From assembly GCA_000467715.1 (NCBI GenBank), contig AJFK01000191.1, forward strand, positions 1-59,738: a stretch of DNA of 59,738 nt, in the 5' to 3' direction. Of the stretch, positions 1 to 59,738 are shown piece after piece; position 1 is the first letter of the stretch; every line of letters starts with the position of its first letter. The notes under the pieces are model-generated. The model was given only the letters and a program-made list of their open reading frames with translations. It ran no database searches and was not told the origin of the DNA. The stretch comes from Hysterium pulicare CBS 123377 (Eukaryota > Ascomycota > Dothideomycetes > Hysteriales > Hysteriaceae). Position numbers and translations under genes: made by a program.

Positions 1-350
1 AATACTAAATTTAAAAATATAAAAAAGATTATTAAAATTTATAATATTAAATATTTACTTTTAAAAAGATTTAAATTATTATTATTTTTAATTATATAAA
101 TAACTAAACTAAAACTTAATTTTCTTTAAAAAAAGTAATATTAAGTTTTTAATATATATTTTTTTAATTTTTTTTATAAATTATTTAATTAAAAATTATA
201 TATTTTATTTAATTAATTTTACCTTTTAAAATAGTTATATAATGTTTTTTTTTCTTTATACTTTTTCTTTATACTTTAATTCTTATACTTTCTAAATATA
301 ACCTATTTTTAAGTTCTTATAGTTAAATAATATAGTTTAATTTAGAGTAC
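1..350. repeat. AT-rich block, probably RIP-degraded repeat
   Basis: The first 350 or so bases are almost entirely A and T, with long A and T runs and only isolated G or C. From about 350 the composition changes to the roughly even base use seen in the rest of the window. No open frame of any length survives. In Pezizomycotina such blocks are usually transposon copies mutated by repeat-induced point mutation (RIP). That origin is inferred; the sequence itself shows only the composition and the fairly sharp edge. It may be the end of a longer AT-rich isochore extending left of the window. Confidence 0.7.
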
Positions 351-942
351 TAATCTGCTTTTCTAGGCATTGTTCCACATTTAGATTGTTAAAAGATGCA
401 ATTCCCTTATTCTAGCCAATATGCATTAATATTCTACCTTAGAACGGGGCGAATCAACACACGAGCTGTTCCTAACCAGGTCATTTAACCCCGAATACTC
501 ATCTTTAATCAGCGTACTGGAGTAGAGTCTCAAAGATTCTTAGTAGCTCACTTGATATAACTTACTCAGTAGGTGAGACACGATCAAAATCCGGCTCACG
601 CATCACGTGCATAAGGCCGCTGGAGGCGGCCAGCATTCAAATTGAACACCTTCCTAATTGGGACAGCTATATCATGTACCCTGTCATGATTTCCGACTAG
701 ATTTTGAGATATCCGATATCTATTACGCTAACACAAATGACAGAGGTATAGCATCATCAGTTCAAAGCTTGCCACTGAGGTATTCAAGCGGACGGCCTGT
801 TATCTGGATTCGTGCAGAGCTGGCGGGCAGGCAAATGGAGCAGCTAGAGGCCACCCCCAAACGTATAAAGACCCCTTCCTCACAGCAGAGAGTTCAACAT
901 ATTCTCAAGCTCCCGCTTCCAGTGGATTTTGGAAACCTTACA
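351..942. other. intergenic, 5' flank of the amidase gene
   Basis: This stretch runs from the AT-rich block to the amidase start codon. A frame is open from 658 and runs into the amidase N-terminus, but the part before 943 has no recognisable domain and precedes a clear signal-peptide start, so I treat it as leader. Apart from a TATA-like site at 864-869 I see nothing else here. Confidence 0.6.
864..869 (+). promoter_or_regulatory. TATA-like box upstream of the amidase gene
   Basis: A TATAAA hexamer lies 79 bases before the chosen amidase ATG (943), a common distance for a core promoter with a short leader. Its position argues for transcription starting after 864 and so against the longer reading frame that begins at 658. 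The match alone is weak evidence. Confidence 0.4.
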
Positions 943-2737
943 ATGGCTTCGATTCCCGTCCGAGCACTCCTGACCTATCTGTTTCTCTTTTACGGTTTCT
1001 TCAGCTTTTCTATCCGAGCCTTTCCCACCTATCCATGCCAAAATGAAACCACGGTCCACGGGGTGGCTTTCCCAAAGCTAATTGATGTGACGACTGAGGA
1101 GCTCATTGCAGGTTTGGAGTCGAAGTTGTTTACCAGCGTAGACCTCGTCAACGTGCGATATGCCAGTGAGCTTCTACGATACCCCTGCTAATGTTGCGTA
1201 GGCTTACATTGCTCGAATCAAGGAAATGAATTCGACTCTACACATGGTCACGGAACTTAATCCAGATGCTCTCAGTATAGCCTCTCAACTCGATGCAGAG
1301 CGCAAGAATGCCACCGTCAGAGGGTAAGATTCTTATAATATCCGTGAAGGCAGTTCGGTACTGAAGAACTCCAGTCCGCTGCATGGAATTCCAATCCTCA
1401 TCAAAAACAATATCGCTACCAAGGACAAGATGAATAACACCGCAGGCTCCTTTGCCTTGCTTGGAGCAAAAGTGCCCCGTGATGCAACTGTAGCAGCTAA
1501 GCTGCGGAAGGCGGGAGCAATTATCCTGGGGAAAACGAACCTAAGTCAATGGGCGAACTTCAGGAGCAGTAACTCGTCGAACGGATGGTCGGCCTACGGT
1601 GGCCAAACGTACGGTGCGTATTACCCAGGGCAAGATCCATCGGGTTCCTCTTCAGGCTCCGGAGTATCCTCTTCACTTGGTCTGGCGCTGGCTGCTTTGG
1701 GCACCGAAACAGATGGCTCGATCGTCAGTCCATCAGAGCTCAACAATCTGGTTGGAATCAAACCGACAGTAGGCCTGACTTCAAGGTCCCTCGTAATCCC
1801 CATTTCAGAGCATCAAGATACAGTAGGCCCCATGGCACGCACTGTCAAAGATGCTGCGTATATTCTCCAAGTTATTGCGGGTAAAGATCAACATGACAAC
1901 TATACCTCTGCAATCCCGTACGACCCTTTGCCCGACTATGTTGCTGCATGCAATTACTCTGCTCTGGCGGGAAAGCGCTTCGGAGTCCCGCGTAACAATA
2001 TTTACGAGGTGAATAATGTTACTTATCCGGTAATCGATGCTTTTAATGAGGCCCTGAAAGTCCTAGAGGCGGCTGGTGCAACGATCGTGGATCCAACGAA
2101 CTACACGGCATGGACAGCGTACTCCAAAAGCAGTGCCGAGAATTACGTCCTCGACGCTGATTTCGTAGCAAACCTGAAGTCATATCTCGATCAACTGACT
2201 TATAACCCAACCGGCGTCAAGAATCTTGCGGACGTCAGTGCATTTACTCATTCTTTTATGCAAGAGGACTACCCGGATCGAAACACAGCAACCTGGGATA
2301 AATCACTGGCCCTTAATTTTACTAACGAATCTCCCGAACTCTGGCAGTACTATCAGGACGATCTCTACTATGGCGGACCAGGGGGACTACTGGGAGCGTT
2401 GAAGAATTACTCACTTGATGCTATCGTAGTACCTACAGCTTTCTCATCCGGAATATCTGCGATTATCGGCGCCCCTATCGTAACTGTACCATTGGGGTCT
2501 TATCCACCGAACACAACTGTGGTCACCAACCGAAGGGGCGATTTGAATGCGACAGCGCCGAACATCCCATTTGGGATTTCTTTCGCTGGTGCCAAGTGGA
2601 GTGAGGCAGACCTTATTGGATATGCCTATGCATTCGAGCAGAGGACGAGAGTTCGTGATACCATCCAACCATATATCTACCCTAAAACAGAGCTGAGTGA
2701 TGTGGTCGGGAAAAGCTACGGGAAGGGGGGTTTCTGA
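943..2737 (+). CDS. amidase signature family protein, probably secreted
   Basis: Amidase-signature serine hydrolase that cleaves an amide bond by a Ser-cisSer-Lys mechanism; the substrate cannot be told. Exons are 943..1152, 1202..1323 and 1375..2737, giving 564 residues, normal for fungal members. The Lys of the triad is in LIKNNI, the glycine/serine loop is GSSSGSG, and the nucleophile region is TETDGSIVSPS, so the enzyme looks intact. The start at 943 gives a hydrophobic leader (MASIPVRALLTYLFLFYGFF) read as a signal peptide, and many NxT/NxS sites fit secretion. Upstream lies AT-rich repeat DNA; MEU1 follows on the same strand. Introns are short with normal GT-AG ends. It belongs to the GatA-like fungal amidases, not to a glutamyl-tRNA amidotransferase subunit, because of the leader. 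Confidence 0.9.
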
Positions 2738-3050
2738 ACAGAGACGAAACAAGGACGAAATATTCCATGATAATGTATATACCATATGCTAGAGGATGAC
2801 TTTGGGCGGAGAAAACCAAAAGCCGATGGTAGCTGTCAATGTATGTGCGTTTACGGACTACGTACCCAGAGATGATAAGGGGACAGCTCACGTGCGCGCT
2901 AAGTAGGTATGTACCTACACGCTTGAGCTCTACCTAGTGCCCCTCCTTAATGATCCGTGCATGTTTTCACCACTGAAAGTTTTCCCTCACCTGCGCTTCC
3001 ACCCATTTCATTGCTATTTGGGCGCTCGGCGGCAGTTCTGTATTTGAATC
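2738..3050. other. intergenic between amidase and MEU1 genes
   Basis: This is the 3' flank of the amidase and the promoter of the MTA phosphorylase gene. I see no gene or repeat here. Confidence 0.6.
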
Positions 3051-4072
3051 ATGGCGGGCGTTCCTAAAGAGTACAAAGGTTAGTAGTATATAAGCAATCA
3101 TCTACTCATATCAGCTTTTTACATGCCCCGCCATGGTTACCTCTGGACTAATGTTCACGTCCAGACCCCGTTTCGATTGCCGTGATAGGAGGTACAGGTC
3201 TCCAAACCCTTCCAAACTTCACCCTTGCCGCAACCCTCACACCAACGACGCCATGGGGCTCACCCTCGTCACCAATCTCCATCCTCCACCACCCTTCACC
3301 TACAACCGGCGCTCCCATTCCTATAGCATTCCTCTCCCGTCACGGTATCCACCATGAACTGGCTCCCCATGAGATTCCCAATCAAGCCAATGTCGCCGCA
3401 CTACGATCTATCGGCGTACGCACTATCATCGCGTTTAGCGCAGTAGGCAGCCTACAGGAGGAGATTAGACCTCGAGATTTCGTAGTCCCGGACCAAATAA
3501 TTGACCGGACGAAGGGGATCCGGCCGTTTACTTTTTTTGAAGGAGGAATGGTTGGACACGTTGGATTCGGGGACCCATTCGATGAAGGATTAGCAAAAGT
3601 TGTCAGGAAATGCGGCCATAGTCTTGAGGGGGAAGGAGTCCGATTACACGATCGAGGCGTAGTGATATGCATGGAAGGCCCGCAATTCTCTACACGCGCC
3701 GAGTCAAATCTGTACAGAAGCTGGGGCGGAAGTGTGATCAACATGTCTGCGCTTCCGGAGGCAAAACTCGCCAGGGAGGCGGAGATCAGTTATCAGATGA
3801 TTTGTATGGCGACAGACTACGACTGCTGGCATGAGAGCGAAGACGTGAATGTGGAGATGGTGATGGGGCATATGAAGGCGAATTCGGAGAACGCGAGACG
3901 ATTTGTTGGTGCTGTGTTGGATGAGTTGAGCAGGGAGGAGCATGCAGCGCAAGTGCAAGCCAACCACCTAGCCGGTCAGATGAAATTTGCAGGGAATATC
4001 ACGCATAAAGAGGGCAGAAGTGTGGCAGCGGCGCAGAAGATAAGCTGGCTGTATCCAGGATATTTTGATTGA
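3051..4072 (+). CDS. MEU1: S-methyl-5'-thioadenosine phosphorylase
   Basis: Phosphorolysis of methylthioadenosine to adenine and 5-methylthioribose-1-phosphate, the first step of the methionine salvage pathway, in cytosol and nucleus. Two exons, 3051..3078 and 3165..4072, give 311 residues. The first exon encodes only MAGVPKEYK plus one base; the join restores VSIAVIGGTGLQ, the phosphate-binding start of the family. Further family hallmarks are FLSRHG, IAFSAVGSLQ, GVVICMEGPQFSTRAES and VINMSALPEAKLAREAE, ending in ATDYDCW, the methylthio-specific pocket region that separates MTAP from ordinary purine nucleoside phosphorylase. The length is usual for fungal Meu1. Nothing odd in the sequence. 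Confidence 0.95.
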
Positions 4073-4398
4073 GTACGCATAGGGGAAAAGTTTGATATCT
4101 CACCTGCTACCGAGTTAATTTTGCCTATATTTACTTCAGAAGCGACGTTTGCTCCACAATCGTCAAATATCGCATCGCCGATCTATCACCCCAATGGAGC
4201 TCTCTTCATCAAGTTTGGCCCTCAAACACACCGTTTCACACCCCCTAATCTGAGTGTTCGCTGGTTTTCAGTTCGGGCAAGCTATAACCACTCTCGACAA
4301 CCATTACTCTCGGCCGCCTTCCCTTGTTTAGAGAGAGCTGCTGACAGCTACTGGCTGGCCTGCGGAAAGGATTCCCAACTTTACGACCCTTCCCCTGG
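4073..4398. other. intergenic, convergent 3' flanks
   Basis: Sequence between the end of MEU1 (plus strand) and the end of the next gene (minus strand). A frame of 93 codons starts near 4121 but has no recognisable content. I see nothing else here. Confidence 0.55.
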
Positions 4399-5463
4399 CT
4401 AACCGTAACTTCCATTGCTGGTATGTTGGGGGTTGTTACTACCCCAATATTGGATCCCCGACTTCATCGGTCCACCAAACTCGACTCCATGTTGGTTTTC
4501 GCTGACTATAAGCCCGGGCCCGTTCTGACTTCCACTGCAACCAGCAGCCAAAGGTGGCCGAGCAGCCGCTGGTGTCTTAGATGTTCGATTCCCTGCTGGA
4601 ACAAGGCCAGCAAGGCCGACCCTATCCTTGACCTCCCTGCCAGCTACCTCATCCCGACCCCATCCGAAGCTTTCGTTGAAAGTTGGCGGAGATGTCGACA
4701 ATGTCTCGAATAGTGGACTATTGTCTCCATCAACTCCACAGAGTTCTGCATCACTCTGGAACTCTCTTAAAGGAAGGGTATTCTGGCATTCCATAGTAGG
4801 TGGGGGTAATGATGGTCTGGAGGGCCGTACGTTAACCTGCGTGTCATCATTCCCAATTCGCTCTGCTCTTCGTTGAGCAATTCTCGATGGCCTCCCTGGG
4901 AAATGTAGATTGAAAGTTGGGATTGTCCTAGGAGTTGGGCTATTGAGTCCGTCAACTGTGAAGCCCTCTTCGCGTGGTTGGAGGTTCCGGATTTTTCGTA
5001 CTTTCGCTGGTAGTGGCCTTGTGACTCTTTGGCTAGAACCAGGCGAATCTGGGTCTCCCATCTGCTTCCCTTTTCTTCGTACCTTCTGTTCCTTCCCTGG
5101 ATTAAAGATATTCATCATTCTCCGTTGTCTGGTTCGTTCTGCCTGCGTGACTGAATCACTCGGTGTGCCTTCAGGTTCCTTTCTGTATATTTCCACCTGA
5201 TTTGTTTGTTTCTTTTCCTTCCTTCTTGAGACATTGGTTTCAATCAGCGGAATGTAGCAGTTGGCATTTGCGACGGCAGCCCGGGAACCTTGATACTCGC
5301 GGTTGACGGTAACCAGACGCTTTCCCGATGATTCCTGGAGACTCGATCCGGTGTCTTTTTCTTTCTTGTGTATAAGTACATAATCAGGTTTTCGGCTTTG
5401 GTGAGTAGTGGTCCTTTTTCTCAAACGTTGGCGAACGGTACGGTAAAGATTGAAAATATCCAT
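4399..5463 (-). CDS. hypothetical basic, disordered protein
   Basis: I do not recognise this protein. From the ATG at 5463 it has 354 residues; the same frame is open to about 5586 and adds a stretch with paired cysteines (FCNGGTC, then RCDICNYLLY), so there may be an upstream exon joined at an AG near 5600. The body is rich in R, K, S, P and T, with an N-terminal helix-like segment (MDIFNLYRTVRQRLRKR) and basic clusters such as RRKEKK and KVRRKGK, and is predicted disordered by eye. A nuclear or scaffold role is possible but unsupported. It lies convergent to MEU1. Codon use looks ordinary, and a 1-kb open frame in this GC range favours a real gene, though its 5' structure is unresolved. Confidence 0.5.
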   Translation of the reverse strand: MDIFNLYRTVRQRLRKRTTTHQSRKPDYVLIHKKEKDTGSSLQESSGKRLVTVNREYQGSRAAVANANCYIPLIETNVSRRKEKKQTNQVEIYRKEPEGTPSDSVTQAERTRQRRMMNIFNPGKEQKVRRKGKQMGDPDSPGSSQRVTRPLPAKVRKIRNLQPREEGFTVDGLNSPTPRTIPTFNLHFPGRPSRIAQRRAERIGNDDTQVNVRPSRPSLPPPTMECQNTLPLREFQSDAELCGVDGDNSPLFETLSTSPPTFNESFGWGRDEVAGREVKDRVGLAGLVPAGNRTSKTPAAARPPLAAGCSGSQNGPGLIVSENQHGVEFGGPMKSGIQYWGSNNPQHTSNGSYG

Positions 5464-7179
5464 ATTTCCGAGCTTGGCACCTTTATGGAGAGAGGTGTAA
5501 AGTAGATAGTTACAGATATCACATCGAGCTGTGTATGAGTGCTCGAGGAGATCAGCTTGACAGGTTCCGCCATTGCAGAACAGCACTCTCCGCCTGCCAC
5601 GGTGAGTGACTGATCACGGAAGGAGACATTGCGGTACGACTGCCTTCCTCTAATTTGCTGATTGGTTCCTTGAAGGTAGCGCATCATGTTATGGAATGGC
5701 GAAGGATGGGTTTTGGCGTGACTCAAATTTGTCGAGGAGGAACATATGATACTTTCCGAATAGCCTCGAGGATAGCACCTTGCTGTTAAGCCTTGTACAG
5801 AGTCAAAATCAGCTTTGTAGGCAGGCAGTAAAGAAGGTGGTAGGCGCAGCCCCTCCGAAAACGACGAATTCAACACCTCATATGCCCGCCTCTCAGGTAG
5901 TAACGAGCTATAATCATTTCAATAGTAATAAAATATGACGTTAGCTTGAAACCGGAACCACACCTGCAGTGTGCGAGATGCCAACGTATACAATTCCATA
6001 AAGAGTTCGAATGGAGTCTCACCTCACTAGTAGACAGACTCGCGCTCTCCTCTCCCGGAACTATGATCATCTCCTTCCCGAGTCATCAGGAAGCCAACAA
6101 GGTTTGTACTTTCTCTCACCAACCATCCACTGCAGTGGCACTCACTGCTCATGTCCTTTCTTACAAGAGAAAACCTCCACTCTCGCTCTCTCATCATTCT
6201 CCTCGAGCTCATCCGCATTTATCGCCTTCTTGCTGGAGATCAATTCTAACAAGTATTCGCCTTTGATGTGCTCTAGAATGCCCAAGACCATGGTGATAGA
6301 TGTGACAGAAGCAGGTTCTGGAGTCGGCTCTGTCGGTCCCGGGAAAAATGGTATGAGAATTCGGACGAATCCATGGACAAAAGACATGGCTGAGATCAGC
6401 AACGAATGTACTAGAAGGGGAAAATGCGTGGAGGGGTGTTCGCAGCCCCCAATTTAGGTATACCAAAGAAGCTCTATTGAGAATGATAAATCTAAAAGAG
6501 CAACCCACAAGATAGACTGCTGATGTGATGGATATGTACAGGGTTGGAAACGGGAACCTAGTTAAGCATGTGAGTGCAGGGTAGTCATTACTCATGAGCC
6601 TCATAGGAGAGCTCCTTAGCTTTCAGCACTGCTCATGGCATTTTGAGGCTCAACTCCGTAGCCTTGCACCCGATGGAGGTATTATGATGACTGCCCTTGG
6701 CGGAACACGAGAGCCTTTAATTTAAGGTCCTTGCGTTGGCTGGTACCCCGTCTGTAGCATTCGATTGAAATCAGCCCCCCGTAATGGAGTATACCCACTT
6801 AAATACATTAGATTTATCATCAGCCTTCTCTCTTATCCATCTCTGTACACGTAAGCCAAACGACTGGGTGCTCTAAAGTAGACCAAAGGAAAGCAATAAG
6901 TGTAAATGTTCAGCGGAAGAAGGAGCAAGAATATATTATACAAGGCTGCAGTGCCCTAAGCCTGGAAGCCGGCCACTGCACGGAGCAAACTTGTCAAGCC
7001 AAGTACAAGGACATTGTTTGCATGATCGTAAATAAGGCAAAAAAGTAATAGCGATAGGGCCTCAAAGCGACATAAGAGCAAGGCAATCGCTATGCACAAC
7101 GAAACAGACAGCCCTTCAATTCCTCCCGGACGCCAACACACGTACTGCGTAAAAGATAAATAGCGAGCATGGCCTCATG
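5464..7179. other. 1.7-kb region, no firmly assignable gene
   Basis: Several short frames overlap on both strands. The best candidate is minus strand about 6142..6390: it opens with MSFVHGFVRILIPFFPG, continues with an acidic segment (NADELEENDERARVEV) and ends at a good donor (GTGAGT). It could be a 5' exon of the disordered-protein gene downstream, but I cannot build a consistent join, so no CDS is called. The rest, near 6600-7180, is probably 3' flank of the Zds1 gene. Confidence 0.4.
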
Positions 7180-10100
7180 CTACCACATTTCGTCATCTTT
7201 GTGATGTTCTGAGTCGTCGAATAACGTCTGTCCGTGGTAGGATTGTTGAGGATGAGTTTTGGCCCCAGGGTGACCAAGGTAGTTCTGACCACTGGATACG
7301 CTATAAGAATCGCCATTTGCATTGCTGTACGAAGAATGCTGCTGCGATGATTGCGTATGTTGGGCAGCACGGGAATCGGGTCGGTTGTGCATATCGTCTT
7401 CTAGCGGGGGTTCTGCACTAAGAGAGTCTGCGTAACTGCCAGAGGCATTATTCGACTTTTCAGCCTGCTCTTGTTGCTAAGCTCGACATTAGTTGCACGT
7501 ATACAGATGAAAGATCCCCGCGACTGGCTCACCTGTTGATACCTCTGGTACTGAGAAAACTCTTCTGGTTGCGGTTCCTTCTTTTGCTGGGCTGCCTGAC
7601 GTTGCTGTTGCTTTTGCTGTGCCGAATGCCCTATTTGGATTTGAGGATGCATCTGCTGCACCTTTGCGAGATAAGAGTACATGAAGTTACTTAGCAGAAC
7701 TTGAGAATATAGCTCACGACGCGGATTTGCGAGCTTGATGTGTGCCATGCGGTAGATAGCGCGTTCCTCTAAAATTGAGAATCGTGTCCAGTTATAGTCA
7801 ATATCTGGTTTGAGTATCCGAGGTGGTGGTTCTGGGGAAAGTCCGCGCAATGAGCTTCCCTTCCTGTGACTCGATTCTTTCTCGCCCTTCTTTTTTCCAC
7901 CACCGAATATAGAGGAAAATAGGCTATCCTTCTCTTTCTTTCCGTCACCACCGGATGACTTTCTGCTGCTCTCTTTCTTGCGTTCTTCCTCAAGTTTTAT
8001 GCTCTCTCGATCAAGAACCAAACTTTCGCGCCCTCTTCCGCCATCGATGGAGGTCTGTAGAACGTCAAGCCTCGTGCTGTCATAAGTCTTGTCCGGCCCT
8101 TTGCTCAGTTTGTTCTTGACCCTCCTAGCTACTTCCTTCTCTCTCTCTTCTTTATCTTTCTTAGAGCCATCTTTCTCCTTCTCCTTGTCGTCACTACCCA
8201 ATAGCCAACCCCAGCTCGTTTTCCTTGCTCCGCCGTCTGCCGCATCCTTTTTATCCTTCGATTTCTTATCTGACTTCTTGTCATCTGCAAAGGTTGGAAT
8301 GAACGATAATGAGTCTGTTCGAGTGCTATTTCCAGGAAGCGGCGATGGATGAGCAGCCATATCATCCAGGGTCTGGTTGGTTGTCTTAATTGGAGATCCT
8401 TGACGATGTCCAGGAGGCCTGCTAGGCGGTGGTCTTTGTGCAGGACCTCGCGGATGCTGAAGCTGATTTTGACCATGTCTTGAAGAAGGAGGAGGTTCGC
8501 GTGAGGAATTTCTTTCCGGCAGTTGCAATGGCTGTTTTCTATGCGGCTCTTGAGGGGGCGGTGTCTCGATGATTTGGGGGACTGGGGGTGGTACGTATCC
8601 CGGTAGTGGAGCTGTTGTGCGACCATTGGAAGCAATCCGAGAGTGGAATGGTTTTGCGGGGGAGGACCTTGACGGTTCGAAATCGGAGGTGGTGGTTGCA
8701 GGGTCTTGCGAATTAGGTTCATCCGCCGACTTTCGGGTGGGTTGTGGAAGTGGAGGAGATCGCATTCTGGTGGGACGTGAAAAGTTTTCTGGTGTTTCGG
8801 GTCGACGGTGAATGGGTTCCGTTTGTACTCGGATAAGTCCATGACCTGGTAGATCTGGAGTTTTGGCTGCAGTAGGAGACGTCGCTGGGGACTCTTCAGT
8901 GTCTGTCGTTTCTTGCTGTCTTCCTGCGAGACGTCTTGAAAATGGCACTCGTTCTCCTTTACGAAGACTTCCCCGTCGATAGTTGGTCCTGGTAGACCTT
9001 TTCAGAGTCCCAGGCTTCGCAGGTAGGATCGGCATGTCCTCATTCGGAAGACCTTCTGTACCAGAGTCCGATGAATTGCGACCAGAGTTAATACTTATAG
9101 TCCGCACCAAAGTTGTTGGATCTTCCACCAAATGTTCAAGCTCTTGTAAATTGGAGAGACCTCCATTTGCTCTACCAGGGGCTCCACCTGATCTTTTCCT
9201 TTCCAGTCGCTCTGCTCCGTCCCGGTACCCATTAGCACTGTCAATTTGCCTGGAAAGCATCGACTTCTTTCTCCGAAGACCGCTCCCAGAACCCTGACGA
9301 CCAAGACCCTCGGGTGATAGTGAATCTGAATCTCCAGACCTTCGTCTTATTTTATCCACCTTTTCTTCGATGAATGTCTTGAACTCTTTGGGTGCAAGCT
9401 CAGGATGAAGCCTGGCGGGGACCCAAAACAACTTTGAGGGATCCTCGTCTTCAGAAAAGTGCTGCGGCGCGACCGTGGGTACTCCAAAACTTTTGAAAGA
9501 TGGAAGATCGGGGTCGGAAGCGTTGACATCCATCGACATCCGCCGAATGGCCTGCAAATTGCTTAACTCCTGGGCCACGGCCGCTGGACTTGACTCGTAG
9601 TCTATGTCATTCAAAGGAAATTGCTGATTGGCGGTGTCGGAAGAATTCGTGCGGCTCAAAGTGGGTGACATAGGGCCGGTGTGGTTTTCGCGACCAAAGG
9701 AAGGACTTCTTGATGACGGCATTTTCGGGGATCCATTGCTATGATGAGGCGGGCTCTTCTCGTTCGAATGCGTTCTTGCAAGAGGAGATCTGGGAGGGGA
9801 ACTGCGCGAGGAATCGAAAGAGGATGTAAGTGATTCAAGGCTGTCTCCCAATGGGGAGCTGATGAAGCTCAGAGGCCGTGATTCCCGCTTGTTGTAGTCC
9901 ATGTCGCCGTACATATCGCCAATAGCTTCCGTGACGTGATGGTTGTCGTCGCTTATTGATATCTGAGGGGCATGGCCGCGCCTACTCTGATACATGCGAT
10001 CTAGTTCTCGTGCTCGATGCGTGGGCTATAAAGAACGAACAATTCTGATTAGCTTGGAAGAGTTCAAGGCGGTCGGAGAAGCGGAACAGAGGCGGAGTTA

Positions 10101-10227
10101 GTAGGTGGGAGCGGGGACAGAGTGGAACATGTGCGGATGGTTCAAGGATAGAAGAGGTGGACTTGGACAGCAGCGTGTCGTATTTGCGCGGTGACGAGAG
10201 CGGGTGAGTGAATGTGCTCACCTGCAT
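7180..10227 (-). CDS. ZDS1: Zds1/Zds2-like protein
   Basis: Homologue of yeast Zds1/Zds2, which bind PP2A-Cdc55 and control mitotic entry/exit and polarity. Three exons: 10227..10222 (only ATG CAG), 10025..7533 and 7476..7180; 931 residues. The tiny first exon is inferred because its join continues the frame (QPTHRARELDRMYQSRRGH); otherwise translation starts at 9995. The N-terminus has the conserved HAPQISISDDNHHVTEAIG; residues near 200 have WVPARLHPELAPKEF, typical of Zds. The middle is long, Ser/Pro-rich and lysine-rich. The C-terminal Zds domain is visible as DYNWTRFSILEERAIYRMAH and LYSQVLLSNFMYSYL, followed by Gln-rich sequence. The last intron (7477..7532) replaces an in-frame readthrough to a stop at 7401. 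Confidence 0.85.
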
Positions 10228-11172
10228 GGCTGGAGCTCAAGGAATGCAGACGCTCGTCGTGACCGAGGCTGCCACGACGACAGACTCTCTTCAGGACGGC
10301 TCCAGGGTCGGAGAACAGATATCATCGAAGGGAGAGGATTGTCGGGAGAGGTGTGAAGGAATAATAGGAATAGGTGCGAGCATGTCCCTCGTCTGCGCCA
10401 GGGGATATGGAGTCTGGTATGGATGGATGGCGAACCTTCTTGGGGTGCAGTTGCAGGCTCGCTAAAGCCGACCTCCGTGCTCTAACAAGTTATTGAGTAT
10501 CGTCTGCGACTAGCCGGCGAACACGCGCAATAGATAATTGCGAGGTGAAGCAGTAGGCGGTGTCGGGGGATCACGGCGATGGATTGAGGCTTTGGCTTTT
10601 GGAAGGTCGCCTGAGGGAGTGTTGGACAGGACAGCAGAGGGCCAAAAGCTGCTGCAACTTGGTACAGCCAAAATGCCACCAGCTAGTGAGCCACCCCCTC
10701 CTTAATCACCCCCTGCACTTCGCCCATATTTAAGAGCCATCTTATAAATGCTATGCGCCCGTTTGGCCAATGTGCCTAACCCTAGCCCGCAGCTTTCACT
10801 ACAAGTGGGTTGAGTAGGTAGCGTCTTTTTGTCGTGGCTCCTTATTCCAAACCTAGGTATCCCATTAAGCGCCCCGACTTAATTATGAGCTATTGTCGGG
10901 CACCTGGCGTTCAGCGCGACGCAGTCCGACCCTCTACGGCGCCCCCATATATTCCCATTGCAGTCATCAATTGCTCACGTGGCTTATTGGCACAGCATGT
11001 GATGGCTCAGTGTCATCAGTGCACGATAGAGAGAAGCTGCGACAAAAGCTAAAGGCAGAGGGGGGTCATTACATATTACACACTATCAATTAAATAATAA
11101 GTATGCGTGCCAAATCAATCCTGCCATCCCTCGACGACTTTGTTGTTATTGTATGCCAACTCTCCCAATCCA
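10228..11172. other. intergenic between ZDS1 and GEM1
   Basis: The 5' flank of ZDS1 and the 3' flank of GEM1. Small frames on the plus strand (10208-10465, 10834-11093) have no recognisable content. I see no gene, repeat or RNA here. Confidence 0.55.
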
Positions 11173-13164
11173 TTACGAAGAAGTAGAGATATTCCTCTTC
11201 CATATATAGACAAAAGCAGCCGTTGCGCTTGCAATCGCTCCCAGCGCGAGGTATAGGTTCGTCCGATCAACGGGCTCTTCATCTTGCTTCGGAAACGCGG
11301 TAGAAGGATATGTGGAGCACTCGGCCAGCTGGACAGTGTTAGGCTTGGAAACAAAGTGAAAAGTGTCACGGAACACATACATGAACAAACAACTCCGAGA
11401 TGCTGCCCCACGTCACACTAACATGCAGTGGCGCGGCCATATTGAGTGCACTCGTGTACTCGTCCGGCTGCTGCTCGCACCTTTGCATAGTCTTATCCTG
11501 ATCTGCCTTGGTCGCGATATAAACTGCAGGTAGCTCATCCAGATGGCGATGCTTCTTCCGCAATCCGACAATGTGAGCGAAGCTATCAGGTTCACTAGAG
11601 TCATATGTGTAGCACAGCAGATCACAAGCATCTAACTTTGTCTTGTTCTCGAGGATGGCCGGTTCCAGTTCACCAAGCTCTTCGAGTATCAAATAACACT
11701 GCTTGCCTCCTTTCAGTTCTACACTGTTGACGGCAGACCGCGGTTTAATGGTCGGATGGTACGTCTGGTCGAAGGGCCGATTGAGGAATGCAGACAGAAG
11801 AGCGCTTTTACCACTCCCACTCGCTCCTAGAACATAGCAAAGGAAAACGTTTCTTTCAACCCTGCCAGGCTTGTTCCTCCGCTTGCGAGACTTCGTGACT
11901 TTGAGAGCAGCAGTGGTTCCCCCTCTGTCGGAGCTTTCGAAGCCCAGGAATGCAAGATATTTCAAAGTAGTTTTCGGTTCTTCGAAGGTAGTCATGCTCC
12001 ATTGTGCGAGCCAACCCTGAAGAGTGATGTGACCAGCCTCATTACGGACCGTGCAAGAAGGAAATGCTGAATCTATCCATGACGAAGGGACCCCTGGTGT
12101 TGGAGCAAAAAGTGCGGCAAGATCGGAGTCATTCAACCCGCCGTCGTTATCTTTGTCAAAAAGCAAGAACAAGTCCACGAAAAACCGATATCCAGTAGGG
12201 CTTAGTTCCGCGGAGGAGTATTGCGGAACCTCAAATTTTGGATGCAAAAATGTATCTTTCAAGCTTAAGCTATCGGTGTAGTTGAATTTCCTTAGAATAA
12301 TCCATATGGTCTCATGCCGTCCTTTTTCTGCAAAGATCTTGTTGAGTAACAAGAATCCTTTCTCATCGATCCCTCGATCGCTTGTAGAACCTGGTATAAA
12401 TCGCTCTATTGATCGTTTGATATTTGATAGATCGTCCTCTCCTAGTGGTCTCTCGAAGCATTTCATTTGGAAATCGTGAATCTCTTGATCATTGAGTAGA
12501 CCATCCTTGTCCTTGTCACAAAGATGAAATACCCGTTGTAATGCAGATACTGCCGCTGGCTTAAGCGCAGCTTCCTTTGAGTCATACAGAGGGGCTATAG
12601 GATGGGTGACAGCTTTCTGACACAGAAAAAATACCTCGTTGATATTGTGGTGTTCCTTTGCGCTGGTCCGTATACAAGAATCAATCTCCTTGAACTCATT
12701 CATGACCGGAAGCATCTCGTCTGATACCACTTGCGACGTTGTCCCATTAGACACTAGATCAGACTTGTTCGCGCAGAGCACCACAGGCACATTCACCCCG
12801 AGGGAGCGGAAGTACGGCATCCAGAAAAGCGCAACCCTTTCATAGCTGTAGTGGTCCGAGTATACTAGTAGAATGACATTCGACTTCCGGAGTTCCTTCC
12901 GCAGCGTATGACGCTCATGTGGCATTGCGGAGGTGTCGACGATGATTGTGGTGACGTTCTCAGGCGTTCCGAGTGTGGGAGGAAGTGTTACCTGGGGGAG
13001 GACAGCTTGGATCTTGGTTGTGACGAAGACATCTTTGACCAACGAGGTGATGATGGAGCTTTTGCCGACTCCTTCATCACCGCAGACACAAATTCGCACT
13101 GTTTCACAGACCAGTTAGTCGTTGAGATGATATACAGTAGTACGAAGAGCTTACCTGTTGCCAT
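11173..13164 (-). CDS. GEM1: mitochondrial Rho GTPase Gem1 (Miro)
   Basis: Outer-membrane GTPase of mitochondria; in yeast it regulates the ER-mitochondria tether and mitochondrial inheritance. Exons 13164..13155 (ATG GCA ACA G), 13098..11381 and 11328..11173; 627 residues, the usual length. In order: N-terminal GTPase with P-loop GDEGVGKS (residues 10-17) and NKSD; first EF-hand ([13 protein letters not shown]); second EF-hand ([13 protein letters not shown]); second GTPase with P-loop GASGSGKS and TKAD; C-terminal membrane anchor ([20 protein letters not shown]) followed by a basic end. The last intron, 11329..11380, must be removed to reach the anchor; reading through gives a stop and an anchorless protein. 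It is divergent from creC across 611 bases. Confidence 0.96.
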
Positions 13165-13775
13165 TCTCCTGCCGCATTCTCAAAGCATGTTGCGATTGAG
13201 AGCCGGCCGTACTGGTGCAGGCGGCTCCTGTCAGATTGAGATGTTGTTGTGGTGAATGGACAAAGTGCTCATGTTATACGTAGGAGTACAACTCACGAAT
13301 TCTTCGGCCCGATGCCACGTGCGCGGTGATTCGGTGATTCGCCGCTGGAGACGTCGAAACGACTGGGGTAAAATCGGATCCGCAACCGTCCAGGGCTCAC
13401 GGCTTGGGAATATCGTGGCGGCCAAAACTCCAGAGCTGGACTCCGCAATTCAACCCCCTCGCCCGCGCCATCTTCTTCCAGCATTGAGAGATTCTTCACT
13501 TTCTTTTAGCCCGTCCCGGCGCTTCATATTAGCCGCCCTACTTGGCCCGTATTGAGGCTTGTGCGGCCTTGCTACCTACTCCCACCTACCTGCACACGTA
13601 CATAGCGCACCTAAACCCCACATTCTCCGGGAAGAATGACGGGAAGCAGTTGAACAGCAATGCTCTGAGCTTCATCTGTCGCGCCTTTGGCCTTGCTCTC
13701 TGGCTACCAACCAAGCAATCTGCAGGCTTCCTCGACTCGCATTCGAGCCATTGCCCGCCGAGCACCGCCTGCATC
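13165..13775. other. divergent promoter region GEM1/creC
   Basis: This 611-base interval lies between the start codons of two divergently transcribed genes and must hold both promoters. Pyrimidine-rich runs near 13490-13530 and 13560-13615 fit fungal leaders. No frame here has recognisable content. Confidence 0.6.
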
Positions 13776-16268
13776 ATGTTGTAAGTAGTGCCATATCAGC
13801 GTTGGTCAGCAGGTCCAATCACATGTATCAGCCCAATTGCGCGGAGACTGACATGCCCTTCTTCCCTCACAGCGTACTCCCTCCTCCGCCGAGATATCCT
13901 GCAGCTGGGTACGCAGGTGCGCCTGGTGGAGGGCCACTTATCGAAACAAACAATACCCTTACTCACCCCACCGGCCCAGACTACCAGCTTGTCGTTGGAG
14001 AAGGTATCACGCCCAACAATCGCATCAATGTTCATAGCAGACTTCTTACACTGGTACCATGATAGGGACCTACCTTCTTAGAGACGACCTTCATTTAGCA
14101 ACACCGCCTCCTCACCCTTCAGAAGCTCCTGTTCACAATCCAAATCCTCTGGCAACGACGATATCACCTCCGACTGCCGGCACTAAATTATCTCTGGTGA
14201 TTCTAGCACAGCGACAACAATTTTATCCACGGTTATATCGAGTAGATACTACAAATAGCACACGATCACAGATACCTCCGAGTATAAGGGAAAGTCCGCA
14301 TGAATCGCATAGCCAAGCTAGCGATGCTGGTTCACACATTGTTAATGGAGTAGCGCCGTCACCATTGTATGGCGTTCACGCACCAGCATTTGGAGAAGGA
14401 AATCCTTCACTATCGTTGCCAAATGGCAAAGATGCTAAAGATCCTTTGAAGAGGCGCAAGCCTAAAAGCAACATCATCAAAAGCAATTCATCCTTCGTGT
14501 CAAGGGTCATACCCCACGAGTCTTTGACTAAACGGTTACAAGAGCATAATCCTAATGGAATGTTTGCTTTCGCCAATATCAATAGGGCATTACAATGGCT
14601 AGACCTGTCGTCGCCCACCAAGGTTGTTTTTCTCTCGATTCGATCCAGACTGGACGACAGTTGTCTAACATCTGTACAGGAAGAGCACATGACCAAAATT
14701 TTATTCACCAAAGCTCACGCACTCTGCCACGATATCAATGCAGTAACCAAAGGACCCAACCACATTGATTTCATCATGGGATTTTCTACCGGAGATATAA
14801 TTTGGTATGAGCCAATATCACAGAAGTATGTCCGAATCAATAAAAATGTGAGTCGAATGCTAGTAGATGTTTTGTTCACTGGAGAAGACAATGACCAGAT
14901 CATCTTAGGGTGTGATAAACGGGTCTGCGGTATCAGACATTCGATGGCTACCCAACTCGGAGAATCTGTTTCTGGCAGCGCATATGGATGGAAGCCTTGT
15001 TGTTTACGATAAAGAAAAAGAAGATGCTTTGTTCATTCCAGAAGATCAGCCAGCAGCGACGGAGAAGCCAGCGAGTAACACGGACCAAAAGGTTTCTTTA
15101 CAAATCAAGAAATCGGTTAATTCAAAAAATCAGAAGACGAATCCTGTGGCATTCTGGAAAGTGTCCAACTCCAAGATTAACTCTTTTGCGTTTTCTCCGG
15201 ATTGCCGACATATTGCTGCTGTGTCGGAAGACGGCTCATTCAGGATAATCAACTTCCTCAAGGAACAGTAAGTAGCCGCTGAATTCAACGGTACAAAGTC
15301 CGTGCTCATTAAGTTCCAGGTTGTCAGACGTCTATACGAGCTATTACGGTGGAATGATGTGTGTGTGTTGGTCACCGGACGGAAGATATGTGGTGACTGG
15401 AGGTCAAGACGATCTTATTTCCATCTGGTCTCTCGAAGATCGTATGCTTGTTGCGCGGGGCCAAGGTCACAATTCCTGGGTGACGGCCGTTGCATTCGAT
15501 CCATGGCGGTGCGATGAGCGTAACTACAGGATAGGAAGTGTTGGGGAGGACTGCCGACTTTTATTGTGGGACTTTAGTGTCGGAATGCTCCATCGACCAA
15601 GAGCAGTACGTGAATGCACATTGCTGTCAACCTATACGATGAATATGCTAACAAAACTGTTGGGCGGTAGTCATCAGTACGACAGCGCGGAAGTGTAACC
15701 TCGGCTACCCTGAAAGTGCAACGGAGCCGCACCGATGGGTCGACCAGCCGGCTACGATCCAACTCTAACCTTACGTCCCAAACCCTGGATGAAGTAGAGG
15801 AGGTTATCCATCCGGTCGAACCTCGGGCACGAACAGCCATGTTGCCACCCGTCATGGTATGGGAATCGGCAAATGTGCCTCCAATATTTTGACTGACGTG
15901 TGTTACAGGCCAAATCAGTGGACGAGCATCCCCTTTGCTGGCTGGGGTTTGAGGAAGATTGCATAATTACGTCGTGCAACAGCGGTGAGTGAAGATTTTT
16001 TTTAAAGATGCAGATAAGCTTCTTCGGGTATACCACTAGATGCTAGGGTGATTGCGCGATCGGATTGGCGCAGGAAGCAGGAAGCAGGAAGCAGGAAGCA
16101 GGAACCCGTGTGTTGACTTGCAGAAGGTCATAACTTTTACCTGGATCTGTTGAGCTGATGAGGAGAATTATTGCAGGCCATATCCGGACATGGGCTCGAC
16201 CCGCAGCAAGTGAAGATGGAGGAGCGCCCTCGTTCAACTCGGCCAGCGCGAGCGCAGGCAATGTATGA
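13776..16268 (+). CDS. creC: catabolite repression WD40 protein CreC
   Basis: WD40 protein that in Aspergillus binds and stabilises the deubiquitinase CreB, acting in carbon catabolite repression. Nine exons: 13776..13780, 13873..14003, 14066..14622, 14680..14847, 14909..15267, 15320..15605, 15671..15856, 15909..15984, 16177..16268; 619 residues. The 5-base first exon joins to give [10 protein letters not shown], the conserved start. Family hallmarks follow: [16 protein letters not shown], a low-complexity stretch, [14 protein letters not shown], then WD repeats ([68 protein letters not shown]) and a last blade after [14 protein letters not shown]. Several introns leave the frame open if retained, so naive frames are broken into pieces. 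It is followed 991 bases later by an arrestin on the same strand. Confidence 0.94.
16070..16104 (+). repeat. perfect 5 x 7-bp tandem repeat in the last creC intron
   Basis: The unit GCAGGAA is repeated five times without error. It lies inside the 192-base intron 15985..16176, the longest of the gene. It is a minisatellite-like slippage tract and a likely length polymorphism between isolates. Confidence 0.9.
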
Positions 16269-17259
16269 TGTGTTGGTTGCTCTGCGACAAACCTGTTTTC
16301 ATATTGCCTTCCATCTCTCGATGATGGTATCAATGTAACAGGTCGGCTCGTTCCATTTGATCCCGAAATAACCCGAAGCATACCAGATTCACATGCTGCA
16401 TGTTCCCGTCTTCAGCCCTACGATGTACGGCGGTATCCTTGTACAATACTGTGTGATTTTGTTTCGTTGGAGACGTTTACCCGGGTTCGATTTGCATGCG
16501 GATCGGGGTTGTGTTATAATTATTTCTGTGTGGTAGATAGCGGGGCGAAGACCAGTCCTGGCGCGGATAGATAAAACCATCAAGGCTGTCGAGACCAGAG
16601 GGCAAATCGACATTGAAATGACGAAGAGGTCGCAGATATTCGCTGCTGTGTCACCACAAGCATGTCGGTATTGATTGTCGCTGGGCTTAACCTGAGCACC
16701 GATCGTCGGGCAACCCTGCCGGCCGGAAACAACGTTAATCTATTGCCATTCCCGAGGGCCACAAGTTGGTTGAGCATGACTCCATCCGCCGACACAAAGC
16801 GACCCCACCACATGCATGCTTTTCTGCGCCCGGCTGAGACGGCGTTATCGCAGATGCGCAAAGAAGACGCCTGTGAGAGACACTCCCCACGCTAGATGCG
16901 GCTGTCATGGTGAAATAATGCCCAGGCAAGGTGCAAGTGCTGTGTTGGACGCGAACAGCCGCTTTCAACTTTGTCATCCGGCTAGTTCCCACTCTGGCTC
17001 CGGCAGCGGACCAAGGATCAATCGATCTGTGGACCGCCCATATCAATCCCACGCATCTGTAAACCCCTAGCCATTCTATCTGCCCGCGCAGTGGATAATA
17101 TGCAACAATACGAATGATCCCTCCTCTTGCAGCTGCACTGGTCAGCCTCTCAGCCACATCACGCAACATAACTGTTCCCCTACATCTACCCTCAGCCCGC
17201 CGATATTTCCGGATACTTACTCTTCTGGCTCGACTTTTCTTTCGCAGTCGTCTGCAACC
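16269..17259. other. intergenic between creC and the arrestin gene
   Basis: About 1 kb between two plus-strand genes. A minus-strand frame of 180 codons (16735-17277) overlaps the arrestin promoter and has no recognisable domain, so it is not called. The sequence is likely promoter and leader of the arrestin gene; pyrimidine-rich sequence at about 17200-17250 just precedes the ATG. Confidence 0.55.
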
Positions 17260-19575
17260 ATGGTGCGAACTGCTCATGGCGTGTTTGGCGGGGGGAACTC
17301 CAAGCCGACCCTAGAAATAAAGTAGGCATGTTTGTACACTCTCAAGGGCCACAATGCTAACGCCGCCCCCCCAACAGACCAGACTCCCCCTTCGTTGTTT
17401 TCTACGGCCTTCCTTCCGAAGCACAGCAAACCGAGCTTTCTGGCAAACTCGTCCTGCACAACACTGAGTCTATAACCGCGAGGAGTATCAAATTGACCCT
17501 GTCTGGCATGCGGAAAGTCTCGTATGCTGCCACCTCGGGATAATTCCAGAAAGAGAAGGCGTGCTGATCCTTTCCAGATGGATGACGAACACAGTCACTC
17601 CGCAACCCATAATTTCAAAGAGGACGTTCTTGAAAGAAGACATTCATCTATTCCCTACTGACGGATCAAGAAACAAAACTCACAAATTACCAGCCGGTAC
17701 ACATGAATGGGATTTCAACTTCACCATACCGGGCAATACAGACGAGAGCGTCGAGGGACTCAATCAAAACTACATCGTCTACAATCTGAGTGCGGTAGTG
17801 GACAGGGGCTACATCACCAAGCAGCTATGCGCCACTAAGCACATCAGGATTGTAAGGACGCTGGGGCAAGATCTGATGGAGTCAGTGCCGATGGAGCAGG
17901 TACGGTGTCATAACCCTATTACCTCTAGTATGCCACTGATATCGTTATGCCGTAGATCAACGAGGATATTTGGGCGTCCAAAGTGGCATACAAAATCACA
18001 GTTCCCCAGAAAAACTACATTGTTGGCACTTCGGTGACGGCAGACTTTGTGCTGATACCCTTACGAAAGGGTGTGGAGATAACCACAATCAAAATGGAGG
18101 TTGTGGAACATATGATTCTGTACAGTGAATATGCGGGACGCTCAATTAGTCACTCCTCGGACAAAGTTGTCGCATCGATAGATGGAGACATGCCTGCCAA
18201 TTCGGCAAATTTTGTTCCCGATGGTGTCGACGAAGCAGATCAGCTATTCGATGAATCTCACCGATTTCAGATGACGCTCGATCTCCCAAAATCACTGAAA
18301 CAATGCCGTCAATCTGTAGATACAGAACATATGAAGATTGTCCACAAGTTACGGTTGTACGTAAACCTTCATAACCCCGAAGGTCACACCAGCCAGGTGT
18401 GTGTTTCACATATTTCCAGGATATATAATACGAGGCTCACTATTCCACAGCTTCTAGTCAAAAATCATTTGAATCTTTTCATTTCGCCGAATTTGCCTCC
18501 TAACGAGGATCAGAGTGTGCTCGTCGATCACAACATTCTTTCTTCAAACGCAATGCGGGATGAAGCGCACCAGACTGCCCCTCCTACATACGGTCTTCAT
18601 CAATTAGACGAGCTGTACAATGATATAGATCCGAGCGGTTTCATGACTCCTGGCGGCCGTGGTAGCGCAGGCAACAGTGGAATCAACACTCCTTTCTACA
18701 GCCGCAGCCGAAGTGGGTCAAATGAAGACATTCGTTCAACATTGGACGCTGTAGCGCATCAAGACGGTGGCGGCGCTTCCGCGAGTGCACTACATTCCCG
18801 ACTCCACAACCTCAGCATGAACGAAAACAACCAACGAACCCGATTTGCTCAAACACGGCACCATTCTTCTGGAGGTAGCACTCCACACAGTGGTGCCGAC
18901 AGCTATTTCTCTGCCGCAGACGAAGTCAGCCAGACAGAATACGATATGGAAGCATTAGCCAGAACGCCCAGTTACAATACTGCCGTCCGGACGCCAGCAA
19001 GACCGCCCAATAGTGAAGACCTACCCACATATGAGATTGCCACCAGCAGACCGGCAAGCCCCTCGCACACTCCACGAAGTGGACAGACGACACCTTCGCC
19101 GGCGAGGAGCCTGGATACATTGACTGAGGAGACACATAGAAATACACAGTGGAACTCGAGACGTGCTTCTCCCGAGCCTAGGTCATCGGACGAGCATAGG
19201 TAATTCTCCCATTTACCTCTCCACATCAGCTTTTGTTTTCACTCTTCCTTGCATCCTCATTCTGCGCAAACACATTTTATGAAGCGCGATCATTCTCATG
19301 CATTTCCCTCGTCTGCATATATTATTCGTCCACTATGGCTTAAGCAAGCGTTGTTGTTGGGGGCTTTTAGTCTTAGATCCACTTCTTCGTCCTCGATCAA
19401 CAGCCAGAATACAATTTCTGGTACATTATTTCCTCGATCTACATCTTCTCGGCGGACATCAATGAGACCACATCCTCCAATGCCTCCAAAGGCCCCATCG
19501 CCAGCTACGAAAGATACCCTCCATCATATTTCTGTTCTTAGAAGGGCGTTCGGCTCGCGCCGAAACTCGCAGTGA
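17260..19575 (+). CDS. arrestin-related PY-motif adaptor (CreD/Rod1-like)
   Basis: Alpha-arrestin that would recruit a Rsp5/HulA-type ubiquitin ligase to plasma-membrane transporters. Exons 17260..17321, 17378..17521, 17578..17899, 17956..18396, 18451..19199 and a probable last exon 19371..19575; 640 residues. The arrestin N domain starts at PDSPFVVFYGLPSEAQQTEL and includes GTHEWDFNFTIPG and NQNYIVYNLSAVV; the C domain follows WASKVAYKITVPQ. The tail has PPTY after residue 400 and a later LPTY, the PY motifs bound by WW domains, amid Ser/Pro-rich sequence. If intron 19200..19370 is retained, translation stops at 19203; removing it adds a Ser/Arg-rich end (SRRNSQ). Acceptors at 19370 and 19376 both keep the frame. 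CreD is favoured by context; a Rod1-type paralogue is possible. Confidence 0.85.
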
Positions 19576-20565
19576 TCTTTCAGTTCATGAGGTTTGTCAG
19601 GAAACTCAAGGCGTTATTAGAAACATGACATACATGCCTGGGTGGCTTCTCTTAATACTTAATCACGGCGGCCTCTATTTATTACTGTCGAGCATAACGA
19701 GCGATTCATAATGCATCACTGGCACTTCGGCACACAGCATGGTGGCTTTCTGGCTTTCGAATTGTTTTCAAACGATCTTAAGCTTGGTAGATTGGATAAC
19801 ACTACATCGTTCGAAACTTCGTTTTTGTGGAGGGCAATTTATGCGCCTCTAATTGCTCCATGTAAATATTCCGACGGTTGGTTGGATATTCATGACTTAC
19901 CTACCTACCTCAACTTTGATAACGAGAGAAAAAGTGTAATTAGACACAATCATGTTCTCTCAAACGGATTGTATGTGAGAGTCCGTGAATTGTTTCGTTC
20001 GTATTGCTCCCGGCCGGTATTAGGGTGACTAAGCACTAGGGGGGTAGAATAAGCGCCGTACGGATTCCGTCTACGAGGGGCTGTCAAGCCACGACAGCTG
20101 TCAACCACCCTGTCAGCCACCCCAACGGGCCGCTGACATCTGAATCCGTGAGACATGTCATGTCAAGACCTAGATCCAATGCCCTATGAACATCCGCCGT
20201 ACTCTTCCGAGAGCCGGTGTTGTCGATCTGCCAGTGCGGCGAAGCGAACCAGGTCAGAGCTCCTGCGTTCATTTACCTGGAGCGTACCGGCATTTCAAGT
20301 TGCTGGAATGGATGTACCGTATCTGGAATGCACTTTACATGGTAATCACATGCGTTTTATAGCCATTTCATTTCACTCTCCGACGGACCTTGTCCATCAT
20401 TGGATCGATCTCACGTTGAATAGCTCTTTGACATAGCAGCCTTCCTTATTCCTTGCCAATTCATATCCTACTGAGCTTCAAAACAGCCATAGTGTCGTTC
20501 ACACAGTGATTGACCCATAACTCCATAACTCCATAGTCCCCTAGCCACTCCTTCCATTGCCTTAC
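19576..20565. other. intergenic, convergent 3' flanks
   Basis: About 1 kb between the ends of the arrestin gene (plus) and the GH18-UBA gene (minus). A 93-codon plus-strand frame at 20155-20436 has no recognisable content. I see no repeat or RNA gene. Confidence 0.55.
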
Positions 20566-21871
20566 TCAATGTTCAAACAGCAATCCCGCAGCCAACTCAA
20601 TATTCCCATCCGTCGCATTCAACGCCGCCACAGCCTCCTGTCTTGAAAAACCAATCTCCACTAGATTCTGGATAGATTTACTCGGCCAAGGCACAGGGGG
20701 TTCCGGAAGGGACGTCAACATCTGCCTGATTTGGTCTGCGTTTATGGCGAAGCGATTGGGCGCCGTTTCGGCGGGAATAGGTTCCGCCGAACGAAGTACA
20801 CTACCCAAAGCGCCTACCCAACTTGCTTGAGGGTGGGAGATGACGATATCTAGAGTTCCGATCTCTTGGGAATCCTGCTCGCCCTGGCCAGCGTTGAAAT
20901 ATTCCCAGCCCATTAAACCGCCGAACCCACCGCGAGCCTCGTACCTCGATCTCAATGCTCTGCAAACCTCTCTGAACTTGTTTATGGAAACGTGGCCGGC
21001 ACCATTGGCTGGATTGGTGACCACTCCCAGGACCACACGATTCGGACTCCAGCCAGCTCCTATAATGGCATCGTACCACTGTGTCGACCCCGCATCGCCC
21101 CATCCACAGTAGAATTGGGTATTATACCAGCTCACTTCTTTTCCTGCTGCGTGATTCTCCAACTCTGGGTAACTGAATCCACTCAAGTGCGGTAGTGTTG
21201 GGTGTAAAGGGTTCGGCATTGGTCCTGAAGGGTTGAGAATGGGGCGCGGCAGCGGAGGGAGTCGAGGATCGGGGAGTAAGGCTGTAGCTACTGGTGCGAG
21301 GGTTATAATGAAGGATGCGCCGAAGTCTGCGCGGAGGCGGAAAATGAGCCGCGTGACTGTGGTGATGGGAATTTGTTCTTCGATGTCCAGATCCAGCCCA
21401 TCTAAGTTGTGGTCCCTCACTACCTTCTCGAGAGGTTTGTAGTATGCTTCGAACTGCCAATGATTGGGTTAGTAATTAAAGAAAAGACGTGTACAGCTAA
21501 TTCTCTGCTCTGGCTCGGAAAAGTCCAAGGGTTTAATTCACCTCCTCTTCACTCCCGCCCAACCTCTCATAGCTCCCTTTCGCCGCACCTCCAAGCATGC
21601 CCATCACCTTTACTCCGGCACCCTGTAACCATCTCGCTTCCCCCCATAATGTCTCAAACTTGTTCGCATCGGGTGGGTCATCGTTCAGCGTGATATTGCC
21701 AGGGCCTTGATTCAGATGTATGGCGGCTAGGATGACATGTGTGATGCCACTTTGACTCGTTATCAGAGGAAGCAGGGAGGTATAATTGCCCTGGGGATCG
21801 TGGTATGTTTGAGCATAGATTATGAGGCGAGGGCCTTGGGTGGTAGGAAGGAGTTGGGAAGTTGGTGGCAT
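20566..21871 (-). CDS. GH18 glycosidase fused to a UBA domain
   Basis: A family 18 glycoside hydrolase (chitinase or endo-N-acetylglucosaminidase fold) with a C-terminal ubiquitin-associated domain. Exons 21871..21542 and 21453..20566, 405 residues. The barrel starts at RLIIYAQTYHD; HVILAAIHLN, VMGMLGGAA and the catalytic DGLDLDIE (residues 128-135, acid E135) are intact; YNTQFYCGWG and GGLMGWEYFNAG are later barrel strands. The UBA domain is the last 44 residues (IQNLVEIGFSRQEAVAALNA, then GNIELAAGLLFEH). The N-terminus (MPPTSQLLPTTQGP) has no signal peptide, so the enzyme is probably cytosolic, fitting ubiquitin binding. Likely substrates would be free or misfolded-protein N-glycans or chito-oligosaccharides; this is inference. 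It lies upstream of a 180-bp inverted-repeat element. Confidence 0.9.
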
Positions 21872-22506
21872 CGTTGCGGAGAGAAAGAGACTGCTTGGGA
21901 GCTGTCGCTGCGGATGCTCGTAGGGCTGATGTGGGGTTATCGATAAGTAGATCTGGGCTATACGTACCAGTAAAATCTCGCTATAAGAATACCCCTAAAT
22001 TCCTACCTACTTTTTGATTCTTATCCCGTAAAATATTCTTATGACAAGAGCGCTTTAGGAGAGAAAGACCCCTGTCAGTTCTCCAATGGCATTCTTGTAC
22101 CGTATCAAATTATTGTATCAAAGTATTCTTATAGCGAGGTTTTACTGAATCAGTACAACGCTACGTGCGCCACCTACCTACACCAGCCACATATCAAAGC
22201 TTTGGAGAATAACACAGTATCAACATGCCATGAGGGTGCTTATCTACCAAGAAACGCTAGCCCAAATCCATTATGTATGCACCAAAACAAAAGGAAGGGT
22301 GTCAAAGTCAGATCAACTGAGGCATAAGCCATACAACGCCTGTCCCAATCCAGCTCCATCCATTGTTGATGCCACCGGCTCTCTCCTTCGCGGAAAGCAG
22401 CAGCCAAACACACAAATGCACCCATCCAGCTGGCCCTGCATGCATCCCTATCTCCCTCTATGCCGAAGAATGCCGGACCCCAAACTCCCATACCCACAAC
22501 GAGGGT
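21872..22506. other. intergenic GH18-UBA / CDC2, holding a small element
   Basis: The promoter of the GH18-UBA gene and the 3' flank of the CDK gene. The notable content is the inverted-repeat element at 21968-22147, listed separately. Plus-strand frames at 22230-22526 and 22363-22827 are shadows of the CDK gene and its trailer. Confidence 0.6.
21968..22147. mobile_element. MITE-like element with 25-bp terminal inverted repeats
   Basis: The left end 21968-21992 begins CAGTAAAATCTCGCTATAAG; the right end 22123-22147 is its reverse complement with one mismatch (a transition, A to G as written on the plus strand). The element is 180 bp with no coding capacity. A degenerate internal copy of part of the end lies near 22028-22042. 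No clear target-site duplication is visible at the borders, so the exact edges may be a few bases off or the site has decayed. Short non-autonomous DNA transposons with such ends are common in fungi. It sits in the 5' flank of the GH18-UBA gene, about 100 bases from its start codon. Confidence 0.7.
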
Positions 22507-23700
22507 TTAGTGATAGCCATTTGTGAATGTTGTACCGTTGTACATCATGTTGTCCCCAGTGAAATATGGGTGTGCTACTGCTTGCTTGGCAGAGATACGT
22601 CCCGCAGGATCGTAGACAAGGAGAGCATCGAGGAGATCGAGACCAGCATCATCGAGAGTGGTCACCACAGTCGCTATATCTGTGCGACTCCATTTGGGGA
22701 AGGACGGTTTGAAGTCAGGGAACGATGTCACGCCTGGCCAGTCTTGCTCGGTTGGAGTGCCGAGAATGCTATCATACGTCAGTTATTCGAGTCCCAAGAG
22801 AATTCAGAACTTCTGGCAGATATTTAACATGAGAAAAGACACTAACCGGAAGATTTTGAAAATTTCATCGATCTCGGAATCACCAGGGAACAGTGGCTTG
22901 CGAGTGCACATCTCTGCGAATATGCAGCCTACCGACCACATATCGACACCCGTTGAATACTGTCTACCACCAAGCAGGATCTCTGGCGCACGATACCATA
23001 GAGTGACAACCTGTAAACTATTAGTCACGCCCTAGATAGAAATAACCCTCATAACAAAAATACATACCTCATGAGTGTACGTCCTCAGGGGCACCCCAAA
23101 CGCTCTTGCCAAACCAAAATCCGCCAGTTTCAGATTCCCCTCCTTATCAATCAACAAATTCTGAGGCTTCAAGTCTCGGTGTAGTACCCGATGGGCATGG
23201 CAATATCTCACACCCTGACAGAGCTGACTCATAAACTTTTTAACCATATCCGGCCCCAAACCCAGTGTCGAGAGCGCTGGACCCGCACCTTCAGGGAGTG
23301 CCTTGCCCCGGCCACCTTGGCTGACTGGGAGGGCCTCCATATACTTTTTTAAGTCGAGATCGAGGTACTCCATGACGAGGTAGAGTTTGTGGCCGTCGGC
23401 ATGTACGATGTTGAGGAGACGGACAATGTTCGGGTCGTTCATCTCCTTGAGAAGCGAGATTTCTCGGATGGCTGTTGAGGGAACACCCTCGTCTTCGGCT
23501 TCGAGGCGGATTTTCTTAAGAGCCACGATTCGTTGATCCTTACTTGTGAGGTCTCGAGCTTTGTACACAACACCGTATGTGCCTTTCAATCCCAGGTGTT
23601 AGCAATCAAGGCCCAATGTCGCGTATGTGGGAGGCCGAGGATTAGGACCAAAGGGCTGCTTACCCTCTCCAATCTTCTCCATTTTCTGATAGTTCTCCAT
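22507..23700 (-). CDS. cdc2: cyclin-dependent kinase 1 (Cdc2/Cdc28/NimX)
   Basis: The main cell-cycle kinase that drives G1/S and G2/M with cyclins. Exons 23700..23664, 23582..23068, 23010..22847 and 22768..22507; 325 residues, normal for filamentous fungi. The first exon ends inside the glycine loop; the join gives [11 protein letters not shown] with inhibitory T14 and Y15. The catalytic lysine is in VALKK (K35), the cyclin-binding helix is PSTAIRE (47-53), the catalytic loop is HRDLKPQN, then DFGLARAFG and the T-loop [17 protein letters not shown]. An insertion rich in Gly/Pro/Leu before the catalytic loop ([20 protein letters not shown]) is typical of ascomycete NimX. It is divergent from the AlkB gene over 535 bases. 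All key residues are present. Confidence 0.97.
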
Positions 23701-24235
23701 CGTGGTAAGGGATTGATGTTAGTATTCCGTCGGTAAGTGAGATTGCGATCGATGGCACGTTGGTAGGTTGAACCGGCGCGACGGAACTCTAGGATGCTGA
23801 ACCCAAGAAAGAAAGTCGGAGTTTCTAGCGTTCGAAGGGGAATTACAGCAGTGAAAAACGAGCGGAGGTCATGGATGTTATCGTGGTGTTTCCTGCTTGT
23901 TAGTAGTCATAAGGTGGGTGTTTGTGGGGTGCCGTGAGTGTTATGTTAATGTTAATGAAAGCGGCCCCTGCTGTGAGTAAATATTTACTCACAGGTTTTA
24001 GCGCGTTATGGCAACGCATTCACACAGATTCTCATGCATCCCGGCCGGACTACAAGCTTACGGCGCAATCAAGAACATTGGATTCCCTTCGCCAGCTGCA
24101 AAGAGGCTTTTTGTTACTTCGTACTTCGTACAACCACCGAGCGTAGTTAGATCGGCGAAGGTTAAGTTTGTTATTCTCACAACCAGGCGTTCCCTTTTCG
24201 GTTAGCTCTAAGTATCTTGCAAACAGCACAGACTC
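23701..24235. other. divergent promoter region cdc2/AlkB homologue
   Basis: This 535-base interval separates the divergent starts of the CDK and AlkB-family genes. It holds no frame with recognisable content. A short direct repeat of GTAAATATTTAC-like sequence near 23975-23990 is palindromic (GTGAGTAAATATTTACTCAC, 20 bases) and could be a regulatory site. Confidence 0.5.
23972..23991. promoter_or_regulatory. 20-bp perfect palindrome in the cdc2/AlkB intergenic region
   Basis: The sequence GTGAGTAAATATTTACTCAC equals its own reverse complement over all 20 bases. It contains GTAAATA, which resembles the forkhead core (GTAAACA on one strand), on both strands. It lies about 270 bases from the CDK start and 245 bases from the AlkB start. 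A role as a binding site for a dimeric factor is inference. Confidence 0.5.
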
Positions 24236-25614
24236 ATGAGTCGTCCTTCATCTTCTCCTGCAACACCGCATCTTCAAATGAATCTCGAACACGCACTGGA
24301 TCCGCATGCGCGGCCACCTGATAGCATTCGAAGTGTGTACAAGAAGTATCAGAAGATGAAGCCGAAAGAGCTGGACCAGGACGCCAACATCATAGATTTT
24401 GCGCGAAGTCTCTCGGATGAACAGAGGAAAAGTCTTATTGTTATCAACCAGACCCCTCCCGATGAAATGAATGAAATGCTTCGCGTCTTCGACCGGTCCA
24501 AAGAGACCGATCACTTAGACTCGCCAATGCTGATGTACGAGCATTCGGATATGCCAGGTGAATCAAATCTCCTTCAAATTGCTCTTCGTCTCCAATCATG
24601 TTTTTCATCTATCCTGTTCTAAGCGTTTAGCCCTTTTCATTTTTGGGAAAGATCTGGGGATATGCATAGCTTGGTACATACAAGACGGCTCCGACAATTA
24701 ATAAGATTGAGAAGCATGTGAGTGTTACTTTCGCGCCCTTCAAATTCAGGCAGGAAAGTCCTCATTGTTTTCTCAGCCCCATTCTGCATTCTGGTCCATC
24801 AGATTTTCATCTTTATACCCATTGTAACTCTCCACTAGGTCTCGTCATTGCACCCACCCTCCTGCCACCACGGACCCAGATCACTCTCCTATCACGTCTC
24901 CTCCACCGCGACCTCTCCAACCCAAACCACTTAACAAACATACATACACACTACAACATAAGCTATCCCTCTTACCGCTCCTTGTTCGCCCTTTCTCCCA
25001 AGGACCCCATGATTGTTGCAAACCCACTAAATCCCTCCATGCATCGCCCAATATCAGTGGCCCAATTCCTCTCCCGAAAACTCCGCTGGATAACCCTAGG
25101 CGGACAATACGATTGGACAACCAAGTCATACCCCTCCTCTTCGCCTCCTGTATTCCCTTCGGATATCAAATTACTCCTGGAATCCCTCTTCCCTGAAACG
25201 AGAGCCGAAGCTGCAATTGTGAACTTATACTCACCCGGAGACACACTAAGTGTTCATCGGGACGTCTCCGAATCATGCTCGAAGCCACTCATTAGTGTGT
25301 CCCTTGGATGTGAGGGGATCTTTGTGATAGGCAATGGCGGTGGAAAAGAGCGCGAGGAGAAAGTTCTTGTATTCAGACTCCCTTCCGGTAGTGCGGTCTA
25401 CATGTCCGGAGAATCCCGCTTCGCATGGCATGGCATACCGCAAGTTCTTGCAGGTACATGTCCTGAATACCTTCAGGATTGGCCTGCTGGCTCTGGTAAC
25501 ATAACTGAATGTGGAGACGAGGGGGGAAATGAAGGGCAATGCAATTATGAGCGGTGGAGAGGTTGGATGGCGACCAAGAGGGTCAATCTGAATGTAAGGC
25601 AAATGTGGGATTGA
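24236..25614 (+). CDS. ALKBH1: AlkB homologue, ALKBH1-like dioxygenase
   Basis: Fe(II)/2-oxoglutarate dioxygenase of the AlkB family, which removes methyl groups from nucleic acid bases; ALKBH1-type enzymes act on tRNA and DNA. Exons 24236..24557 and 24839..25614 give 365 residues; the intron is long for this region (281 bases) and a missed mini-exon cannot be excluded. The N-terminal part (DSIRSVYKKYQKM) matches the fungal ALKBH1 extension, and the join gives YEHSDMPGLVIAPTLLPP. Iron ligands are H and D in LSVHRDVSE and the distal H in RFAWHGI; the 2-oxoglutarate-binding arginines are in KRVNLNVRQMW. All catalytic residues are present. The gene is divergent from cdc2. Confidence 0.92.
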
Positions 25615-25911
25615 TCAAACGTTGCCTTTTTCTTGATTCTAAGCAGCAACTACTGCCGGACCGGACTCGACAAAAGAAGGCAGTCTTCTAAGCCACAGTT
25701 GTCCCAAACGAGAGGATCATTATTCTAAGACAGACATTTGGTATCGTTATGTTGCTCATAAGCTAGGCGATAACAAGTGTGCGAGAAGCAGACAGCAGAG
25801 GTATCATCAATCTCAAGAAGACAGATCATGAAATTACAACGCAAAGAGAGCCGGCGGTTCATGCCTTTCCTACTCGTTAATCAAACCTAGTGTAAGGCTA
25901 TCCTCCACAAC

Positions 25912-27573
25912 TCAGTATTGCCCAGGCTTACCCTCGATACCAGAAGTCGGCTTAGACTCAAGGTCATGCGCAAAGCTGCTAGTAGGGACTCCACTTGCAG
26001 GCGTGGCGCTCGCAGTGTGTGCACTGTTAACACCCTTCTCATCCGTAAAGCCTGTGGTCTGAATTGGCGCCGGCTGCCTATGCTCCTCTTCTGGACTAAT
26101 CGGGCTCGTCGTTGTGCTCTGCTTCTTTGCATCCACAGGTGAACTAGGGACGCTGGACTCAGGCAGTTCATTCGTAACCTGACCAGCAGCTTGTCTCATG
26201 ATCTCCCACCACTGGTTCGCAGCTTCGGGGGTATGTGCCTTGAACTGTAGCTCGTGGCTCATGGAGATCTTACCTCCAAGCTTGCCCTTGCTCACGTCTT
26301 TGCCCTTGACGTTGAATTTCTGGCCAGCGCAAGCGCCGATAACGCAGTTAGGAAGGTAGAGGGACAACTCAGGGACAGGATCCTTGGCAAAATCGTCATC
26401 GGTTTTATATTCATGCAGGAACTTGGAGGGGGTCACGACGTAGTAGTTCGTATCGTAGGAACGCATGATCTTTCCCTTACGCTCGAGCGATCCGGCGATG
26501 AGTGGTTGTGTGGCGCGATGATTTTGGTTTGGGAAGGAGATATTGGAAATGGAGCGAGCGGGGGCGGATGGGTCAATCAGAACGCCGGAGTTGCGCTTGA
26601 TAAATCCATTCCATTCGAAATCGGGAGGTACGCGTTGCGTGGTACCGACCATGTCTCCGTATAGGGCTTTTGTTTGCTCGGCTTGCGAGTTGACAACCTG
26701 CATGAACTGGCCCATGCCTTGCTGGACCACTTGAATGACATGCGCTTCGAATTGTGCAAAACTGTTCTGTACGGATATCAAGTCTTGGCGGTTGTTATTC
26801 TCCTCCTGAATTTGCCTATTCAGACGGTGCATAACTCCGCGTTGAAGGACGTATGGGTCATCAGTCGCCGACATTTTGCCTCCTGTTGAGTCGAACGTAG
26901 CAGTGTGCTGTCCGAGAAGCTCGATATGCTTCTGAGTGGTGTTTCTAGCCTTGTCAACAGCCTTGCTGCCCTTCCCGGCCCCCTTGACAAGCTCCTTAGT
27001 CTTGTTCTTGATTTCGGTGTGCAAACGATCGAATATTGGGAGAATTGAGCCTTTGAGTTGCTTTGCGGTGTCATAGTGGGAATTTGAGAGCCCCTAAGAA
27101 AACCATGCATTAATTTACAAAAAGTCGAAGCCCGAGTTCACGTATTGTACCTGTGTGTTGGATCTGATGCTCTCAAACATGCCCGCAATACCGCCGAGCT
27201 GTTGGTCAAAATGGTGACCCTCCTTTAAGGGATGCGATACAGTCTAGATGTAGCTTCAGCCTTCCGTGTTCCTCTAGTTTGGGCGAAAGCGTGTCGTACC
27301 TTCAGAATCCTTTCGTACTCCTTTCCATGCGCATGCTGTGTCTTCTCCGTAGCGGTGATGTAGTCTTCCAGGTAGACAATGGCGTGCTTCCAGGCCTGGA
27401 GACGCTCTTGAAATAGCCTTGTAACCTGATGATCTGTGAGCATCCGGAATAGAGTACGCACATTTCCGGTGGCTTACCTCGCTGGTGTCCTCGCCGGGGA
27501 CAGCATCATCGTCGCTGCCACTCGTGAAGGTCCTCGTGGGCAGAGTCGATGTGGCGGAGGTTGGGGCTGACAT
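25912..27573 (-). CDS. SLM1: Slm1-like F-BAR/PH protein (TORC2-eisosome)
   Basis: Phosphoinositide-binding adaptor that in yeast moves between eisosomes and TORC2 to activate Ypk kinases under membrane stress. Exons 27573..27478, 27425..27300, 27243..27151 and 27093..25912; 498 residues. The N-terminal part is Ser/Thr-rich; an F-BAR-like helical region follows (VTRLFQERLQAWKHAIVYLE, then KELVKGAGKGSKAVDKARNT, and IQEENNNRQDLISVQNSFAQ). The PH domain begins at LIAGSLERKGKIMRSYDTNY, with the insert containing KGKDVSKGK and closing on EAANQWWEIMRQA. The tail is Ser/Thr/Pro-rich. Exon joins are all in frame with normal GT-AG ends. No key element is missing. Confidence 0.92.
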
Positions 27574-28120
27574 GTTTCCTGGCGGTCAATACAAGACCTA
27601 TGGCGGGAAGGTAGGACAACGGAAGAGAAATGGCGGGGCAGGAAGGGTGGATGCCAGATGATGATGTCACGCTGAACACTTGGCTGGGAAGGCAAAGATA
27701 TGGACTTCAGAAAGTGTCAAGAGGGATGCCGCTTGGGGAGAGAGTAAGAGAAAGCGCAGGACATGGAGGGTGAAAGGCGCAATCTAGTTATCACGCGAAA
27801 GAAATTGGACCCTGGTTGGAGGTTCTGATCGTCTGCAGGGAAAGGGAAAATCGGTGATGTCAGACACCTAGACGCCTGGAATCCACGTCGCAGCCACACT
27901 CTGCACACCTGCGTAAAAGCTCCCGAGGCCTCTGCACACCCTCCGCGGAGCAAGTCGGCTATCAGCGGATCGAGGCTTGATAGAGGTCCATGGGTCTATG
28001 GGACCATGGGACTGTAGGAGTATGGAACTGTGTACGGCGCCGTTGCTTGCAGTTTAGCTGGATTTCGCGCGTGAAGTATGTACAGTTGATTATCCATCGC
28101 GGATGCAGTGATTCGACAGC
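27574..28120. other. intergenic between SLM1 and the HOT gene
   Basis: The 5' flank of SLM1 and the 3' flank of the transhydrogenase gene, both on the minus strand. A repeated CTATGGGACCATGGGACTGTAGG-like motif near 27990-28030 is a short imperfect tandem. I see no gene. Confidence 0.5.
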
Positions 28121-29736
28121 CTAATACTCCAGCGCTTCCTCGAAGAGGCCAGTCAGCTGCTCCCTCTCAGCATCCAAATCGGCGGTTTCCAGATTCGGCG
28201 CAAGCATCAACACTCTAGCCTGCGGAATCGTTCCCTCCACCAAAGCATCTATGTGCTCTCTCCCAAACCCAAGTGGTTTGAGGCCTCTCGGCTGATCCCC
28301 CAATTTGATGAGGAAATCCGCCAAAGCTTCACTAAGCACCTCACCCGCGCTCTCACTCTTCACGTTGCTGATATCTACACCGAAGCATTCTGCCGCCTGG
28401 AGATGCCGCTCCGGATTTGAAGCACCCGTAAACTTGAACACCGCCGGCGCAGTTACCGCCACCGAAACTCCATGTGGAATGATGGGTGCCTCCACTTGGT
28501 ACCCAGCGTGCCTATATCCAGGATTCTGACCCGAGATGGGATAGCTCATACCATGACACAAATGAACACCAGCATTGCCAAATCCTACACCCGCCAAAGT
28601 TGCTGCTAATAACATTTGGCTTTGAGCCTCAAAATCTTCGGGATCCTTAACAGCGCGAGGAAGGTACTTCACTGTATCTCGAAGTGCCTTCAGCGAGAAG
28701 ATATCTGATATAGGATTAGCTCCTTGGTACGCCGGCCGGTTTATTGGATTCGTTGGTCTGGGGACTCGCTCGTAGAACGGGATCGCAGTCCAGCTCTCCA
28801 GTGAGTGACAAAGCACATCTAGACCCGATGATGCATGGACGGCAGAAGGCATAGTACGAGTGTTGAGAGGGTCGACTATTCCGAGCGTGGGTTTCAAATT
28901 TCGGTGGGCAATGCCTGTCTTAGCACGCTTTTCTACTAGATCAAAGATTGCTGTGCCTGTGGTCTCAGAGCCGGTTCCAGCGGTGGTAGGCACAGCGATT
29001 AGTGGTTTCAATTTCGCTGTTATCGGCTTGCCTCTCCCTAGCGGGGCGTTGACGAAGTCAAGGAATTCTGCCTCTGCTAATGGTCAATGATGGGCAAGTA
29101 GAAGACTGAGAAGGAAGGAAAGTACCAGGGAATGTAGTGTATAAGTTCATCAGCTTCGCAGTATCTATCACAGATCCTCCACCGACAGCCAGGAATGCAT
29201 CAGGGGCATGCGGTTTTGCGAAGTCAATAGCTTCGCGTATTCTACCACCCCTTTCAGCATTATTCTATTATGGCGTCCCTTCAGGAGCGGTTAAAGTGAA
29301 GAAGAAGCCATTTGAACACTCACGAACTGTCCTTGGGCTCCACCCTGACATTATCGAAGACCTCAAACGGAATCCCTTCCATCTCCAAGCCCTGCACAAC
29401 CTGTTTCATAGCATCTAACTTCTTGACATTCATGTCCGTAACGACCATCACCTTTCTCGCCCCCATATTCTGGAAATCCATCCCGACTTCCTTTGTACAT
29501 CCCGGCCCAAATCGGATACTCGAAGCAGCCATCTCAAATGCATATTCTTTCTGCTGCGACGTGTCCATTGGGGTAGCTAACGACCGTCGAGCTTGATTTA
29601 CGAGGGTAGGCGAAGCATGGTGATGATGCCCAGGATTTGAGTGGCACGGACAGGTGGGGGGATGGGTGAATTGGACGGTGCGGAGGAGGTTTAAGGCACG
29701 TGTTGCGCGATTGGGAAGGACGCGTATCGCAGACAT
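28121..29736 (-). CDS. ADHFE1: mitochondrial hydroxyacid-oxoacid transhydrogenase
   Basis: Iron-type alcohol dehydrogenase family enzyme that couples oxidation of 4-hydroxybutyrate (or another hydroxyacid) to reduction of 2-oxoglutarate, in mitochondria. Exons 29736..29324, 29241..29126 and 29076..28121; 494 residues. The N-terminus is an Arg/Leu-rich presequence (MSAIRVLPNRATRALNLLRT) followed by an odd His/Cys-rich stretch (PPTCPCHSNPGHHHH). The nucleotide-binding GGGSVIDTAK lies across exon 2; the family pattern AVPTTAGTGSETTGTAIF and the metal-site histidines in HSLESW, CHGMSYP and RHAGYQV are visible. The start is the ATG at 29736; an in-frame GTG upstream is not used. Exon 2 has two nearby acceptors; the downstream one gives DSSIREAIDFAKP, the better family match. 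Confidence 0.92.
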
Positions 29737-30069
29737 AGTCAATTGTCTTCTAGCCACAGTCGAGGATTTCGTGGTAAAAGAGGAAGAAGCTATTCAAGCT
29801 TGGGAGAACATTGGTGGGTAGGTTCATTGCGGAGAGCTTGTGTGGGGAGACGTGTGGTTGGCTTTCCGAGGTCTGCCTAGGTAGCACAGGCATCTCTCTG
29901 TGGGGTAAGCCGCGGACAGGTTCACTATGCCTATTGCAAGATAGTCAAGCCAATTACTCCCGAGTTGTGCCCGAACACTTCGGAAGGACATGAGAATTAT
30001 GAGGAAGGCTCAAAGAGTGGAAGAACATGCTAATTTGGTACATATGGCGGAAAGCAGAGACAGTCAGAG
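29737..30069. other. intergenic between the HOT and ABCG genes
   Basis: The promoter of the transhydrogenase gene and the 3' flank of the ABC transporter gene. I see no gene or repeat. Confidence 0.55.
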
Positions 30070-32339
30070 CTAATGTTTGCGTAGATACATGACAAGCCAT
30101 CCAAGCAGCCTGTATCCCAGAATGATGACCAACATATATCCCACATATTTGCTCATTCCACTGGTATTGTATCCAAACGTCGCCAGAATTGCCTTTCCCT
30201 CAATCTTGCATTGATCCTCGAGACGTGAAGGGTACATACAGTGGCAATCGCTCCCGCACGAGTACGACCGTTGGCCAAACTCATTGACCATCATGCCTTG
30301 GAAGACGTATGCCTGGTAATCGATATAATGGAAAACGTACCTCCAAAAGACATTTAGGGTTCCCGGTTGGACCATGAAGCCATTGACACTCATCCAGAGG
30401 CCGTTCGCAAAGGCAGTAGCTGCAAGCGCGACGACGAAGATTGGTACGAGATTCGCTAGGAACACAACTAGGGATTCAGCGGCGACGAGGTCAAGGAATA
30501 GCCACATCACCCAAATCCAGAACCCCTCGGCGCTGTTTCGAAAATTCGAAAGCCAGTAGGCAATGATTGAGAAAAGCAGAGCTATAACAAAGAGATATGG
30601 AAGACCAATGATGAAGTTGGCGACCATGAAGGCTGTAGGGCCGTAAAGCCCGTTTGCTCTCTCCTTTACTAAAGGTGGGAGTACAATTAGCATGAACTTC
30701 AAAAAGGGGGTTTTGGTACTGCTAGAACCCGTTTAATACTTCTCCTTCTGGTGTTTTAATCATCAGATACCACTTGAGTGAGATGTAGGTAGTAAACATA
30801 TAAGCGAAAGTACAAAGACAGGGACATAGACTTTGTACCGGGGCCTTACATACCGTATAGTTGACGATCCTCCAGGAACGCCGGTATGTAAGCGACAGCC
30901 ATGAAGGACATGAAGGCGCCACCGAAGAAAATCGCGTTTGTGAACGCGTTGATATTATCCTGTGTAGGGGAGAGACGGAGCCAGACAGTTCCCATCATGA
31001 TCGCGAGTCCCATATACATGGCAATACGGATTCCGTAAGCCACAATGTCTCGGTAGCTCTTGATGAAGGAACGGTGAATTAAAGTAAGTGGGATCAGGAG
31101 GCCATTCGCCGTGGCATCCTCCTCTCCTGTGCTTGATGCTGAAGTGCTTGCGTTTTCTATATGTAAATCTTGAACAATAGTTGCTGCAGCCTCGGATTTT
31201 ATCCAACAGTCTTGAATATGTTGTAAATGTTGACCTGCTTTGACTTGGTCGCGGGAGAAATCGGTATTGACCAATTGAATTACGAATTCTGCCGGATTCA
31301 TGTATAATGGCATTTCATATCCTGCCTTCGCAAAGTAATTTTTAATACTGGCAATGGAACCATTGTAGGCGATTCCACCGCGAGAGAGGAGTAGGATTTT
31401 ATCAAAGAGTTCGAATGTTGTTGTGGAAGGCTGATGAATACTTGCGATAACAAGCAGCTAATGAGACATTAGATGAGCCCTTGAATTCTTTAACATGACT
31501 TCGGCATTGAAGATATGAAGGGGACAATCCAGGGGGAGCTGGAGGGTGACCGGCTCACCTTGTGCTTCTTAGCAATGTTCCGTACAAAGTTGATGACTTC
31601 AAAGCTGGCCGCAGAATCCAATCCACTCGTCGGTTCATCAAGAAACAATATCTTTGGGCTCGTGATGAGTTGGCTGGCCACACTCACGCGACGCTTCTGG
31701 CCTCCGCTGACGCCTTTACGAATCGGGGTCCCTATCAAGGTCTCGGATTGGCCCTTCAGGCCGAAAGCATCGATAAGGCCATTGATTCGTTGAAGTCTTT
31801 CGGCCTTTCCTACGGACGAAGGTAAAGATAATTGGGCGGCGAAATACAGAGTCTCCCGCACAGTCAACGACCCAACTAGAGCATCGTCTTGTTCGACATA
31901 TGAACTGATCTTTCGGAAGGTTCCGAACGAGATCGACTTGCCATTGATGTGGAGTGACTGCTGGACAGTCGCATTTGATGTTGCTGCTCTATGGGCAAGA
32001 ACGTTCAGTAAAGTCGTTTTACCTGAACCACTGATGAAATCAGTCAGCCATCGATCTTCGAGATACATCTGCCTTGGTTACCTTGGACCCATCAGAGCAA
32101 GAAGCTCCCCTATGTTGGACCTATCAGTCTTTGACCAAATAAACGTATCGTCGGAGAGACTTACCAGCCTTCACTATCCCATTGACGCAAGATAGGATAT
32201 CCTTCGGCGATTTTGTTTCCCTGTCCTTGACGGTTACGGTGACATTTTCCCAACTAAAACTTTGAATGGTGTCGTTTGTAAGATGGGCATAGTCCGATCC
32301 GGCATTTTTCTCCACATCGAGAGCTTCTGGCGTTTCCAT
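30070..32339 (-). CDS. ABCG (White-type) half-transporter
   Basis: Half-size ABC transporter with the nucleotide-binding domain before the membrane domain, the ABCG/White layout; substrate unknown, probably a lipid, sterol or pigment-related compound. Exons 32339..32165, 32109..32082 (28 bases), 32030..31559, 31457..30854 and 30668..30070; 625 residues. The Walker A is split by introns and reads MGPSGSGKTT; then EQDD (Q-loop), the signature VSGGQKRRVSVA, Walker B KILFLDEPTSGLDSA and SIHQPS (H-loop). The membrane domain has about six helices (e.g. AMYMGLAIMMGTVWLRL and FMVANFIIGLPYLFVIALLF), with a Cys-rich outer loop (YSCGSDCHCMYPS) before the last one. KERANGLYGPTAF after the intron 30669..30853 is a strong subfamily match. 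Confidence 0.93.
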
Positions 32340-33804
32340 TTAGGCTTGTATGATACGTGAATCGCAGAAGTATGAACAAGTAGGATGTTTGTAAGCAATA
32401 CAGCCAATAACAGCAATCTAATACTATAGAAGGGATGAGGCTATATTTGCCCTGTGGAAATTAATAATGAGATGCTGCTGCGAGATACTCAGATCTCGGC
32501 AAAATTGAAAGAGAGTAGGTAAATCATGGAACGTCGCTCATAGACTCCGAGAAAGCTGGGACTTATATTCAACCGCCAAACCCACCACCAGAAGAGCTGA
32601 GAGTGTGGACGGCGAAGCCCGTGTTGATAGATGCTCGCCCGTAACTTAGTCGCCGGTTGGCAGGCGCAGGTCCACATCTCACGCCAGGATCAAGGCATCA
32701 GCAGCGGGCAAGACCATAGGTAAGGTCGACTCAGCTCACCCCGATCCGGCGGATTAGCAAGGCGAAGGCATTGAGATGCAATAGCATCCAGGGCTGCTGT
32801 TTAATAAGACCGTGTAGTTGGTGAGCGTTTGGTGGTCAGCCGACGATGGAGGACGGAGGACGTGCGAAGTCGGGGACGCTTCGACACCACCTCGGCGACC
32901 TGGTCTCTGTTGCCCGGGTTTGACATCGCCGAGCGTCTGCATCCTACGTTCAACGCCTCTTCAGGATTCTCTGCCACCTTCTCCACACGAGCCTACATCC
33001 CGAGTGGCACAGCAGATACCATCCCAAGTTTTGGTCTAGTCAAGCGAAGTGTTCAGTCTGGAGTGGGTCCGAAAGAGGAAACTGATTACGATCCAGACAC
33101 CGTGACTAGACAGCTGTCAATGCCAATTGCGGGCCTCGAGCCGTTTTGACTGCCACATACACAGCTTCAAGGACGTATTCGGGCCAAGCGGCGCTTGATC
33201 ACTGCCGCATGTATGCGTTTGCCATGCAGGACCACTCCGTCATGCCTCCAGTTCGATGGGAACGACCGGCACCCCCGCCCTATCACTGCTATAGCCACCC
33301 CTTTGGAATTCTTACGCCTGACATAACCATGATTGGCACTAGATTGCTATCAAATCAGCTCCTGGCACCGGTCAGAGGCACCGATACGACTCGCTTCGCC
33401 CTTCGCATGCTATCGACAGAGTCCCACTGGGCATGGGCACGGCGAGCGTCTATCACTCGAAAGACCTTTGGCTCCCCAAGAAATAGGATCTTTTACATGA
33501 TGTGCCTGCTACTAGCGTGTGATGGGCCAGCAGCTACCTGAGACTTGAAAGCCACGGTGCGATAGAATGGGACCTGATTGAGGGTATATATCATGAGTAG
33601 TATCGAAATTAACGTAGGTATATGTAAGTAGTGATTTAGTCTATTTGTAAAGCTTTGGAACCTCCGTTCTCCGACCTGAAGGAGGGTTAAAGCTTCTTCC
33701 TATTGCTCAGTCACTCATCTTACTCAACGAGGCTTTCTGCTTTCTGCCTTTCTTTTTCATTCATCAACTGCGGGTAGACTCATAAACTCATCACGGAAAC
33801 CACT
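32340..33804. other. 1.5-kb divergent intergenic region, no gene seen
   Basis: Between the divergent ABCG and Mo-cofactor-sulfurase-like genes. Plus-strand frames at 32829-33149 and 33146-33541 are of random character (mixed Arg/Pro/Ser, no domain) and are not called. A pyrimidine-rich tract near 33690-33760 precedes the next gene and fits its leader. Confidence 0.5.
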
Positions 33805-35641
33805 ATGAATTCAGCATGGCGACTTTCGCCTACTCCAGCTTACAATGAAAATGTTGGAACATTTAGAGATCAGGAGTATCCTATGCTCAAAGGTTTATTA
33901 CGGAAGACCAATTGAATGATTAATGCTGATGGGCACAGGCAAAATCTACCTTGACCATGGAGGTACTACTGTACGAATAATCGCAACCTTTCTACCTTTT
34001 CGTAGTTTAGCTAACTTAGAGGTTTAGTTATATTCGAGGTCTCTTATAGAAGCCTTTTCTCAGGATCTTGTAGCAAATCTATACGGTAATCCGCACAGCG
34101 ACTCAGCGCCATCTGCGCTCGCGGGACATTGTGTAGAGGAGGTCAGGGGTCGTGCCTTGAGATTCTTCAACGCCGACCCTGAACAGTTCGATCTGATCTT
34201 TGTATCCAATGCCACTGCTGCCATCAGGCTAGTAGCAGAATGCTTCCGTGATTACCAAGACCTTTCTACAAGCGGCAAAAGACCCAAAGGATTTTGGTAT
34301 GGGTATCACCGGGATGCTCACACAAGCCTTGTCGGAGTTCGTGAGATGACCAGCGGTCATCATTTTTGCTTTGCAAACGATGCAGAAGTGGACCAGTGGA
34401 TTGGCAATCTGCAGAGTAATATTGAGGCTAAAGCCGGGCCTGGCCGAAATGAAGTTGGTCTTTTCGCCTTTCCAGGGCAGTCTAACATGACTGGTCGCCG
34501 ATTGCCACTCGACTGGTAAGATTGCGCGATCTACAGATCTATAGTAGACACTGAGTTTAACAGGCCAGCAAAACTCCGTGAGAAGTATGGCGCACGTATC
34601 TATACTCTATTGGATGCCGCTGCGCTGGCCACCACATGTCCTCTAGATCTTGGTAACGTAGATCGGGCACCTGACTTCACATGCGTAAGCTTCTACAAGA
34701 TCTTTGGGTTCCCGAACATTGGCGCTCTGATTGTGCGCAAAGGAGCCGGGGAAATCCTTCGTAAGCGTCGGTACTTTGGAGGGGGTACAGTGTAAACAAA
34801 CCACTGGAAACGACTAGTTACATTTGTCGCTGACAATAACAGGGACATGGTCATTTCTCTCGGTAATACTTGGCATAAGAAGAAAGATACATCCCTCCAC
34901 GATGAATTGGAAGAAGGCACATTGCCATTTCACTCCATCTTCGCACTTGGTCATGCTTTGAACACTCATCAACGCCTTTTCGGATCAATGTCCCAAGTCT
35001 CGGAACACACGGCCTTCCTAGCTAAACGCTTATACGATGGCCTCGTGGGAATTATCCACCCGACAGGTTTGCCGGTATGTCGTATTTATAAAGATGCTCA
35101 GGCGGTTTACGGCGACTCGAAAACCCAAGGGTCTACGATAGCATTCAATGTTCAGAGTTCAGATGGTGCCATAGTTCCATACGATGAGGTGGAGCGACTG
35201 GCCAATGATCGAGGTATATACCTTCGGTCAGGATCTCTGTGCAATCCAGGAGGTGTCGCAACATATCTAGAGTTCACAGCGGCGGATCTTCGGGCTGCTT
35301 TTGACGCAGGCCATCGATGCAGTCATCCTATCGTATCCGTTCTTGGGAAATCTACTGGAGTTGTTAGGGTGTCGCTTGGAGCTATGAGCACTTTATCAGA
35401 CGTGGATGGGTTTCTTTACTTCATCAAGGAGAGTTACGTCGGTTTGTCTTACCAAATAGACTTACACGTCTCGAACATCAAGTGTTCTACCGAGTCGTCC
35501 GTGGCTGATTTGGTTGCGGCTCACAAAATGGTATCGCCGCAAGTTAGACAACCCCTGGTCCGTCCGATTACCAAGAGATGGGTTAGAAGCATAAGGAGAT
35601 TCATTTCTGCAAAAAGACAGGTTGCTGTAGCTCCTGTATGA
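33805..35641 (+). CDS. molybdenum-cofactor-sulfurase-like PLP enzyme lacking MOSC
   Basis: Class V aminotransferase-fold, PLP-dependent protein related to the NifS-like half of Mo cofactor sulfurase, which moves sulfur from cysteine to the cofactor of xanthine dehydrogenase/aldehyde oxidase. Exons 33805..33892, 33939..33970, 34028..34515, 34564..34791 and 34843..35641; 544 residues, against roughly 800 for full-length enzymes. IYLDHGGTTLYS, GNPHSDSAPS and SNATAAIRLVAE open the domain; the PLP lysine is in VSFYKIFGFPN, followed by RRYFGGGTVDMV; the cysteine that would carry persulfide is in RSGSLCNPGG. The C-terminus ends in a basic segment (KRWVRSIRRF) with no MOSC (cofactor-binding) domain. 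The function may therefore differ from XDH activation; a secondary-metabolism desulfurase is possible. Confidence 0.88.
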
Positions 35642-36000
35642 GCTTCTAGGCGTTCAATGGTTTTCTTCCTTCTTTCGCTTCTCGTTATCACTGTTACCAT
35701 TGTTATTATCAGTGTTTATTTGTTCATTCTGGGTTGCGAGTGGCGACATAGAATATATCATTCCAAATTGGCCTCCTTGCTTCCCACGATTATCCACGCC
35801 ACGCTTCGTGCATGCCAGGGCATCGCCAGGTCTTCAACATGTTGCTATGGTTACATGTTCACATCAAAACATACCTTGCTTCACGTGGCCATAGAAGCTT
35901 CGTATTGCTTTAAAAAGCAAATTCCCATTTTTAGTTGAATGGGCTCGTTGGGCTATGCATCCTTTGACCACTCGGCAATTCGTTATACATTGATTCTACC
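35642..36000. other. intergenic between the PLP enzyme and protease genes
   Basis: A plus-strand frame at 35657-35938 starts with a hydrophobic run but begins 16 bases after a stop codon and lacks family support; it is more likely trailer sequence. I see nothing else. Confidence 0.5.
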
Positions 36001-37563
36001 ATGCTCCTAATATCGCTGCTCTTTGTGGCAACTTCGCTCGCATTGCCGTCCAGGGAAAATCCCGCCAGGGGCGTGCAGATACAGTCCCGGAATTATGGTA
36101 AGACATCTGCGAACTCCTAGATCCTAGTCAAAAGCAGAAAACCACAGTATCACAGAACCGCACAAAATCCCACAAAATCCTATGCATGCAAGCCCTGCTT
36201 GGAGATCAAAGAAGCTAACAAAAACAAATCGCCGACCAGATATAGCAACTAACCTCCTCCACCTAACCACCACATCCAACAACTATGTCGATACCCACCT
36301 TGCACGATATCCAAGCACCAACCTCGATGCCTATTTATCGCGAGTGTATGAGGACGAGGACTTTGCCATGCCGGATCAAAATGCTACCGCCGATACATCT
36401 CTCTTGACCATAGGAGGACGAGTATATTTGACTACAATCCAATTCGGCAACACGAGCCTCGTCTCGGTCATCGACACTGGATCAAGTGACACGTGGGCCA
36501 TTAGAACCGGGTTTCAATGCGAAGGCGTAGACGACAGCACGCCGAATCCGTATCCCAATTGCGGGTTCGCAGGACCGTATACTCCTTCTGCGGATTTCCA
36601 GGCCATTGATGGATACGATTTCAATGTGCAGTACACGGACGGTGAGCATTTGAACGGGATTCTAGGGGTAGAGAACGTAACGTTGGGAGGGCTGGAGATT
36701 CGACAGACGATTGGAGTTGTGGACCAGGGGTACTGGCTGGGAGATGGGAAGAGTAGTGGGCTTGTGGGATTGGCGTTTCCGAGTTTGACGTCCTCGCATG
36801 AGTTGAACTATACTTCCATAATTTTCACACTGTATGGACTATACTTCCCCTTTCCTTTCTATTCCTTCTCCACCAGTGATATTATGCTGATCATGTCTGA
36901 TTCGTTAGGATTGCCGACGGCCTAATCCCTCCAATTTTCTCTCTGGCATTAACCAGATCCTCTCCTTCAGCCCCAAACAACGGGGGCGTCCTAGCCCTCG
37001 GTGGTCTTCCTCCCGGCTCTTACGACGAAGCCTCCTTCGCAACTGCACCTCTTCAAACGATGAACGCCGATGTCTATACCTTTTACACCACAACCGTTAC
37101 TGGCTTCAGCATCGCCGCACCAGCGATCCCCACGCGGCGCGGTCCGCCATCCCTTCCATTACCTCCACCCGGCCACACCACCTGGACCGAGACAGCGCCA
37201 CTAAGTCGAAGTTTGCAAATGGTCATCGATTCCGGAACGACCTTGATGTACATTCCCGACGATTTAGCTGACCACCTGGCGTCGTTGTACTACCCACCAG
37301 CCGTATTTAACGACGCTTATAACTTGTGGCTTGTAAATTGCACAGCGGTACCGCCGCGGTTTGGTATCTCAATAAGCGGGAAGACGTTCTTCGTGAACCC
37401 TGTGGATATGATAAATAGAGCGAGCGGGACGACGTGCATTACAGCTGTACAGAGAAAAGGAAGCGGAGATGCGGTTCTTGGTGATTCGTGGCTGAAGAAC
37501 GTGCTCGTTGTTTTCGATTTGGGCGGAAGTGAGCTCAGATTTGCGTCCAGGGAGAATTATTGA
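36001..37563 (+). CDS. secreted pepsin-like aspartic protease
   Basis: Extracellular (or vacuolar) aspartic endopeptidase of family A1. Exons 36001..36097, 36138..36831 (an acceptor giving 36156 also keeps the frame) and 36909..37563; 481 residues. The signal peptide is MLLISLLFVATSLALPS; a propeptide of about 80 residues follows. The first active-site motif is VIDTGSSDTWA, the second MVIDSGTTLMYIP, both intact; YLTTIQFGN is the usual lead-in to the mature enzyme. There are several N-glycosylation sites. A Pro-rich insert (RRGPPSLPLPPPGHTT) precedes the second Asp. The C-terminus ends just after DLGGSELRFASRENY, without an obvious GPI signal. Intron 2 contains an in-frame stop if retained. 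Confidence 0.92.
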
Positions 37564-38041
37564 GGTGGGTGAACCAGGGGCTTTTCGCTGTATAATAGAA
37601 TTCTATTGCAAGACCATGGACGATGGATTTGGGACAGGTGGGAAGACCTAGAAGATCTGAGGAGTTTGGGTGTATAATACGATTTGTATCGCAATATCGT
37701 AGGTGTTGATTCCCCTGGAGTCCGTCTACAACGACAATTAACAATAAATTGAGCGTACGGTGATTCTGAGATACTCTCAAATCCCACTTCCCGTTCACGT
37801 AGCACATTTGACAGCCTCATGAGTAGATCTGCCAGGTTTCTCATCAGCGGTGAACAAGTCATACAGTAATGACTGGAGACCTTTTTGAAGTTGTTGGCTG
37901 ATTTCGGCGTACAATTGAAAGTAGAGAAATTGCCCACCTGGAACCCCGAAGTATCTCTTTATAAAAATGCTCTTTCAGCTTGCCAACGCCAGGTGCTTGA
38001 TGAAGGTAGGATGCTCGAAATTCTGCTCGAGATGGTACGCT

Positions 38042-39033
38042 TCACCATCCACCACCGTATCGACCCCTTCCTCCTCTAAAGCCACCGCGACCTCCTCTAC
38101 CTCCCCTGAAGCCACCATAGCCACCCCCTCCCCTATCATTGTATCCGCCGCCAAAGTCATCTCTCGGCGCTTCAGACTCCCTTAGCGGAGGCGCTCGACC
38201 CTTTAGCTCTTTCTGTAACTGTTCAAACGTCTTCCTCATCTGTGCGTATCCCAAGTGCATCTTGCCATAAAAGTGATCCGCTAATCGCCTATCATTATCC
38301 AGCCGACTAAGATACGCGCCGCAAACATCGCAGACTTGGAGTTTTTGGTGACCCGAAGGACCAGAGGTATCTGAGAGGGCTTTGAGCTTCATTTCGCATT
38401 CCTCTTTTTGCTGTTTTGCTTGCTTAATTTTGAAGAACTCGGTCACGGCTGTATTGACTTCGCCTTCTTCGCCTAGAATGTGGACTTCGAGGAGGCCGTT
38501 GGAAATGGTTTTTGTGAGGTCGGATATTTGCTTGAGCTGTCAAACATCACCTCTGTTAGCTTTCAACGCTTGACTTTGACAGTGAACGCAGCTACAATAA
38601 AGAAAATCACCAACCAAAGCATTGGTCTGCCTGATCTCATCCGGCGTCTTCTCCAGTCTCCTCTGTGCCCCGTCAATCCTCCTATTACACTCATCCACAT
38701 ACTTCTGCATATCCCTCAGATAATCAAACTCAAACCCCCACTTGCGCTTCTGGTCATCATCGGCACCTTCGTATTCGGCCTTGAGGCCTTCGGAATGGAC
38801 TTTCGGACAGGGACCGAAATCTTGTTTGGTATTCGTGAAGAGATCATGCGGACAGGTTCCCACTAGATAGGATCGGCAGATTTTGGGGTCGGTTATGGAG
38901 AGTTGGGGTGCGCGTGTACCAGGGCCAGACATGAGCTGCTCGCCCATGAGCTGTTCTACGTTGAGGTTTAGCAAATCAGGCGAGCATGTTGGAGAGAGCA
39001 CATACCGAGAAGTTTACGCTGTTCCGCCGCCAT
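38042..39033 (-). CDS. LUC7: U1 snRNP protein Luc7
   Basis: U1 snRNP component that helps select 5' splice sites. Exons 39033..39006, 38955..38615 and 38536..38042; 287 residues. The first exon encodes MAAEQRKLL; the join gives EQLMGEQLMSG. The first zinc finger is CCCH type (CRSYLVGTCPHDLF, then CPKVHSE); a coiled coil follows (ECNRRIDGAQRRLEKTPDEI), then KIKQAKQQKEECEMKLKAL and the second, C2H2 finger (CDVCGAYLS, then HFYGKMHLGY). The tail is Gly/Arg-rich with RGG repeats (GGFRGGRGGRGGFRGGRGRY), fitting RNA binding. The length is usual for ascomycete Luc7. Intron 38537..38614 does not break the frame at once but removing it restores the coiled coil. Confidence 0.95.
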
Positions 39034-39284
39034 GGTTGCTAAGGTTGAATGGTTCGGTGGGGACGGCTTCGAGCTTGGTGGTAGCTTTCGATGAACCGTT
39101 CGACCTCTTCGCATAAAAGTTCACTGCCAAGGCTTGCGCACGGACATAGCGTATCGTAACCTGATAGAGTGAAGGAGTGAATAATCAAATACTTTCTGAA
39201 CATGGTTCTGTAGATGCAGAAGCCTACATTAGAGCTGCATTCGGATTACGTATTCTATAGATGATCCTACACTTCTATCTCTAG

Positions 39285-41024
39285 TTAATTTCTATCCAAA
39301 GTCTTGTGTAAAGTATGTTCCCTCATCCCTAAACCAACCAAGGCTCCAAGAACTCCAATGCCCAGAGTCGTTAACCATACCCCTCGTAGTGCCGTCATGT
39401 AACTCTCTAACACGCCGTCTTTCCAGCCTGGCGGAAGATGTTTGATCTCGTCGATACTATCTCGAATCCGAGGAATCACGTCCGCGGCATCATTACGGTC
39501 GCCGAATTTCTGCCAAAGCTGGGCTTTTAGGAGGTTCTGGAATACGGCGCTTGCTATCGTAATGCCAATTGTGCTGCCAGTGGATCGGAAAGCGTAGGAA
39601 GCGGATGTAATTACTGCTTGATATTTGTGATCAACGGCAGCAATGAGAGCCAAGAGGGTGGTGGTCAGAATGCCTCCATATCCTGTTCCAGCCAGAAGGA
39701 AGAAAATTAATGGCGGAGCGACAGGCGTATTGATGTTAAATCGGGCCGATATAAGAGCGAAAGCCAGGACGAGCATTCCTTCCACTACAACGTTAAGCAC
39801 GTAGTATCGTCCTGTCACTTTCGTTATAATCCCAACGCCTAACGAGCCTACTGCTGCCCCAATCGAGAGCGGAATAATACGAGCTCCAGCTTGAGCACTG
39901 GATAACCCCAGGACTTGAAAGTAGATGGGACCGTAGAAGAGCAACTGGAAAAATGACATTGTACAGAACCAATTCGTAAGGCATCCGCAGAGTACTGTAC
40001 GATGGAGCAAAAGTCGCACGGGAATCACAGGCTCGGAGGCTATCCGGTCTTCCACGTAGATGAAGAGTCCGAAAAAGACGACCGACAGCGGAATGCTGAT
40101 AAGAACAAGGGGATGCTTCCACGAGACTATGTTACCCCCAGAGTTTAGGCCAATTAGGAGTAGAACTAACGTCGCAACAAGTGTCAGAGCCCCAAGAAAG
40201 TCGACGCGTTTCAGGCGTGACATGTTCTTCTCTTTTACAGGTATCCTAACGGTCATGCCGACGAGAATACAGGATAGGATAACGAATGGCACTTGGATAA
40301 GGAAGGCATTACGCCAGCCCCAGACGTCATTGATCCAACCACCAAAGACGCCGCCTAGTCCCATTCCGAGACCAAAGCAAATGTTTCCGAACCCTTGCCA
40401 GAGTCCTCGATTGCGGAGAGGGATGAGGTCTGTGGTAACGAATGTCGCCATAGCAGTGAGACCCCTATAAATAGTCAACGTAACACTTTTGGTGAACTGA
40501 TTCAGATGCAGAGTCCTGACTCTCTACAGCCTGATGAGCACTCACCCTCCCCCCATTCCTGCAACCACACGTCCGAGTATCATAACCGCCTCGCTCTTTG
40601 CAAGCCCACACATTAGATTTCCCGCCGCAAAGAATATGTTGGAGAAAACCAAGCCAGTCCTTCTACCAAAGATATCTGTCAAGCGGCCACTGAGGGGTTG
40701 TAGGGCCGCATTGGCGATCAGATAGGCTGAAGCGAGCCATGATAGGAGCGTAAAGGAGTTGAATGAGGTAGATATGGGTCCGGACAGAGTTGCTATGATG
40801 GTTGAGTCTAATGCTGCTAAAAAAACGCCCACCCATACACCCCCGAGAGTTACAATGGCTCTTGTTGTAGTAGGTTCCTCTGCTAGTGGGGTATCATCGT
40901 TCTCGCCATCGGCAGTCGGTTGTCGCTCGATTGTGCCATTGTCTTCTGCCTGAGCTGAATCATGAAGCAGAGGACTAGATTCGGTTGGCAGAGAGGTCTG
41001 GTGCTCATCTGCAGTCGTGGGCAT
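39285..41024 (-). CDS. MFS transporter, DHA2 (14-TM) family
   Basis: Major facilitator of the drug:proton antiporter-2 group, which includes the yeast Vba vacuolar basic amino acid transporters and multidrug exporters. Exons 41024..40546 and 40464..39285; 552 residues with about 14 hydrophobic segments. The N-terminal tail is acidic and Ser/Thr-rich (residues 1-50), then TM1 (VTLGGVWVGVFLAALDSTII, with the family LDxTIV-like motif), motif A GRLTDIFGRR, and GRVVAGMGGGGLTAM across the splice join, the glycine-rich motif that also marks DHA2. The substrate cannot be assigned: the acidic tail with a di-leucine-like SSPLLHD fits vacuolar sorting. No biosynthetic cluster surrounds it. Confidence 0.9.
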
Positions 41025-41148
41025 ATTATTTTAGATGAAGAAATAGTTCTGTATGCGATTACGTCTGACAGATGAGATAGTGCTCGGAGAACCGAGGTTT
41101 AAACGCTTAGTAATATAACGCTTAGTCATGTTTGCCCACACCCGGACA

Positions 41149-44100
41149 CTACACCTTGAAACTTCCAGGCATGAACGATTCATGTTCGTCTGTGGCCTCG
41201 TGTATCGCTCCTCTCGCTAAGAGAAGACCCATGACTTCCTCATTCTCAAACTTTTGTGCCACCTGAAGCAAAGACTGGCCCTTGAATCTGCTGTTCACCT
41301 CCAAGCCGTTGTCCAGCAAATCACCCATCAGTGTTGCATCGGGCTGCTCACAAGCCGTCTCCAGTATGCATTGATGCTTCGAAAGGGACCACTCTTTTCC
41401 CATTGCCTCAAATAGTTCTGTCAGGATGGCCGTACGCTCTTCAGGCCGCATCTCGTGCGCATGCCCAATCGCCAAGGAGATGGCATTTGAACCGCCCTGG
41501 TCTGTAATGAACGGGGACGCTTTTGTGTCCAGAAGCATTTCAACAGCCCATGAAGAGCCTCCTAAGATGGAAAAGTGCAGAGCTGTTCGCATCAATGAGC
41601 CGCTTCGCTCATCCACTTTGAGCTGTGGTCTCTTGAGCAATAAGTAGAGCACTGTTATATGATCTTTGGTTAGAGGGCCGCGGATCTGATTTGCAGTCAA
41701 CAATAATGGTGTCATGCCCGACGATGTCTTAGCATTGATATCTGCGCCACTGTTTAGCAGCAGTCCAACCGCCATGGGGTCCTTTCGGCGCACCGCCATG
41801 TGAAGGGCGGTCTCCAAAGTGCCAGGGAGCTTGAAGTTGACATCAGTCGCAGCGGTTTCAGAATGCAAAAGTAAGGCCAGCGCATTCAATTTGTGTTCCT
41901 CCAATGGCTGTGAGTCTGCGCCCCAGAATAGTTTAGCTAAAGGATAGTCGCCGCTTGCGTCTGGTCCATTCGTATTGGCTCCATATTCAATCAAGTCTCG
42001 AATGAGTTCCTTGTAGTGGCTAAATGAAGGATTTTCTATTGCAAAATGCAACGGCGTCTTTCCTGTCCGTCGGCACTTCACATTTACATTGACTCCGTGT
42101 TCAAGAAGAGCTTGGACACATTTGTTGTGCTGAGGACTAGCGCCTTTGACTGCGTTGAGGAGAGGGCCGGGCCGTGGTTTTGCAGTAGTGCCAGGGTTAC
42201 ACTTTTTACTGAGTAGAAAGCGCACAGCTGCTGCTTTCCCCCGCCGGCAAAAATTCTCCAGGTAGTGGTAATCGTGGTCAAGTTTGCGATTGATACTAAG
42301 GCCAGACAGGAGCTTCTGCGTATTGACTGACATAACGGAAGTCGCCACTGTAGACGCAGAATCCCATACTTCTTGCATATATTTAGAGGGACTAATGTCA
42401 GGGATCGGAGCACGTATGGGCTTGGTCTTTTTGGCCTTGGTTGAATCATGCAATGCCAGATTTTGGGCTGTAAGCTTCTTGCTCTGGCCTTTCGAGGCTT
42501 GCCGTCCATCTTCTCGCTTGGATTGAGCGTTCAAGTTAGGGTTGTCTTGGGAACGAGAATCTTGACTCTTCTGAGACTCGAATTGTTTCCCAATGTCAGG
42601 AGGAAAAGTTACTTCTTTTGAGGCATTGGCTACTCCTTTCGCTTTCAAGCGGCCCCGCCCTTTTAGTTTTCTTTCCTTTTTTGGCTCGTCAGCTTGAGCG
42701 TCCTGTTGCAAACATTCAACATCCGGATCCGAGGGCCCAATAATATGGGTAGGACTATCCGGAGAAAGATGTCCATTGCCCAGTTGCAGCGTCTTCACTG
42801 TCGATCGTCTTGGTGGTTCGTCGGGCGCAGCCTTCTGAGATGCTTGAGCCGGTGCAATATGCTGAGGGAAGATACCCGGAGAATTTGATGGTAGTTCCAG
42901 TATGATTGGTATTTCAGGTATGGGTGGCAGTGCCACTATTGGGTCGAGTGGCACATTGCCAAAGGGCCGGGGAGTCACATTTCGCAAATTTTCAATTACG
43001 ATTACTGGATGGCTGCGTTTAAGTGGAAAGGAGCTAAATGCTGGGTCTTCATGAAAAAGTGCTACGTCATCATCGTCAGAGATGCGTTCAAGCGTATCGA
43101 AATCCCGAACTCCATCCTCATCCGACTCCATTTTGTCTGGCGCCTTAAGTGTAGTTTCTGAATCAGATCCAGAGCTGTCCTCAACCTCTTGAAACAGGCC
43201 TGACTTGGGTTCATCTTCGTCAGAGTCGCTACAGCACTCATCAAATCCAAGTCCCGTGTCTATGGCCACAGTGCGTTTGTTGGCATCAAGCATACCGCCA
43301 ATCTCTTGATGTGAAGGGATAGGCGTTCTCCATTCGCTGTCACCAGCTAGCTCCACAATTGAGCTCGGCCATAGTGGGCAGGGATCCTCGATGAAAGCAC
43401 CTGGCATCCAAGGTGCTGTTTCGTAAAATGCTCGATCGGCCGTATAGCCTAGGCTAGGAATCTCCTGGTATGGTAGAGGGGACGGGGGAAGCGATTGAGC
43501 CGTCGGTGAAAAGGGTTCTGGAATAGGAGAGAATTCCGGTCGAGCTTCAAGATACGGAGTAGAGGGTTTATCGGAAGACTTGTCCAGCCAGTATTGAATG
43601 GAATGAATGGAGTCTTTACGTAGAGAAGAACCTGAATTTATTGCCGTTGGGGAGTTTTCAGTGTTATCAGTCATGCTGGAGGAGTGCCGGGGTTCCAGAT
43701 TCACAGCAACGTCTATGTCGTATTCGAATGTCCGTTCTCTAAACTCTGGGTGGCAGTTGAAACAGCAGAATATTGTAAATGAAGGGGTTTCAAGAATATC
43801 CTTCATCAGACACCTAGAATCCGGTCTTGTCTCTTGCTTTTCTCTCAGTAGGTTTTTAATCCAGGCCAGAGGTTCATTGTCATGAGGAGGTCCTACGTTA
43901 TCCCTCTGCAGTATTTCTAGCCATTCATTTATGGCTGGGATATTTGCCCAAAAATGAGGCTCCGCTCTGCGCACCTTTGCCCTCTTACCCAGAAAGGTTC
44001 GCAAATCTTGAAGGCTTTTCCCAAGAAGGACGGTCGTGATCTCTAGGAAGACGACACCCAGAGCCCACATGTCACTTAGTGAACTTCTCGGGTCTTGCCG

Positions 44101-45192
44101 GGCAACTTCTGGCGCCATGTAATCACGATTGACGGGGACGGTCTGGTGCCTTGTCATACTCCCCTGTGCTGCATTCCAGCAGTACGCTGATCCAAAATCG
44201 CTAACAAGCACCCTTCCATCCTTGACGAGTATATTTCTTGCTGTGATATCTCGATGCCTAATTTTTTTGGTGTGGAGGTAATGAATCGCGCTGGATAGGC
44301 ATCCATAGAAGTATCGCATAGTAACCGAGTTGTTCCGTTGGTGCAATTTGGGCATAGTGAGAAACTCGAGAAGGTTGGAATCAGCGACGGGTTCCATTAA
44401 CACTGCTATATAATCTTTATCGGTGTAAGATCCCACGACCTTGATCAGATGATGATGGCATAGAGGCTTCAAGGCCTTTATTTCGTCGATTAGGGTCTTT
44501 TGATTGAACCGAGTTGCGTCCGAGTCACGACCACGATGTACTCTTTTCCGTGCGTAGTATTTCAATCCTATGACAGAAAAGACTCGATCCACTGTTCTGA
44601 AAATCATATTAGAACAGACTCAGGGATTATGTATAATTCCTTGAGCTCACCCAAATCCACCTTGCCCAAGATGGTTTTGAAATCGAAAATATTCATCTCC
44701 ACTCCCTTTAAAATGAACATGTTCTCCTTTGGGATTTTCTAGGTGCGAGGCATCCGTGTAAACTATGGACTGGATTGCAAAGAACTTCTCTCGCAGTTCT
44801 TCCTCGCTCAAAAAACTTGGAAGAGTGAGATGGGAGTACGGCAGGGATTCATCCGTGAGTATGGGTTTACTTTTCGTAAACGGTTCCATCAATCCAGTGC
44901 TGCCAATATTGTACAATATCGCGAAGGTCCGTGGCCGTAAGTGCCAGCAGTCATATCCTTTCCGACCATACCGGTTGTCAAGAGCCCTGAGAAGGTCGAC
45001 TATCCGTGCTATGCGTTCTTCTGGAATCCGGGCACTGGCGGTTTTGTCCGCCGGTATTGGAGGAGTGCATAGCTTCCCCAAGGAATCCCAAACTTCAGCC
45101 TCAGTGAAAAATTGATCGAAATTCTTGTTTACATTGTCCCTGGCCTGTGGCTGTCTGCCAAAAGTCCGAAATAAGGAGAATAAATTGTTCAT
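41149..45192 (-). CDS. protein kinase with C-terminal ankyrin repeats
   Basis: Predicted active protein kinase with an ankyrin-repeat tail, the layout of animal RIPK4/ANKK1. Exons 45192..44651 and 44596..41149; 1329 residues. Residues 1-165 form a conserved-looking N-terminal region without a known name (DQFFTEAEVWDSLGKL, then LPSFLSEEELREKFFAIQSI). The kinase domain starts at HLGQGGFGTVDRV, with lysine in YYARKRV, HRDITARN, DFGSAY and YMAPEVARQDPRSSLSDMWA, so catalytic residues are present; HRDxxARN recalls tyrosine-kinase-like loops. A disordered acidic and Pro-rich linker spans about 480-930, with a basic cluster (KKERKLKGRGRLKAKG). Ankyrin repeats fill about 970-1310 (TGKTPLHFAIENPSF, ETALHMAVRRKDPMAVGLLL, RTALHFSILGGSSWAVEMLL). 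It is divergent from the HeLo-pseudokinase gene. Confidence 0.88.
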
Positions 45193-45667
45193 TTTCGAAA
45201 CCGTACTGCACGCAATGTAGACGCTTTGTTGAAGCCCTCTGGGAAAGAGTCAGGAACGAAAACGAGGGTCTTTTCGGCAAGGCCATACCTCAGCCTTGTC
45301 TGATCAGATGCATCTCACCTCCTCGTGATTGTTTTGTGGCTGTTCTGCCCACCTGCACCAAATTCGCTTGCAATTACTTTATGAAGTTGCTTTGGACTCG
45401 GAAGTAGACTCGTAAGGATGTTACGCTCTTGAAATCCGTCTCAAATGAGCATATAACATGAAATTTGTCTTAAACGGACGCCAAAGACCTGGCCGAAAGT
45501 CATGAATTAAGCCTACCCACTGTGCACCGTAATACTAACCCCTCACTTGGCACGCAGCCGATGAGTGATTTCCGGTTGGAGGCTCAAGGCCAGCTGACGT
45601 TCCATTTACATCGGTCCGCTTCCATATTCCAGTTCGAAAGCACCTGTTGAATACAAGCAATCAAGAA
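45193..45667. promoter_or_regulatory. divergent promoter of the kinase-ankyrin / HeLo-pseudokinase pair
   Basis: The start codons of the two genes face away from each other across 475 bases, so both promoters are here. No other frame has recognisable content. Shared control is an inference from layout only; I see no specific factor site I would name. Confidence 0.5.
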
Positions 45668-47437
45668 ATGAGTGGACTCGAAGCTGCACTGATAGGAACC
45701 CAATTCCTTTCCTTTTCATTTCAAACTTTCGAAGCATGTGTTCAAGCATTTTCATTCTTTTACACAGCACAGCATGTTGGAAATGACGGCGAACACTTCA
45801 GATCGCGACTGATCTGGGAGCAATATCGTCTGGTTGAGTGGGGTAGCAAGGCTGGCTTAGGCGAAGCGTCCACCCCAAATGACAGATTGAACTGGCAGCT
45901 CGCGCTGTCAATTTTGCAGCAGCTAGAGCGCCTGCTCACATCGGCGGAAAGTCTGAGGGCCAAATACCACCTGGACATATCAGAAGAGGTCGTCAGCGAC
46001 TCGGACCGCGTACTGGCCGCTAGCAAGCCGACTCATGCGCTTGACAGATTGATTGCACATTTTCGGCCCGAGATACACACGGCCACAGGACGTGCTATCC
46101 AGTCCAAGAATAGTGCTATAAAGAAATTTCGCTGGGCGGCTTTTGGAAAGAGTCAGGCCGACACAATTGCACATGCAATATCTGAACTTGTCGCAAAGTT
46201 ATATTTTCTCCTTGACTCTGCCGAACAGGATCTGTTGCGGCTCAGCATCTCGGCACTGCTGCGAGACATGATCTCCAAAACCACAACGGCAACCGAAGTA
46301 GATCAGATAAAGGCAATTCTTGAACCAAGTACTGTTGCCGGGCACCGGGCAATTCGAGCTGCCGCAATTCTGAAGCAAATTCGATTGACGATTGGGGCGC
46401 ATAAGCGCCCTGATGAGAAACAACCACAAGCAACATCGGAAAGCCGAGAGAAGATGCCACAACTAAGGCGTTTAAAATTGAAAAAGTTAAAGAAGTCTGA
46501 CAGTTGCCTTCAATTCTCGAGTTCCGGGCTTGAGGCCGCAATTTACGACGGCTCCCCGGTACTCGTTGAGTGGAAGGTGGCAGCGAGCGCTATGTGGAAA
46601 GAAGTTGGAGACCACGTCAAATGTCTTGCACTACTCCTTGGAAGCATGAAAGACATCACATTCCATTCGCTGCTTTGCATCGGCTATTTGCCTCATGAGG
46701 AGGTGGAAAGGTATGGGTTGGTATTCGACATTTCGGGATCGATGAAGTTACTAAAAACCCCCACGCTTGAAATCAGAACTCTTGTTGAGTTGATGAGGAG
46801 TATAAGCGTTGTGTCCCTTGACCGAAGGATTTCCGTTGCCATAGCCATTGCAGAGGCAGTTCAACAGCTGCATACAGCTGGTTGGTTGCACAAAGGTCTT
46901 CGTTCTGAAAATATCATCTTCATAGGAGCAAATGGTCTAAACGCACAAGAGTACTTCCAGAGCCAGCCCTACATCGTAGGCTATGAGTATGCAAGACCGG
47001 ATTCAGAGGCAGCCGCTCAGTTCACCCAGCTGCCGACCACTCCACTGTCTGCAGAACTGTATCGCCATCCCCAGGCTCGAGGCATATCGCGGCAATCATA
47101 TTGTAAGGCTTTCGACATATATGCACTGGGCTGTCTCCTGCTTGAGCTGGGCGTTTGGAAACCTTTGGTCGATGTTCAATCAAGTTGGGCTGTTCGAAAT
47201 CTGGGCGAAGAGATAACAGATGCAACTCAAAGCAACGCTCACATTGAGTTACCCTCTTTGCTTTGGCTTTCATCCGAGACGAAGGAGTTTGAAGAGCTCG
47301 CTCATTGTGCTGGTGATAGATTCGCACAGGCGGTACAATTATGTTTTGCACCCAATGATGGCTCTGGGGACGATGTAGAGTCATCGCTGAGTACTCAACG
47401 ACAGGTTGTAGACCTTCTCCAAAGTATTATTGGATAG
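45668..47437 (+). CDS. HeLo-domain pseudokinase (fungal MLKL-like layout)
   Basis: Single exon, 589 residues from the ATG at 45668 (the frame is open a little further upstream but without ATG). Residues 1 to about 225 match the HeLo (prion-inhibition and propagation) domain: SGLEAALIGTQFLSFSFQTF, then RSRLIWEQYRLVEWGSKAGL, the pattern known from HET-S. The HeLo domain is a helical, membrane-acting cell-death module. Residues about 270-585 are a kinase fold lacking catalytic motifs: VEWK keeps a lysine, but HRD is replaced by HKG (WLHKGLRSENIIF) and DFG by GYE (PYIVGYEYARPD); the APE-like region is AELYRHP and FDIYALGCLLLELG follows. It is therefore a pseudokinase. N-terminal death domain plus pseudokinase recalls MLKL. 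No amyloid (RHIM-like) motif is seen. Confidence 0.88.
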   Translation: MSGLEAALIGTQFLSFSFQTFEACVQAFSFFYTAQHVGNDGEHFRSRLIWEQYRLVEWGSKAGLGEASTPNDRLNWQLALSILQQLERLLTSAESLRAKYHLDISEEVVSDSDRVLAASKPTHALDRLIAHFRPEIHTATGRAIQSKNSAIKKFRWAAFGKSQADTIAHAISELVAKLYFLLDSAEQDLLRLSISALLRDMISKTTTATEVDQIKAILEPSTVAGHRAIRAAAILKQIRLTIGAHKRPDEKQPQATSESREKMPQLRRLKLKKLKKSDSCLQFSSSGLEAAIYDGSPVLVEWKVAASAMWKEVGDHVKCLALLLGSMKDITFHSLLCIGYLPHEEVERYGLVFDISGSMKLLKTPTLEIRTLVELMRSISVVSLDRRISVAIAIAEAVQQLHTAGWLHKGLRSENIIFIGANGLNAQEYFQSQPYIVGYEYARPDSEAAAQFTQLPTTPLSAELYRHPQARGISRQSYCKAFDIYALGCLLLELGVWKPLVDVQSSWAVRNLGEEITDATQSNAHIELPSLLWLSSETKEFEELAHCAGDRFAQAVQLCFAPNDGSGDDVESSLSTQRQVVDLLQSIIG

Positions 47438-48089
47438 AATGGATAGGATAGATGGTTATGGAGCTCGTGGACGTCGAGGAAAGCTTTGGAAATTCTTTGG
47501 TATGATAGCCACACCATGCTAGATTGGGTTTAGCAAAATCCCCAGTTATTAGTACAAATTGTCATCCCTTGTTTCGCTTCATCAGTTCTTCCCCGTGAAA
47601 GCAGATTTGAATTGGGGATCTGGACTAAGTCGCATCCTCTATCGGGAACTGTTTAGCTATCCTACGAGCGCTCACTGAAAGAAACCATCTTAGGTTCTCG
47701 TTTGCAAGTCCACTCCATCAAACAGTGGTGATCTATTAAGAAGAGTCTCAGATCTCAATCTTGTATCTACACCATCTTTTCACCTCCACCCGGACGTGAG
47801 TCTAGCGCTGTCGATGATATATGAAATTACACAATACATAACTCCTGTCTGATTGCATGAATGTTAAACTTCGTGTTTATGACAAATTAAGGCAGAAATT
47901 CGATGAGGTCGCTGAATTAATGGTATAACCGTAATGCTTTTACCCCATGGTAAGGGTCTCGACGCCCTAAGCAAGAATTTAGCTAACGATATAGAGAGAT
48001 CTCCTGCGTCCGGTCGGAGGTGAAAAGGTGGTGAACACCCGAAGATTTGTAAAGAACGTAGGCAAGTACACCCTTCCATTCCCATGTCT
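47438..48089. other. intergenic, convergent 3' flanks
   Basis: Between the ends of the HeLo-pseudokinase gene (plus) and the F-box-like gene (minus). AT-richer than the genes, with no frame of note, no repeat and no RNA gene seen. Confidence 0.55.
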
Positions 48090-49373
48090 CTAGTAATCGA
48101 AATCTTCCCAAGCAGGCGCTTCTGGGACCGGATCAGAATACAATCTATTCCTCCACTTAGAAATTTCTTCTTTCTCCCTTATGATCTGCGCATCTCCAGG
48201 CCAGGCTTCATTTGCGATACGAATTGCCCTCTCCGCCTCACGCAAGTGGAGTCTCCGCCCAACGAGCCTATGCGTTAGCGCCTCTCGATAAAAAAGCTTC
48301 GCGACTTGCTGCCGACTGGGTTCCCAATCCGAATCAAGGAGGTCTGGTGCACCCGTCGCTTCATCGAGTGCATGAAAGACTGAATTCGATAGTCCCTCAA
48401 GGATAGTCGGATCATTGCGATTTTCCTGCATGGCCTTGATGGTATTCTGAGCGCGGTTTAAACTGAGCAGAAACATCAGTTCCGCAAGCTTGTTCACGAA
48501 TTCAACCCCTCCTATCCTCTTGACTTGAGCCCAAGAACTTCCATTGCGGAGTCGGTGGATCTGCATGCAACCTTGAGTCCATGTCTCGCTGCACATTCTG
48601 TTATTGCCTTCTTGGAAATACCTATTCCCGAGTTCCTTCTGTTGCTGAAGGCCCTTGAGAATTATCTTGGGATCTTCGAAGAGGGGCACCTTGACTTCTG
48701 CGATCACGGCTTGAGCCAAGTCCTTAGAGACCGCTCCTTCGATGCGAACGAGCGGGAACCCACGGAGATGTATACGATAGGGTGAAAGTAGGTGCTCTTG
48801 TTGCTTTTTCGACGGATACGCCTGGTCGGTCCCCTCAAACGGGTTGCGCAGGGCAATGAAATGAGCGGTCTGCAGGGTGAACCTCGGAACCGAGATATCT
48901 GCGTTCGAAAGAGCTCGAGCGAAGACATCAAGGTCACGGCGGAGGATCATGAAATCGTAATAAGGATCGTAGGGAGTCTCGACACCGGTTATCTTTATGT
49001 GGTGAGACATAACATATCCTTTGAAGTTGGCGACGAAATTTCGATCCATGGACACGATGGGAACTTGTTTTGAGATTAGAATCCGTGACAAGTCGACACC
49101 GTGGGTCTCGACACGGATGAATTGGTTGGCCTTTAGCATCACATCTTTTGCTTCCCTGTATATCTGTCGACTGATTCGTAGGATGGTCGTCTCAATGTTG
49201 CGGTCAACGATCATGATGTCGTTTGGAACTGCAAAAAAGGCGCCATCTTCGGGAGTTTTGGGCATTTCGAAGTCACAGAGAATGGCTCTATAGATGTGAT
49301 TCCTGATCTCGCCCGGCAATTCCAAAAAACGAAATGGTTTCCTTGAATTCTCCATCCTAATGGAGGAAGCCAT
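48090..49373 (-). CDS. F-box/2EXR-like hypothetical protein
   Basis: Single exon, 427 residues from the ATG at 49373; an in-frame ATG 6 codons later is also possible. The N-terminus carries FRFLELPGEIRNHIYRAIL, the LPxEIRNxIY pattern of F-box-like (2EXR type) proteins that are greatly expanded in Leotiomycetes and Dothideomycetes. The middle has no known domain. From about residue 260 helical repeats resembling TPRs appear (KELGNRYFQEGNNRMCSETW, then REAERAIRIANEAWPGD). A role in ubiquitin ligase recruitment is possible by analogy, but no function is shown. It is convergent with the HeLo-pseudokinase gene. Confidence 0.75.
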   Translation of the reverse strand: MASSIRMENSRKPFRFLELPGEIRNHIYRAILCDFEMPKTPEDGAFFAVPNDIMIVDRNIETTILRISRQIYREAKDVMLKANQFIRVETHGVDLSRILISKQVPIVSMDRNFVANFKGYVMSHHIKITGVETPYDPYYDFMILRRDLDVFARALSNADISVPRFTLQTAHFIALRNPFEGTDQAYPSKKQQEHLLSPYRIHLRGFPLVRIEGAVSKDLAQAVIAEVKVPLFEDPKIILKGLQQQKELGNRYFQEGNNRMCSETWTQGCMQIHRLRNGSSWAQVKRIGGVEFVNKLAELMFLLSLNRAQNTIKAMQENRNDPTILEGLSNSVFHALDEATGAPDLLDSDWEPSRQQVAKLFYREALTHRLVGRRLHLREAERAIRIANEAWPGDAQIIREKEEISKWRNRLYSDPVPEAPAWEDFDY

Positions 49374-50300
49374 GGATTCGTAGGATAGAGCGGTGCCAAC
49401 GGGAAAAGTAGACAAATGTTTTCTGAATGTGGGAACCTTGATTGATTACTTGACAGGCTGTCTATATCGAGAACGATGTAGTTTCAAAGTAGATTGTGAA
49501 GTTGAATTTAGCGGTGAGTGCACGGGACAGCCCCACCCAAGGCTAGGTAGTTTTAGGCAAAAGTAACTATATCTCCTAGTCGTAAACCTATGAACATATA
49601 CGGTAAAGGATATACTTACAATCTTTATTAACAAGCTTCTCAAGTTTATATTGCGGTGGTAGTGGTATAAGTGGACTATCGCAGTTGTTGCATGTTTTGA
49701 AGACTCTTCTACGTTTAGAGTCTTCAAGGCAACTAACGAGGCAGCCTGAGCAATTGGGGTTGTTGGAAGTAGTGATTAAGGTAGGATTTAGCTATGGTGG
49801 TCAAGATAGAAGTCAGTAAGGGTGGAGGCAGTCTTGTTTGTATTCACTATCTAAAATTTAGATCACAGGCTAGAAACACGTGCTGGTAAAACTACAGCCA
49901 ATCGAACCGGAACAAGCACGGCTTCGCTGCGCAATATTGTACCTAAAATCATGCATGCAGTTTGTGTTGCTCAAGCAGATTGTTTGCTGGAGGCTTACTG
50001 TCAGATGATGTTTTCTCCTGTGCTGATAAGTTTAGTGGACTTCTATGCGTTTGATGTCATATAGCTCGAAGTCAGCATGGCAAGGGGCGCCACACAAGTG
50101 CAACAACTTGAGAAAAATTGCGCCGCACGTAGTTCGAAGGCGATTTAAGAAAATACTCCAGCCAGTTGCCATCAGATGAAAACATGCCATCCCTCCTATG
50201 GAAATGTTCCTTGGCGAGGTAGTAATGGTGCTGGAACAGAGATAGAAGATCTGTTTATATTCTTTCCACGTCCGCGGCCTTAACTTATATTAAAACTTCA
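49374..50300. other. intergenic between the F-box-like and NSE2 genes
   Basis: The 5' flank of the F-box-like gene and the 3' flank of NSE2, both minus strand. It holds a hairpin-forming inverted repeat at 49697-49727 (listed separately). No gene is seen. Confidence 0.55.
49697..49727. repeat. perfect 10-bp inverted repeat (hairpin)
   Basis: The arms TTGAAGACTC (49697-49706) and GAGTCTTCAA (49718-49727) are exact complements around an 11-base loop; further outside, GTTG and CAAC also pair imperfectly. It lies about 320 bases upstream of the F-box-like start codon and 580 bases beyond the 3' end of NSE2. It could be a regulatory palindrome or the remnant of a small element. Confidence 0.6.
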
Positions 50301-51725
50301 CTACCCATCATCTTCGCTCTCCCCTAGGTCTACAACCACCGAACTCCTGGGAGGAATTTGGGACCTTCGGGGCGTCTTTCCGTCACTCATCCCATCAAAC
50401 CTCCACTCGGCATCTTCTCCGATACCATTACCACGACTCCCTTCCACGGCGGGGTGCTTCACCTTCCCCTTGCCATTATTACTTCTCTCGTCTTCATCCT
50501 GGTCTTCCTCTTCTGAGTCTTCCTTCCTTGACTGCTGTATCCTCCTAATCTTCCTTATAAGAATAGGGTCCGGATTCAAGTCCGTCTTCGTAAGCATATG
50601 ACTACAACCCGGGACAGGACATTCCACCGCCCGTTCACCTCTCTTGCCCCCGATACCTATAATAGCGGCGCTCTGCTGTATCATATCCAGGATCGCCTCT
50701 TTTTCAAAACTATGGGGGCACTTTGCGCTCGTGACTGGGTCGCGGAATTCCTGGAACGTGATTGGGCAACGGGTGCTGATCTTCGTTTTTGCAATTGCAA
50801 TGTCATCGTCATCGTCTTCCGCATTCTGCTGTGTCGATGTAACACCTGGAGCCGGCGCGCCAGACTCAGTGAACCAGGTTGAGGCATGCGGTAATGGAGG
50901 CGCATCTTCGCCTGGATGATGGGCATCGTGGAGTACTTTTTTGAAGCCGACATAGTCGTTGTTTGTGCTGTAACGGGTCGCATGGGACAGGGCTAGGTAT
51001 TTATCCTTCGCGGATGCAATACGCGTTGTGAATAGTTCGCTCGGTCCTGTGAGGGAGATATCTTCATTGTTGAAGGGAGTAGGGCCAGGACTCGCGCCCG
51101 GCTCTTCGTTCTCATCATCCTCATCATCCTCTTCGTTTTCTGGATCATAATCCCGTTGGCGTCTGCCCCTCCGCTGCGATTGCGATTGCCGCTGACTTCG
51201 CTGCGTCATCTGCGTCTCCATTTCCCTCTGGCTATTCACAACCGCATTCCCCCGCAACCAACCCACCGCCTCTTCCACCCTCTCCACACCCTGTTTCCCA
51301 TCCACGACCCCACGCATGCTCTCCTCGAGTTTCTTCGTCATACCCTCCACTTTCACCTTAAACGTCTCATACTCTTTCACTTGCTCATCATCTTCTTCCA
51401 TCTCTGTATCATGATCTTCTAGCCTTTTCTTCCGCCGCTTCGAACGATTTTCGCGTTCATGAAGCAGGTCATTGATCTGACCTGTGGAGGATGTAATTTG
51501 GTTGGCTGCAGCGATATAGTGCTCTTTCACTTTGGCGTTGGATTGGGAGTTGTGCAGTCTGTTCAACGCATCTTGGGCGCGTGGGTTGAGGGGGTGCGAG
51601 GGTGGTTCGTATGGCGGAAGATCGTTATTGATGTGAGCAGCTCTGGAAGTGCCTGACGTGGCGGTGTGAGAAGCTTGGTTTCGAGCAGACGTCGCCGTCG
51701 CCATATGGCGTTGGCGGGTTGACAT
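50301..51725 (-). CDS. NSE2: SUMO E3 ligase Nse2/Mms21
   Basis: SP-RING SUMO ligase of the Smc5/6 complex, acting in DNA repair and chromosome integrity. Single exon, 474 residues from the ATG at 51725 (the open frame upstream begins with GTG). The N-terminal half holds the Smc5-binding helices (HPLNPRAQDALNRLHNSQSN, VKVEGMTKKLEESMRGVVDG) with a basic/acidic low-complexity stretch (NEEDDEDDENEEP) in between. The SP-RING is at about 330-400: RCPITFQEFRDPVTSAKCPH supplies Cys, Cys and His, and AVECPVPGCSHMLTKTDL the later cysteines. The C-terminal tail is acidic and Ser-rich (EDSEEEDQDEDERS) and ends in VVVDLGESEDDG, which resembles a SUMO-interacting motif (hydrophobic run followed by acidic residues). 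Confidence 0.93.
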   Translation of the reverse strand: MSTRQRHMATATSARNQASHTATSGTSRAAHINNDLPPYEPPSHPLNPRAQDALNRLHNSQSNAKVKEHYIAAANQITSSTGQINDLLHERENRSKRRKKRLEDHDTEMEEDDEQVKEYETFKVKVEGMTKKLEESMRGVVDGKQGVERVEEAVGWLRGNAVVNSQREMETQMTQRSQRQSQSQRRGRRQRDYDPENEEDDEDDENEEPGASPGPTPFNNEDISLTGPSELFTTRIASAKDKYLALSHATRYSTNNDYVGFKKVLHDAHHPGEDAPPLPHASTWFTESGAPAPGVTSTQQNAEDDDDDIAIAKTKISTRCPITFQEFRDPVTSAKCPHSFEKEAILDMIQQSAAIIGIGGKRGERAVECPVPGCSHMLTKTDLNPDPILIRKIRRIQQSRKEDSEEEDQDEDERSNNGKGKVKHPAVEGSRGNGIGEDAEWRFDGMSDGKTPRRSQIPPRSSVVVDLGESEDDG

Positions 51726-52022
51726 TATGGTGTTGGTTGTGAGGTCGCCCAGCACGAAATTGAAGTCGGCATATTGGAGACGCGAGGTTCTTGGGTTCTG
51801 GAGAAAGCTCGGGCCACCGCGTTCAGTATTTCACGTGAAAGCCAGTCCACATTTTCAAAGATGAATATTATGTAATCGTTGTAGTCGTCTGGAGACTCTG
51901 TGCTGAAAGATCAAAGAAGTTTGTGGAGCTTCCCAAACTTTGATACATGTAGCGTGATCGAATCGTAACGAGGAGTTGAAGCCAGGCATAGTGCAGAGGC
52001 CACAACTCCCTCCGTCCCACAC

Positions 52023-53243
52023 TCACTTCCTCACCAGCTTGAAGTAGTGATAAGCGACGTCAACTACCTGGTCCTTGAAACCCACGAACACAACACTTTT
52101 GATCCTTTTGGCCAGTTCATTGAGCAGTGCTTCCTCCTCCGCTGTCATCGGCACCATCAGCCCCTTCTCCTGGTCGGCCTTTTCAACTCTCAATGCCTTG
52201 ACAAAGAACCATGCGAAAGCGCTCATGATCCAGTTCACGACTGTGTCTGCATACTCCTTGCTCGCCTTTCTAAGGCTGCAGTATCGCCATTTGCTTTCGC
52301 CTGCTTCTCTTTTAGGATATCGATGGCTGGATGCTCGATCACTTTTTCGAAGAGTGTCTCCACACTCCATAGATCGTTCACTTCTTCGAATGCTCTCTTG
52401 ATTTCGTCGAGCGAACGTTCATGCATAGGCGGATCCATAGCCATTACTTGCTTCTGACCAATCTTACCCTCCTTCATCATGTCTTGGATTGCTGCCAGCA
52501 TAGCCAGACCAAGCGGTCCTGTCGAGGGCGTTCCGTCGCTCTTTTTTCCACCTAGACAGCTGATAAAGATACCTCCAGGCTTGATTTCTGCAGCGCGGAG
52601 CTTGAGAAGCTTGACCAAGTCAAAGTGAGCTTGCTTCGCGTTACGAATACCACGCTGCTTGACCAGATCTCGAACGTCCGTGAATGCAGGCGGAGGAAGC
52701 TGGTTCTCCAGATAGTTGAAGCTGGACCACGAGAAGCCGATATCCACGGATCCAGACGGCACGACTTGACGGAAGAAGCTTACTGGAGACATAGTGATGA
52801 AAGTTCGGAGCTCGCTGTTACGGTCAAGATCGGGGCGATGAACTTTAAGCGTTGCCGAAAGGGCAGAGAAGTCGTTGAAAGGACGATCATTGAAAATAAG
52901 GTTGACAGTAGAGTCGAGCGAAATAGTGGAGACGAGACGCTTGAGAGGTAGGATGCTGTACCACTTTAGAAGTTGCCATTAGGTATGTTAGATTCAGCTT
53001 ACGAATTAGCTCCCTGGGAGCAGCCGTAGTCCACGACCGTCAGCTCGTCGCCTGTTCCGGTCAGTCTTCTGATCAGAAGGAAGGTATATTTTTCTTCAGA
53101 AAGAACAACTCACGATCTCTCAGATCCGGAAGCAACTCCAAAGCCGGCAAGATACTAGCCCTCTGAAGCTGCGAGTTCTCATTGTAGTTCCCCTTTCCCG
53201 CCTTCATGGCAATCTCATTCTCATGGAGTGGTGTTTCAGCCAT
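52023..53243 (-). pseudogene. SABATH-type methyltransferase gene with a one-base frameshift
   Basis: SAM-dependent carboxyl methyltransferase of the SABATH family, which in plants methylates salicylate, jasmonate and similar acids. Exons 53243..53114, 53051..53003 and 52955..52023 total 1112 bases, one short of a multiple of three. The N-terminus (MKAGKGNYNENSQLQRA) and VVDYGCSQGANSILPLK (SAM site) are intact, as is GFSWSSFNYLENQLPP. Near 52266-52270 the frame changes: the upstream frame ends KANGDTAALE and then runs into a stop at 52235, while the conserved end (ASKEYADTVVNWIMSAFAWF, to YFKLVRK) is in another frame. Loss of one base fits. A 77-base intron with weak GTGATC/AAAG borders would also restore the frame but would remove conserved sequence. 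A sequencing error is possible. Confidence 0.75.
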
Positions 53244-54306
53244 TGTCTAAACCCCTTGCTCTTATTCCTTCTGTAAGGCTTGAAATGAAGAATTTGGAAG
53301 ATATGGATCGCAACGTTAGAAGAGGATGTGGTGTCTTAGGAGATAGAGTCAGGTCGCTGAGTGAGGTGAAGTAGTTACCGTCACCGGAGGTGTCTGAATC
53401 CGAATCACGTGGAAGTGAAGCCCGTTCTTGCTTGTTAAGGTATACTATTCGAGGTGCAACTTGGAGCTCTGTTCCAAGTAATCTTTGTGTTGGGGTTCTG
53501 ATGGCTACTATTCCAAAGAAGGTAAACAACGCCAACTGATAGGTAAGGCTACTTTGAAAAGGTGCTTTGGATATTTGCTCAGAGCACGAATATCCAGTTC
53601 TATCAATGCACACGAGATTCCACTAGGTATGTGTGAATATGGGGCATTGGATTCAGAGATATCGACAAACATCATACGAAGATGTCGCGTACGGAATATG
53701 TGCAATTTTAACTCTATGTCGACTTGCTGCCTTTATCAACACGATGCAGGCTTATTCTGTCTGTTCCTTAGCGACAGTTAAATCGGCCAATCATGCATCT
53801 AACGCATCCAAGGTAACGCAAGTGCTGACAGTCCAACATCTCAGGAAGAGGTTGAAGGAAGAAAAGATAAGGGTGGCTTGAGCTTAGGAGAGCGCGTCGG
53901 TTAAAAATACCGTTCTTACTTAGTGGCGTCTCCACATCGAGCACCCCCGGCAAAATCTCTTCCTCAAAACCAAAACAAGCACTCAACCATGAAACCTGAT
54001 GGGGCATGATAATATTCGGATGCATTGATCCTACCTACAGACACCAAGGAAGCCTTCTCGCCTGGCCAGAAGACTGCTAATTCCAATACCAAAGAAAGAA
54101 TACCCATTCGTGGGAAGATGCCACAAAACGCCGCATGAGACTTGCTAAAATAAAAGACAGTTAATCAAAAAATGCGTAGGGTTTCGACGCTTCCGAAAGT
54201 TGATGGTTCGAATGCTCTCGCCTTATGATGAAGTCACGCCTAATCGACCATGCTCGACCAACGAACACTCCGATATACATCCCCGACGCCTCTTCGGGAG
54301 AGGCTT
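53244..54306. other. intergenic between the SABATH and carrier genes
   Basis: About 1 kb between minus-strand genes. The frames at 53236-53613 (minus) and 53485-53881 (plus) overlap each other, have no domain and are not called. I see no repeat or RNA gene. Confidence 0.5.
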
Positions 54307-55412
54307 TCACTTTGTGATAAAACCGAGATAGTCCGCAACGATAAGCGTCACCATTCTGGAAGGATTCAAAGTCAGCCACATTCGCAAAAAAAGTTCATCT
54401 TCAGGACGACTTACGCATGCGGAGCAATCCGGACGTAGTATGTTCCGAAACCGCGGTAGAACCTTAGAAGGCCCTCATCCTTCGCGACCTGCTTGAAGCA
54501 GTCAAACATGCCCTTATACGGCAGACTACCATCAGGAAGTTTGGTCTGTTTCTGCAACCTCGTCTTGACGAAGTCGAACGGAAGACTGAAGAAAGAAGCG
54601 AAGAATCCGGCGATTGCGGAAGCTGTCAGTGTCTGAGACCGTGCGCTCAAGCTCGTGCCCTTCAATTGGTTTTTAGCCTCGCTGAAGAACGCGAGCTGGC
54701 CAAAGTTCAGCGCCATTGCTCGGACGACGGTCGGGTAAGCACCGGCCCATAGTCTGCCTACGCCTTCGTTTTTCGATATCCGCATCAGAGCATCAATGAC
54801 CGATTTGTAGTTCTCTCTTTGTGCGGCCGGTTTTAAACCATCACTTTGCATACGAATGAGAGCCAGATCTGCCGGATTGCCAACCATGGCTGCGAGACCG
54901 CCCGCTGTAAGACCTGCACCTGCTCGCTCCTTAAAGCCAATCTTTTGGCCCTTGCTCTCCGCAGATACAGTCAAGGACTTCATGAAGGTGTCGAAAAATC
55001 CCAAGCGTGCGGTTGTGTATACGGCTTGCCGCAGCAGACCCGCAGATAACCCAGTGTAGAGGTCCATTGCCTTGCCCGACGCTAAAATATCCTTAACTAC
55101 AGATATCGGTGTAGGTTTGGGTCCCGTCTTGACGCCTTCTCCCGCGAGCTGGAGTCGTACTTTGATCATGTCGATGGGTTGAATGACCGTCGTAGCTGTC
55201 ATTCCTGCGAGGCCACCATTGATAAAAGGCAGGGCTCCTCGCATGAAGGGAGTATGTAGGAAGTCGTTGGTAGCTTTCTTAGGGTTTTCGGTTGCGGACT
55301 TCATGACTGATTCGGCGTCTTGGAGCGTGCCTTTGGCATTGGATATTACTGATTCACCTTGCCGTTTAGCGTTTTCGACGACTGTCTTGCCGGTGGTCAT
55401 GTTGAAGGACAT
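54307..55412 (-). CDS. mitochondrial oxoglutarate/malate carrier (SLC25A11-like)
   Basis: Inner-membrane exchanger of 2-oxoglutarate for malate. Exons 55412..54415 and 54355..54307; 348 residues. The short last exon completes PHAMVTLIVADYLGFITK; reading on from exon 1 would stop at 54411. The three mitochondrial-carrier repeats are marked by IQPIDMIKVRLQ, GNPADLALIRMQ and LPFDFVKTRLQ; the second repeat (LIRMQSDGLKPAAQRENYKS) is the pattern typical of the oxoglutarate carrier. The first 60 residues are an unusual extension, helical and charged (NAKRQGESVISNAKGTLQDA), ahead of the first membrane helix. The start used is the ATG at 55412; the frame upstream lacks an ATG. Neighbouring genes are unrelated. 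Confidence 0.93.
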
Positions 55413-57154
55413 GTTGGTTGAATTAGAATTGGGAATTGGGCGGAGATGGAGGAGAGACAAACAGATAAGCAGGAGAAGAAGGATGTATAGGTTCGGGGGA
55501 GAGTATTAGGTGGCTTCGTGGGACCTAGTACAGCTCTGAGGGATCAGTATACGTGCACTGGAGTCTCCAAGGAAAGCGCAGCAGGTGCCGCAGTGGAGCT
55601 TCGGGGATGACATGTGAAATATAGGGCCGGGGACGTTCGAGAACGATAGCTGCTCGAGGCCGGACCTTGTTTGCAAGAGGCCTTGCATCTCATCCGAGAG
55701 CGCAGTCCGAGAGTACCCGTGCAGAAGTAATTGTGAAGTGGAGAGAGAGAAGCGTACCAACCTAAGGATAGCGGCCGTCCAAGCTTCCCGTACGAGGATG
55801 AAGCGATGTCGGTTATTAGGCGTTCGAGCAGGTAATTAGAGGGTGCCCGAAGCGTGAAAAGAACGCTTCAGGTCTCTCGGGGTGAAGAATTGGAGTGTAG
55901 AAGTCAAAGGAGACTGACTGGCTTGCTTCTTCTCCCCTCTTTCTCCCTAGTTAAAACGGGAAGCCTTTGTACACACACATGCGGGGAAGGGCCAGCGGTC
56001 AGACAGGCTTCAGATGCAACCACCACCGCCGCCGCCGCAACAACGCGACAGCCATCAATTGCTGCCCAATAACGGCGCGCCAATATCCAAATCTCCTGCT
56101 GCTCTCCATATCCCGTCAACATGGGAGCGAGACATTTCTACCTCCTTTAGCCCGCCACAAAGCATTGTTCTTTCTCGTTCCCAACGCCCTGGTCGTGGGG
56201 TACAGCCACTGTTCCGCCGAGGCTTTGCTCCACCAACCGTGTCGCGTGTTATCAAGTCACTGGCAGTTAAAATCCATGATGGTTGTCTTGTCTCTCAAAC
56301 CAGCAGAGGCCAAATGTCAAGATTCTATACAGGCCATCCATCTCTCTGCAATGCTCTCAGTTGCTGATTGTTTGCGGGGTCTTTCTCCAGCCCGTCTTAT
56401 CGGCCCTTTATCGATGACGTAGGGGCCCAACGCTCTCCTGTGCGTCGCCATGTTCGAGTAAACATCAACACCATGGACTGCCTATTCAGATTCTTCCCTC
56501 TCTAATCATTTCATTTTCGGCATGTCTGCTACCAATGTCTCATGGCTAGATGAACATCTAACCTCGGCCAAGCTTCATAAAAGCCTCACCTCATTACGGA
56601 CAAACGCTTCAAATTGACACTCAAGTCTCCCTTGGAAAAACCACCCAAGGCTTCCATCGGCACATGGTGGATATGCAGGTACATGTCTCAAGTATCCCTC
56701 CGATTCGTGAACATCTAGGTAAGTGAAATGAGCCTCAATTGCAAGTTTTTTCACACATCCGGCGGCCGTTGGGCACAACCTCCGCGGCCGAGAAAAGGGT
56801 GTAACATGTTAGAATAACGAGGTCGCAACATGCATGCTGGATAGATGCTGGACCTTGGTAAATAAGAAGGGTGTAGCCGCTGCTTTTCCGAAGGCCTTCT
56901 AGTCGCGTGTAGGTGCTGACGGGTGTCGAGGTAGATATTGCTCATTGTAGGAACCCCTTGCACTATTAGCTAAGCAAATTTGGTTTCCACTTCTTACCCA
57001 TGTCTGGGATCCGAGAGCATTGTTGAACTGTATTCAGTTCGTTAGAACTCTAAATAAATAAGTGAGCTGACTAAGTCATGGGACTCAAAGTGTCCTTAGA
57101 CTCGATACAAGCCAGTCATTCTTGTATCTATCACCTTCTTTATGGCCTGACCAC
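55413..57154. other. 1.7-kb intergenic region, no gene seen
   Basis: Between two minus-strand genes. Frames at 55967-56422 and 56014-56367 (plus) overlap each other and have no domain. A short run of CCACCACCGCCGCCGCCG-type trinucleotides lies near 56017-56040. Nothing else is supported. Confidence 0.5.
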
Positions 57155-58688
57155 TTATAAGCCAAGTAGAGCCATGCTTGCAAGCCCTCCAAGCCCCATA
57201 ATGCTCCACGCAACACCAACATGACCAGCCGCATTCGTACGAGTGGCGCTAGGGGTCCCAGTCGCGCTGGCACCAGAAGGGCCCGTTGACGCTGTAGCAT
57301 TGGGACTCCCACCTTGCGTTCCATTCGCAGTCTGGATACCTTTCGCCTGTGGGTACAAAAGTGCCTGCACAACTTCCATAGCGCTGAACGCTTCACTTAC
57401 TCCGCCTTTCGTGCCATCCGTTGCATACCACTTCAATGTACATGACACATCATCGTTGCTGGAGGTACAGCCGTTCGCAGCTCCCTTCGCGGAAGCTTCG
57501 AGGATAGGTTGGATAGATGAAGACGTATATGGGGCAGACCGAGCAGCGCGAGCTAGGGAACGGGCCATAATACCTTTGAAGGCAGCCTGGTCGGTGTTAC
57601 ATTTGCTATTTGATTCGCAGGCTCGGTCGCTGATGATCGAACTCCCTGGATTGAGAAGGCGCGAAGTGGCGTTTACGAGGCCGGAGAGATGGCCACGCCA
57701 GGTAGAGTCTCCATTGGTCTACATTTCCGAGGTTAGACCAGTGCATGAAAGCCTTTTAAAGAAAATGGATGGCTCACTATATTGTACATTACCGCAGCTC
57801 CTTCAAGAAAGATGCCTAGGTCGCTGGTCCATTGAAGTTGATTAATTTGTGAGCAGTTTGTCGTTGAATCGGCGCCATCGAACACGTTGTAGCTGTCTGA
57901 CATCAAACCGACTTGTTGCGTCCAGCTGAATTGCTTTTCAGCCCAGTTTGAATACGTCTTGTTGCCAGTAAATCTGGCTAGTCGAGCAGCAAGTAGGAAG
58001 AAGTTTCCAGCCGTATAAGCATTTTTGTAGTTGTATCCATTGTTGAAGGTGAAGATCTGCCAGCGAAGGCCTCCGCCACAGCTGTCATCATCCCACCGGC
58101 TGACTTGTGCATTAAAGACAGCTTCGGCTAGATCTGCCCACTCGCCTGTGGACGGTTTGGGGAAATCTAATTCCTCGGCCGTAAGCGCAGCGAGACCCCA
58201 TTGCGATTGATCGTCGTTCCCCTTGTGAGTTGTTAGTCGCACTTAGCCAGCCCGTGCTCATAACGCTAACATACCTCATTCTTCGTTTGGTTTGCAGGCA
58301 TATAACTTCGATCCGATCCAACCTGGGCTTGCAAAGCAGTTGATACCAGACCATTCCATTGTGTATCCCCAGTCAAGTATGCGTATTCTACTAGGCCGTC
58401 CCATATTGCTCCGGCTTCCCAGAAAAAGTAAGGTTCATTGAAGAGGCCAACTGAGTTTACAGAGAAGTTGTTGTTGTAGTTTGAGATTATGCCCTGTGCG
58501 ATGGTTTTTGCTGCATCTTTGATGGACTCTGCAACAGTAATTAGATTCCACGTGGGACATAAATTTAAAACAAGGACATTTGAACGAGGCCACGTACCGA
58601 CGCTATTGACATCAAGATCGATCGCGCTAGCTGAATGAGCTAAGAGAAAATAAAAGAGCGACCACATAGTATTTGAATTGAAATGCAT
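57155..58688 (-). CDS. DFG5: GH76 alpha-1,6-mannanase family, Dfg5/Dcw1-type cell-wall enzyme
   Basis: GPI-anchored member of glycoside hydrolase family 76; the Dfg5/Dcw1 group cross-links GPI-linked glycoproteins to cell-wall glucan. Exons 58688..58598, 58528..58275, 58221..57778 and 57718..57155; 450 residues. The signal peptide follows MHFNSNTMWSLFYFLLAHSA; a second ATG at residue 8 may be the real start. Motifs in order: ESIKDAAKTIAQGIISNYNN, NEPYFFWEAGAIWDGLVEYA, GNDDQSQWGLAAL, the catalytic acidic pair with RWDDDSCGGGLRWQI, and NGYNYKNAYTAGNFFLLAAR. The Ser/Thr/Ala-rich stalk (ATASTGPSGASATGTPSATR) and the final hydrophobic stretch (VGVAWSIMGLGGLASMALLG) are the GPI signal. Both catalytic acids are present. 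Confidence 0.94.
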
Positions 58689-59738
58689 AATGAACGACAG
58701 GATGCCTTTCGGGAAGGCGGGGAGAGACTCATTCTTAAGGTCATCTTGGACGACAGCATAAGGCCGGTGATGATACGAGGTCTGGCCGAACAACGGCGAG
58801 GAGTAGGATTGAGGATTGAGGCTGTGACCTGCGAAGGATGACGGCCAAGAATTAAGCAAGGATCCGGAATTAAAAACCGAAACGCGGGTGCACGTGCCAG
58901 TTATATGTGTTAGGCTACTAATAAATCTTGTTTCTGGCTATCCAAACGTAGAGACCGAAGAAGAACGTGTGCGAGGAATACCCTTTTCAGAAGATTAGAT
59001 AGGAGTGTCTCTTCATATGAAACATATATTGTTAATTAAGAGTCGAGGTCACTTTTTTTGATATAAAAGGAAAGGTTTCCAATACACTCGCCACTCGTGA
59101 AATGCATTCTTTGATATGATGAAACCGGCAAGCATCCTACTGATGACTATAAAGATAGATCTTGAAGATGGAAGGGCGCCTACTGCGACGACTTGACCTC
59201 GGAAGACTTGGCGCCGTGGCTTGCGCTACACTCCATCCTGGTATGCGAATTGCAAGGTTGATCATGGGACGTATATGAGATGTTCACCTCGAAGTTTGAG
59301 ATCTAGCGCGTAACATATGAGCTGCTCGAGAGTAGGAAACGGGAGGGATGACGATCGAAATATGAGCGAAATTAGAACATATAAATGTGATTGTGAACAA
59401 TGTGAATTTCGTCCTTGTCTATATGAGCAGTACATAAGATCCCCTGAATCAGAACGCCACCTAGCACCTGGATATCTTGATCTCAATGAAGTCATGACGA
59501 ATAGGGAGACAAAATCAAAAACCACATTCTGCCCACCACCGTCTCTGCAGAATCTTAAAGAAAGCCCTAAACTCACAGCGTAGGAGATCCAGCCGCCTGA
59601 TTGGGAACAGGCGAGAGTTGAGTATATATGAGAATTGTTGCGTCCCGTCGACGGGAAGAGGCGGAGACAACCCCTATGCTTCGATCCCTCAACTCGAAGC
59701 GGCGCTGGCTCCCCCGTACGCGATGTCACTGTGGGGGG
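58689..59738. other. right flank of the window, no gene seen
   Basis: The promoter of the GH76 gene and sequence to the edge of the window. Frames at 59262-59729 (minus) and 59317-59583 (plus) overlap and have no recognisable domain. A partial gene running off the edge cannot be excluded. Confidence 0.45.

Follow-up and report, generated by a model that had tools for sequence, protein, structure and literature searches.

The window, the whole 59,738-nucleotide stretch of Hysterium pulicare CBS 123377 DNA analysed here, contains a pair of divergently oriented genes, one encoding a kinase with ankyrin repeats and the other a HeLo domain followed by a pseudokinase (Table 1). The coordinates previously assigned to both genes from the sequence alone proved exact on re-reading, as did the 475 bases separating the two start codons. 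This interval may be a promoter common to both genes, and such divergent spacing would favour their co-expression and co-inheritance.

Table 1 Features of the divergent gene pair, numbered along the window
Feature	Position	Strand	Details
KN-kinase-ankyrin gene	41149..45192	-	1329 aa; exons 45192-44651 and 44596-41149
KN domain (unnamed), about aa 41-161	44710..45072	-	Homologues found at 9 further genomic sites
Protein kinase domain, motifs intact, about aa 170-450, intron-interrupted	43789..44685	-	Pkinase 2.2e-32; motifs
Intron GTGAGC...TTTCAG, inside the glycine-rich loop	44597..44650	-	Sole intron of the kinase gene
Ankyrin repeats	41208..42249	-	Ank_2 1.1e-23, 4 stretches
Intergenic stretch, 475 bases between start codons	45193..45667	.	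Possible shared promoter
HeLo-pseudokinase gene	45668..47437	+	589 aa, intronless
HeLo domain, aa 14-190	45707..46237	+	PF14479 2.4e-27; same span in genome profile search; HET-s best PDB match
Pseudokinase domain, about aa 290-589	46535..47434	+	Weak Pkinase and DUF7580 matches; alignable with 11 genomic relatives
Degenerate catalytic loop LHKGLRSENIIF, HRD to HKG	46886..46921	+	Alignment with genome relatives and motif reading
Degenerate DFG place VGYEYARPD, DFG to GYE	46976..47002	+	Alignment with genome relatives and motif reading

An active-looking kinase beside a HeLo-pseudokinase

The sequence-only reading had described a kinase with HRD and DFG intact plus ankyrin repeats, and this is borne out by Pfam (Pkinase and Ank_2, both scored on the second exon) and by the motifs: LGQGGFG at aa 175, straddling the intron, YYARKRV at 194 with the candidate VAIK lysine, HRD at 295, DFG at 314, MAPE at 341 and SDMWALG at 355. 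The kinase domain is preceded by about 170 aa containing the KN domain, for which Pfam gave no convincing family (best E 0.07 over 8 members), and a linker of about 500 aa separates it from the ankyrin repeats. A search of the kinase protein for the RHIM core returned one unconvincing match, LQLG, in this linker.

For the neighbouring protein, a HeLo domain N-terminal to a degenerate kinase fold had been claimed, and failure of the N-terminal region against PF14479 had been named beforehand as grounds for abandoning the idea; the region scored 96.5 bits against a gathering score of 23.2 (2.4e-27). With the whole protein as query, phmmer placed HET-s (‘small s protein’) first in the PDB at 1e-5, and MLKL was not among the best 60 matches listed. 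The HeLo N-terminus is only mildly hydrophobic, its best 19-residue mean of 1.06 lying below three of the four relatives compared (1.5-1.8 in C161, C307 and C316). The pseudokinase, which forms the C-terminus, reads LHKGLRSEN in the catalytic loop and VGYEY at the DFG place, in agreement with the degeneracy first proposed. Its Pkinase match (2.5e-6) falls below the Pfam cut-off, and DUF7580 (PF24476) gave 0.002 with 18.3 bits against a cut-off of 27, which leaves it outside that family as Pfam defines it. The stretch from GYE to YRHP comprises 34 residues, 8 of them Ser, Thr or Tyr. The one RHIM core pattern searched was absent from this protein, and no relatives were found in the bacterial and archaeal genomes searched. 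Alignment-free structure prediction was unusable, with a mean pLDDT of 35.

Recurrence of the pairing across the genome

The pseudokinase family of the window is represented by 14 loci in the 37.2-Mb genome, eight of which (C161, C339, C316, C277a, C277b, C536, C465 and C426) pass the DUF7580 gathering score. A kinase gene lies at most 1 kb away in 5 of the 12 evaluable pseudokinase clusters (C154, C161, C48, C347 and C277), in divergent orientation at four and in tandem at one. HeLo is present in C277, C161 and C154, with no HeLo match in C48 or C347. At C426, an active-looking kinase and the pseudokinase are fused in a single 652-aa frame. Elsewhere, the nearest upstream kinase of C56 is about 5 kb off, and no kinase lies upstream of C307 and C277a within the sequence read. 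The ankyrin repeats, taken in the sequence-only reading as the sensor, do not generalise, since one other partner kinase carries WD40 and no recognised repeat was seen in the remaining partners.

The partner kinases do not form one clade (AU 2.7e-5), and a grouping of C154 with C426 was likewise rejected (2.5e-4). Local duplication was considered as the origin of the pseudokinases and rejected: the pseudokinase profile finds its own members strongly and the partner kinases weakly, the exceptions being the kinase half of C426 and the C161 and C277 kinases at E of about 7e-4 or worse. The pseudokinases are thus one family and not local duplicates of their neighbours.

Under a null of uniform placement, which presumes even gene placement and independence, 5 of 12 pairings has a probability of 7e-6 to 5e-4, about 0.3-0.75 clusters being expected; the test covers this one genome, and the ‘divergent’ and ‘within 1 kb’ criteria were picked after the window pair had been seen. 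The controls included canonical DUF7580 loci (n=12; C402, C180, C465 at 15 kb, C232 and C107 were left out), six of the DUF7580 controls being read upstream only. An upstream kinase occurred at 0/10 control loci (Fisher 0.030). The canonical DUF7580 control C501 is clear upstream and has a kinase-TPR frame just downstream, and counting it gives 5/12 versus 1/10 (Fisher 0.12); with C596, whose kinase is about 4 kb off, counted in, the comparison becomes 5/12 versus 2/10 (0.27). A genome search with PF00069 scored 121 of 244 candidates and missed the C48 kinase, and was not used for calling kinase absence. The recurrence of the pairing beats the uniform-placement null and, with this small control set, is equivocal.

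A candidate phosphorylation-driven death switch

HeLo is a pore-forming cell-death domain (PMC12881547). That kinase and dead-kinase neighbours recur in the genome suggests a death switch triggered by phosphorylation and reminiscent of necroptosis in animals. The interpretation we favour, with a confidence approaching even, is that the two genes of the window may constitute a sensor-executioner module of regulated cell death, in which the kinase would act on the pseudokinase to release HeLo. In this scheme, a signal (non-self, infection or damage, for example) would be picked up by the KN domain and by the ankyrin repeats, whose place is taken by WD40 at another locus. The pseudokinase would serve as both latch and receiver: once the kinase had phosphorylated it, or had docked on it and reshaped it, the HeLo helices would be free to form oligomers and break through the plasma membrane. 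Both the phosphorylation of the pseudokinase by the kinase and the killing by HeLo are proposed here. More tentatively, and with clear doubt, the loci could represent a whole class of kinase-to-pseudokinase death modules in filamentous fungi, in which one helical-bundle pseudokinase executioner family has been repeatedly wired (divergent, tandem or fused) to unrelated active kinases, with ankyrin or WD40 repeats setting the trigger.

The recurrent adjacency also suits a functional pairing in which the kinase restrains the killer, as a guard, an inhibitor or the antidote of an allorecognition poison-antidote pair, HeLo being unleashed when the kinase is lost or mismatched. At C339, the gene divergent from the HeLo-pseudokinase is a KN-only frame without a kinase domain, which makes a non-catalytic restraining role possible; the kinases of C154, C161, C48, C277 and C426, however, keep HRD or HKD and DFG, which suggests selection for catalysis (that of C347 reads DFA), and we regard restraint as unlikely. 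We consider it somewhat less probable again that the pseudokinase serves as a decoy or mimics a substrate, being modified by pathogens or stress, or that an NLR activates it, with the neighbouring kinase a co-inherited parallel receptor and not its activator. NLR-HeLo pairs are a known fungal scheme (PMC12881547), and the 9.9 kb read at C307 include an NPHP3_N (NLR-type) frame and no kinase, but no NLR was recognised in the 13 frames scanned of the window's 20 longer ones, nor any amyloid motif by the single RHIM pattern.

The adjacency could also be a by-product, kinases and death-domain genes being large families in unstable regions that become neighbours by chance or duplication. Both families are expanded in this genome, the pseudokinases of C307 and C347 are frameshifted, and that of C546 is truncated with a broken kinase piece alongside; moreover, the null presumes even placement and independence, and the control comparison is not significant once C501 is counted. 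The excess of observed over expected pairings, the fused gene at C426 and a single pseudokinase family that scores its partner kinases weakly, and so does not consist of local duplicates, all argue against this explanation, which we judge improbable.

What is known of HeLo death proteins in fungi comes mainly from NLR-driven amyloid signalling. If such a class of modules exists, the necroptosis circuit of killer bundle, pseudokinase latch and activating kinase would occur beyond animals, with no amyloid step required, and may predate them. A kinase-triggered branch would supply the step in which the pathways of fungi differ from necroptosis in mammals, and would allow a test of whether the MLKL design was inherited or arose by convergence. 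The loci also offer concrete gene pairs, with interchangeable sensor repeats, for studies of fungal allorecognition and defence.

Comparison with known systems

RIPK4 and ANKK1 have a kinase at the N-terminus, followed by ankyrin repeats. The likeness first drawn between them and the window kinase stands for the order of kinase and ankyrins and fails for the position of the kinase, which has KN in front and the linker of about 500 aa behind. Nor does the kinase resemble RIPK proteins by sequence: its best PDB matches are EGFR, MAP3K5, ABL1 and BTK, and no RIPK is among the best 60 of 1734.

The MLKL-like layout put forward for its partner, an N-terminal helical killer bundle and then a pseudokinase, agrees with the domain matches and the family alignment, and HeLo and the MLKL helical bundle are homologous (PMC12881547). 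A C-lobe profile of seven family members ranked mouse MLKL first in the PDB, ahead of other kinases by only about 2-3 bits; with a twelve-member pseudokinase profile, MLKL came behind GCN2 and IRAK4. The fungal pair shares with RIPK3-MLKL an active-looking kinase, a protein with an N-terminal killer bundle and C-terminal pseudokinase and, in the family consensus, GFE at the DFG place, as in MLKL. It differs in the adjacency of its genes, in the absence of a convincing match to the RHIM core pattern, in a kinase that is not RIPK-like, and in a HeLo domain that matches HET-s, the whole-protein PDB search having placed MLKL outside the best 60.

Within fungi, HeLo-kinase proteins have already been published, and no description of the kinase pairing was found in the literature searched. 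The HeLo-‘Pkc-like’ proteins Pa_4_8870, Pa_6_8690 and Pa_7_7510 of Podospora anserina, of which two are induced during incompatibility (PMC3689799 Table 5), likewise join HeLo to a kinase-like domain, and the passages of PMC3689799 consulted mention no kinase neighbour. In HET-S/NWD2 and HELLP/PNT1, a sensor gene also adjoins a HeLo or HeLo-like executioner gene (PMC12881547), but there an NLR sensor and an amyloid-fold signal stand where the window has a kinase and a pseudokinase. Fungal gasdermin genes adjoin proteases bearing ANK, WD40 or TPR repeats (PMC12881547), which similarly sets a repeat-bearing enzyme beside a membrane-breaking protein; in the window, kinase and HeLo-pseudokinase take the place of protease and gasdermin.

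Architecture of the divergent gene pair

Both genes lie exactly where the sequence-only reading had placed them, with the start codons 475 bases apart as it had stated. The product of the kinase gene retains the catalytic motifs ascribed to it (HRD and DFG), along with a glycine loop, MAPE, SDMWALG and, in YYARKRV, a candidate VAIK lysine, and Pfam recovers both the kinase domain (Pkinase, 2.2e-32) and the expected ankyrin repeats (Ank_2, 1.1e-23), which are separated by a linker of ~500 aa. Its neighbor carries the HeLo domain predicted for it (PF14479, 2.4e-27), followed by a kinase fold matching Pkinase under the gathering score (2.5e-6), in which HRD is indeed changed to HKG and DFG to GYE. 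The top PDB match of this protein is HET-s (1e-5).

Approximately 170 aa precede the window kinase domain, and part of this stretch, here termed KN, occurs at ten places in the genome, contig C277 among them. In the sequence examined, a kinase domain lies downstream of KN at most of these places; at C339, KN stands alone, without a kinase domain. Comparison of eight KN members with Pfam yielded no convincing family (best E 0.07). A second kinase frame, on the 10-kb contig C532, resembles the window ankyrin region (tblastn 1e-6), and none of the pseudokinase loci was found on that contig.

Coordinates of the genes, domains and neighboring frames (C154 is the window; other C numbers are contigs of the same genome)
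Contig	Feature	Position	Strand	Details
C154	Kinase-ankyrin gene	45192 to 41149	-	one 54-base intron; product 1329 aa
C154	KN	44710-45072		~110 aa, before the kinase
C154	HeLo-pseudokinase gene	45668-47437	+	intronless; product 589 aa
C161	HeLo-pseudokinase	first ATG 119780	+	faces kinase (-, ATG 118866); gap 913 bases
C48	Pseudokinase	frame to 73024	-	faces kinase-WD40 protein (+, ATG 73754)
C347	Pseudokinase	frame to 52754	-	frameshifted; faces kinase (+, frames from 53009)
C277	HeLo-pseudokinase (C277b)	frame to 27196	-	kinase upstream, same strand, frames 27435-29100
C339	HeLo-pseudokinase	ATG 71636	-	faces KN-only frame (+, ATG 72257)
C307	NPHP3_N (NLR-type) frame	11413-12357	-
C501	Kinase-TPR and DUF7580 + subtilase (Peptidase_S8) frames, adjoining	1626-4136; 4558-7121	+; -
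C486	Canonical DUF7580 locus with zinc-finger-like frame	58696-60338	-
C361	Canonical DUF7580 locus with zinc-finger-like frame	124273-125798	+
C596	Canonical DUF7580 locus with zinc-finger-like frame	53560-54168	+
C130	HeLo frame	37205-38056	+	284 aa
C130	Calpain-type Peptidase_C2 frame	40122-41201	-	~2 kb from the HeLo frame

Kinases linked to members of the pseudokinase family

A PF14479 profile search of the genome (37.2 Mb, 596 contigs) located 8 HeLo loci, and the window protein as query located 14 pseudokinase places, itself included: C154, C339, C56, C277 (two, C277a and C277b), C161, C316, C536, C465, C48, C307, C426, C546 and C347. Its introns and gene content point to a genome of a filamentous fungus. 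HK at the HRD place is common to all twelve members aligned (12 of 14). Pfam recognized HeLo in half of the 14 (C154, C161, C339, C316, C307, C277b and C465), the N-terminal part of the remaining scanned members being unrecognized or absent from the frame. The pseudokinase parts of C307 and C347 are frameshifted with no obvious intron, reflecting either decay or assembly error.

Kinase and pseudokinase are linked in this genome, and they also occur fused: at C426 a single 652-aa frame comprises an active-looking kinase (2.5e-39) and then a pseudokinase. Among the neighboring kinases, that of C161 has HKD and DFG, that of C347 keeps HRD with DFA at the DFG place, and that of C277 bears a KN match (E 8e-5); C277a is convergent with C277b. 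The KN-only frame at C339 matches the KN profile at 2.2e-44, the profile having been built with this sequence included, and across 9.9 kb there the kinase profile matched only the pseudokinase itself. At C536 an opposite-strand kinase (HGD, DFG), perhaps not the nearest gene, lies >2 kb upstream, and at C546 a truncated pseudokinase adjoins a broken kinase piece. No kinase was found within the 9.9 kb examined at C307, or in 3 kb upstream of C277a and C56, C56 having a same-strand kinase ~5 kb off. The neighborhoods of C316 and C465 are bounded by contig ends, and downstream flanks at most loci were read to 1.5 kb. The C307 HeLo-pseudokinase does have an NLR-type frame a few kb away.

Adjacency, controls and partner kinase phylogeny

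A kinase gene lies within 1 kb at 5 of 12 pseudokinase clusters (C277 counted once, C316 left out). A chance origin of this adjacency seems rather unlikely. Under a post hoc null that assumes even placement of 120-300 kinase genes and takes paralogues as independent, at least 5 of 12 within 2 kb has P 7e-6 to 5e-4. With C48 and C347 merged as one event (4/11), P is 1e-4 to 4e-3; for divergent pairs only (4/12), 1e-7 to 4e-6; and for three clusters beside one of the ten KN loci, 2e-6. Ten control loci show no upstream kinase, against 5/12 clusters (Fisher 0.030): three are HeLo-only loci (C130, C549, C390; 8.7-9.9 kb each), and the other seven come from the twelve canonical DUF7580 loci (C596, C175, C502, C486, C454, C361, C501; 3.5-4.2 kb upstream). 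However, at C501, which combines DUF7580 with a subtilase domain, a kinase-TPR frame lies a few hundred bases downstream, and C596 has a kinase match on the opposite strand at a distance of ~4 kb. Counting C501 raises Fisher to 0.12, and counting both to 0.27, so it is the placement null, more than the control comparison, that carries the excess; alternatively, the pairing habit extends in part to the DUF7580 relatives.

C501 presents another repeat-bearing kinase beside a kinase-like protein. Three canonical DUF7580 loci (C486, C361, C596) have an opposite-strand upstream frame with a common C..C...H...H zinc-finger-like stretch, that of C486 having no Pfam match, possibly another recurrent divergent pair. 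The genome's best HeLo locus, at C130, neighbors a calpain-type frame.

A single clade of the six partner kinases was rejected (AU 2.7e-5) on a tree with partly hand-joined rows, two long branches and good support for 5 of its 25 inner branches. The C154 and C426 kinases as sole grouping were likewise rejected (2.5e-4) in a tree without the hand-joined exon rows. C48 and C347 group together in the kinase tree and look like one duplicated pair; their pseudokinases were placed together in a single analysis, which is not relied on, and the pseudokinase tree has one well-supported inner branch.

Proposed mechanism and relation to MLKL

For Podospora, Table 5 of PMC3689799 lists HeLo proteins that carry a 'Pkc-like' domain, two of three being induced in incompatibility. 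A full-text literature search, outside which fall most subscription papers and all preprints, found no account of a pairing of a kinase gene with a HeLo-pseudokinase gene. In the mechanism we consider most likely, the kinase gene would encode the sensor and the HeLo-pseudokinase would be the executioner. Linkage and the fused form are seen in the genome; that the signal would run in this direction, through phosphorylation of the pseudokinase or docking on it, and would end in killing is our inference.

The animal counterpart proposed is MLKL/RIPK necroptosis. Against 177,635 distinct PDB sequences, a seven-member C-lobe profile placed mouse MLKL at the top (5.7e-10), trailed by TYK2, IRAK4, LIMK and BRAF by ~3 bits or less, and the 'gfe' of MLKL at the DFG place aligns with the fungal 'gfeysR'. 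With a twelve-member profile GCN2 and IRAK4 outscore MLKL, which is absent among the best 60 of 163 PDB matches of the window protein alone. By sequence, the pseudokinase thus appears to resemble MLKL together with its nearest kinase relatives, which would be compatible with descent or convergence, and at the other end of the protein HeLo is related to the MLKL bundle (PMC12881547, section 18).
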